Positions 1-32,769 of a stretch of DNA of 32,769 nucleotides are shown here, piece by piece. Under the pieces are notes generated by a model. It saw only the letters and a program-made list of their open reading frames with translations. It made no database searches and had not been told where the DNA came from. Where the stretch lies: positions 1 to 32,769 of IMG/VR virus record IMGVR_UViG_3300050821_007565. The stretch is one strand, 5' to 3'. The position numbers and the translations under genes are program-made. This DNA is from a virus. The number at the start of each line of letters is the position of its first letter. The first letter of the stretch is position 1.

Positions 1-138
1 TTTTAAGATTTTTTCTTTATATACATAATTTCTACCAATAGAATCAATATGTGAAAAATAGTTACGTTTTATTCTTCCAAAATTAGATATACTATATCTA
101 TTCTTATAGTATTTAATAAATCTCCATTTTTCTTTCAT
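1..138 (-). CDS. NUMOD4-type HNH homing endonuclease, N-terminal part (runs off left edge)
   Basis: The open frame starts at an ATG at 138 and runs 46 codons to base 1 without a stop, so only the N-terminus is in the window. It opens MKEKWRFIKYYKNRYSISNF and goes on GRIKR. A tryptophan followed by a Y-x-(I/V)-S-N-x-G-R-(I/V)-K pattern is the signature of NUMOD4, the DNA-binding module found in front of HNH nuclease domains in phage homing endonucleases. A GGAGG Shine-Dalgarno sequence sits two bases upstream of the ATG. The start overlaps the stop of the 35-residue gene before it (ATGA), so the two are probably translationally coupled. The nuclease domain itself is outside the window and is inferred from the family. 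Such genes are usually mobile and not essential to the phage. Confidence 0.72.
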   Translation of the reverse strand, partial: MKEKWRFIKYYKNRYSISNFGRIKRNYFSHIDSIGRNYVYKEKILK

Positions 139-242
139 ATCCTCCTCGCCTTCTTACCTAATATCTTATTCATCCGTTCCCTGAACCTGAAACGCTTCTC
201 TCTAATATATGCCCTAACTGCTTCACGGAATCGTCGTGTCAT
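135..242 (-). CDS. Very basic 35-residue protein, unknown
   Basis: This is a short frame of 35 codons starting MTRRFREAVRAYIREKRFRF and ending in KKARRI. About two fifths of its residues are Arg or Lys, so it could bind nucleic acid, but no family is recognised. Its stop overlaps the ATG of the NUMOD4 gene by the ATGA arrangement, which supports real translation. No strong Shine-Dalgarno is seen; the inverted repeat at 251-304 lies only 9 bases before its start codon. Similarly tiny basic proteins occur on the plus strand just before the terminase. Confidence 0.45.
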   Translation of the reverse strand: MTRRFREAVRAYIREKRFRFRERMNKILGKKARRI

Positions 243-250
243 AATATTAT

Positions 251-304
251 GCCCAACCGCCCTATGGCATTGCTTTATATGTAGCCAGCGGTCTTATGTT
301 GGGC
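251..304. repeat. Nested inverted repeat (structured intercistronic element)
   Basis: The outer arms GCCCAAC (251-257) and GTTGGGC (298-304) pair perfectly over 7 bp. Inside them CCGC (257-260) faces GCGG (288-291), and TGGC (265-268) faces GCCA (284-287), giving a nested stem around a 15-base loop. On the plus strand a run of five T follows at 306-310, as in an intrinsic terminator for rightward transcription, yet no rightward gene precedes it in the window. On the minus strand it would lie between the stop of the 99-residue gene and the start of the 35-residue gene. All pairs are Watson-Crick, so the strand of action cannot be told. Confidence 0.5.
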
Positions 305-593
305 GTTTTTGATTATCTAATCTAAATAAAAATTCTCTAATCGCATTATCTTTACATAATTCGTATAATTCCTTTTCAATCATTTTTCCTTCCAATCCTC
401 TAGCTAAAATTATTTTTTTATTTTCATTAGGAGAATTAACCAAATATTTAATAATAATATCTGAAATTCCAACTGGTAAATTTGTAATATTTATACCTCC
501 ATTAAATTGAATCAAATTGTGGTCTATGCTTCCAATTATCCTATTTACATATTCCATAACTATTTCATTCTCTAATTCATTTAATCTTTCCAT
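294..593 (-). CDS. Hypothetical protein, 99 aa
   Basis: The frame overlaps the end of the primase gene by 13 bases and has an AAGGAG Shine-Dalgarno eight bases before its ATG at 593. The protein is mixed charged, begins MERLNELENEIVMEYVNRII and has a middle section rich in Ile and Asn. No signal peptide, membrane segment or known motif is visible. Its position directly after the primase-helicase suggests a part in replication or early takeover, but that is only context. The 3' end runs into the nested inverted repeat at 251-304. Confidence 0.6.
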   Translation of the reverse strand: MERLNELENEIVMEYVNRIIGSIDHNLIQFNGGINITNLPVGISDIIIKYLVNSPNENKKIILARGLEGKMIEKELYELCKDNAIREFLFRLDNQKRPT

Positions 594-1948
594 TGTAAAT
601 TCTCCTTTACTTTTACTGGTTCTCTATTTTTATCTTGAACAAAATTTATATTTTGCCATATGGCATTTCTACTGCCTACAGATAATCGGGCATCTTTAAT
701 GGTTTCCTTGTTATATCTCTTAAGAATATTCTTAGAAAATATAATATGAGAAACATTGTGCTGCTCATTTGCTAAACACCATTCTTGATAATGTTTAAAA
801 AGTATTGATTTCTCTATATAAGAACCGAAAACAATCTGTACATGGTCATTAAAAAATATATTGCAAGGATTATTATCGTTCTCTAAATCTTGGATAGCTT
901 CTTTCATAAAATGTACTTCTTCAAACATGCCTCTTTTATTCAGACGTTTTAATCCTTCAATCGACCAATTGAGTATTCCTGGCAATTCTTCCAACAATTT
1001 TTCTCTTAAGTTTCTGTTTTGTTCTTGTGGAGAGAATACTCTATTGCATGGTATTAATATCAATCTATTATAAAAAGCCGAACTATGATCTGTAATGCGA
1101 GGGAACTCGTTAGCAGATAAAACTAATTTACAAAATGGTTTAAAATCAAAAGGGTCGTCATATTTATCATTAGAAGTTATCTCTTCACCAGTTACTATCT
1201 TCTTGAAATCCTCTTCATAATCTTGCGCTTTCTTACTAACATCTTTATCAAAGTTGATAAGTTTATGTATCATCATTGACGTATAAACAGGATTAAGAAT
1301 ATACTTTAAAGGAACGGTTGAGCAGTTCTTAACCCCAACCATATGATGAAGAGTATTTAATATCGTAGACTTACCGCTTCGGCTTTCTCCTAATAACAAT
1401 AATGCTTTCTCTTGTTTAATATCACGGGTTAAGCATTGCCCAAAGAATTCTTGAAGTATATTTATTTTAATTTTATCCTCTTCAAGTATCTCATTTATAG
1501 TTTTAATCCATAACGGGCATTCTGCTAACAAGGTATATTTATAAGGAATACGAATTGTAGATAACCATTTATAATCATGTGAGGCGCTATTTAATCCTAT
1601 AGGATCAAACATAGTATTCTCAAAATTTAACAAATGAGATTTATTGAAATCTGATAGAGGTTTATAGCTGAGTATTTTAAAATTCTCTATAATCTTCTTT
1701 CTTCTAACCACATCATAATGAGTAACTACCTTATTGCCATTTGCATCTATAATGCCATTCTCTATTCGTGAAAGAAATTCTATATCCCTTAATGCTTTCC
1801 AATATCCTTCTTCATACACATATATCTGATCGTTCTCCATGCAATAAGTAAATTGACCAATTTGACCATTGACAATACGAAAAGCTAATTGTCTAAATTT
1901 ATCTTCTTTGAAAGTATTTTCTTTTTGTTTGGTTTCTGTCATAAGCAT
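581..1948 (-). CDS. D5/P4-type primase-helicase (superfamily 3 helicase)
   Basis: This is a replication helicase of about 455 residues. Walker A is GESRSGKST (residues about 187-195), Walker B is the hydrophobic run ending INFD (about 231-234), and the SF3 sensor stretch LVLSANEFP lies at about 275-283, with a following NRL arginine. The first 150 residues resemble the D5_N region next to these helicases. No zinc finger or TOPRIM primase motif is seen, so priming must come from another protein or the N-terminal part. Candidate starts are ATG at 1948, ATG at 1942 and TTG at 1969; none has a Shine-Dalgarno. The start lies right behind a terminator and a three-way junction in the leader, so expression may be controlled there. 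It is the only replication enzyme in the window. Confidence 0.85.
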   Translation of the reverse strand: MLMTETKQKENTFKEDKFRQLAFRIVNGQIGQFTYCMENDQIYVYEEGYWKALRDIEFLSRIENGIIDANGNKVVTHYDVVRRKKIIENFKILSYKPLSDFNKSHLLNFENTMFDPIGLNSASHDYKWLSTIRIPYKYTLLAECPLWIKTINEILEEDKIKINILQEFFGQCLTRDIKQEKALLLLGESRSGKSTILNTLHHMVGVKNCSTVPLKYILNPVYTSMMIHKLINFDKDVSKKAQDYEEDFKKIVTGEEITSNDKYDDPFDFKPFCKLVLSANEFPRITDHSSAFYNRLILIPCNRVFSPQEQNRNLREKLLEELPGILNWSIEGLKRLNKRGMFEEVHFMKEAIQDLENDNNPCNIFFNDHVQIVFGSYIEKSILFKHYQEWCLANEQHNVSHIIFSKNILKRYNKETIKDARLSVGSRNAIWQNINFVQDKNREPVKVKENLQWKD

Positions 1949-1956
1949 GGTATTAA

Positions 1957-2008
1957 GCCCAGCTGGCAACGGGAGTCGCCACTTGCGGAGAGGACAGTCT
2001 CACTGGGC
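1957..2008 (-). ncRNA. Compact three-way-junction RNA in the primase leader
   Basis: Read on the minus strand, P1 is GCCCAG/CUGGGC (2008-2003 with 1962-1957), P2 is GAGA/UCUC (2001-1998 with 1991-1988, six-base loop) and P3 is GGCGAC/GUUGCC (1980-1975 with 1970-1965, loop UCCC). The joining strand between P2 and P3 is CGCAAGU. P3 contains a G-U pair that would be an A-C mismatch in plus-strand RNA, so the folding favours the minus transcript. It starts two bases after the U-tract of the terminator and ends 8 bases before the primase ATG at 1948. It matches no riboswitch or ribozyme class I can name. It may be a ligand-sensing, protein-binding or start-site-controlling element. Confidence 0.5.
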
Positions 2009-2010
2009 AC

Positions 2011-2043
2011 AAAGAAAGCCCCAACCGAATTAACGATTGAGGC
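2011..2043 (-). terminator. Intrinsic terminator in the primase leader (possible attenuator)
   Basis: On the minus strand GCCUCAAUCG (2043-2034) pairs with CGGUUGGGGC (2027-2018) over ten pairs with a six-base loop, followed by UUUCUUU (2017-2011). Two pairs are G-U wobbles, which would be A-C mismatches on the other strand, so it acts leftward. It lies between the promoter at 2105-2132 and the primase gene, so it should stop or attenuate transcripts before they reach the helicase. Transcripts from the promoter that end here would be about 85 nt. Confidence 0.72.
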
Positions 2044-2104
2044 TAGTATTTAATTTATTTGTATTTTTTTCTAATTGCATCCGCTGTCCCGAAATTATGT
2101 TTGT

Positions 2105-2132
2105 ACTATACCACTACATCTGATTTTGTCAA
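2105..2132 (-). promoter_or_regulatory. Sigma70-type promoter for the primase unit
   Basis: On the minus strand the -35 box is TTGACA (2132-2127), the spacer is 16 bp, and the -10 box is TATAGT (2110-2105), which overlaps the stop codon of the ribbon-helix-helix gene. The start point would be near 2098. The transcript would carry a leader of about 150 nt holding the terminator and the three-way junction before the primase ATG. Confidence 0.75.
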
Positions 2133-2282
2133 TGAGATTTTATAGTGGTCTGCATAACTCAACAATCCCCGTCTGAATATTTCAATATTAGAAATATGCT
2201 CATGCTCATTAATCTTGCATAATAAATCGTATTCCTCGACGGTGATATTGACTTGGATTGGTTTTCTGAAACTCTTATTCAT
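2106..2282 (-). CDS. Ribbon-helix-helix transcription regulator, 58 aa
   Basis: A short frame begins MNKSFRKPIQVNITVEEYDL with an AAGGAG Shine-Dalgarno five bases before the ATG. The N-terminal stretch PIQVNITVEEYDLLCKI fits the beta strand and first helix of a ribbon-helix-helix fold, and ISNIEIFRRGLLSYA fits the second helix, which in such proteins packs the dimer. Alternating residues of the strand would contact DNA. Its coding end carries a promoter and a 7-bp inverted repeat, so it may repress the primase unit. It is the last gene of the 4330 transcript before that promoter. Homology was judged by eye only. Confidence 0.6.
   Translation of the reverse strand: MNKSFRKPIQVNITVEEYDLLCKINEHEHISNIEIFRRGLLSYADHYKISLTKSDVVV
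2110..2149. promoter_or_regulatory. Candidate operator: 7-bp inverted repeat around the -35 box
   Basis: ACCACTA at 2110-2116 and TAGTGGT at 2143-2149 form a perfect inverted repeat that brackets the -35 box (2127-2132) and abuts the -10 box. It lies inside the 3' end of the ribbon-helix-helix gene. A bound regulator would block polymerase, and the neighbouring regulator is the obvious candidate. This link is inference from position. Confidence 0.4.
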
Positions 2283-2300
2283 ACGTTCTCCTTTTTTGTG

Positions 2301-2573
2301 TTATAAGTGTGTTCGTTGTTTACTTGATTTACCGCCTACCCTAACAGGTTTATATTTGCTCATTGGTCTATACGCCCCCATGATCTCATCAAAGGCTTTA
2401 ATGCCGTTATCTTTAGGTGGTGATATACATATCATGCTCCAATTATTCTTATTCTCTTTCTCCCTTCTTTTATTAAACTTACGCTGCAAGGCAATAGTTC
2501 TTGCACGCCCTAGTGGTTTACGTTTGGCTTTCTTTATCTTATCCTTAATCTTAGCGAGTGTTTGGCGGTTCAT
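2301..2573 (-). CDS. Basic hypothetical protein, 90 aa
   Basis: The start codon overlaps the stop of the exported protein gene before it (ATGA), indicating coupled translation. The N-terminal half is dense in Lys and Arg (starts MNRQTLAKIKDKIKKAKRKP), followed by a more hydrophobic stretch WSMICISPPKDNGIKAFDEI and a basic tail. The charge pattern suggests nucleic acid or ribosome binding, but no family is recognised. There is no signal peptide and no membrane segment. It lies just before the ribbon-helix-helix regulator in the same leftward operon. Confidence 0.55.
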   Translation of the reverse strand: MNRQTLAKIKDKIKKAKRKPLGRARTIALQRKFNKRREKENKNNWSMICISPPKDNGIKAFDEIMGAYRPMSKYKPVRVGGKSSKQRTHL

Positions 2574-3007
2574 ATCCTCTCCATTAATATAGTCATATTA
2601 CGCTTCCAATTGATATTACCTTGCCAGTCTACGGATGGAGGGCAATAGCGGTTAGCAAGGAAGTCTATAAACCCTGTTAAATCGCTAGAATTGCCGTTTT
2701 TAGCCCTCCAAAGTCTCCATGCGTGGTTCACTGTCCGTTTACATATATTTCGAGCGTCTACGTCGTTTTTAAACTTTACAGATTTTATGCCATAATGACA
2801 ACCTTTGCCCTCTGTTACATTGATCGCATCTGCCCACTGATCTAGCGTTGCTGCATGACACAACGTACACGAGAATAGACCAAATGTTACCAGTAACGCT
2901 AATGCCCAGATTATACCGGTACGACTTATGTATTTTGATCGTGCTATATCTTTATCCTCTTGCACATATGTATACGTTAATAACTCTTTGCGCTTATATG
3001 GTGTCAT
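2570..3007 (-). CDS. Membrane-anchored or exported lysozyme-like protein, 145 aa
   Basis: A hydrophobic segment at about residues 31-50 (GIIWALALLVTFGLFSCTLC) ends in CHAA, so the chain is either anchored by it or cleaved there. Beyond it comes WADAINVTEGKGCHYGI, and further on a run with RNICKRTVNHAWRLW, a GFIDFLANRYCP stretch and a Trp-Asn rich end. This pattern (a-I-x-x-x-E-x-x-x-x-x-Y-G-I, then R-x-I-C, W-x-x-W and F-x-x-R-Y-x-P) recurs in uncharacterised phage and bacterial proteins, and its Glu is placed as in lytic transglycosylases. I infer a cell-wall role; catalysis is unproven. An AAAGGA site precedes the ATG. It overlaps both neighbours by ATGA, inside a group of early genes and not in the lysis region. 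Confidence 0.6.
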   Translation of the reverse strand: MTPYKRKELLTYTYVQEDKDIARSKYISRTGIIWALALLVTFGLFSCTLCHAATLDQWADAINVTEGKGCHYGIKSVKFKNDVDARNICKRTVNHAWRLWRAKNGNSSDLTGFIDFLANRYCPPSVDWQGNINWKRNMTILMERI

Positions 3008-3180
3008 TTTATTGTCCTTTCTATTGTATATATGTCCGTGTCCGTCTCACACTTAAGACCAAACCACACCCCAAGCGTATTCGTACGTTTTAACTCCGCC
3101 TGGATCCATTCAAACGCCTTGTGCTTCCCCTTGCATTGATGAATAGGATAATCGTTTAACTTTATTGTGTAGGTGTACAT
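3004..3180 (-). CDS. Small hypothetical protein, 58 aa
   Basis: This frame of 58 codons begins MYTYTIKLNDYPIHQCKGKH. It fits exactly between its neighbours: its ATG overlaps the stop of the 78-residue gene (TAATG), and its stop overlaps the ATG of the exported protein gene (ATGA). That seamless tiling is the main evidence that it is translated. The sequence holds two tryptophans, a Cys-Lys pair and an acidic Thr-Asp stretch near the end. No domain is recognised. Confidence 0.6.
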   Translation of the reverse strand: MYTYTIKLNDYPIHQCKGKHKAFEWIQAELKRTNTLGVWFGLKCETDTDIYTIERTIK

Positions 3181-3416
3181 TATTCCCCCAATACTTTAAG
3201 AGCTTCTTCAATCTTTTTACCTAATTCACTATTCCACGTATAAAATTCTTGTGCTTCTTTTAATAAAGCAACAAGTTTATCGTGCAGGTTGACCGTTTTG
3301 ACTATATTCTTTGCTTCGTATAGCTTATCAATATCTTGAAGCGATAAAATCTTGCACATTCCATTACTATTAATTTCTACTACCTGGATTACTATTTTTA
3401 AATTATTAGCGTTCAT
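3180..3416 (-). CDS. Small hypothetical phage protein, 78 aa
   Basis: An AGGGGGG purine block stands before the ATG at 3416. The C-terminal half reads LVALLKEAQEFYTWNSELGK and then an amphipathic helix ending ALKVLGE. That resembles the helical end of small phage proteins of the type 'LLEALKEAR...KIxxALA', which have no known function. The N-terminal half looks like short beta strands. It overlaps the following gene by TAATG. No motif indicates an activity. Confidence 0.55.
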   Translation of the reverse strand: MNANNLKIVIQVVEINSNGMCKILSLQDIDKLYEAKNIVKTVNLHDKLVALLKEAQEFYTWNSELGKKIEEALKVLGE

Positions 3417-3439
3417 AATTCCCCCCTTGCCCGTAGGCG

Positions 3440-3700
3440 TTAGTTATTTCTAGCTTGTTTTTCTTCTTTAAATATCTTAACAATTTCTTCCCATGTTAAA
3501 AATACATCAACGTCTTTCTCTGTACCATCTCCACCATAAAGCGGATTCCATGTAATACCATCATCCGAAATATCAAAATAGTGTTCATTGCCATTTACTT
3601 TAACGTATTTACACCATGTTGGTTCAATATTAGGATTATATCTTTCACTTCTACAACGATCTTCTTCACATTCTGAACCACCGCATTTTTTACAGATCAT
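3440..3700 (-). CDS. Small protein with N-terminal cysteine cluster, 86 aa
   Basis: The start was set at the ATG at 3700 because AAAGGAG lies five bases before it; a longer frame exists upstream but lacks a ribosome site. The protein begins MICKKCGGSECEEDRCRS, with Cys at 3, 6, 11 and 16, a spacing that could bind zinc, and a fifth Cys near residue 30. The rest has aromatic residues and a short acidic helix near the end (LTWEEIVKIFKEEKQARNN). No named family is recognised. A zinc-dependent nucleic acid or protein contact is possible. Confidence 0.6.
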   Translation of the reverse strand: MICKKCGGSECEEDRCRSERYNPNIEPTWCKYVKVNGNEHYFDISDDGITWNPLYGGDGTEKDVDVFLTWEEIVKIFKEEKQARNN

Positions 3701-3745
3701 ATTTACTCCTTTATAGTTATATTGATTCTTCAATGTATCTACTTA

Positions 3746-4132
3746 TTAATGCCCACTCATACAATCAGTTTGATGATATTGATCGCCTGGACTACATTTA
3801 GTAAATCGATCCATTCTACTATTATCCATCTTGCCATTATTACAGAAGGGATATGACCCTTTAAGTTGTAAATCGCCCGTATATCCTTCCCTTACTTGCA
3901 TTGTAAATATATCTCCATAAGGGAAAAAAATAGGTTCTAATATATCATGTTGATTTTCATGCCCCATCTTTAAAGCTGAAGTCATTTGGCATTTGGCGGT
4001 TTTTCCAGTCTTACTTACTTCTAGCACTACTAAAAAATCATAGTTTGTTTGATCGTAACCCCATGATGTTTTGAATAAATCGCCCTTCTTTAATGTTTGA
4101 ATCGCCCTTTGTGATAGTGTCATAGTGTCCAT
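3746..4132 (-). CDS. Conserved phage/plasmid-type protein of unknown function, 128 aa
   Basis: The protein holds the stretch KKGDLFKTSWGYDQTNYDFL at about residues 15-34 and a later KGSYPFCNNGKMDN block, ending DCMSGH. The G-D-(I/L)-F-x-x-S-W-G-Y-D-Q-T-N core is one I recall from small uncharacterised proteins of phages and plasmids; its role is unknown. A GGGG site lies eight bases before the ATG at 4132, and a second ATG at codon 4 is possible. It is the first sizeable gene downstream of the strong leftward promoter, so it should be expressed early and strongly. Confidence 0.62.
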   Translation of the reverse strand: MDTMTLSQRAIQTLKKGDLFKTSWGYDQTNYDFLVVLEVSKTGKTAKCQMTSALKMGHENQHDILEPIFFPYGDIFTMQVREGYTGDLQLKGSYPFCNNGKMDNSRMDRFTKCSPGDQYHQTDCMSGH

Positions 4133-4157
4133 TGAATTTCCCCCGTTTTAATGTTAG

Positions 4158-4277
4158 TTATTCACTCCAAATTATACTGTATATCCAAATAGTTACCAAA
4201 ACCGCCCAGTGGCTATTTACTGTCCTGGTGATCCGAATTCCCCCTCTGTCCTGTGTTTTTATTAGTCTAAGTGTCAT
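4158..4277 (-). CDS. Putative small membrane protein, 39 aa
   Basis: A 39-codon frame starts 20 bases after the expected start point of the strong leftward promoter, with GGAG ten bases before its ATG. The N-terminal half is polar and basic (MTLRLIKTQDRGG), and the C-terminal half is a likely membrane helix (WAVLVTIWIYSIIWSE). No family is recognised. The loose Shine-Dalgarno spacing and small size keep this uncertain; the stretch could instead be an untranslated leader. Confidence 0.4.
   Translation of the reverse strand: MTLRLIKTQDRGGIRITRTVNSHWAVLVTIWIYSIIWSE
4171..4199 (-). promoter_or_regulatory. Possible second leftward promoter
   Basis: On the minus strand TTGGTA (4199-4194) and a perfect TATAAT (4176-4171) are 17 bp apart. 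It would start transcripts just before the 128-residue gene. It lies inside the proposed 39-residue frame and its -35 box is weak, so it may be chance in AT-rich DNA. Confidence 0.33.
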
Positions 4278-4302
4278 GTCTTTAACTCTCCTATCTGATT
4301 TA

Positions 4303-4330
4303 AGTATATCATGCCATGTTTGTTTGTCAA
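4303..4330 (-). promoter_or_regulatory. Main leftward sigma70-type promoter
   Basis: On the minus strand a consensus TTGACA (4330-4325) and TATACT (4308-4303) are separated by 16 bp; the start would be near 4296. It is the best promoter match in the window and stands upstream of the whole leftward operon. Its consensus quality implies immediate recognition by host RNA polymerase, that is, early expression. Confidence 0.78.
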
Positions 4331-4637
4331 GTGTTATTTTTAACTATTTTGCCATGCTAAGTTTGAACATAATTATTAGCAAAAAATTTATTAAATATTA
4401 AAAAATTCAGAATTATAAAGTTAAATTTTGTTGTAACTCTTTTGTTTTCTAATACGACACGATTTGGATTGTATTTTATAAAATCATGTACGTTTTATAA
4501 AACATTTAATATCAATTGTTTATGATAAATCCGTCGTCAATGTACACCATTTTATGGCTAAAATGCCTATTGTAGTCTCTATTTTTATTATACTGCTATA
4601 TACCTATATATCTATTTATATCTACTAAAAGATTAAA

Positions 4638-4655
4638 TTGTATCCATTGTATCCA
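4638..4655. repeat. Two tandem copies of a 9-bp unit, TTGTATCCA
   Basis: TTGTATCCA occurs twice in direct succession, and a third degenerate copy, TTGTGTACA, follows to 4664. Such iteron-like spacing (nearly one helical turn) can mark the binding site of a replication or regulatory protein. Two exact copies are few, so this is suggestive only. Confidence 0.4.
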
Positions 4656-4766
4656 TTGTGTACAACCTTCCCTATATATAATAGCGTTTTAAATGACGTA
4701 CAAATTAAGTACGCTTAGGCATATTATATATACATAGACTATTGAACCACTTAACCACTAAAACAG

Positions 4767-4801
4767 CCTTAAAAGTGGGGTGTGATAACCACGTTTTAAG
4801 G
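4767..4801. repeat. Imperfect inverted repeat in the control region
   Basis: CCTTAAAA-GTGG (4767-4778) faces CCAC-G-TTTTAAGG (4789-4801): 12 pairs with a single bulged G and a 10-base loop. No T-run follows, so it is not a standard terminator. It may be an operator or an origin hairpin. Confidence 0.5.
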
Positions 4802-5118
4802 TGTAGATCATGGCAGCAAATCCTTGTAAGAAAACTTAACATAATACTAATTATGTACTGCATACCCTCCTGGCAGGGCATGGCTAAGGCATAGCATAGG
4901 CTGTGCTGTGTGATCGTGGTATCGTTAGACTGGTGTGTTGTGTTCGTGTGATTGATTGAGTTGGAGTGTTGCAAGCTCCCGCATGGCGGGGGTGGGTAGG
5001 CATATATATATCTCCAGTCTCCAACACCTAGCTACAAAATTTTTCAAACTAATGACAAAATCACTCTAACAACAAGAGTTCTAAAAATTACATAAAATAA
5101 AAATAATTACGAATTTAT

Positions 5119-5146
5119 TTGACAAAACAAAAATTTATATCATATT
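5119..5146 (+). promoter_or_regulatory. Rightward promoter with start point at or next to the first ATG
   Basis: A consensus TTGACA (5119-5124) is followed after 16 bp by CATATT (5141-5146), a four-of-six -10 match. The start point would fall at about 5152-5154, on the ATG at 5153. No Shine-Dalgarno precedes that ATG. The first rightward mRNA may therefore be leaderless. Confidence 0.5.
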
Positions 5147-5152
5147 AAAAGT

Positions 5153-5527
5153 ATGAGTGAAAAAGAAATTACTATAGACTCACTAGAATTAAAGCCCTCC
5201 ATAGATAAAAATAATCAATACGACGACGACACGTCTAAGCCAACGATAGAATCCATACTCACCAAGCACAACATCTCCGTCGATGATTTCGTTAAGTGTC
5301 TTAAGAGGGGACTATCAGCGACGAGAGCAATTAAAGATAGGGATGGAGATATTATTGATACGGTAGAAGATTTAAATGTGCAGCATAAATTCTTTGCGAG
5401 TGGTATGGAGTTGTTAGGGTATTTGAAGGGTAATGGAACTACGATCAACAATAATTTCGAGCATACGCCAGAGGGTCGTGAGATAATTAGCATGTATAGG
5501 AAGTATTCTATACAAAGCCATGATTAG
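5153..5527 (+). CDS. Putative terminase small subunit-like protein, 124 aa
   Basis: The protein has a polar N-terminus, then ILTKHNISVDDFVKCLKRGL, an acidic loop DRDGDIIDTVEDLNVQH and helices FFASGMELLGYLKGNGT. The pattern of a short helical N-terminal domain, an acid-rich 'valid after change of ...' loop and a helix reading x-x-x-x-x-L-x-G resembles small terminase or terminase-like DNA-binding proteins that lie a few genes before the large subunit. Here the large subunit begins 1.4 kb downstream. No catalytic motif is expected. The ATG has no Shine-Dalgarno and appears to sit at the transcription start. Another early regulator is an equal alternative. Confidence 0.4.
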   Translation: MSEKEITIDSLELKPSIDKNNQYDDDTSKPTIESILTKHNISVDDFVKCLKRGLSATRAIKDRDGDIIDTVEDLNVQHKFFASGMELLGYLKGNGTTINNNFEHTPEGREIISMYRKYSIQSHD

Positions 5528-5599
5528 CAAAGATTGCATCAACGATGATATTAATTTAATGAATAATGAGTTATAATAAATAATAAGTTCTAATGAGTA

Positions 5600-5746
5600 A
5601 TGAACGCAAAGTACAAATATCTATTCTGGACAATATTGTATAAGTACGCAAAGCCGATATGGAACAGGATAGACAGGGATAGGGATGGTAAGTTACATTT
5701 TAGATTAAAGGACACAAGCAAATGGACCAAATACAAACAGGATTAA
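5600..5746 (+). CDS. Basic 48-residue protein with an EF-hand-like loop
   Basis: A 48-codon frame starts MNAKYKYLFWTILYKYAKPI and continues WNRIDRDRDGKLHFRL. The D-R-D-R-D-G-K-L sequence matches the first eight positions of a calcium-binding EF-hand loop (D at 1, 3 and 5, G at 6), but position 12 is Leu where Glu or Asp is expected, so calcium binding is doubtful. There is no good Shine-Dalgarno. Its 3' end overlaps the start of the next gene by 25 bases, and the AAAGGA site for that gene lies inside it. Confidence 0.38.
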   Translation: MNAKYKYLFWTILYKYAKPIWNRIDRDRDGKLHFRLKDTSKWTKYKQD

Positions 5747-5955
5747 AGAAGAGAGTAACGTTCAGTGTAAAGGTAGGGTATAAGAACGGGGCGAACGAGA
5801 CGGTGTTCAGCGTTAAACCACCGAATATACTTCCTGGGACGGCGCTCATGACGTTTGTGATAAAGGACGGGTGTGAGATTATAGTTAATTTACAAGAGGT
5901 ACGTCGGATACAGGTGGATACGCAGCAGGAGTATGAATCGGAGATAATAGTGTAG
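5722..5955 (+). CDS. Hypothetical protein, 77 aa
   Basis: The ATG at 5722 has an AAAGGA eight bases upstream. The sequence, MDQIQTGLKKRVTFSVKVGY onward, looks like a small all-beta protein (alternating TFSVKV, TVFSVKPP, MTFVIK, EIIVNL strands). No family is recognised. Its stop TAG overlaps the GTG of the acidic protein gene (TAGTG), so the two are probably translated as a pair. Confidence 0.55.
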   Translation: MDQIQTGLKKRVTFSVKVGYKNGANETVFSVKPPNILPGTALMTFVIKDGCEIIVNLQEVRRIQVDTQQEYESEIIV

Positions 5956-6110
5956 TGCCGCCAATTTATGTAGATGGTTATGAGTATTGTGAAGACGATG
6001 TATGGGACTTGGACTTTGAGGCAGGGTATGACGATGGAGAGGAAGCGTGGTGCGATGATGAGACGGACGATGGCAGTTACGATGATGACGATGAGGAGCT
6101 GAGTTATTAA
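5955..6110 (+). CDS. Extremely acidic 51-residue protein, possible DNA mimic
   Basis: A GTG codon overlapping the previous stop opens a 51-residue frame, MPPIYVDGYEYCEDDVWDLD onward. It has 15 Asp and 8 Glu and no Lys or Arg, so its net charge is about -23. Tyr and Trp are spread among the acids. Proteins of this make-up in phages (for example T7 Ocr) mimic DNA and block restriction or other DNA-binding enzymes; that function is only inferred here. There is no independent Shine-Dalgarno, so expression depends on coupling. Its last 15 bases include the GAGGAG site and overlap the HAD gene start. Confidence 0.55.
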   Translation: MPPIYVDGYEYCEDDVWDLDFEAGYDDGEEAWCDDETDDGSYDDDDEELSY

Positions 6111-6603
6111 ACTATTATTCTTAGACATAGATGGGGTACTCAATAGTTCACGTACTGACGTAGTGTTGGGGAAGAAAAAGACGGTTGATAATTTGGATAA
6201 AGTAGCAATAGGTTTAGTACAAGAGGTAGTAAAAGAGACTGGGGCAGTGTTGTGCTTGTGTAGTGACTGGCGTTTGTATTGGGACATTCATCAGTTAGGT
6301 AAAGAGCTTAACCTGCCAATATTATTTAAGACACCATATTATGAAGGAAGTAAACGTGGGTATGAGGTACAGCATGTGGTTGAAGGATATCAACCGTCTG
6401 TCTATGTAGTGCTCGACGATACGCCAGATTTTCTAGATTCACAACAGGAGTTCTACGTCAAGGTCGATAGCGATAACGGGGTGTCGTATAAGAATTACGA
6501 GGACATGGTGAGGATACTCAATGGCGAAGAAGAACGGCAGTACAGTCCCAAAGATAAACAACAGGATCGCAATGGAAGTGATGTATCTCTCTCTCGTGTA
6601 TGA
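6106..6603 (+). CDS. HAD-family phosphatase-like protein, apparent ATT start
   Basis: Reading from ATT at 6106 gives I/M-KLLFLDIDGVLNSS, with the two motif I aspartates at residues 7 and 9. Motif II is CSDWR (Ser 53) and motif IV is VVLDDTPDF (about 104-105). This matches the HAD domain of small phage proteins that Pfam links to 'Swiss Army Knife' RNA repair; a role in nucleic acid end repair or nucleotide dephosphorylation is inferred. Upstream of ATT is a stop (TGA, 6100-6102), and GGAG lies seven bases before it, exactly where a start should be. The next usual start, GTG at 6163, would delete motif I. So either ATT is used or an ATG has been lost or misread. Confidence 0.68.
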   Translation: MKLLFLDIDGVLNSSRTDVVLGKKKTVDNLDKVAIGLVQEVVKETGAVLCLCSDWRLYWDIHQLGKELNLPILFKTPYYEGSKRGYEVQHVVEGYQPSVYVVLDDTPDFLDSQQEFYVKVDSDNGVSYKNYEDMVRILNGEEERQYSPKDKQQDRNGSDVSLSRV

Positions 6604-6643
6604 GTATGAAAAGTATGACGGGTATGTAGTGACATATAATTAA
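6521..6643 (+). CDS. Small overlapping protein, 40 aa
   Basis: This frame starts inside the end of the HAD gene in another frame, with GAGG seven bases before its ATG, and overlaps that gene by 83 bases. It begins MAKKNGSTVPKINNRIAMEV and is rich in Tyr towards its end. No family is recognised. The large overlap weakens the case, although the start signal is good and the frame ends cleanly before the next ribosome site. Confidence 0.4.
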   Translation: MAKKNGSTVPKINNRIAMEVMYLSLVYEYEKYDGYVVTYN

Positions 6644-6677
6644 CACAGTTAATAATTATTATAACAGGAGGTGAGTG

Positions 6678-6752
6678 ATGGCAAGAACAAGAAAAAAGGG
6701 ACCAGCAAAGGGCCGAAGCTGGGAGTCGATGAAGGGGATGAAAGTGAAGTAA
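6678..6752 (+). CDS. 24-residue basic microprotein
   Basis: An AGGAGGTG Shine-Dalgarno, one of the strongest in the window, stands before the ATG of a 24-codon frame, MARTRKKGPAKGRSWESMKG followed by MKVK. It is strongly basic. Nothing like it can be named, but the ribosome site argues that it is translated. It precedes another tiny basic gene and then the large terminase, so it may accompany DNA packaging. Confidence 0.55.
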   Translation: MARTRKKGPAKGRSWESMKGMKVK

Positions 6753-6809
6753 AAGTATTCATTTTTTACTTCTTTGGGTACATGTATTTTTTTAATTAAG
6801 GAGACAGGT

Positions 6810-6935
6810 ATGGCACGCAGTTCTAAAGGTCGTGGTCAGTTATCTGGTATGCCAGTCATAAGACAGCGTACAGGTTTAATTAAAGTAAGTGAGGCTCGTG
6901 TCAATGGCAGCACCGAACGTGCAGCACGTAAGTAA
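6810..6935 (+). CDS. 41-residue basic protein before the terminase
   Basis: AAGGAG lies nine bases before the ATG. The protein begins MARSSKGRGQLSGMPVIRQR and is rich in Arg, Ser and Gly. It overlaps the start of the large terminase by 32 bases in another frame, and the GAGG used by the terminase lies inside it, so the two may be coupled. No domain is visible. It is unlikely to be the small terminase, being too short for the usual fold. Confidence 0.5.
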   Translation: MARSSKGRGQLSGMPVIRQRTGLIKVSEARVNGSTERAARK

Positions 6936-8607
6936 GACAATTGAGGACTACACACTAGCTAGATTCAACCCACAAGAGATGCAGTGGTGGTTAGGTTTGG
7001 GGAATGACTTTGATAGAAAAGAATTTTTAAAAGAGTATTTTAAAAAACATTTTGATGCACTTGTTTGGCTATTGGGGTACAGGGATTTAGGATCGTTTCA
7101 TACGAGCCAGATACAAGCTCTTTCTCAGGTAAGGGAAATTTCGGATACACAGGTAAGGAAACTATGGCTATGGAGCCGTGGGTTCTTTAAGACATCTCTT
7201 ATTACAGAGAGTCATAGCATTTATTTGATTATTAATAACCCTAATATTCGTATACTCCTTGTGAGTAATACAATAAGCGTGGCTCAGGACATACTTCGGA
7301 ATATCAAAAATCACCTAATGACAAATGTTCAATTCAGGTATTTCTTTGAAGACTTTTGTCCTGAGCCTAATTCTGTAGGGAAAATAGAGTTCGGTACTGA
7401 GGATAGTTTTACGATCAAGGCAAGGACAAGACCTCGTAAAGAGCCGACGATGATGGTCGCAGGTATTGGTACAAACTTAACAGGTCAGCATTACGACTAT
7501 ATCAAATGCGACGACTTGGTGACAAAGGATTCGGTTAGTAATGAGAGTCAAATTCAGGCGAGTAAAGATTATTATGCTTCGCTTAGACATCTTTTTGACA
7601 AAGCTGCGGTTCCTCGTGAGGATGTGGTAGGAACTATATATCACTTCAATGATCTTTACTCTTCAGTGTTGATGAAGATGCCTGATTTTAATATAAGTTT
7701 CATACCTGCCAGAGTAGGAGGTACAGCAGTATTTCCAGAACGATTGAATGATGAATCGATAGATAAGTTGATTGCAGATCCATCCGTTGGTCCGTACCAG
7801 TTCCAGACGCAATATATGTTAAACCCGATAAACCCATCGGCTGCTAAGTTTAAAGAGGAATGGTTAAAATATTATGGCACGAAAGATGAACCCCTCCCAT
7901 CAGGACTGGCTGAATATATACTGGTTGACCCTGCAAGTACCATTAAAAAGAAGTCAGATTATACGGTTATTGAAAGATGGGGAGTTGATAGCAGAGGCAA
8001 AACTTACCTACTCGAAGGAGTTAGGGACAAAATTAAGTCATTCCAAAGGATAGATCTGTTATTTCAGTTTGTCAGTAAGGCAAAAAATTTAAAGTGGGTT
8101 TCGTATGAAGTTATTGGAGGAAGGCATGGCGACCTTGAAATTATCGAACAAAGACAAAAAAAAGAAGCTATATGGTTCCCTGTCAAAGAAACTAAAGCTT
8201 CAACTAACACCAAAGTGGATCGAATTGAACAGAGGCTCGTAGGTCAGTATCATGCAGGTAATGTTTTATTACCAACAGAATTGTATTATGTTAGTAAGTT
8301 TGATGGTAAGGTTCATAATTTTATTCAAGAGTTAAAGTTAGAGTATCTGCAATTTCCTTTTACCGAGCATGACGATATCTTAGACTGCCAGGCACAATTA
8401 TTTGAGGAGAAGTTAATTGTAGGGAAGAAAGAAGAAGTAAGAAAAGAAACACGTACTGGTGTAACAGCGGATGAGTGGGATAAGATGTACGAAGAAATTG
8501 AGCGTGAGAAGAATAAAAGACCAGGCTTAAGTTCAGAACAGATACAGCATTTGATATTTTCTCGTAAATTGGGTAATAAGCTTAGGAGTCAAAGGTGGAA
8601 GAAATAA
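6904..8607 (+). CDS. terL: Terminase large subunit (packaging ATPase and nuclease)
   Basis: This is the packaging motor that cuts concatemeric DNA and pumps it into proheads. The ATPase half has the Walker A variant WSRGFFKTSL at about residues 90-99 and Walker B YIKCDDLV at about 199-206. The nuclease half starts with YILVDPAS (Asp about 342) and ends with the acidic cluster HDDILD at about 488-493, as in the RNase H-like terminase nuclease. The length, 567 residues, is normal. The start at ATG 6904 was preferred to GTG 6889 because GAGG lies nine bases before it. It overlaps the portal gene by 13 bases, the usual packaging order. Confidence 0.93.
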   Translation: MAAPNVQHVSKTIEDYTLARFNPQEMQWWLGLGNDFDRKEFLKEYFKKHFDALVWLLGYRDLGSFHTSQIQALSQVREISDTQVRKLWLWSRGFFKTSLITESHSIYLIINNPNIRILLVSNTISVAQDILRNIKNHLMTNVQFRYFFEDFCPEPNSVGKIEFGTEDSFTIKARTRPRKEPTMMVAGIGTNLTGQHYDYIKCDDLVTKDSVSNESQIQASKDYYASLRHLFDKAAVPREDVVGTIYHFNDLYSSVLMKMPDFNISFIPARVGGTAVFPERLNDESIDKLIADPSVGPYQFQTQYMLNPINPSAAKFKEEWLKYYGTKDEPLPSGLAEYILVDPASTIKKKSDYTVIERWGVDSRGKTYLLEGVRDKIKSFQRIDLLFQFVSKAKNLKWVSYEVIGGRHGDLEIIEQRQKKEAIWFPVKETKASTNTKVDRIEQRLVGQYHAGNVLLPTELYYVSKFDGKVHNFIQELKLEYLQFPFTEHDDILDCQAQLFEEKLIVGKKEEVRKETRTGVTADEWDKMYEEIEREKNKRPGLSSEQIQHLIFSRKLGNKLRSQRWKK

Positions 8608-10670
8608 ATATTTGGAAGGGCCGTATAAAGGAATGCGAAGGTGTGCAGAAAGAAATGCACAACGAATGGAATGTCGCTATTGACCTTTATAATTGTAAGT
8701 ATAAAGACACAATGGCAACAATTGACTCTGATAGGGTAGAAGTTAATTTCGCTAATTGGTACGTCACTAATCTAGTTCCTCTTCTTTATTTTCGTGATCC
8801 TTATATATTTTTTAAGAATGAAACAGACTCATGGGAAAAATTCTCTAATACACTTGAGAAGGTAGTTAATTCTGAATGGAAAAGATTAGAGCTTAAGGAA
8901 CAGTTTAAGGATGTTATTTTATCTGGTTTACTTACATCTCCTGGGTGGATTAAGGAGGGATACACAGCACAGATAGGGCAAGATGAGGCTAAACATGAAG
9001 AGATCAAACAAAAATCTATCATTACTTCTATCAAAGATGCGATATTGGGAAACAGTAAGACTGATAAAAATGAGGAACTTCCTGAGCAAAAAGGGGTTCT
9101 AGACCATCATATTAAAGAAGAGAGTGTTTTTGTTTCATGGGTTCCATCGTGGAATATTCTAATACCTCCTGGTTATCCTCGTATGAGAGACTTACCGTAT
9201 ATGATACAAGCGGAAAAGATAGCCATGAGAGATTTTTTGGATAATCCTCAGTATAAAAATAAAAATGATTTGCAAATGGCTTATGAAGCACAAAAGGATA
9301 GTGGAGGAACAAGATTACAGAAGGTTCCTTATGATTCATCAGGAGTTCCAGTTGATAATTACAGCGAATTAACCACAATTACTTTATACCATATTTGGGA
9401 TAGACGTTCACAAAAACGTATGACCTTAAGCATGCAAGGGGATGATTGGCATAGGACAGGTGATTGGCCGTATGATTTTGATGGTTTTCCTTTTGATGAC
9501 TGTATGTTTGAGAAGACATTACCTTCACAGGAGAAAGCTAATCCATACCCACCTAATTGTATTAGACCAATACTTCCTCAGATATTAGAACAGTCTAATA
9601 TAAGAACACAGATGTCTAAATGGCGTAAACGTTCTTCAGCTATTGTTATGGCCCAAAGAGATATGTTATCTGAAGAGGATATGAACCAACTAGAGAATTC
9701 TGATGCCCTACAGATAACATATTTAAGCGATATTAAAGGTGTTGTAATGACTGCTACTCCTCCTTTACCTAATCAGGTATTCGAGGTTGGTGCAGAGATA
9801 CAACAAGACCTACAGTCAGCGACCAATATGGGTCAGCTTATGTTCGCTCCACAGCCAGGTCAAAGGACAGCTACACAGGCTAAGATGGGAGCTCAAGGTT
9901 TACAATTAAAGATATCAGCTAAACAGGATGTGATAGAGGATCTAACAGTAAGGATTGCCCGTAAATTAGCGCAATTAGTTTGGCAGTTCTATGATAGAGA
10001 CAAGGTTGAAGAGATTATTGGTGAAAAGGTTAGTGAGCAGATGTGGCCTGATCTACCAGAAGATAAAGTTGAACGAAGAAGAGTTATCCGTAGTATGAAA
10101 GTATTTATTGATGCAGGATCCGCTGCTCCTCCGAAAGATGAAACAACAGATAAGAAACAATTATTGGATGCAGTATCTATTATGTCAAGCATAGCTCCAG
10201 AACGATTAAAGAAAGATGAAGTATTGAAATCTTTAATTAAGAAATTCAAATTTGAAAAAGATGTTGATAAATTGGTAATTACGAATGACGACGAAGAGAT
10301 TAAATGTGCCCAAGAGGAAAATGGATTTTTACAAGCTAATCATCCCTGTATTGTAAGTCCTAACAATAATCATCAAATCCATTTACAAGAACATGCCCAA
10401 GCAAACAGAACACCTGCTTTGGCGCAACATATTTTAGATCATGCGAAGTTTGCAGGTTTATTGCCAGGTAAACAGGGTCCTGGTAGTGAAACAGGTGGGA
10501 ATGGTGGTCCACAAGGTGGTCAGGACGGTAATAAAGGACCTCAAAAAGGAGATGCAAGGCCTCCTATGAGATCTACAAATCCTGAGATTGTAAGGCAATC
10601 AACACCAACAATGGGTTCAGTTGCAGGTTCAGCACAGAATAGAGGACCTAATTCAGTTACTGCTTCTTAA
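8595..10670 (+). CDS. Portal protein
   Basis: The 691-residue protein lies straight after the terminase, as portals do, and begins at GTG with AGGAG six bases before it. It has the helical, Trp- and Asp-rich character of the large portals of short-tailed phages, including the early NFANWYVTNLVPLLYFRDPY, a central APQPGQRTATQAKMGAQG stretch and a long crown/stem-like helix region. The C-terminal 90 residues become Gly/Pro/Gln-rich (GGNGGPQGGQDGNKGPQKGD) and are probably a disordered tail. The portal makes the dodecameric ring through which DNA enters and leaves. The call rests on order and composition, not on a strict motif. Confidence 0.85.
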   Translation: MEEINIWKGRIKECEGVQKEMHNEWNVAIDLYNCKYKDTMATIDSDRVEVNFANWYVTNLVPLLYFRDPYIFFKNETDSWEKFSNTLEKVVNSEWKRLELKEQFKDVILSGLLTSPGWIKEGYTAQIGQDEAKHEEIKQKSIITSIKDAILGNSKTDKNEELPEQKGVLDHHIKEESVFVSWVPSWNILIPPGYPRMRDLPYMIQAEKIAMRDFLDNPQYKNKNDLQMAYEAQKDSGGTRLQKVPYDSSGVPVDNYSELTTITLYHIWDRRSQKRMTLSMQGDDWHRTGDWPYDFDGFPFDDCMFEKTLPSQEKANPYPPNCIRPILPQILEQSNIRTQMSKWRKRSSAIVMAQRDMLSEEDMNQLENSDALQITYLSDIKGVVMTATPPLPNQVFEVGAEIQQDLQSATNMGQLMFAPQPGQRTATQAKMGAQGLQLKISAKQDVIEDLTVRIARKLAQLVWQFYDRDKVEEIIGEKVSEQMWPDLPEDKVERRRVIRSMKVFIDAGSAAPPKDETTDKKQLLDAVSIMSSIAPERLKKDEVLKSLIKKFKFEKDVDKLVITNDDEEIKCAQEENGFLQANHPCIVSPNNNHQIHLQEHAQANRTPALAQHILDHAKFAGLLPGKQGPGSETGGNGGPQGGQDGNKGPQKGDARPPMRSTNPEIVRQSTPTMGSVAGSAQNRGPNSVTAS

Positions 10671-10678
10671 ATGAATAT

Positions 10679-11113
10679 ATGAGATACGATTATTTTTGTA
10701 ATAATTGTGGAAATACTCAAGAAGAAATACATGGGATGTTACAGAAACCCGTTGTTCATTGTAATAAGTGTAGAGGTTTAGCAGTAAAGTTAATTTGCGG
10801 TGAACCTCAGTTTTGTGGGGTAGATGGTACTGCAAGTATGTATAACTTTACTGATTTTAATACAACTGGAAAACCAGTGGTGATTAACAGTAAGACTCAA
10901 TGGAAAGACCATCTTAAACGAAACGGCTTAAATGACGACGTTAAGAACGACCCATTGACTAAAGCTGATATTCAATCAATGGAACAGTCCAGTAAAAGAA
11001 AGAAGGAAGAACAACGTAAGGTTATAAAATCTAGTGTTGTTGATGTAGTAAGGAATACTCCTCAATCTAAACTTAGAGAGAGGGCTAAAAAAGTAATAAG
11101 AAATGGAGGGTAA
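10679..11113 (+). CDS. FmdB-type zinc-ribbon protein, 144 aa
   Basis: The protein begins MRYDYFCNNCGNTQEEIHGM, and Cys 7, 10, 28 and 31 form two CxxC knuckles as in the FmdB/CxxC regulatory zinc ribbon. After about 60 residues it turns into a charged Lys/Glu region with coiled-coil features (SSKRKKEEQRKVIKSSV). Such proteins are common between portal and scaffold genes in phages of this sort; their function is unknown. No clear Shine-Dalgarno precedes the ATG. It overlaps a purine-rich site for the next small gene. Confidence 0.68.
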   Translation: MRYDYFCNNCGNTQEEIHGMLQKPVVHCNKCRGLAVKLICGEPQFCGVDGTASMYNFTDFNTTGKPVVINSKTQWKDHLKRNGLNDDVKNDPLTKADIQSMEQSSKRKKEEQRKVIKSSVVDVVRNTPQSKLRERAKKVIRNGG

Positions 11114-11117
11114 ACGC

Positions 11118-11291
11118 ATGGCCGATACAATCCAACCAGTTAGCAAGCCTGTACCTAAAGCCGATGGTCTAGCTAGTCCTAGTGGTTATTCCACTTTGAC
11201 GACACCAGAGCCATCTTTTGGTCGTTATTTTGGTTCAGGTCAAGAAGGAAAAGATGCAAAGGGTAAATCAAGTATGATGGGAAAGAAGTAA
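11118..11291 (+). CDS. Small Gly/Ser/Pro-rich protein, 57 aa
   Basis: The ATG at 11118 is preceded by GGAGG with eight bases of spacing, so it is preferred to an earlier ATG at 11103 that overlaps that site. The protein starts MADTIQPVSKPVPKADGLAS and ends in a Lys-rich tail (GKSSMMGKK). It is low in structure-forming residues, suggesting a flexible linker or a scaffold partner. No family is recognised. Confidence 0.55.
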   Translation: MADTIQPVSKPVPKADGLASPSGYSTLTTPEPSFGRYFGSGQEGKDAKGKSSMMGKK

Positions 11292-11318
11292 TAATGTAGT
11301 AACAATAAGGAGTAAGAG

Positions 11319-12218
11319 ATGACAACAGAAACAAAAGTCGATAAGACCTTAAGGGAAGTAATTGGCGACAGTGTCAGTTCCCAAACCCAAAAGAAATCTG
11401 AAGACAACAAATCAGAGCAAACGCAATCGGGGGGGAAGCCTGAATTTGTAAGCGGAATAGATGTGTCTGATATACCCGACAATATGACTAAGCAAGAGTT
11501 CAAGGATTATTTAGCTAAAAAAGGTAAACTTCTTGAAGACGGTTATGTTCCAAAGTTCAAAGAAGTGGCTGAGTTTAAAAAAGAACGTGACGCTATTGTG
11601 GCTTTAGGAGTTTCCCCAACGGAAGCTGCTAAGATCATAAGAGACGCAGTTGCCAACAAAGCCAATGAGAACAAAGGCGACATCAAGAAGGAAATTAAAA
11701 GGGAGATAGACCAACTCAAAGATGAAGCTCCAGACTTAGATACCCGTAAGGGGATTGAACGATTGGAGAGAATTATCAATGAGGAATCTAAGAATTCTCC
11801 TGCTTATAAAGAGTTAATAGAAAGATTAGATAGAGCGGAGAAAGCATTAGGCTATGTTCAAAATAAGACAATATCGAGCAGAGTCGAAAGCTTAAACGAA
11901 GCTTTGGATAAACTTTCAGGCGATACTTACGATAAGGCCTTTATCGATAAGTACCGTGAAGCTATTATTGAGGAGGGGAAGAAATTCCCTGATGCTCCTG
12001 TAAAGAAAATACTTCACGTATTAGCCGATCCTGACGAACTTAACGAAGCCATATTGAAGACGAAAAGTAAAGAACAAACAAAAGAGAATCGTTTAAAAGA
12101 GAAAATCAACGCTAACGATTCTGCGTCTTCAGGGGTAACAGGTTCAGGTCAACAAGTGGATGTTAAGAAACATACTCTAAAGAATCTAATATCCCAAGTG
12201 ATGTCGCAGAAGAAGTAG
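11319..12218 (+). CDS. Scaffolding protein
   Basis: A 299-residue, highly charged, mostly helical protein lies directly before the major capsid gene, the classic scaffold position. It starts MTTETKVDKTLREVIGDSVS, has a Gln/Ser/Asp-rich N-terminal third, a long run with coiled-coil heptads (KKEIKREIDQLKDEAP and so on) and a Lys-rich C-terminus (LKNLISQVMSQKK), the sort of basic hook that binds coat protein. AAGGAG precedes the ATG. The scaffold would shape the prohead and be removed before DNA fills it. Confidence 0.72.
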   Translation: MTTETKVDKTLREVIGDSVSSQTQKKSEDNKSEQTQSGGKPEFVSGIDVSDIPDNMTKQEFKDYLAKKGKLLEDGYVPKFKEVAEFKKERDAIVALGVSPTEAAKIIRDAVANKANENKGDIKKEIKREIDQLKDEAPDLDTRKGIERLERIINEESKNSPAYKELIERLDRAEKALGYVQNKTISSRVESLNEALDKLSGDTYDKAFIDKYREAIIEEGKKFPDAPVKKILHVLADPDELNEAILKTKSKEQTKENRLKEKINANDSASSGVTGSGQQVDVKKHTLKNLISQVMSQKK

Positions 12219-12238
12219 CGATAAACTTGGAGGATTAA

Positions 12239-13219
12239 ATGGCTTTTAATACGCAGACTATCAATTACGATACGATTGGATCTATAACAGATCCATTGAT
12301 ATCGCAAAAGGTAGCTGACAACATTACTCAGAATATCCCTGTTTTGTATCTTTTGGACAAGATGGGTAATAAAGAGTATGAAAATGGCGGTACTCAGTAC
12401 AATATCCCTGTATTCAAGGAAATGCAAACAGTCCAAGCTTATTCTGGATTGACAAATCTTTCCTATACAGATGAAGATCCCATTACGTCAGCCTACTACA
12501 ACAGGAAGCTATTGACAATTCCTGTGACCTTAACTGGTCAGAAATTGTTGATTAACGGTGGTGATACTAAAGAAGCTATTATTGATTATGCTACGACTGT
12601 CATTGAAACTGCACAGGAAGGCATGAAATCAGGGATGGCAACTCAAATCTTCTCAGCTAATGCTGAAGCGGATTTAGGTATCACTGGTTTACAAAACCTT
12701 GTTTCCTCAACCCCTACAACGGGTACATCAGGTAACTTGGCTCGTGCTACTTATACATGGTGGCAAAATTATCAAACTACTTGTACGACTAACTGGAGTA
12801 CAAATGGTTTGATTTCTTTAAGAACTGCATTTGTGAATTTGGTTCGTGGTCAAGAAGTTCCAACTCTTGGTATTATGACAGCAGCTACATGGATTAACTT
12901 CCATCGTTCTCTGACATCTACCATTAATTACAACTTGCCTACACCTAATACACAAAGTGGGGATTTGGCATTTCAGCATTTGTATTTCCAAGGTGTTCCG
13001 TTCATGTTTGATTACAACACACCTGCGAATACAGTTTATTTACTGAATCTGAAATACATGAAATTCCTTGTTCATGCAAAACGTGACATGGTGTTTCGTG
13101 ATTTCATTGCTCCAATTGACCAAGATGCTTTGGTTGGCCGTCTGTATTGGGCGGGTAACTTAGTTTGTTCTAACATGGCACGTCAGGGAGTCATTACTGG
13201 CTCACCTGATACTTATTAA
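12239..13219 (+). CDS. Major capsid protein (HK97-fold type)
   Basis: The 326-residue protein follows the scaffold with a GGAGG site. It opens MAFNTQTINYDTIGSITDPL and has the kind of N-terminal arm and peripheral domain seen in HK97-like coats, such as KMGNKEYENGGTQYNIPVFK and the later ITGLQNLVSS segment, with FRDFIAPIDQDALVGRLYWA near the end. I recognise it by position, size and style, not by one invariant motif. It has no signal peptide, unlike its neighbour. It should be the most abundant virion protein. Confidence 0.85.
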   Translation: MAFNTQTINYDTIGSITDPLISQKVADNITQNIPVLYLLDKMGNKEYENGGTQYNIPVFKEMQTVQAYSGLTNLSYTDEDPITSAYYNRKLLTIPVTLTGQKLLINGGDTKEAIIDYATTVIETAQEGMKSGMATQIFSANAEADLGITGLQNLVSSTPTTGTSGNLARATYTWWQNYQTTCTTNWSTNGLISLRTAFVNLVRGQEVPTLGIMTAATWINFHRSLTSTINYNLPTPNTQSGDLAFQHLYFQGVPFMFDYNTPANTVYLLNLKYMKFLVHAKRDMVFRDFIAPIDQDALVGRLYWAGNLVCSNMARQGVITGSPDTY

Positions 13220-13236
13220 TAGAAAGGAGAAAGACA

Positions 13237-13776
13237 ATGAAAAAATTAATATTCTTATTGGCTATCCCCTTTTTATTCTTAGGTGGGTTAGTTCATGCTG
13301 AAAATAGTGCAGCTTCTTATGATAGGTTTTATTGGTCAGGTCAAGTATTTGTCCAAGCCTATAATAATGGAGCTTCTAGTATTGCTGTAAATAATGCTGT
13401 TGTCATTGATTCAAGCGTTGCTGTTGCAAAGATTGGATCAGGATCAGCTAATTTAGGGCAATATATTACAACATCTGCTACTACAGATAGCGTTTATATC
13501 TTTGGTGTTACAGATGAAGCAATTGCGGCTGGTGCATTAGGTCGTGTTTGTGTTCGTGGTCCTCATAAAGTTGTGTGGACTGGTGTAGGTGGTCCTGCTG
13601 CTGGTACTGTGTTCTCTAATGCGAGCACAACTGCTGGTCTAGTAGGAGGTACATCAACTGCTGCTGGTACTAATCATGGTATCTTAGGCAGAATATTAAG
13701 CGCAACAGTAACTACCGATACTGGTGATGCTGCTAATACTTATTGGGCATGGATTCAACCACAAGTTGAAAACTAA
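13237..13776 (+). CDS. Decoration-type virion protein with Sec signal peptide, 179 aa
   Basis: An AGAAAGGAG site precedes MKKLIFLLAIPFLFLGGLVH followed by AEN, a textbook Sec signal peptide with a cleavage site after residue 21 (VHA). The mature part is small, Gly/Ala/Thr/Val-rich and probably all beta, with a pattern like capsid decoration proteins (a VSGxxV-type FGVTDEAIAAGALGRVCVRG). Such a gene right after the coat would normally be cytoplasmic. The presence of an export signal is odd and recurs in six more genes here. Either it is exported to work outside the cell, or assembly happens at the membrane. Confidence 0.68.
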   Translation: MKKLIFLLAIPFLFLGGLVHAENSAASYDRFYWSGQVFVQAYNNGASSIAVNNAVVIDSSVAVAKIGSGSANLGQYITTSATTDSVYIFGVTDEAIAAGALGRVCVRGPHKVVWTGVGGPAAGTVFSNASTTAGLVGGTSTAAGTNHGILGRILSATVTTDTGDAANTYWAWIQPQVEN

Positions 13777-13791
13777 ACCATAACGAGTTCA

Positions 13792-13816
13792 TCCCCCTCT
13801 CAAGACAAAAGGGGGA
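13792..13816 (+). terminator. Stem-loop after the decoration gene (weak terminator or processing site)
   Basis: TCCCCCT (13792-13798) pairs with AGGGGGA (13810-13816) over seven pairs with an 11-base loop. It is followed by CTAATTT and not by a run of T, so it is not a full intrinsic terminator. Placed right after the capsid genes, it could stabilise their mRNA or let only part of the transcripts read into the tail genes. Confidence 0.45.
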
Positions 13817-13832
13817 CTAATTTAGGAGTATG

Positions 13833-14981
13833 ATGGTAAATGTAATAGTTATAGCAATACTGATAATACCTTGGCTGATAATTCCGTTTAATGATATTCC
13901 TGAACCTACCAGGTTAATTAAAGCAGCATTCTTTGATTTCGCAATGATGGGTGTTATCGTGATGGCATTAATTAATGGATTGAAGTTTGAGTATAAGAAT
14001 AAGTATTTAGCATGGTTTTCTATAGTAGTATTTGTAACAATGGGGCTTAATTGGTATTTACCATTATTGAAAGGGCAAGGTTATAACGCAGGAACAATTG
14101 AGTCATGCTTACATTATATACTTGCTTTAACAGCCTTTTATTTAATATGTTCAAACTTTGAACGTTCTGATTTCATAAGATGTGCAAAAGCTATGTGCAT
14201 ATCTTCAACATTAGTATCAATATTTTGTATATTTCAATCGGTAGGACTGGACCCTATGAGTCACCTAGCAACTTATACCTACAAAGAGCCTCGTCACATA
14301 GCTGCATTACTTGACCATCCAGATATGGTTGGTAACTACCTATGCCTAGTTCTACCGTTATTTATTTATTTTAATAAACCTAAATATTATATAGGTATGG
14401 CATTATGCGTAATAACATTATTATTAACTAAATCAAGTTTATCTGTTTTTTCTGCTGTTATAGGTATATCAATTTATACAACTATTAAGTATGCAGGAAA
14501 AAGGATGGTATTAGGGATAGTTGCCTTAGGATGTATTTTATTTTTTATATTCTGTTTTATTAATAAGGACTTTAATAAAATTAACAATGGTTTTACTGGC
14601 AGGACGGAAGCATGGAGCATGATGGTAAAACGTATGGACAATCCTTTATTTGGAAGAGGTTTAGGTATAGTTAAATCTCTTAATGTACAGACAGGTGCAT
14701 TAAAAGCAGATGGAGTTAATAGAGAAAACTTTTGGATGTTTGCACATAATGATTATTTAGAGACGTATTGTTCTGTAGGTGCAGTAGGTTTATTTTTACT
14801 ATTATTAGTCATAATAAATTCTATTCGTAGATTTAATTTTAAATCAGACAATAGAATAGGTTATGCTTATTTTGGATGTTTTTTTGCTTTCTTAATAGTA
14901 ATGTTTGGATCGTTTCCGATGGAATTTCCACCACTTGCTTTAAATGGTTTAATATTGTTCGCAGGAATTGAAAAAACATAA
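13833..14981 (+). CDS. Wzy/WaaL-type O-antigen polymerase or ligase, about 382 aa
   Basis: The protein has about ten hydrophobic segments, beginning VNVIVIAILIIPWLIIPF, and a large loop after the seventh or eighth. It contains FTGRTEAWSMM near residue 252 and AHNDYLETY near residue 304, the Arg and His of the Wzy_C/O-antigen ligase motif that handle the undecaprenyl-linked sugar. In bacteria such enzymes polymerise O-antigen or attach it to lipid A-core. In some phages they change host serotype and block superinfection. The gene lies inside the morphogenesis operon between the capsid and tail genes. The start at 13833 was chosen because GGAG lies only one base before ATG 13830. Confidence 0.78.
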   Translation: MVNVIVIAILIIPWLIIPFNDIPEPTRLIKAAFFDFAMMGVIVMALINGLKFEYKNKYLAWFSIVVFVTMGLNWYLPLLKGQGYNAGTIESCLHYILALTAFYLICSNFERSDFIRCAKAMCISSTLVSIFCIFQSVGLDPMSHLATYTYKEPRHIAALLDHPDMVGNYLCLVLPLFIYFNKPKYYIGMALCVITLLLTKSSLSVFSAVIGISIYTTIKYAGKRMVLGIVALGCILFFIFCFINKDFNKINNGFTGRTEAWSMMVKRMDNPLFGRGLGIVKSLNVQTGALKADGVNRENFWMFAHNDYLETYCSVGAVGLFLLLLVIINSIRRFNFKSDNRIGYAYFGCFFAFLIVMFGSFPMEFPPLALNGLILFAGIEKT

Positions 14982-14990
14982 GGAGTTAAT

Positions 14991-15833
14991 ATGCCACCGT
15001 CAACAGCATTAAAAAGTAAACCAGATGAGAATGATGTTACATTAATTGATTATAATGGAGCAATCCAGCAATTAATCGCTCAATCTAAAAAAGAACTTGA
15101 AGATATAAAAAATCAGATTCTTCTTGAAAATGTCAATTCAGTTAAACTAAAGGAAAAATTTCTTAAAGACACTCAAGAATTTGAAAGATGGAAACGTTCT
15201 GAAGAACAGAAATTCAAGAATCTATTAGCAGAAAAAACTAATGAGATAATAAAGAACAAGAATGAAATAGATATTCATGTTCAACAGCAAAGGCAGATTA
15301 CGGCTGACCTTAATTTACAGCATCAGAAATTTGAAGGTCTTAATGCTGAAAGAGTTAAATTAAAGGAAGAGCTTGTAAGAGTTGAAGGTATGAGGATTCA
15401 AGCTATTGATATGATAAAACAAGCTGAGACACAAAGAGCAGAGGTATTGACTCAGCAGAATAATGCTAACATGGCTTTAATTAAGGCTAAAGAGATAGAA
15501 GAAATAGCACACCAAGAGAATATTAGATTAACTAATCTTAATGATGCTCTTGAATCCAGGGCAAGAGAAATAGAACAAAAGGCAAAAGATTTAGGTAATT
15601 TAAAAGAGTTTGTTGAACCTAAGTTAAGAACAATTACGGAACAACAAGAAGCTTTAGAAGAGGCTAAGAAAGAAAATGATGAAAGGATAGCACAGTTACA
15701 GGCAAAGATTGAAGAAGAAAAAATTCTTTTTAAGTCTGTAATGGATAAAAAGTCAGAAGTTGAAAAACAAGAGAAAGAATTATTATCTAAAAAAGAAGAA
15801 TTTGGAAGACAGCAATTACTGGCAGGTAAATAA
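14991..15833 (+). CDS. Long coiled-coil virion-region protein, 280 aa
   Basis: From about residue 20 nearly to the end, the sequence is heptad-like with strong Lys/Glu/Gln content (for example QQRQITADLNLQHQKFEGLN and KEEFGRQQLLAGK), so it should form a long coiled coil. It begins MPPSTALKSKPDENDVTLID after a clear AAGGAG site. No enzyme motif or signal peptide is seen. Position between the sugar enzyme and the neck proteins suggests a structural spacer or an internal virion protein; it is too short for a tape measure. Stop and next start overlap as TAATG. Confidence 0.5.
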   Translation: MPPSTALKSKPDENDVTLIDYNGAIQQLIAQSKKELEDIKNQILLENVNSVKLKEKFLKDTQEFERWKRSEEQKFKNLLAEKTNEIIKNKNEIDIHVQQQRQITADLNLQHQKFEGLNAERVKLKEELVRVEGMRIQAIDMIKQAETQRAEVLTQQNNANMALIKAKEIEEIAHQENIRLTNLNDALESRAREIEQKAKDLGNLKEFVEPKLRTITEQQEALEEAKKENDERIAQLQAKIEEEKILFKSVMDKKSEVEKQEKELLSKKEEFGRQQLLAGK

Positions 15834-16165
15834 TGTCTCAGGTACGAGATCCAAACACAGGAGATAGGGACTCTATACAGAGGTTAGTTACTTCCAGAAT
15901 CAATGTAAGTATTCTACCTACCACCGTAGCTGTAGGAACATCTGCTTTAGCTTTACCAAGCAATCCTAGATCGAATAGAACATTCATATTAGTTCAGAAT
16001 CAGTCTGCTAATCCTGTTTTCATAGGGGATGCTTCTGTAACAACATCCAACGGTTATCAACTTAATCCTTTTAGCGACATTACAATCCCCTGTACTGATG
16101 GAGCAGTTATATATGCTATCGCAGGTTCAGGTGGTAATAATGTATTCGTAGGGGAAGGTGTCTAA
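15833..16165 (+). CDS. Small beta-rich virion-region protein, 110 aa
   Basis: It starts in a TAATG junction with the coiled-coil gene and ends in a TAATG junction with the adaptor gene, so it is translated as part of a chain. The protein, MSQVRDPNTGDRDSIQRLVT onward, has a short polar head and then alternating hydrophobic strands (RTFILVQNQSANPVFIGD, ITIPCTDGAVIYAIAGS). This resembles small beta-sandwich decoration or fibre-base domains in other phages ('FILVQN...PVFIG'). The role is not established. Confidence 0.55.
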   Translation: MSQVRDPNTGDRDSIQRLVTSRINVSILPTTVAVGTSALALPSNPRSNRTFILVQNQSANPVFIGDASVTTSNGYQLNPFSDITIPCTDGAVIYAIAGSGGNNVFVGEGV

Positions 16166-17280
16166 TGACATTCTTAGATGTGCAAAATCAAGTTGTTAAT
16201 ATGAGTTTAGTTCAGAGTCAAACAGCTCTTGTTCAATTCTCTATTCAATGGGCTATTAATAGAATAAGTCAATATTTTGAATGGCCTTATTATATGCAGA
16301 ACCAGGTTATAACAACCACTGCTCCGTATTCTACAGGTACAGTAGCTGTTACAAATGGGTCTGCCACGGTTACAGGGACTAATACCGTATGGACATCAGC
16401 AATGGTTGGAAGAAAGATACAAATAGGTGGTGATAATGCTTACTATTATGTATTAACTGTTAATAGTACAACAAGTATTACATTAGCTGTTCCATATCAA
16501 GGAACAACTCAATCAGGATCTACTTACAATATTTATAAGGATGAATACAAATTGTCTCCTGATGTTCAGGCATATAAAACTATTGTTCAGATACAAAATA
16601 GTTTAGCCATGAACGGAATGCCACCAACTAAGTTTGATAAAATATTCCCAACTCAAACATCCTTTTCTTCTCCTTATATAGAAGTTATGGAGGGAACTAA
16701 GTTAGATACATATGTTACAGGAACAGTATCGACAACCATTAATAGTGGGACAATAACAGGTGTTGGAACATCTTGGTCTTCTGTTGAAGGCCTAGGAAGA
16801 ATGACAGATATTATTATAGCAAGCAATAGATATACAGTTAAATCTGTTAATTCAGATACTTCTATAACAACTTATGAAAATGCTCTAGGTACGGTATCCG
16901 CATCATCTTATACTCTTAATTTAAGAAATATAAAAGTTCAAGTATTCCCAATTCCTAATGATCAAGAGAATTTGTATTATAGATATTTTCGTATGCCTGA
17001 TATTCTTGTTAATTCTTATGATGTTCCAGACCTACCTCAAGATTGGCATTGGATTATAGTGTGGGGTGCATTAAGTTGGATTTACCTTCAAAAGGGAGAT
17101 ATTGAGAAGGCATACACCCAGGCAGAAGCTAGATTCTTAGAAGGATTACAGAATATGAAGAAAAAGATTGGTAATCATGCAGCGGATAGAATATATCGTA
17201 GGAATTCTCAAGATAGAGGCAATGTATTCTTTGACGGTTTAGAAAAAGGAAGTTTTGATCGTAGGTATAGTTCTCCATAA
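16165..17280 (+). CDS. Head-tail adaptor-like protein with two beta insert repeats, 371 aa
   Basis: The helical N-terminus (MTFLDVQNQVVNMSLVQSQT) and the C-terminal helices with DLPQDWHWIIVWGALSWIYL and a following Lys-rich tail look like the adaptor/tail accessory proteins (P22 gp4, T7 gp11 style) that sit under the portal. In the middle are two related beta repeats: GTVAVTNGSATVTGTNTVW (about 57) and GTVSTTINSGTITGVGTSW (about 186), each followed by a G-x-x-I-x-x-x-x-x-x-Y-V segment and ending with T-x-x-S-Y. Such inserts decorate neck proteins. A GGGGAAGG purine run precedes the ATG. Confidence 0.65.
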   Translation: MTFLDVQNQVVNMSLVQSQTALVQFSIQWAINRISQYFEWPYYMQNQVITTTAPYSTGTVAVTNGSATVTGTNTVWTSAMVGRKIQIGGDNAYYYVLTVNSTTSITLAVPYQGTTQSGSTYNIYKDEYKLSPDVQAYKTIVQIQNSLAMNGMPPTKFDKIFPTQTSFSSPYIEVMEGTKLDTYVTGTVSTTINSGTITGVGTSWSSVEGLGRMTDIIIASNRYTVKSVNSDTSITTYENALGTVSASSYTLNLRNIKVQVFPIPNDQENLYYRYFRMPDILVNSYDVPDLPQDWHWIIVWGALSWIYLQKGDIEKAYTQAEARFLEGLQNMKKKIGNHAADRIYRRNSQDRGNVFFDGLEKGSFDRRYSSP

Positions 17281-18947
17281 TGAAGAAATTATTAATATTC
17301 CTTATATGTATTCTTATATGTTCAAACGCATACGCTAAATTGCCTTGGGATAAATATTCATATTTTTCAAATTATGGAGGTTTAAACGATAATCTTTCTA
17401 AACTAGAGATAGCAGATAATGAAGCAACTTCTATACAGAATGTTGTCTTTGATACAGGTGGTGCAATATCTAAGAGGTATGGATATCAGAATATAACAAG
17501 TCCTGGAGCAGCGTACGCTGTAGTAGCAGGTTCTTCTGCCATTACAGGTATTTATTATTATAAACAGTACGGTGGTAATAATTATATTGTAGCTTGTGCT
17601 AATGTAAGCTCACAATTGGAATGTTTCCAAAAGCAATATGATGCAAGTAATAATATACCTGTAGGTTCTTGGACAAGAATAGATGGAGGAAATTTACCTA
17701 CAACCTATAATAATAATCAATATGTAACATTTTCACAGGCTAATAATGTTCTTGTTATAACTCCCCAAGCAAGTAATGTAACAAACCCTTGGGCATGGCA
17801 AGCAACTGGTAATATATATACACTTACAAACAGTGCAAACGTAACTCCGTCAACGATATCTGTTTTTCATAAGAATATACTATTTATATCAGGAGATCCG
17901 AATAACCCATCAAGGGTAAGATATAGTGATTTAACGAATGGAATAACAGTATTCAACGCAACGGATTTCTTTGACTTAGATAAGAACAATGGTCAAAAGG
18001 TTACAGCATTAGTATCTGCTTATGGTAATTTATATATATTTGAAGACAACAGTATTTGGATGTTGACAGGTTCAAGTAACGCTGATTTTAGTTTACAGAA
18101 AATGGTTGATAATGTAGGAACCTTAAGTCAACAATCTATTTCAGTAATCAACGGTCATATATTTTTCGTTACGAAACAGAATGATATTGCTATTTATGAT
18201 GGTAACTATAGTGTTCAATTCCTTAGTAGTAAGATAAGGAATACAATTGGTGGAAATAATTTTAACAGGGCATCAACCGCCATAGGTCTTGGGTTCTCTT
18301 CTTATAAATATAAAGACCTAGATTATTATGTTGCCGAGTCATTAGTAGGAACTAATCAAAATAATTCTGTTCTTTTATATGATACCTATAGAAGTGCATG
18401 GACTGTATTTAGTGGAATAACTCCAAATGCTTGGGCTGTTGTAGACTCATCCAATGGTCAGAATATAATGATATTTGGTGATAATAAAGGTCTTATTTAT
18501 TTTTATCCAAATATAGGTACATACCATGATGTTAGTAACACTTGTGATGTAAATAATGTTTGTACAACAACTTCAGGTTCTATTTATTCATTTTATCAGA
18601 CAAAATGGTTCAGATATTCAGATGCAGCATTAGGTAATAAATACTTAAGATTATTAAAGACATACATATCAAATTCAACATTAGCAAGCTATCTAACAAC
18701 TACAGTAAAATCAGATTATAGTAATAGCGGTAATGTATATACTTACACATTCAATCCTTCTGGTGCGTTATGGGGAGTAGCAAAATGGGGAGTTGATATG
18801 TGGACAGGTGGTGGGTTGAATATTGATAGGGAAGAGCCTAATCTTGGTACTCAAATGTTTCAAATATTATATTCTAACAATATTGTAGATCAGGATATGA
18901 CTATACTTGGATGGGAATTATTTATAGAACCTACGGATACCATATGA
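17280..18947 (+). CDS. Nozzle/tail-tube B-like protein with Sec signal peptide, 555 aa
   Basis: The mature start, KLPWDKYSYFSNYGGLNDNL, followed by NEATSIQNVVFDTGGAISKRYG, matches the N-terminal signature of tail nozzle or tubular B proteins (P22 gp10 / T7 gp12 type: a 'GG-(M/L)-N ... A ... N-(V/F)-x-x-x-x-x-G-x-(L/I)-x-(K/R)-R-x-G' line). The rest has the repeated aromatic strands of a beta propeller. Ahead of this lies MKKLLIFLICILICSNAYA, a clear signal peptide that other nozzle proteins lack. It starts at a TAATG junction and overlaps the fibre gene by ATGA. How an exported nozzle could reach a virion made in the cytoplasm is unexplained. Confidence 0.7.
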   Translation: MKKLLIFLICILICSNAYAKLPWDKYSYFSNYGGLNDNLSKLEIADNEATSIQNVVFDTGGAISKRYGYQNITSPGAAYAVVAGSSAITGIYYYKQYGGNNYIVACANVSSQLECFQKQYDASNNIPVGSWTRIDGGNLPTTYNNNQYVTFSQANNVLVITPQASNVTNPWAWQATGNIYTLTNSANVTPSTISVFHKNILFISGDPNNPSRVRYSDLTNGITVFNATDFFDLDKNNGQKVTALVSAYGNLYIFEDNSIWMLTGSSNADFSLQKMVDNVGTLSQQSISVINGHIFFVTKQNDIAIYDGNYSVQFLSSKIRNTIGGNNFNRASTAIGLGFSSYKYKDLDYYVAESLVGTNQNNSVLLYDTYRSAWTVFSGITPNAWAVVDSSNGQNIMIFGDNKGLIYFYPNIGTYHDVSNTCDVNNVCTTTSGSIYSFYQTKWFRYSDAALGNKYLRLLKTYISNSTLASYLTTTVKSDYSNSGNVYTYTFNPSGALWGVAKWGVDMWTGGGLNIDREEPNLGTQMFQILYSNNIVDQDMTILGWELFIEPTDTI

Positions 18948-19813
18948 TAAAAAAATTATTATTAATACCATTATTGTTATTATCAACAGTAGCATTAGCC
19001 TCCGCTCCAACAAGAACGTATACCTATGTATCTCATACAGTTATAGACCCTAATCAGAATAATACAAATGAAAATAGTCTATATTCTTACCTTCAAAATG
19101 GTGTGGACACTTATGCAGCAGGTACTATAACAAACACAGCTATTAATAGTAGTGCTGCAATAGCATATAGTAAATTGAATTTATTAAATAGCGTTGTTAA
19201 TGCAGATATTAATTCGTCTGCTGCAATAGCGTATAGTAAGTTGAATTTGACAGGTAACATTGTTAATGCGGATATAAGTTCAAGTGCTGCTATTGTAGGA
19301 AGCAAGTTAGATCTTACCTCACCTGGAGCTATTGGTAGTACAGCAGCAAATACTGGATCATTTACAACATTAAAAGTAGGAACAACTCATCAGGGAGATG
19401 TTCTTTATGATAATGGAACTTCATTCGTAAGGCTTACTCCTGGTACGAATGGACAATATTTACAAACTCAAGGAGCATCTGCAAATCCTCAGTGGGCTAG
19501 TGTACCTGCTATATCAGGTATATTAGGTACATGGGCATCTGCTACGTTAGGTTCATCTACACAAGTAACCACAGATGGATTTCTAGTAGGTTATGCTATA
19601 GGAGATGGAGCGCATACCGATACTATCACAATAAAGACAGATTCAAGCAATCCTCCTACAACTATTCGTTCTCAAGTGATTACTGGAACAATAACAGCAG
19701 GTAGCTATTCTGTACCTTTATTCTCTCCTGTTAAGAAAAATGATTATTATTTAATAGAAAAATCAGGTACGGGTTCAAATTATACAGTTTATTTTATTCC
19801 ATTAGGAACATAA
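18944..19813 (+). CDS. Tail fibre-like protein A with Sec signal peptide, 289 aa
   Basis: It starts at the ATG overlapping the nozzle stop. MIKKLLLIPLLLLSTVALA is a signal peptide; the mature protein begins SAPTRTYTYVSHTVIDPNQN. Three repeats of the type (N-A-D-I-N)-S-S-A-A-I-A-Y-S-K-L-N-L follow at about residues 65-125, a known repeat of phage fibres, then a 'GTTHQGDVLYDNGTSFVRL' block that also occurs in fibre B, and a divergent C-terminal tip of about 100 residues. It is probably the first of a set of host-contact fibres. The export signal is the oddity. Confidence 0.68.
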   Translation: MIKKLLLIPLLLLSTVALASAPTRTYTYVSHTVIDPNQNNTNENSLYSYLQNGVDTYAAGTITNTAINSSAAIAYSKLNLLNSVVNADINSSAAIAYSKLNLTGNIVNADISSSAAIVGSKLDLTSPGAIGSTAANTGSFTTLKVGTTHQGDVLYDNGTSFVRLTPGTNGQYLQTQGASANPQWASVPAISGILGTWASATLGSSTQVTTDGFLVGYAIGDGAHTDTITIKTDSSNPPTTIRSQVITGTITAGSYSVPLFSPVKKNDYYLIEKSGTGSNYTVYFIPLGT

Positions 19814-20121
19814 TGAAATTCTTACTTTTAATATTATTATTCATCCCAATCACTTGTTACGCAGGAATCTCTAATACTGTGTCTTCAAATTGGACCATTC
19901 AATCACCACCAAAGGATGCCAATGAAGTATCTTTATACAACTATATGTATATTTTATATTCTCATTTTAATCAGTTGGAAGTTACAACAAATGATCCAAA
20001 TGGTGTAAGGAATACCAACATAGGAACATCTATTATCTATAATAACGCAGGTACGTATAAATTTTGTGTAGAAACAGCTAACCCTTCAGGAACGGTGTGG
20101 AAATGTTCAACTTTAAGTTAA
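19813..20121 (+). CDS. Short fibre-related protein with Sec signal peptide, 102 aa
   Basis: MKFLLLILLFIPITCYA is a signal peptide, followed by GISNTVSSNWTIQSPPKDAN and EVSLYNYMYILYSHF. The latter echoes the N-terminal 'NENSLYSYLQ' region of the flanking fibres, so this looks like a short relative without the repeat shaft and tip, perhaps a base or chaperone piece. Its start overlaps the end of fibre A by one base (TAATG). Its own end overlaps the start of fibre B. The C-terminal half has two Cys (CVETANPSG, WKCSTLS), which could form a disulphide after export. Confidence 0.55.
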   Translation: MKFLLLILLFIPITCYAGISNTVSSNWTIQSPPKDANEVSLYNYMYILYSHFNQLEVTTNDPNGVRNTNIGTSIIYNNAGTYKFCVETANPSGTVWKCSTLS

Positions 20122-20909
20122 TAATACTATTCTTATTAGTACCTACTATAGCTTTAGCTACTCCTCCTACTCGTACATACAATTATGTATCTAATGCAAC
20201 TATAGATCCGAACCAGAACAATACTAATGAGAATGCAATATATTCTTATTTACAAGTAGGTGTAGATACCTATGCTCCTGGTTCTATATCATCCTCTGCT
20301 ATTAATGCTAATGCTGCGATAGCATATTCACAGTTAAGTTTATCCAATAGTATTTTAAATGCAGATATTAATTCATCAGCAGCGATTGTAGCAAGCAAAC
20401 TTGATCTTACGTCACCTGGTGCAATAGGAAGTGTAGCTCCAAATACAGGGGCTTTTACAACTTTAAGTGCGACAGGAACCGTTAATTTAGGTACTACTCA
20501 TCAAGGTGATGTATTTTATGACAATGGGACATCTGTTGTACGTCAACCTCCAGGAACATTAGGACAGGTGTTGCAAACAGGAGGAGCAGGAGCTAATCCA
20601 AGTTGGGTTAATTCTTTATCAAGTGTTTCTGACTATGGGACAAGTTCAAGTGTATCAACAGCGTACCAAGGAACAAATACCAAAATAGCTTATGGCAATA
20701 TATCTGTCGCTAATAAATCATCAACTAATATCACTAATTTACCTTTTACTTCATCAACATCTTATAAATGTACCTGTAATCAAGTAGCAGGAAATTTAGG
20801 AAATATGAATGGTCCTTGTGCCGTTGCATATTCTAGTGGATCACAAGTAGCTATTGAGAACGCATCAGATACAACATTTGTTGAATCATGGATTTGTATA
20901 GGAACCTAA
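20103..20909 (+). CDS. Tail fibre-like protein B with Sec signal peptide, 268 aa (paralogue of A)
   Basis: The signal MFNFKLIILFLLVPTIALA is followed by TPPTRTYNYVSNATIDPNQN, matching fibre A closely through the S-S-A-A-I repeats and the GTTHQGDVFYDNGTSVVR block. After about residue 170 the two differ, and this one carries four Cys (CTCNQ, GPCAV, WICIG), a possible pattern for disulphides in an oxidising place such as the periplasm or outside. The ATG at 20103 was preferred over a GTG two codons upstream. It looks like a gene duplication with a changed tip, which fits fibre diversification. Confidence 0.65.
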   Translation: MFNFKLIILFLLVPTIALATPPTRTYNYVSNATIDPNQNNTNENAIYSYLQVGVDTYAPGSISSSAINANAAIAYSQLSLSNSILNADINSSAAIVASKLDLTSPGAIGSVAPNTGAFTTLSATGTVNLGTTHQGDVFYDNGTSVVRQPPGTLGQVLQTGGAGANPSWVNSLSSVSDYGTSSSVSTAYQGTNTKIAYGNISVANKSSTNITNLPFTSSTSYKCTCNQVAGNLGNMNGPCAVAYSSGSQVAIENASDTTFVESWICIGT

Positions 20910-21250
20910 TGCTAGCCAATCAAATAAAATTAGAGATAGCTAAAGAAGTCCTCACCAAGTCAGGTTGGGGTAAAGATATAGAATGTGTCCACTCATTATC
21001 TGAGGCTATAAAGAACGATAGATTTATTTTTGATATAGATAATAATGAAATCATATCTTTTGTTGCATGGGAAGATTTACAAGAAATCAATGGTCAAAAA
21101 AGAGTTTTTATAAAGAGTTTATGGATAGACCCAAGATACCGTAACCGTAACTATGTTATTAAGATTAGGACTATTTTAAGGAACAGATTTAAAGATACTA
21201 AAGGTGTTTGGCTTAATATAAAAAAAGATAAACTTATCGAGAGGATATAA
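20909..21250 (+). CDS. GNAT-like acetyltransferase, 113 aa
   Basis: AGGA lies six bases before the ATG at 20909, which overlaps the stop of fibre B (TAATG). The line RVFIKSLWIDPRYRNRNYVI near residues 63-82 is like the core GNAT strand and acetyl-CoA loop (a degenerate R-x-x-G-x-G/A with Asn in place of Gly). The upstream ISFVAWEDLQEINGQ fits the preceding strands. The substrate is unknown; fibres, host wall sugars or host proteins are all possible. Similar small acetyltransferases appear in the late region of many phages. Confidence 0.55.
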   Translation: MLANQIKLEIAKEVLTKSGWGKDIECVHSLSEAIKNDRFIFDIDNNEIISFVAWEDLQEINGQKRVFIKSLWIDPRYRNRNYVIKIRTILRNRFKDTKGVWLNIKKDKLIERI

Positions 21251-21252
21251 TT

Positions 21253-22242
21253 ATGAGATACCCTGTTTGGTTTAAAGGTAAACGTGGTGGGCCTAAAGGT
21301 CCTCTTGGTAACTTAATCTTTCCTGATGCTGCTAAGAATGATGGAGGTGCAGGTGCCGCTATCCAAGCTGCTGGGGATACTGTTTATAATAGAACAAAAC
21401 AGACTCCAGACGAGGCTTCTCAATATACCTCTTCATTTGATTTAGGTAAAGAACTAGAACAATACTTTACTGGTCAAATGACAGGACAGCCAACAGGTGC
21501 ATTGACAGCAGATCAGCAATTTCAGAATCAAGGTGATTTAAATAAGACATTGTATGACCAAGTATTATCTCAAGCACAAAATCCTACGGCTGGATGGCAA
21601 AGTACATTGCAACCTGAACTGCAACAGGCTCAAGACCAAATTAATAAATATTATAATGCAAGAGGACTTATTAATAGCGGTATCCCTATAGGAGATATGG
21701 GTACAGCAGGAGTAGATTTAGCTATTAAGAATGCCCAAAATGAGATGGCATATCAACAACAGTCTTTATCAAATGCACAGTCTTTAAGTGCAAATATTAA
21801 TCAAAATGCTAATCAAAATGTAGGTAATCTCTATAATCTATACGGTGCACAGCAAGGGTTTGGTCTTAATTCATTATCACGTCAGGCGACTGGTGCTAAT
21901 GCAGCAGCGCAATATCAGGCATATCCTTATCAGGCCCAACTTGGTTCCTATTACGGAGGAGTTGCAGCACAACAAGCATTACCAGGTCAATTAATAGGTG
22001 CAGCAGGGACTATGGCTGGTGCTGCTATGATGTGCTGGGTAGCTGCTGAGGTATTTGGTGGATGGGAAGATACTAGAACTCATAACGCACGTAAATTTAT
22101 AGCTAATATTGGACCGAAATGGTTTTTTAGGTTCTATCTTAAAAATGGTGAACGAATTGCATTATTCATTAAGAATAAACCGTTATTGAAGAATATGTTA
22201 AAGCCAGTGTTTGAGTTATTCGCTATGATTGGGGGTGCGTGA
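21253..22242 (+). CDS. Probable DNA-ejection (internal virion) protein, 329 aa
   Basis: The N-terminal two thirds are Gln/Ala/Asn-rich and helical (QDQINKYYNARGLINSGIPI), typical of ejection proteins. The C-terminus carries CWVAAEVFGGWEDTRTHNAR followed by GPKWFFRFYLKNGERIALFI, the 'CWVA ... R ... W ... G(E)R(I/V)A ... L ... P' tail block found in other phage virion or exported proteins. The GAGAGG site before the ATG is good. It should leave the capsid with the DNA and help form a channel. The order adaptor, nozzle, fibres, ejection proteins fits short-tailed phages. Confidence 0.62.
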   Translation: MRYPVWFKGKRGGPKGPLGNLIFPDAAKNDGGAGAAIQAAGDTVYNRTKQTPDEASQYTSSFDLGKELEQYFTGQMTGQPTGALTADQQFQNQGDLNKTLYDQVLSQAQNPTAGWQSTLQPELQQAQDQINKYYNARGLINSGIPIGDMGTAGVDLAIKNAQNEMAYQQQSLSNAQSLSANINQNANQNVGNLYNLYGAQQGFGLNSLSRQATGANAAAQYQAYPYQAQLGSYYGGVAAQQALPGQLIGAAGTMAGAAMMCWVAAEVFGGWEDTRTHNARKFIANIGPKWFFRFYLKNGERIALFIKNKPLLKNMLKPVFELFAMIGGA

Positions 22243-23363
22243 TGGGGTTATCAGATCCTTTTTCGACTACGTACCAAGGTAGTATGCAAGCAGGAGAGTC
22301 ATTAGGACAAGGTATACAGTCGGCTGCTGGTTCTATTGCTGATGCTATGCAGAAGAAACAACAACAGCAGAAATTTTTACAAATGATAGGGATGATGAAA
22401 GATTCTGGAGCAGTAACTACTGAATCTGCGCCCCTTTCTACAGATGAATATATATCTCAAGCTGAAAAGACAATAGCTGGTCTTGGCGATAAGCTTGGGG
22501 CTAAGGGGTTACAAGTAACTGGTTCTTCTGATCCTGAAGAGAGAAAAAAACAATACCAAGCTATTCTTGAACCATTAGGATTAGACCCTAAGCCTAAAGT
22601 TACTCCAAAATTAGATACCAATAAAATGTCAGGAAAATATGATATTTCTATGGACTCTGATGGGAAAATGACTTGGAAGACTAAGACTGTTGATCCTATG
22701 GCTGAAGAGATGAAACAAGAACGTATGGATATGCAGAAGGAAAAATTAAAAGATCAAGAATCAAAGAATTTGGATATAGAATTTGATAAATTAGATAAGA
22801 TTTCAAATCCTAACATAGCAACAAACAGAAGTCCATTAGGCATGGCTGGACGTGCTAATATGGCTGCTAATCGTGCTTTATTGACATTAGATAGTCCTAT
22901 GGTAACTAATCAAGAAGCTGGTAACGTCATGGCTGACGTTGCTTCTATATACCAGAATGGTTCTCCTACTGAATTTGGTATGTCTGAACAGGGGTATAAG
23001 ACAGTTTATGCTCAAGCACAAGCATTTAAACAATGGCTAACTGGTCAACCTCAAGATGCCTTGACACCTGAAGTTAAACAAAGGTTACAAGGTGTATTAA
23101 AAGGAATGAAACAAACAAATAAATCGGTTATTAAAGAGAATATGGACGCCTTAGAAACATTACATAGAACAACTATTTCTAAAGATCCACAAAGATGGAA
23201 AGATTATAGGAAAGATATAGAAAAGATGGGTGATTATAGTGATGATTCTTATAGTTCTAATGATGCTAGTAATATTGTTAAGTCTACTGGAATGGGTGGG
23301 TCTACAAAAACGTTATCTGATGAAAAATTTCAAGAAATGCTTAAAGCATCTCAAGGTGGTTAA
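22242..23363 (+). CDS. Second probable ejection/internal virion protein, 373 aa
   Basis: The start sits in a TGATG junction, and GGGGGTG precedes it. The protein starts MGLSDPFSTTYQGSMQAGES and is Gln/Met/Lys-rich with amphipathic helices (ADAMQKKQQQQKFLQMIGMM), like the P22 gp7/gp16/gp20 class that lies after the tail genes. The middle holds MAEEMKQERMDMQKEKLK, another coiled stretch. No enzyme motif is visible. It may oligomerise with its neighbours in the capsid core. The assignment relies on composition and position. Confidence 0.55.
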   Translation: MGLSDPFSTTYQGSMQAGESLGQGIQSAAGSIADAMQKKQQQQKFLQMIGMMKDSGAVTTESAPLSTDEYISQAEKTIAGLGDKLGAKGLQVTGSSDPEERKKQYQAILEPLGLDPKPKVTPKLDTNKMSGKYDISMDSDGKMTWKTKTVDPMAEEMKQERMDMQKEKLKDQESKNLDIEFDKLDKISNPNIATNRSPLGMAGRANMAANRALLTLDSPMVTNQEAGNVMADVASIYQNGSPTEFGMSEQGYKTVYAQAQAFKQWLTGQPQDALTPEVKQRLQGVLKGMKQTNKSVIKENMDALETLHRTTISKDPQRWKDYRKDIEKMGDYSDDSYSSNDASNIVKSTGMGGSTKTLSDEKFQEMLKASQGG

Positions 23364-23365
23364 AT

Positions 23366-25156
23366 ATGCCAGTTACTAAAGAACAAGCACAAAATTTACT
23401 AAATAAAGGATATAGTGAAGATGAAGTTGTGCAGTTTATGAAACGTACCGGCACACAAGACACTGGAATATCTAATCAAGACATAGCTCAACATCCAGTA
23501 AAATCATTAGTTAAAACTTTCATGCAACCTGCTGCACAGAGTTTGACTGGTAAAACATTGGAACAATCAATGCCTTATATTCATACTCCACAAGAGAATA
23601 CTCCTATGGGACGTGTCCAAGCCATTGGTGTTAATACAATGGCTGATGTTGGTGCTAAGATGGCGGATATAGCAACCACGCCTTCAACTTATGCTCTAGC
23701 ACCTGTGTTGAAATATTTAGGTATTCCTATTATGGGAGCTATAAATAAAGGTATAGTAAAACCTATACAAGAAGGAATAGCAGCATCTAAAGAATTAAAA
23801 CAAACGGCACAAACAGTAGGTTCTGCATCTTCTAAATCAGGAAGTATTACAAGAGCAATATCTGAAGGTACAGATAAATTAGTAAAACCATTAAAGGAAT
23901 CCTTAGATTCTGAAAAATCTAATTTTAGTGATATTAAAGAATCTTTACAAAAAGAAATATCTAATAAAAAAGAATTAAATACTTCTAAATTAAAAATGAC
24001 TAAAGAAGGTCAAGACGCAAGACGTGAACTTGTTATGTCAGATTTAGAACAACAGAAACAATCATTGACGGAGGCATTACAGGGAGAAGCAGAAGATATT
24101 ACAAAATATATGAAGGATGAAATTCCAAATAAAGTTAAAAGTATGAACGATGTTTTCGGTCAACATCTTGATGAAATTGGTTCTGAAATGGAGAAGAGTG
24201 GAAAAGGCATATCTCAATTAGATAGATACGGAATATTGAAAAGAACTTTAGATGAAGCTAATGATTTAGGAATTACCACTGGTAGAGCTAGAGGATTATT
24301 AGAAAAATTACACGCTGATGCAGCCAAAGCTGTTGAAGGTGAAACAGTAAATACAGGAATAATTGATGTTACAGGTAAACCAATTATCAGTAAGACATTA
24401 AGTAAAGGACAAGAATTAATACCATTCAGAGATTTTATTAATGAAACTAGAGAATTTAGACGTATTTTAAGTGAGTCTAAACTATCTGGTGTTAAGGGTA
24501 TGAATGATGAAGATATTGTAGGAGCAATGTATTATAAAAATTTAGATAAATATATGGAGTCTAATGTTAATGGGTATAAGGCATTACAGAAAGATTATGC
24601 ACCTGTTATTAATGCTATGAAAGCATCTAGAAGAATATTTAAGCCAGGGGATACTTATAGTGATGAACAAGGGGTTAATCTAATTAAGAAATACGCTATG
24701 GGTAAGACCACAGCAGGTAAAGAACAACTTTTAGGTGATATCCAGAAAGAATCTAGGTTTGGTAAAGGTGTTGGGGATGTAACTTCTAAAGCTAAATCTA
24801 TAGGAGATAAATTAAGTACAGTTACAGATACAGTAAAGAAGATGCCTAAGACATTACAAAAGAAATTTGATGCTGAATTAGAAGATATTAGAAGTACACA
24901 TGAGAAAGAAATTGGAGATTTAGAGAAAAGACTTGAAGAAGCTAAAGGTAAATCACAGATGAAAGCTGATACTATTAAAGACCAGATTGATGATATAAAC
25001 CATTTATCTGATATGAGAATAAGTCATGTAAAGAATGTAGCAGATAGGCTAGAAGAAATTAAAGCAAAAGGAAAAGTTTTATCTGTATTAGGAGCTTTAG
25101 GAGTTGAAGGAATAGGTAGGAAGGGGAAAGATGTTAAACATTTATTGTTTAACTAA
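23366..25156 (+). CDS. Third probable ejection protein, large coiled coil, 596 aa
   Basis: The N-terminal segment MPVTKEQAQNLLNKGYSEDE is a short helical hairpin (about 1-40) that other internal virion proteins share. Residues 150-330 and 470-570 are long Lys/Glu/Gln coiled coils. A less charged patch near 80-140 (STYALAPVLKYLGIPIMGAI) could enter membranes. No lytic transglycosylase motif is present. AAGGTGG precedes the ATG. It ends the first morphogenesis block; an 88-base spacer without a clear promoter follows. Confidence 0.55.
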   Translation: MPVTKEQAQNLLNKGYSEDEVVQFMKRTGTQDTGISNQDIAQHPVKSLVKTFMQPAAQSLTGKTLEQSMPYIHTPQENTPMGRVQAIGVNTMADVGAKMADIATTPSTYALAPVLKYLGIPIMGAINKGIVKPIQEGIAASKELKQTAQTVGSASSKSGSITRAISEGTDKLVKPLKESLDSEKSNFSDIKESLQKEISNKKELNTSKLKMTKEGQDARRELVMSDLEQQKQSLTEALQGEAEDITKYMKDEIPNKVKSMNDVFGQHLDEIGSEMEKSGKGISQLDRYGILKRTLDEANDLGITTGRARGLLEKLHADAAKAVEGETVNTGIIDVTGKPIISKTLSKGQELIPFRDFINETREFRRILSESKLSGVKGMNDEDIVGAMYYKNLDKYMESNVNGYKALQKDYAPVINAMKASRRIFKPGDTYSDEQGVNLIKKYAMGKTTAGKEQLLGDIQKESRFGKGVGDVTSKAKSIGDKLSTVTDTVKKMPKTLQKKFDAELEDIRSTHEKEIGDLEKRLEEAKGKSQMKADTIKDQIDDINHLSDMRISHVKNVADRLEEIKAKGKVLSVLGALGVEGIGRKGKDVKHLLFN

Positions 25157-25244
25157 AACTCCAATAAGCAATTGAAATTAATATGAATAATAAAATTATT
25201 TCTATCATACTCAAAGTATACCCTATAACCATTACGGTGTCAAA

Positions 25245-26477
25245 TTGAACATCTTAGCTCTAGATCCTGGTGGACTATACTGCGAACAGGCAAACGCTCT
25301 TTGGAAGAAAGGTGATACGGTAAAATACTGGACATCATGGGTTGCAGATCAGAAGTTTGACTGGTACTCCATAGGACTTGGATTTGGTAATTTAGAGAAG
25401 GTAAAATACGCTGCCGAATGGTATGAATGGGCTGATTGTATATTCGCTCCAGATGTTACAGGACAGGACGAAATAGCATTTCTTAGAACAATATACAAAC
25501 AAAAGTCTATATTTGGAAGTGGTTTAGCGCATAAATTGGAGCAGGATCGTTGGGGATTGAAGAAGGTCCTTAAGGATATAGATATTAAGTTTAGCCAGTC
25601 TGAACGTATTATAGGGATAGAAAAACTCAGAGAATATCTTAATACCAATAAAGACAAGTACATAAAAATATCAACATTTCGTGGTGACGTAGAGAGTTTT
25701 TACGCTAAAGACGCTAAGTCAGTTGATTTAAAGTTAGATGAACTAGCAGCAGCGAGGGGACCATTCAAGAATAAAATAGAGTTTATTGTAGAAGAAACCA
25801 TACCTTCTGATGTAGAGATTGGTGCTGATTTAATATTCAATGGTAATGAATATCTTAAACCATATATATTCGGATATGAAATAGGAAAAAAATTTTATTT
25901 CGGTAAGGTTAGTGAAGAGTTACCTACATTGCTTAAAGAAGGGATGGAAAAACTAAAACCAGTTCTTAAAAAATTAGACTATAGATCGTGTATATCAACG
26001 GAGATTAAATGTGTCAGTAAAACAGAAAGTTACTTTCTTGATATAACGTGTCGTCTCCCTAATCCTCTATGTGCTATTTATAACGAGTATATAACTAACT
26101 GGCGTGAGGTGGTATTAAATACGGGTTCTAAGAAGAATGTTAGACTGAACATTAAACATAAATACGTTGGAGCTTTTTTCCTTAATTCATATCACGGCAT
26201 GAGTCATTATGTGAAGATTGAAGTAGAAGAGAAAGATCGTTCTAATATCAAATTCGTAGTTGTAGGTGAGAATGACGGTCAGTTTTATAGTATTAAGGGT
26301 ACGGAAAAGATTGCGGTCGTCATTGCAGGTGGGGAAACAATTCAGGAAGTCATAGATACCATAAAGAAATATACAGATAAAGTAGACGCAGACGGTTTAG
26401 ATAAAGGGGCAGTACATGAAATTGATAAAATACACGATATTATTGCTGCTGGTAAGTCTATGGGCATCGACTTCTAG
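25245..26477 (+). CDS. ATP-grasp ligase-like protein, 410 aa
   Basis: The protein opens with a Rossmann-type MNILALDPGGLYCEQANALW, like the preATP-grasp domain of PurD and carboxylate-amine ligases, then LEQDRWGLKKVLKD (about 98), KYIKISTFRGDVESF (about 139), the acidic EFIVEETIP (about 181) and YFLDITCRLPNP (about 263). The order of Lys, Glu and Asp/Asn residues fits an ATP-grasp fold, which joins a carboxylate to an amine or thiol. The partner is unknown. The start is TTG, since no ATG or GTG lies nearby and no strong ribosome site is seen. Its end overlaps the LamG adhesin by 62 bases, so the two may work together. Confidence 0.65.
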   Translation: MNILALDPGGLYCEQANALWKKGDTVKYWTSWVADQKFDWYSIGLGFGNLEKVKYAAEWYEWADCIFAPDVTGQDEIAFLRTIYKQKSIFGSGLAHKLEQDRWGLKKVLKDIDIKFSQSERIIGIEKLREYLNTNKDKYIKISTFRGDVESFYAKDAKSVDLKLDELAAARGPFKNKIEFIVEETIPSDVEIGADLIFNGNEYLKPYIFGYEIGKKFYFGKVSEELPTLLKEGMEKLKPVLKKLDYRSCISTEIKCVSKTESYFLDITCRLPNPLCAIYNEYITNWREVVLNTGSKKNVRLNIKHKYVGAFFLNSYHGMSHYVKIEVEEKDRSNIKFVVVGENDGQFYSIKGTEKIAVVIAGGETIQEVIDTIKKYTDKVDADGLDKGAVHEIDKIHDIIAAGKSMGIDF

Positions 26478-28515
26478 TGTAGCCCAAAACACCCAATCAG
26501 GACCAACGACCCGTGGTGCATCATTAAATTTAACTGATGGTGGAGCTAATAGCTGTTTCCCTTATAAAGTAACTGTATCTTCTGGATCTTTGTCTTGTTC
26601 TGGAGGGACAGCTTCACTTACAACTGGTGGAGGTGTATCTTCAACATCTAATTCTGATGGTTCTCTGACAATAAGCCCAACCACAGGAGCAGTCGTCGCC
26701 TCTTTAGCCCCTGCACATTCTAATACATGGACCGGACAGCAGATCTTCAATACTACAGCCCCACAGGTAGGTACAGCTACGGTTACAACCCCCGCTGCCT
26801 TTGATGGCAGTAAGAATCTTATCTCAGGTTCTTATACTGGTAACACTACTAAGGTTGTGACCAACACAGGCACAAACACCCAAAATGCTCTTTTGAAGTG
26901 GGATGCTAACGCAAATGCCATATCTGCTGGGTTGATCGTAGGAACTTTGACAGATGGAGATATGTGTACTTATACGGCTTCAGGAACGGCATTTAACTGC
27001 AATACCGCGGTTCCTACAGGTTACTGGACGTTATCATCAACTAATTTATATTCACCTACCACAGATACGGTGACGACAGGTGTATCTTCTACGACAAGAG
27101 ATGTCTTTACGGTTAATGCGGATGGTGTCTTAGGATCAGGGGAATGGATTGATTATTCAGGTCCTGGGGCGTATACAGCAGATGCAAACACAGTAACATT
27201 ATTACATTTTGATGGAACCAATGGTTCTACTACTTTTACAGATAGTGAAAATACTCCAAAGACATTTACTGCTAATGGGGGTGCTGTTCTTTCTACATCT
27301 TCTCCAGTATTTGGTACAGCTTCTGGTTCTTTTATATCTGCAACTTCTTCATATATAACAACTCCTGATAGTGCTGATTTTCATTTTGGTTCAGGAAACT
27401 GGACAGTAGATTTTTGGGCTAGAAGAACCGCTACAAATACGGTTGGTCGTATTTGTGGTATAGGAGATAACGGATTAAATCATTGGTCTTTTATTATAGG
27501 ATATGAAGGGAATGATAATAATTTAATAACTCGTGTGGAAAATTCTGGTGGAACTCAAACTTCCACAATAGCTACTGGAGCTACAGATACGAATTGGCAT
27601 CATTATGCTTTAGTAAATAATGGTGGAACTGTAACTACTTATCTTGATGGCACATCATTAGGTACACAAACTCTAACTGGAAATTTAAGGAATCCTGGAA
27701 CTGCTTTAACAATAGGAAGAGAAGGAGATTATGCATCTGGTTATTTTAATGGTAAAGTTGATGAATTTAGAATTAGTAACGTAGCTAGGTGGACAACAAA
27801 CTTTACTCCTAATGGTATTTCATCTCCTAGGTTAGTCTTAAGTGCTAATGGTGTGCAAACATTTAAACTATATACTGATGGTACTAATGGAAACCAAGCT
27901 ACTTATACAGTAGGATCAACAAATGTTGAGACCCAGACAACGAGCAATACTACTTTAAATACTTCTCTTACAATGTCTGCTCAGAATATTGTTACAGATA
28001 CTTCTACCGGAACAATCATAGGAACAGGCACAACCCAAAAGTTAGGGTTCTTCAATGCAACGCCAGTAGTTCAACAGGGAGCAACAACTGATTTAGGCAC
28101 AGTATTATCTAATTTAGGTTTAAGGGCTTCTGGTACAGCTTATCCGATCACTACATCAGGAGCAGTCACCCTTACAGGTACAAACTCGATAACAACTCCT
28201 ACATTCAATGGTCAAGTCTACGGACATCAAACGGCCCCTACAGTGGCTAATAATGATTGTGGCTCAACAACACAAGGCACAATAGGCACGAAGTCAACTG
28301 ACATCGCTGGAAAGATAACGGTAGGAACCATAGCAGTAACAAGTTGTGCTATAACCTTTAACACGACATGGTCGACAGCTCCATTCTGTGTGGTTTCAGA
28401 TGATAGTCATGTATTAGCTGTGCAGCCTTCGACTTCAACAACAAAACTAACTATTACGGCATTAACAAATTTAGACAGCGATAATCTAACGTATGTCTGT
28501 ATGGGAGGAAATTAA
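26416..28515 (+). CDS. LamG-domain adhesin/tail fibre with Sec signal peptide, 699 aa
   Basis: The start ATG lies inside the ATP-grasp gene with AAAGGGG six bases upstream. MKLIKYTILLLLVSLWASTS continues SVA and gives a signal of about 23 residues. Residues about 30-250 are Thr/Ser/Gly-rich fibre-like repeats; about 258-456 is a concanavalin-like LamG domain (TVTLLHFDG at its start, WTVDFWARR and NWHHYALVNNGG in the middle, GKVDEFRIS at its end), which binds sugars or proteins. After it come more repeats and a Cys-bearing tip (about 600-699). It is probably a receptor-binding or surface adhesin protein. The export signal again departs from ordinary tail fibres. Confidence 0.68.
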   Translation: MKLIKYTILLLLVSLWASTSSVAQNTQSGPTTRGASLNLTDGGANSCFPYKVTVSSGSLSCSGGTASLTTGGGVSSTSNSDGSLTISPTTGAVVASLAPAHSNTWTGQQIFNTTAPQVGTATVTTPAAFDGSKNLISGSYTGNTTKVVTNTGTNTQNALLKWDANANAISAGLIVGTLTDGDMCTYTASGTAFNCNTAVPTGYWTLSSTNLYSPTTDTVTTGVSSTTRDVFTVNADGVLGSGEWIDYSGPGAYTADANTVTLLHFDGTNGSTTFTDSENTPKTFTANGGAVLSTSSPVFGTASGSFISATSSYITTPDSADFHFGSGNWTVDFWARRTATNTVGRICGIGDNGLNHWSFIIGYEGNDNNLITRVENSGGTQTSTIATGATDTNWHHYALVNNGGTVTTYLDGTSLGTQTLTGNLRNPGTALTIGREGDYASGYFNGKVDEFRISNVARWTTNFTPNGISSPRLVLSANGVQTFKLYTDGTNGNQATYTVGSTNVETQTTSNTTLNTSLTMSAQNIVTDTSTGTIIGTGTTQKLGFFNATPVVQQGATTDLGTVLSNLGLRASGTAYPITTSGAVTLTGTNSITTPTFNGQVYGHQTAPTVANNDCGSTTQGTIGTKSTDIAGKITVGTIAVTSCAITFNTTWSTAPFCVVSDDSHVLAVQPSTSTTKLTITALTNLDSDNLTYVCMGGN

Positions 28516-28516
28516 T

Positions 28517-28810
28517 ATGTGGTTACTATTTTTATTATTATTTAGTACATCAGTATTTGCACAGGATACGGGTTCAAATTGGTCAGACGTAACGCAGGTT
28601 CAACCTTCTACACCAACAACAACCACCTTTAGCGTTGAGATACCTAACGCTGATGTTAATTTAGTAATTGATTCTTTATGCACTAGTACAGGCAGTTTAC
28701 AGAATTGTACATCGGATGAAGCTAAACAAGTGATTATCCAATTTATTAACGATCAGGTAGTCGCTTATCAGAAGTCATTAACTAAAACAGCACCAGTGGA
28801 TATTCAATAA
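28517..28810 (+). CDS. Small exported protein, 97 aa
   Basis: GGAGG eight bases before the ATG at 28517 sets this start; a longer in-frame start lies inside the adhesin. MWLLFLLLFSTSVFA is a short signal peptide, followed by QDTGSNWSDVTQVQPSTPTT. A Cys pair (DSLCTSTGSLQNCTSD) may form a disulphide. It follows the adhesin at once and may be its partner or chaperone in the periplasm. No family is known. Confidence 0.55.
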   Translation: MWLLFLLLFSTSVFAQDTGSNWSDVTQVQPSTPTTTTFSVEIPNADVNLVIDSLCTSTGSLQNCTSDEAKQVIIQFINDQVVAYQKSLTKTAPVDIQ

Positions 28811-28811
28811 A

Positions 28812-29078
28812 ATGGACGCTGGCACAACAATAGAGGTACACAACCAAATACCCCATGTGGAGGTTAGAGAGTCTATGGAAGGCTTAGTCTACTTAGCGAA
28901 GGGCGATACCGATATCGCAAGATATAAGGATGCCGTAGAGTATGAAGAGTACCATGGCGGCATAATCTATTGGGAAGGTAAGAAAGGTTCTAAGATTTAT
29001 AGAGTATTCAAAGAAGGCGTGTATACGCCTCCGTTAGATAGCCATTATAGCCCTGGAGATCTCGATGGAAGATATTGA
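28812..29078 (+). CDS. Hypothetical protein, 88 aa
   Basis: It starts three bases after the previous stop region without a clear ribosome site, and overlaps the next gene by 14 bases. The protein (MDAGTTIEVHNQIPHVEVRE onward) has many aromatic residues towards the end (YYWEGKK-like GGIIYWEGKKGSKIYRVF) and no signal peptide. No function is recognised. It occupies the junction between adhesin genes and the lysis region. Confidence 0.5.
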   Translation: MDAGTTIEVHNQIPHVEVRESMEGLVYLAKGDTDIARYKDAVEYEEYHGGIIYWEGKKGSKIYRVFKEGVYTPPLDSHYSPGDLDGRY

Positions 29079-29373
29079 AAAACGCCTAATCGTCATTGAG
29101 ACAGAAAACAAGCGAAGGGATACTGATCTCAGAGAAGCCTTTCGTGTCATTGGTTGCTTACAAACGGATGTGGACAGCAAAACCTCTTTGCAAGACAATA
29201 AGATGTCAGAGATTAAAATTAATGCTGAAAAAATAAAAGCAGACGTTATATCGGAGGCTAATCAAACCATTGACCAAAAAATGAGGGACTATTTAACATG
29301 GACTGGTATCATAGTAACAGTTGTGGGCTGTATTGTGACGATCATCATTATGGTGATATTGAGGAAGACTTAA
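29065..29373 (+). CDS. XhlA-like membrane protein, 102 aa
   Basis: The charged N-terminal three quarters (MEDIEKRLIVIETENKRRDT onward) are coiled coil, and one membrane helix sits at the C-terminus (WTGIIVTVVGCIVTIIIMVI) with a short basic tail. This is the layout of XhlA-type holin partners of the haemolysin family in phage lysis cassettes. GGAG lies six bases before the ATG. It overlaps the receiver gene by one base pair junction TAATG. It should act at the inner membrane before or at lysis. Confidence 0.55.
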   Translation: MEDIEKRLIVIETENKRRDTDLREAFRVIGCLQTDVDSKTSLQDNKMSEIKINAEKIKADVISEANQTIDQKMRDYLTWTGIIVTVVGCIVTIIIMVILRKT

Positions 29374-29747
29374 TGAAAGTCCTGTTGATTGACGATGAAC
29401 CAAATGAATCGCTTATCACCGCTCATGCTATAGAGGGCGTGTTTCCTAATGTTGAACTTGAACAGGTTCATAGTTGCGATGAGGCTTTGGTCAATATTAG
29501 TGCTGCTGCGTATGACTTGATTATCACAGACTTGAACTTACCTAAGCATAATGGCTACCGCACTATTGAACTTATCAGAGAGATTTGTCCAGATGCCCAC
29601 ATTATTATCCTTACAGGCTCAGCTTCTTATTTTAATTCCAAGAGAGCTGATGATCTGAACGTGCCAATATTCAAGAAGAGCTTTGACAGCAAGGAGTTAC
29701 TTAGCTATTTACAAAAGATGAAGGAAGACTATGGTTCAGTCATCTGA
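29373..29747 (+). CDS. Stand-alone response-regulator receiver domain, 124 aa
   Basis: The frame starting MKVLLIDDEPNESLI has GAGG eight bases before it. All receiver landmarks are present: the acid pair Asp 7/Asp 8, the phosphoacceptor Asp 53 in LIITDLNLP, Thr 81 in ILTGSA and Lys 102 in the FKKSF loop (Pro replaced by Ser). There is no DNA-binding or enzyme domain after it. Such single receivers (CheY/Spo0F type) pass a phosphate signal on. Here it lies between a holin-like and an XhlA-like gene, so it could tie lysis or phage decisions to a host sensor kinase, or act as a decoy for one. Confidence 0.78.
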   Translation: MKVLLIDDEPNESLITAHAIEGVFPNVELEQVHSCDEALVNISAAAYDLIITDLNLPKHNGYRTIELIREICPDAHIIILTGSASYFNSKRADDLNVPIFKKSFDSKELLSYLQKMKEDYGSVI

Positions 29748-29955
29748 CCAACATATAATACATCAACATACATTCGCTGAAAGATGTGTATTCTATTTAC
29801 TTCATCAGTTTGGGGCAGTACCAATGTTAGTCTTTGCAACCATAGGGTTTATTATTGTGGCTTCTCTTATATGGCGTGAGCGCGTACAGTCAATGATAGG
29901 GCCTTTTGCAAAGTTTATAGATGGTTTTATTAATCGTAAAGAGAAAGGATCATAA
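29731..29955 (+). CDS. Holin-like small membrane protein, 74 aa
   Basis: AAGGA lies five bases before the ATG. After a polar start (MVQSSDQHIIHQHTFAERCV) comes one long membrane helix (GAVPMLVFATIGFIIVASLI) and a basic tail (RERV ... NRKEKGS). Size, charge and place fit a class III-like holin or lysis helper. Overlap with the receiver gene is 17 bases. It is not recognised as any exact family. Confidence 0.5.
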   Translation: MVQSSDQHIIHQHTFAERCVFYLLHQFGAVPMLVFATIGFIIVASLIWRERVQSMIGPFAKFIDGFINRKEKGS

Positions 29956-29956
29956 T

Positions 29957-30088
29957 ATGCAAAACATACCAAAATGGTGCTGGACAATCTTAGCTGTAAT
30001 GTTGATTATTGTTGTTTGTGTGCTATTAAAGTTTAACGTTTCAGTTGGTTCTAATGGCATCCATGCAACTCAGGATTTAGTTAAATAG
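29957..30088 (+). CDS. Single-helix membrane microprotein, 43 aa
   Basis: AAGGA stands seven bases before the ATG. The protein, MQNIPKWCWTILAVMLIIVV followed by CVLLKFNVSVG, is mostly one membrane helix with a short polar tail. Many phages place such proteins in the lysis cassette as holins or antiholins. No further assignment is possible. Confidence 0.55.
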   Translation: MQNIPKWCWTILAVMLIIVVCVLLKFNVSVGSNGIHATQDLVK

Positions 30089-30096
30089 GAGGCATA

Positions 30097-30303
30097 ATGA
30101 ACAACAACTTCAAGAACATCACAATCCAGGACTTCCTGGCTGTTATTGTGTCTATAGGGGTATTTGCTTTGATTATCTGCAAGTATGCCGTTCCAGATCA
30201 AATATGGTCAGGCTGGATGGTCATTCTCACGTTCTTTTTTAATCAGCAGAAGAATACTATCATACCTGAGGCTCCTAAACCACCTTTGGAGGTAAAGCCA
30301 TGA
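30097..30303 (+). CDS. Holin-like two-helix membrane protein, 68 aa
   Basis: AGGAGG four bases before the ATG gives it the best ribosome site in the cassette. Two hydrophobic segments (DFLAVIVSIGVFALIICKYA and IWSGWMVILTFFF) are joined by a short polar loop with Asp, then a Pro/Lys-rich tail ends the protein. That matches small two-helix holins, and its junction (ATGA) with the lipoprotein gene supports a lysis role. Strong translation would suit a timing protein. Confidence 0.58.
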   Translation: MNNNFKNITIQDFLAVIVSIGVFALIICKYAVPDQIWSGWMVILTFFFNQQKNTIIPEAPKPPLEVKP

Positions 30304-30590
30304 GAATTTTAATCCTTTTATTAGCTGTCTGTCTATCTGGTTGCACAAGCACACTATATAAAGGTGGTTGCGGGCAGGTAACAAGCACTAAGAACACAGT
30401 CCCTTACACTTTTGGAACGGCTGGTGGCAATGCGGAGGGTTGTTATTTTGCCTGTATTGGAAATTGTAAGGATGAAAATTTCACTCCTATACAGCAGGCT
30501 GTAAGTGATTATATTAAGTCTACACCAAAGGAAAACACCATCCAAACCGTTGATGGAGGAGTAGTCACTTATATTCCTCCTAAGAAGTGA
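30300..30590 (+). CDS. Lipoprotein, possible spanin partner, 96 aa
   Basis: The N-terminus MRILILLLAVCLSGCTSTLY carries a lipobox L-S-G-C (Cys 15), so it should be lipidated and exported to the membrane. The mature part has several more Cys (KGGCGQ, EGCYFACIGNCKD), perhaps forming disulphides. In Gram-negative phages a lipoprotein in the lysis cassette is often the outer-membrane spanin (Rz1 type), but it is longer than Rz1 and has Cys where Rz1 has Pro. Its start overlaps the holin-like stop by ATGA. Confidence 0.6.
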   Translation: MRILILLLAVCLSGCTSTLYKGGCGQVTSTKNTVPYTFGTAGGNAEGCYFACIGNCKDENFTPIQQAVSDYIKSTPKENTIQTVDGGVVTYIPPKK

Positions 30591-30597
30591 GGCTATA

Positions 30598-31167
30598 ATG
30601 CAAATCACTGATCCGCAAACCATTCCACAATCAAGCCTACCATTGTTTGTATTTAGTGACAGCGCCACAGACTTTATAGCCTTCCTGATTACCTGGCGCA
30701 CCAAAGGCACATGGAACCATGCAATGTTGCTGGCTAACCAAGATAAGTTTGCTGCCCAAGCCTGGACATATGCGGAGGTTCCAATAGCTGTGTATATGAA
30801 GAAAGGCTCTAGGTTAGAGTTCTTTTCTTTGGTTAATACAACTGCAAATATTGAGAAAGCTGTCCAGGATTACGTTTCTAGGCGTCTAGCTGCCCCATGG
30901 TGGCACAAAGTCTACGATTTCGTAGGGATACTAGGCCAAGCTGTTGGAATGCCTAAAATACATACTCCTGGGCTTGAATACTGCTCTGTGGATGTTACTA
31001 ATTGTTTAAAAACGATAGCTAATCTATTACCAACCGCTGATCAAGCAACAATAGATGCCATTCCTAATGAGATTAACCCGCAAGATCTACATGACTATAT
31101 GGTTATGAATCCTAAGACTTTTGCTCTTTACGGACAATATGAGGCTGATGAGGGTATTCAAGCATGA
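30598..31167 (+). CDS. Permuted NlpC/P60 (papain-like) hydrolase, endolysin candidate, 189 aa
   Basis: His 41 in GTWNHAMLLAN and Cys 129 in LEYCSVDVTNCL give the H-then-C order of the permuted papain fold (YaeF/YiiX type), where an acidic residue between them completes the site (Glu 60 or Glu 74 are candidates). These enzymes cut peptide or ester/amide bonds; in a lysis cassette the likely target is peptidoglycan peptide. GTGAGG precedes the ATG by five bases. There is no signal peptide, so it needs the holin. It could also act on lipids or proteins. It is the best endolysin candidate on the plus strand. Confidence 0.65.
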   Translation: MQITDPQTIPQSSLPLFVFSDSATDFIAFLITWRTKGTWNHAMLLANQDKFAAQAWTYAEVPIAVYMKKGSRLEFFSLVNTTANIEKAVQDYVSRRLAAPWWHKVYDFVGILGQAVGMPKIHTPGLEYCSVDVTNCLKTIANLLPTADQATIDAIPNEINPQDLHDYMVMNPKTFALYGQYEADEGIQA

Positions 31168-31303
31168 TAATGTTATGGAAAATATACTTCAAGCTATGTG
31201 GCGTCAAATACTACAAAGTGCCGGTGTATCGATCCTTTTTCTCACCCAAGCCTTAGCAGGCGTTCAATTCTTTCCTACAATTGACAAAGCTATGGAGGTT
31301 AAG

Positions 31304-31741
31304 ATGAACGAGCAATCTGAGCTGAATCTTAACCGTTATATTGATGATATTCAAAATAGCGCTGAGGTTCATATGTTTAATTTATTTCGTGTGATCCCTA
31401 AAGAACATTGGGATGGGCAAGTCACACATGTGTTTAGCGCTCTGCTTATCCATATCACAGGAAATATGCACATCTATAACCAAACAAAGAAACAAGAAAA
31501 TTTATTAGATCTCAAGGCATCATTAAACGCTATGAATACTTTTCTAGCGGATTGGGATAGTGGTAAGGACTATTTCAAGTCACGGTTAGGTGAAGATAAT
31601 CTTCATATTGTTACAGGCCGGATAGAAATGTTCACGATAGACTTTCATGCGAATTACAAGGAAGCTTTGCAGGAGATAGAAGAATTGACGAATGTAGGAT
31701 CTAGCTTTGAGGCGAGTTCTATTCCTCTGAAAGTTCATTGA
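31304..31741 (+). CDS. Hypothetical protein, 145 aa
   Basis: GGAGG five bases before the ATG at 31304 decides this start. In the same frame an earlier ATG (31175) would add a hydrophobic segment (QILQSAGVSILFLTQALAG) that looks like a signal or anchor, but it has no ribosome site. The protein, MNEQSELNLNRYIDDIQNSA onward, is helical, with His-rich patches (HITGNMHIYNQTKKQEN) and no known motif. Between 31168 and 31303 only a doubtful 28-codon frame is seen. Its end overlaps a minus-strand gene by 23 bases, closing the late transcription unit. Confidence 0.55.
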   Translation: MNEQSELNLNRYIDDIQNSAEVHMFNLFRVIPKEHWDGQVTHVFSALLIHITGNMHIYNQTKKQENLLDLKASLNAMNTFLADWDSGKDYFKSRLGEDNLHIVTGRIEMFTIDFHANYKEALQEIEELTNVGSSFEASSIPLKVH

Positions 31742-31832
31742 TCCATCCGACATCACATTTACCTTCGTGATAACCAACCCACCAACAGAATAAACCAAAA
31801 GTTAATATGCCTATGATGTAGAGGGTTTTCAT
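31719..31832 (-). CDS. Small membrane protein, 37 aa
   Basis: The ATG overlaps the stop of the i-spanin-like gene (ATGA). A single membrane helix (MKTLYIIGILTFGLFCWWVG) is followed by a polar end with Glu and Asp. It overlaps the last plus-strand gene by 23 bases tail to tail, so transcripts from the two sides are antisense to each other here. Function unknown; lysis or envelope work is suggested by its neighbours. Confidence 0.55.
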   Translation of the reverse strand: MKTLYIIGILTFGLFCWWVGYHEGKCDVGWINELSEE

Positions 31833-32059
31833 TTAGATGGTTGACCTTTCAGGCAACTTGGCATTATATTTGTATCTGTAATGAAAAATTTATTTTGTTG
31901 CAATAAATTATCTTGTTTTTCTTCTAATTTCTCAATCCTTTGCCTTAGATCATCCTCTGCATATTGCCTTGTAATCCCTACAGCGCAGATTAAAACTCCT
32001 AGCCCTATTAGTGCCCACCAATAATGCCAAAGTTTTTTGCTTATCGCATTCATAGACAT
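31829..32059 (-). CDS. Inner-membrane protein with coiled coil, i-spanin (Rz)-like, 76 aa
   Basis: An N-terminal membrane helix (HYWWALIGLGVLICAVGITR) is followed by a charged coiled coil (DDLRQRIEKLEEKQDNLLQQ) and a short tail with a Cys. This is the shape of the inner-membrane spanin Rz, which joins an outer-membrane lipoprotein to fuse membranes at lysis. The lipoprotein at 30300-30590 on the other strand could be the partner, but spanin genes are normally together, so this is tentative. AAGGA precedes the ATG. It overlaps the previous gene by 10 bases. Confidence 0.5.
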   Translation of the reverse strand: MSMNAISKKLWHYWWALIGLGVLICAVGITRQYAEDDLRQRIEKLEEKQDNLLQQNKFFITDTNIMPSCLKGQPSK

Positions 32060-32241
32060 GTTTTATGATCCTTAATAGATGTTAGTATTTTTCTTAATGA
32101 GTCAAACGTGACATTTTCTGTTTTTGAGAAAAAGTATTCATTATTTAACTGTTTAAGCGCCACATCAATGCTTTCTATTCTGTCTCTTTTGATATGACAT
32201 TTCAGGCAAGCGTGTTCAGGATAATCGTGTTCGCAATTCAT
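32050..32241 (-). CDS. Cys/His-rich small protein, 63 aa
   Basis: GGAGG five bases before the ATG at 32241 sets the start. The N-terminus MNCEHDYPEHACLKCHIKRD holds three Cys and three His with a C-x-H, H-x-C-x-x-C-H arrangement that could bind zinc, and the rest is a short charged helix region. Genes on both sides encode membrane or exported proteins, but this one has no hydrophobic segment. Function unknown. Confidence 0.6.
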   Translation of the reverse strand: MNCEHDYPEHACLKCHIKRDRIESIDVALKQLNNEYFFSKTENVTFDSLRKILTSIKDHKTCL

Positions 32242-32312
32242 TAAACCCTCCAATACTTGATAAGGTAGATTAAACAGAAAAGCATCACTAAAAGGATACC
32301 GAAGTCGCTCAT
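32241..32312 (-). CDS. 23-residue membrane microprotein
   Basis: A frame of 23 codons, MSDFGILLVMLFCLIYLIKY then WRV, is almost one membrane helix with a basic end. Its start overlaps the stop of the exported protein gene (ATGA), and its stop overlaps the next ATG (TAATG), so the chain is fully coupled. This exact tiling supports it despite its size. It resembles pinholin-like or regulatory membrane peptides, but no family is recognised. Confidence 0.5.
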   Translation of the reverse strand: MSDFGILLVMLFCLIYLIKYWRV

Positions 32313-32611
32313 TCCCCGCACCCTATCTTTTTACATATCAAAACTATAGCATTGTGGTTCCAGAGTTCCATAGCTGCTATTTTATCAACTTTATCTTGTA
32401 GTGTTTTTATTTCATCTTTTTCAATAACTGTGCCTACTGCTATTTTTGTTTTTGTATCGTTAATACATCCTGATTCAAATTCTATATACTGAGGATTTAC
32501 GCAAGTCGGATCAGAAACAAATGGTGAATTATCAGTGAAGAAAGGTTTGTCTGAACTATCTTTAGCCCAGCAGGTTCCTGTGAGTAGTATCAAAACTAGA
32601 AGTATTCTCAT
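32309..32611 (-). CDS. Exported protein with Sec signal peptide, 100 aa
   Basis: MRILLVLILLTGTCWA is a signal peptide, giving a mature protein that starts KDSSDKPFFTDNSPF. There are Cys residues near the middle (DPTCVNPQ, SGCIND) and the end (LICKKIGCGE), perhaps as disulphides. AAAGGA lies just before the ATG. The end is a hydrophobic-basic stretch. It is the first gene after the GY-repeat protein in the leftward cluster, and no family is recognised. Confidence 0.58.
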   Translation of the reverse strand: MRILLVLILLTGTCWAKDSSDKPFFTDNSPFVSDPTCVNPQYIEFESGCINDTKTKIAVGTVIEKDEIKTLQDKVDKIAAMELWNHNAIVLICKKIGCGE

Positions 32612-32636
32612 ACATTCCTTTCGTTACAGGTTAAGA

Positions 32637-32769
32637 CTAGGCATTTAATAATTCAGGTAATCGTTTATAGCCATAGCCATAGCCATCGCCATAGCCATAG
32701 CCATCGCCATAGCCATAGCCATAGCCATCGCCATAGCCATAGCCATCGCCATAGCCATAGCCATAGCCA
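32637..32769 (-). CDS. C-terminal end of a Gly-Tyr/Gly-Asp repeat protein (runs off right edge)
   Basis: Read on the minus strand the microsatellite gives Gly-Tyr dipeptides broken by Gly-Asp at regular points (GYGYGY GD GYGY GD ...), then the tail KRLPELLNA and a stop at 32639-32637. No stop occurs in this frame up to the window edge. Other frames of the repeat are open too, but only this one continues into a sensible tail. Short Gly/aromatic/Asp repeats appear in some phage structural or adhesive proteins. The start and most of the gene are outside the window. Confidence 0.5.
   Translation of the reverse strand, partial: GYGYGYGDGYGYGDGYGYGYGDGYGYGDGYGYGYKRLPELLNA
32667..32769. repeat. 6-bp microsatellite with a 42-bp higher-order period
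   Basis: The unit ATAGCC is repeated, with ATCGCC at fixed places: three ATAGCC, one ATCGCC, two ATAGCC, one ATCGCC, then the same again. This gives a seven-unit (42-bp) period, two full copies and part of a third before the window ends. Slippage or assembly collapse can change its length. On the minus strand it codes the Gly-Tyr/Gly-Asp repeat. Confidence 0.85.

Follow-up and report, generated by a model that had tools for sequence, protein, structure and literature searches.

The window analysed here is the entire IMG/VR virus record IMGVR_UViG_3300050821_007565, with a length of 32,769 bases. Terminase, portal, capsid protein, adaptor and nozzle genes form one operon in it, which corresponds to the structural module of short-tailed Caudoviricetes. 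Since this virion operon is without recognised tail tube, sheath and tape-measure genes, the phage was taken, from its genes alone, to be short-tailed. The features of the region are collected in Table 1; located 3′ of the adhesin gene are a spanin-like lipoprotein (30300), small membrane proteins and a possible lysin (30598). An Rfam search of the window gave no match. The search for a host, by scanning genome collections and by running terminase profiles over 369 and 289 genomes, returned distant phages only.

Table 1. Features of the virion region of the window, with matches and predicted signal peptides (SP). A slash marks the predicted cleavage point and is followed by the first mature residues; the number is the score of the rule-based caller.
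Feature	Position	Strand	Match or remark	SP
Terminase large subunit (6889) and portal (8595)	6889..10670	+	PHROG 38, 7.4e-71; PHROG 156, 9.3e-4	none
Scaffold-like protein	from 11319	+		none
Major capsid protein	12239..13219	+	PHROG 9953, 6.1e-49	none
Capsid-adjacent protein, 179 aa	13237..13776	+		MKKLIFLLAIPFLFLGGLVHA/ENSAA, 6.24; cut after residue 21 (AENSA)
Wzy_C-domain membrane enzyme	13830..14981	+	PF04932, 1.1e-13; O-antigen ligase/O-oligosaccharyltransferase superfamily	
Coiled coil	from 14991	+		
ORF	from 15833	+	between coiled coil 14991 and adaptor	
SU10-type head-tail adaptor	16165..17280	+	PF24175, 8.7e-10	none
Tail nozzle/'phage stabilization' (P22 gp10-like), 555 aa	17280..18947	+		MKKLLIFLICILICSNAYA/KLPWD, 6.97; cut after residue 19
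Fibre, 289 aa	18944..19813	+	N-terminal module RTYTYVS..NQNNTNEN; SAAIAYSKL repeats	MIKKLLLIPLLLLSTVALA/SAPTR, 6.18
Small fibre-like protein, 102 aa	19813..20121	+		MKFLLLILLFIPITCYA/GISNT, 5.76
Fibre, 268 aa	20103..20909	+	N-terminal module common to 18944	MFNFKLIILFLLVPTIALA/TPPTR, 6.30
GNAT-like protein	from 20888	+		
Three putative ejection/internal virion proteins (21253, 22239, 23366)	21253..25156	+	position as in Mx8-like phages	none
ORF without assigned role	from 25245	+	between ejection proteins and LamG adhesin	
LamG adhesin, 699 aa	26416..28515	+	PF13385, 8.3e-20	MKLIKYTILLLLVSLWASTSSVA/QNTQS, 5.76
Small protein, 97 aa	28517..28810	+		MWLLFLLLFSTSVFA/QDTGS, 4.47; weak, no basic residue

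All seven reading frames for which an earlier note had claimed Sec signal peptides are present with the starts listed in Table 1, and they have ribosome-site-like leaders or begin in stop-start overlaps. For the prediction a rule-based caller of type I signal peptides was written for this analysis, which evaluates n-region charge, hydrophobic core and the −3/−1 rule; 34 textbook E. coli signal peptides score between 4.66 and 6.36 with it. The signal-peptide check proposed in that note supported the claim for six of the seven proteins, which score 5.76 to 6.97 and show a basic n-region, a core of 8–15 residues and small residues at −3 and −1 with neither lipobox nor twin arginine; the small protein at 28517 was the weaker case. 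The hydrophobic cores have mean Kyte-Doolittle values of 2.97–3.90 compared with 2.43 ± 0.36 for the E. coli set and in this probably resemble those of co-translationally targeted precursors. It is very probable from these features that the N-termini are functional Sec signal peptides, and predicted Sec export of the outer proteins is strongly supported. That the signalled proteins adjoin ordinary inner genes was confirmed as well, the portal, capsid, scaffold, adaptor and ejection proteins all being unsignalled.

Passes of the caller were counted for products of at least 80 aa at a score of at least 5.2. At this cut-off 7 of the 42 ORFs in the window pass, namely six of the seven reported proteins and a minus-strand ORF at 32309, compared with 11 of 1551 ORFs in 89 other loci (related or control loci, most of them sharing the capsid family of the window) with at most two in any locus. 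For the capsid strand alone the counts are 6/24 in the window versus 4/1110 in the controls (binomial P ~1e-9), one of these four being a capsid protein whose start had been set too far upstream. After composition shuffling, 0–10 of 2000 sequences pass.

Two related genomes were obtained from IMG/VR, IMGVR_UViG_3300020147_000017 (G001, 41.7 kb) via the fibre motif NQNNTNEN and IMGVR_UViG_3300025087_000192 (G003, 39.1 kb) via terminase alignment. Neither the nozzle nor the capsid protein, each used singly as a query against IMG/VR, gave a match, and a search with a portal motif returned only the known fragment and unrelated loci. The capsid proteins of G001 and G003 are 68% and 56% identical to that of the window, and the nozzles 62% and about 50%. 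In both genomes the capsid-adjacent protein, the nozzle, the small fibre-like protein and fibres carry signal peptides, and terminase, portal, scaffold, capsid, adaptor and ejection proteins do not; ejection-protein homologues were found in G001 and partly in G003. Gene order and signal peptide trait are thus common to three diverged genomes. Identity between the genomes is 20–59% for the signal peptides and 28–63% for the mature parts, the signal peptide being less conserved in most pairs; despite this divergence the predicted cut falls at exactly the same aligned point in 7 of 10 pairs. G001 encodes an integrase and a repressor-like HTH regulator and is for this reason probably temperate.

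The capsid-adjacent protein at 13237 has signalled homologues in G001 (MKSIKFMLVALFVVAFSPVVRA/ENSAT) and G003 (MRNLKMLLAVAFVLAFTGIVKA/ENSAT) with 48–49% identity and a conserved mature start ENSA. Its position is what suggests a decoration protein, an assignment that is unproven: profile comparison with ten sets of capsid-adjacent proteins gave no link, PDB profile searches gave nothing of note, and the structure predicted from a three-sequence alignment (pLDDT 33) was too low in confidence for use. Among the fibres, the protein at 18944 has signalled homologues in both relatives, the small fibre-like protein likewise (46% in G001, 32% in G003), and the fibre at 20103 has one in G001 (50%). 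A signalled fibre of G003 starting MKILFLTLAIIFGLQLNCLA/NPSNS ends in a Gp10_C baseplate-type domain (2.7e-25). HTVC021P, uvMED S30-C28, P-RSP2 and a Rhizobium phage have the same fibre and adhesin domains without a signal peptide. The LamG adhesin has a signalled counterpart at the same position in G001, similar in its N-terminal segment and different in its C-terminal part; the counterpart in G003 (L112:12339-14189) has an irregular hydrophobic start only. A small signalled protein lies at the place of 28517 in G003.

The nozzle is homologous to structural proteins of MaAM05, the CRP phages, HMO-2011, Mx8 and BUCT555, with hhalign probabilities of 99% for MaAM05 (4.7e-19) and 92–94% for other sets (92% applying to the one that includes BUCT555) and near 0 for unrelated controls. 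The homology covers most of its length, in agreement with the P22 gp10-like/'phage stabilization' family, and the G001 nozzle matches PHROG 3287 'virion structural protein'. A PDB search with the nozzle gave no sequence match, and the structure predicted from three sequences (pLDDT 37) was of too low confidence for use. Signal peptides are likewise predicted in G001 (...LPSLILALFFVLSHNSWA/QVPWI) and G003 (MIKRLILTAILLFSSLATANA/GVLWS). In the three signalled nozzles cleavage (placed for G003 after TANA, two residues past the choice of the caller) would leave 14 residues ahead of the conserved GGLN motif, and the unsignalled nozzles have 14 (CRP-1, CRP-13, MW202701), 13 (DS1), 16 (HMO-2011) or 11 (MaAM05) residues there. 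None of the 13 nozzle homologues from outside the lineage (MaAM05, CRP-1, CRP-13, HMO-2011, DS1, Mx8, BUCT555, ppBjS10J-1, MT835830 and four Manatee Spring phages) has a signal peptide at any in-frame start within 45 codons, which indicates a derived trait of one lineage, and by these alignments the nozzle signal peptide is an addition made within it. Absence of signal peptides in homologues, which would speak against the earlier claim, was therefore found for nozzles outside the lineage but not within it, where G001 and G003 keep them.

Each of the three genomes has one nozzle gene. In the window no ATG or GTG lies near the mature N-terminus from which an unsignalled nozzle could start; there is a TTG codon one residue past the cleavage site without a clear ribosome site, and weak initiation at this codon is conceivable in the strict sense. 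A nozzle in the virion, if present, would consequently most likely derive from the exported precursor, and heads would then have to meet exported nozzles and fibres.

The window, G001 and G003 all have the Wzy_C gene at the same place, next to the capsid gene within the late operon. All three products match PF04932 and carry the His and Arg motifs of the WaaL/Wzy/PglL superfamily, H306 and R258 being invariant. No phage record was matched by tblastn with this enzyme. It may glycosylate the exported virion proteins, or it may modify the polysaccharide of the cell surface and so keep fibres that are in the periplasm, or just released, from sticking; both roles are conjecture. Wzy_C membrane enzymes are also found in the temperate phages Pseudomonas phage D3 and VarioGold, but that of VarioGold belongs to a putative moron cluster whose transcription runs opposite to the late genes (PMC9658991).

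Presence and absence of signal peptides follow place in the particle, the outer proteins (capsid-adjacent protein, nozzle, fibres and adhesin) being signalled and the inner ones not. The reading preferred here, with a probability of roughly 0.55, is that in this lineage the outer virion proteins gained cleavable Sec type I signal peptides while the inner ones stay cytoplasmic, and that the two halves join outside the cytoplasm. Heads would assemble and package DNA in the cytoplasm. The nozzle and fibres would be exported via SecYEG, probably co-translationally because their cores are very hydrophobic, cut by signal peptidase I, and folded either periplasmically or at the membrane's outer face. 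Once heads enter that compartment the two halves would join, for which lysis, with its opening of the inner membrane, would offer the simplest occasion. Of the parts of this reading, export and cleavage are predicted from the N-termini; that the exported proteins are parts of the virion is probable; and final joining outside the cytoplasm, whose place and time we infer, stands at about even odds. The membrane, the periplasm or the moment of lysis would be the best candidates for the place of joining. Against this reading count the known cytoplasmic assembly of tailed phages and the little time that joining at lysis would leave for that step. Assembly across an intact membrane is conceivable, the inner/outer split being what speaks for it. 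A fuller scheme of two-compartment morphogenesis is put forward tentatively, at somewhat less than even odds: cytoplasmic heads would be completed outside the cytoplasm with nozzle, fibres and head-surface protein that had undergone export and, in the periplasm, processing and perhaps glycosylation through the phage's own Wzy_C enzyme.

An unlikely alternative is surface display or secretion, by which the signalled proteins would act on the outside of infected or lysogenic cells in adhesion, aggregation or superinfection exclusion and would not be virion parts. The lectin-like and glycine-rich adhesin domains, the surface-polysaccharide-type enzyme within the operon and the probably temperate lifestyle of G001 are in its favour, and it fits the fibres. 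The fibre domains, however, are those of virion fibres, and the nozzle speaks against display or secretion alone since it is encoded once per genome, within the head-tail operon, and has structural homologues. It is more doubtful still that the hydrophobic N-termini remain uncleaved and hold parts at the membrane or insert into a target membrane. Cores more hydrophobic than in typical E. coli signal peptides would suit such anchors or entry peptides, but the runs are short (12–19 residues including the c-region) with A-x-A-like ends, the cleavage site is kept where flanking residues vary, and the mature nozzle begins where the unsignalled homologues begin.

Assembly of tailed phages is understood to be cytoplasmic, and leaky or dual targeting would reconcile the signal peptides with it: a fraction escaping export would be used in cytoplasmic assembly and the signal peptides would serve a secondary purpose, for example to bind or block receptors on the surface. 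This we consider slightly less probable again than uncleaved anchors; against it speak the absence of an ATG or GTG near the mature nozzle N-terminus, where a TTG without a clear ribosome site is the one candidate start, and cores whose hydrophobicity would favour efficient co-translational export. Chance, wrong ORF starts or an assembly artefact could be suspected in a metagenomic contig with some small proteins and a caller written for this analysis. Such an origin is highly improbable in view of the far lower control rates, the same order and trait in three diverged genomes, and a further record (L108) identical to G003 over 14.9 kb.

The signal peptides sit on a known tailed-phage structural module, and this trait is what is new here. 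The order terminase, portal, capsid, adaptor, nozzle, GNAT-like and ejection proteins is broadly that of the Mx8-like module (Myxococcus phage Mx8, Stenotrophomonas phage BUCT555, Bradyrhizobium phage ppBjS10J-1 and MW202489). The capsid proteins of this module share 26–33% identity with that of the window (26–31% in BUCT555, ppBjS10J-1 and MW202489), and its nozzles are homologous. In contrast, its nozzles and capsid-adjacent proteins are unsignalled, and it has neither signalled fibres between nozzle and GNAT gene nor a Wzy_C gene adjoining the capsid gene. HMO-2011/CRP-type roseophages and SAR116 phages share the homologous nozzle with the same GGLN start region, but their nozzles are unsignalled, with an N-terminus equivalent to the mature N-terminus of the window nozzle. 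Filamentous phages (Inoviridae) have Sec-signalled virion proteins, as in this lineage, and assemble at the inner membrane; unlike the dsDNA tailed phage of the window they contain ssDNA, have no head and are extruded without lysis. Filamentous-type Sec assembly was rejected, as a terminase and a tailed-phage capsid protein are present and the major capsid protein is unsignalled. We know of no other tailed phage with export signals on outer particle parts. The view of the earlier note that no established phage family is of this type agreed with a search of open-access papers (most subscription papers and preprints being outside this scope), in which no tailed phage with exported nozzle and fibres was found. 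Phage-encoded hypervariable proteins are reported to be without the signal peptides that bacterial ones have (PMC6199706), in agreement with a general expectation of unsignalled phage proteins that the present lineage breaks.

If the nozzle and fibres are exported, final assembly steps would become possible in another compartment, as would disulfide bonds or glycosylation on virion proteins, and a signal peptide would be no bar to calling a virion protein in viral metagenomes. Assembly outside the cytoplasm, if true, would be a new mode for tailed phages.

Cysteine content was considered as support for export, with about 22 cysteines in 2070 mature residues of the signalled virion proteins versus 4 in 2685 residues of the unsignalled ones; the argument was dropped because unsignalled nozzle homologues carry 2–12 cysteines. 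Some of the cysteines are gained or lost in pairs.

In each of the three genomes of the lineage (the window phage and its diverged relatives G001 and G003), the virion operon includes a gene for a membrane enzyme of the Wzy_C (O-antigen ligase) superfamily. This gene adjoins that of the signalled capsid-adjacent protein, and the His and Arg motifs of the enzyme are conserved across the three genomes. A tblastn search of the phage collection with this enzyme returned no match.

Features of the window phage, G001 (L104, L105) and G003 (L107, L112)
Feature	Location	Strand	Remark
Wzy_C membrane enzyme	window 13830-14981		
Wzy_C membrane enzyme	L105:1713-2834		
Wzy_C membrane enzyme	L112:1045-2181		
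410-aa protein	window 25245-26477		directly upstream of LamG gene
Response-regulator receiver domain	window 29370-29747		stand-alone
Predicted exported protein	window 30300-30590		lipobox (LSGC)
Predicted exported protein	window 32309-32611	minus	type I signal peptide, predicted cleavage between MRILLVLILLTGTCWA and KDSS
Integrase and Cro/C1-type HTH genes	L104:7087-8583		
Terminase	L107:8726-11389		in-frame interruption of ~330 residues
HNH endonuclease	L112:6137-6772	minus	insertion separating the nozzle gene from the fibre genes

The integrase and Cro/C1-type HTH genes of G001 point to a probably temperate lifestyle for the lineage. Among the other genes of the window, the lipobox protein is perhaps a spanin, and the 410-aa protein, which has no equivalent in G001 at the position before the LamG counterpart, was judged by eye to be possibly ATP-grasp-like. 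The insert in the G003 terminase matches a LAGLIDADG homing endonuclease and is probably an intein. As judged from sequence identities, module exchange is indicated near the lineage by a further contig (L109), whose terminase is 59% identical to that of the window and whose capsid protein is only 26% identical; this contig stops short of any nozzle gene.

The label of PHROG 5107 ('lysis, amidase') looks wrong, as its matches in the loci analysed are nozzle-type 'phage stabilization' proteins of head-tail operons (L006:12482-14065, L009:23049-24629). The 274-kb 'phage' record of Microcystis phage MaAM05 (L002, MW495066.1), in which the virion module is flanked by proS, lepA, ftsH, hppA, glgX and others, looks like a bacterial chromosome containing a prophage; the five named genes are housekeeping genes.

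Follow-up and report, generated by a model that had tools for sequence, protein, structure and literature searches.

A gene for a Wzy_C-family polytopic membrane protein is a core late-operon gene of an uncultured clade of short-tailed phages (podoviruses), and not an inserted conversion gene. The window, by which we mean the whole stretch of DNA analysed, is a linear fragment of 32,769 bp catalogued as a virus record in IMG/VR; relatives were collected via its Wzy_C-family protein, capsid protein and portal. As to function, the reading that we tentatively place first is a protein O-glycosyltransferase of TfpO/PglL type with exported virion proteins as its substrates; late modification of the O-antigen comes close behind. 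Phage wzy genes have so far been read as serotype-conversion extras; the one described here has a constant place in the morphogenesis operon.

The Wzy_C-family gene and its slot in the late operon

The open reading frame spans 13830-14981 on the forward strand, encodes about 382 residues and is a real gene. Its second Met codon, at 13833, is a better start than the first, as the homologues begin there in the alignment and an AGGAG at 13824-13828 lies 4 nt from the second ATG and 1 nt from the first. The original prediction of a Wzy/WaaL-type membrane enzyme at 13833-14981 is borne out by a match to Pfam PF04932 (Wzy_C; E = 1.1e-13, its 51.6 bits exceeding the cut-off of 31.7), and a scan of the aligned homologues with the same profile matched 4 of 4, the best at 5.7e-18. 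The PglL_A model (PF15864), by comparison, matched neither the window protein nor its homologues, even with E values of up to 1 allowed. A PDB sequence search with the window protein gave no real relative, tblastn with it gave 0 matches in 50,697 phage records and 0 in plasmids, and a scan of genome contigs returned only a bacterial Wzy_C gene (L005), located inside a polysaccharide gene cluster.

The late block opens with terminase (6889), portal (8595), zinc-ribbon and scaffold-like genes and continues through the coat genes, the Wzy_C-family gene and the neck and tail genes as follows.

12239..13219, + strand: major capsid protein, without signal peptide (phrog_9953, PHROG 'major head protein', 6e-49)
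13237..13776, + strand: decoration-type protein, named by its position with no family match behind the label; Sec signal peptide MKKLIFLLAIPFLFLGGLVHA (codons 13237-13299), cleaved before ENS
13792..13816, + strand: GC-rich hairpin CCCCC...GGGGG in the gap between the decoration-type and Wzy_C-family genes, with no T-run after it
13833..14981, + strand: predicted Wzy_C-family polytopic membrane glycan transferase, about 382 aa (Pfam PF04932, slot in five lineages, invariant residues, WaaL as best PDB fold match)
14991..15833, + strand: coiled-coil protein, without signal peptide, starting 10 nt past the stop of the Wzy_C-family gene
15833..16165, + strand: small protein, without signal peptide (phrog_30212, 8e-8, a family whose function is not known)
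16165..17280, + strand: neck adaptor protein, without signal peptide (SU10_adaptor, 8.7e-10)
17280..18947, + strand: tail nozzle ('phage stabilization') protein, Sec signal peptide MKKLLIFLICILICSNAYA, cleaved before KLP
18944..19813, + strand: fibre-like protein, Sec signal peptide (phrog_2012 minor tail, 1.2e-5)
19813..20121, + strand: small protein, Sec signal peptide by signal-peptide scoring
20103..20909, + strand: second fibre-like protein, Sec signal peptide, similar to 18944-19813 by shared tblastn matches
26416..28515, + strand: lectin-domain spike-like protein, Sec signal peptide ending in SVA and cleaved before QNT (Laminin_G_3, 8.3e-20)

The predicted location between capsid/decoration and neck genes thus stands, with the major capsid and decoration-type genes upstream and the SU10_adaptor gene downstream. 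Five divergent lineages have the slot sequenced (the window, G001/L002, L011-L013, L029 and L035), and in all five the Wzy_C-family gene sits between the decoration-type and coiled-coil genes, so that the proposed comparison with related phages places the gene where the window has it; the contigs of L014, L015, L032 and L034 stop before the slot and are neutral on presence. Across lineages, pairwise identity is 32-50% for the Wzy_C-family protein, 51-58% for portal, 48-56% for adaptor and 42-61% for nozzle. Neighbour-joining recovered the same two pairs, window/G001 and L012/L029, for the Wzy_C-family gene as for the portal, and the pairwise identities of the Wzy_C-family protein correlate at 0.65-0.80 with those of portal, decoration-type, adaptor and nozzle proteins, and at 0.47 with those of the coiled-coil protein. 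These comparisons, covering five taxa and including no formal test, are suggestive of vertical inheritance of the gene together with the structural genes.

An assembly artefact or a recent stray insertion of a bacterial gene would fit the locally lower GC of the gene (0.31), but we give this almost no weight. Its codon fit and GC3 lie within the range of its neighbours, and the related contigs refute both forms of the idea: identical gene order in the independent contigs of G001/L002, L011-L013, L029 and L035 led us to reject an artefact, and codon use, co-inheritance and the fixed slot in five lineages led us to reject a horizontally acquired moron.

The gap upstream of the gene contains GC-rich hairpins, differing in sequence and lacking a T-run, in five of five lineages (L002 7949-8006, L012 11527-11590, L029 12165-12220, L035 15152-15202 and window 13792-13816). 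A classical terminator was considered and rejected, as the window hairpin lacks a T-run and an intrinsic terminator scan of the gap found none; the hairpin is perhaps an attenuator, or an mRNA-stabilising element behind highly expressed coat genes. Downstream of the gene, the neck adaptor carries inserted domains (approximately residues 52-143 and 182-252) that match many tail-fibre PHROGs.

Placement of conversion genes in other phages

The premise that phage conversion genes usually lie near attachment sites holds for phage D3, in which the iap-acetylase-wzyB unit is about 2.5 kb from attP and wzyB is on the opposite strand to a tail gene, and for VarioGold p25, which adjoins a recombinase gene (PMC9658991); it does not hold for Halomonas phage YPHTV-1, whose 'O-antigen ligase' gene (PMC10305713) is, like the window gene, a Wzy_C gene inside the tail/late block. 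Location in the late block alone is therefore not unique to this clade. YPHTV-1 differs from the clade in being a siphovirus, in pairing its gene with an O-acetyltransferase gene and in retaining an intact SR motif; its protein matched the L012 homologue only, at 29% identity over 39% of the length.

D3 Wzy-beta (386 aa), phi297 and VarioGold p25 resemble the window protein in being phage Wzy_C-family membrane proteins of similar size. D3 wzy belongs to the conversion unit of a temperate phage, close to attP and on the opposite strand, unlike the window gene, which is core and lies in the late block with coat genes on one side and neck genes on the other. No D3-type conversion unit (inhibitor, acetylase, near att/int) was identified in the window, no integrase, Iap, acetylase or gtr genes were identified near the Wzy_C-family gene, and a family search within the window identified no other O-antigen genes.

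These comparisons bear directly on late modification of O-antigen/LPS, in which a Wzy polymerase or WaaL ligase would act on host lipid-linked O-units during the lytic cycle, so that progeny would avoid binding to debris or superinfection would be blocked. We regard this as a substantial possibility, though one we would not bet on. It gains from membership of the family that includes D3 Wzy-beta, a polymerase with a proven role in serotype conversion; D3 lysogens have a changed serotype and resist superinfection (PMC4815439). It is harder to reconcile with the accessory, attP-proximal nature of conversion units, given that here the gene is core and occupies one fixed site in five lineages, with none of the genes just listed identified nearby; a fixed core gene also contrasts with host O-units that vary between strains. 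Because the family alone cannot separate the two, this explanation stands close behind protein O-glycosylation.

Active-site residues and fold

Enzymes of the Wzy_C family act at the periplasmic face, using glycans carried on undecaprenyl diphosphate. With residues numbered from the Met at 13830, the conserved positions of the window protein are R258, N271-P-x-F-G-x-G-x-G279, H306-N-D and G317. In the alignment, GR258, NxxFGxGxG, HND306-308 and G317/G320 are kept in five of five phage lineages, which upholds the expected Arg/His pair (GR...HND) in the motif loop. R258, G275, H306, G317 and G320 are invariant also against D3 Wzy-beta, the YPHTV-1 protein and a bacterial Wzy_C protein, and an H-x10-G motif extends from H306 to G317. 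The loop from R258 to H306 is predicted to be periplasmic by hydropathy and positive-inside counts, its side being assigned by the positive-inside rule only. Equivalents of R258 and H306 and the H-x10-G motif are found in D3 Wzy-beta, and these, with the shared R258, G275, H306, G317 and G320, count in favour of O-antigen modification; the lack of BLAST-level similarity between the two proteins (E 0.061) counts against it.

One Arg is absent from the clade. The SR/AR motif of the three outgroups (D3 Wzy-beta, YPHTV-1 and bacterial Wzy_C) reads SS, SH or SI in five of five phages, which sets the clade apart from D3 Wzy-beta. By spacing only, the absent residue would map to R215 of E. coli WaaL and R224 of PglL, both of which are functionally important (PMC3643930), and on that mapping the third essential Arg of WaaL is missing from the five phages. 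Such a loss could mean that the chemistry has been lost or changed, and that the protein is now a platform in the inner membrane on which the virion proteins with signal peptides are assembled or exported. The absence in all five phages of an Arg conserved in other Wzy_C proteins, and the coupling of the gene with signal-peptide proteins, speak for this possibility; retention of the GR, NPxFGxGxG-type and HND motifs at 32-50% overall identity, as in a working active site, makes it very improbable in our judgement.

An AlphaFold model built from six sequences had low confidence (pLDDT 49, pTM 0.52), and one from two sequences gave pLDDT 38. With the former, the O-antigen ligase WaaL (7TPG) was the first Foldseek match among 350,542 chains (probability 1.00, E 0.015) and also led with a second aligner (VIA Z 9.1 over 292 residues, 13% identity), ahead of the SEDS protein FtsW at Z 6.5; a BFVD fold search gave nothing useful. 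As the model has a pLDDT of 49, statements about the fold are weak, and the matches are supportive of a WaaL-like fold, not proof of it. With that same caution, WaaL as best PDB fold match adds to the case for O-antigen modification. The window protein departs from WaaL 7TPG in this low sequence identity, again from a low-confidence model, and in that its gene lies outside any LPS cluster.

Signal peptides and candidate substrates

Signal peptides were called with a simple home-made scorer combined with conservation across lineages, and were predicted for 6 of 21 late ORFs in the window compared with 3 of 236 ORFs in 14 control phage loci. Conserved signal peptides on late structural-type proteins occur in the window, L007, L012, L029 and L035. 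In five of five lineages the decoration-type and nozzle proteins have predicted Sec signal peptides whose A-x-A sites align, and the signal part is less well conserved than the mature part (34 versus 43% identity for the decoration-type protein, 36 versus 50% for the nozzle). In the more distantly related L014 the capsid gene is directly followed by a gene for a signal-peptide protein, and G001 has such a protein of 703 aa at the place equivalent to the window's spike-like gene. In the outgroup Microcystis phage MaAM05 the nozzle lacks a signal, its N-terminus coinciding with the start of the mature part in the clade, and none of ten other nozzle-slot proteins checked had such a signal. Nozzle residues 422-428 form an insert with a C-x5/6-C pair, common to the window and G001 and absent in L012 and L029, which would fit a disulphide made in the periplasm.

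We read these calls as a division of the particle, with signals lacking on terminase, portal, capsid and adaptor and present on decoration, nozzle, fibre-like and spike-like proteins, that is, on outer or late-added parts; several of these roles are assigned by position, and the virion roles of the decoration-type and fibre-like proteins in particular are suggested by position or weak similarity. Sec signal peptides are likewise encoded in phages of Porphyromonas gingivalis, in some cases by capsid genes; there, removal of the capsid signal is ascribed to the prohead protease, and the other cases follow the Bacteroidetes Q rule (PMC10367356). The signals described here differ in being on decoration, nozzle, fibre and spike proteins beside a Wzy_C gene, and the Q rule was rejected as a host clue, since most cleavage sites here have no following Gln. 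In a limited literature search, the P. gingivalis report was the only one found on exported virion proteins of tailed phages, and we found no description of a core Wzy_C gene whose neighbours encode virion proteins with conserved signal peptides. If export is real, tailed-phage assembly in this clade would extend beyond the cytoplasm.

The signal peptides on neighbouring virion proteins open another class of substrate, exported phage proteins, and leave O-antigen modification with a conserved feature that it does not explain. TfpO/PilO and PglL belong to the Wzy_C superfamily, and their genes, as in pilA-pilO and comP-pglL, are adjacent to and co-oriented with the gene of an exported protein (PMC3643930). 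In bacteria, 21 of 31 pglL candidates adjoin pilin genes, pglL-comP and pilO-pilin are proven or accepted enzyme-substrate pairs, and pilO adjoins its own pilin gene and lacks the PglL motifs (PMC3643930). The equivalent arrangement, an adjacent co-oriented signal-peptide gene, is found in five of five lineages, where the upstream decoration-type gene would encode the acceptor; the candidate substrate here is thus a phage coat-type protein, unlike the pilin substrates of TfpO/PilO and PglL.

We favour an O-glycosyltransferase, as the family acts at the periplasmic face, the gene always follows an apparently exported coat-type protein, and O-oligosaccharyltransferases are often encoded beside their substrate. 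The family match and the fold ranking led by WaaL, the conserved R258 and H306 on a loop predicted to be periplasmic, the conservation of the decoration and nozzle signal peptides, the rarity of such signals in the controls, the lack of any other O-antigen gene in the family search of the window and the core status of the gene, unlike that of a conversion moron, argue in the same direction. On the other side, PglL_A is unmatched, the Arg of the SR/AR site is absent in five of five phages, no glycosylation motif was identified, and exported structural proteins would pose an assembly problem. As the PglL_A model is unmatched, we do not file the protein as PglL.

Under protein O-glycosylation, decoration, nozzle and fibre/spike proteins would enter the host Sec pathway late in infection, and the enzyme would take a host undecaprenyl-diphosphate-linked glycan and place it on Ser/Thr of at least one exported protein, the first candidate being the decoration protein encoded directly upstream. 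At lysis, cytoplasmic heads would meet the exported outer parts. Collectively, the data suggest, but do not prove, that the clade exports some of its own particle proteins and adds host sugars to them. The fuller picture of a two-compartment particle, in which DNA-filled heads remain cytoplasmic while Sec-exported decoration, nozzle, fibres and spike are glycosylated periplasmically with host glycans by the phage O-oligosaccharyltransferase and are joined to the heads at lysis, is in our estimation unlikely as a whole. If glycosylation does take place in the periplasm, the phages would encode their own route to a virion coated with sugars, which would bear on host binding and particle assembly.

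The Wzy_C family also includes exopolysaccharide polymerases. The enzyme might polymerise some other periplasmic glycan, or transfer sugars to it, with effects on release or superinfection; exopolysaccharide, capsule and an enterobacterial-common-antigen-like polymer are the candidates, and the bacterial relative L005 in its polysaccharide gene cluster would be in keeping with this. The fixed core position beside apparently exported virion proteins would go unexplained, however, and we consider such an activity improbable.

Three further features were recorded. The major capsid gene of L029 (9986-11632) is interrupted by an ORF of 181 aa (10609-11154) with a homing-endonuclease look and a 'GLIDGEG' motif; the inserted element is probably an intron or intein. 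The window carries a P4-family phage/plasmid primase C-terminal domain at 581-1969 on the reverse strand (TIGR01613, 2.7e-52) and, near the end of the late region, a stand-alone response-regulator receiver domain at 29376-29744 (PF00072, 4.9e-14).
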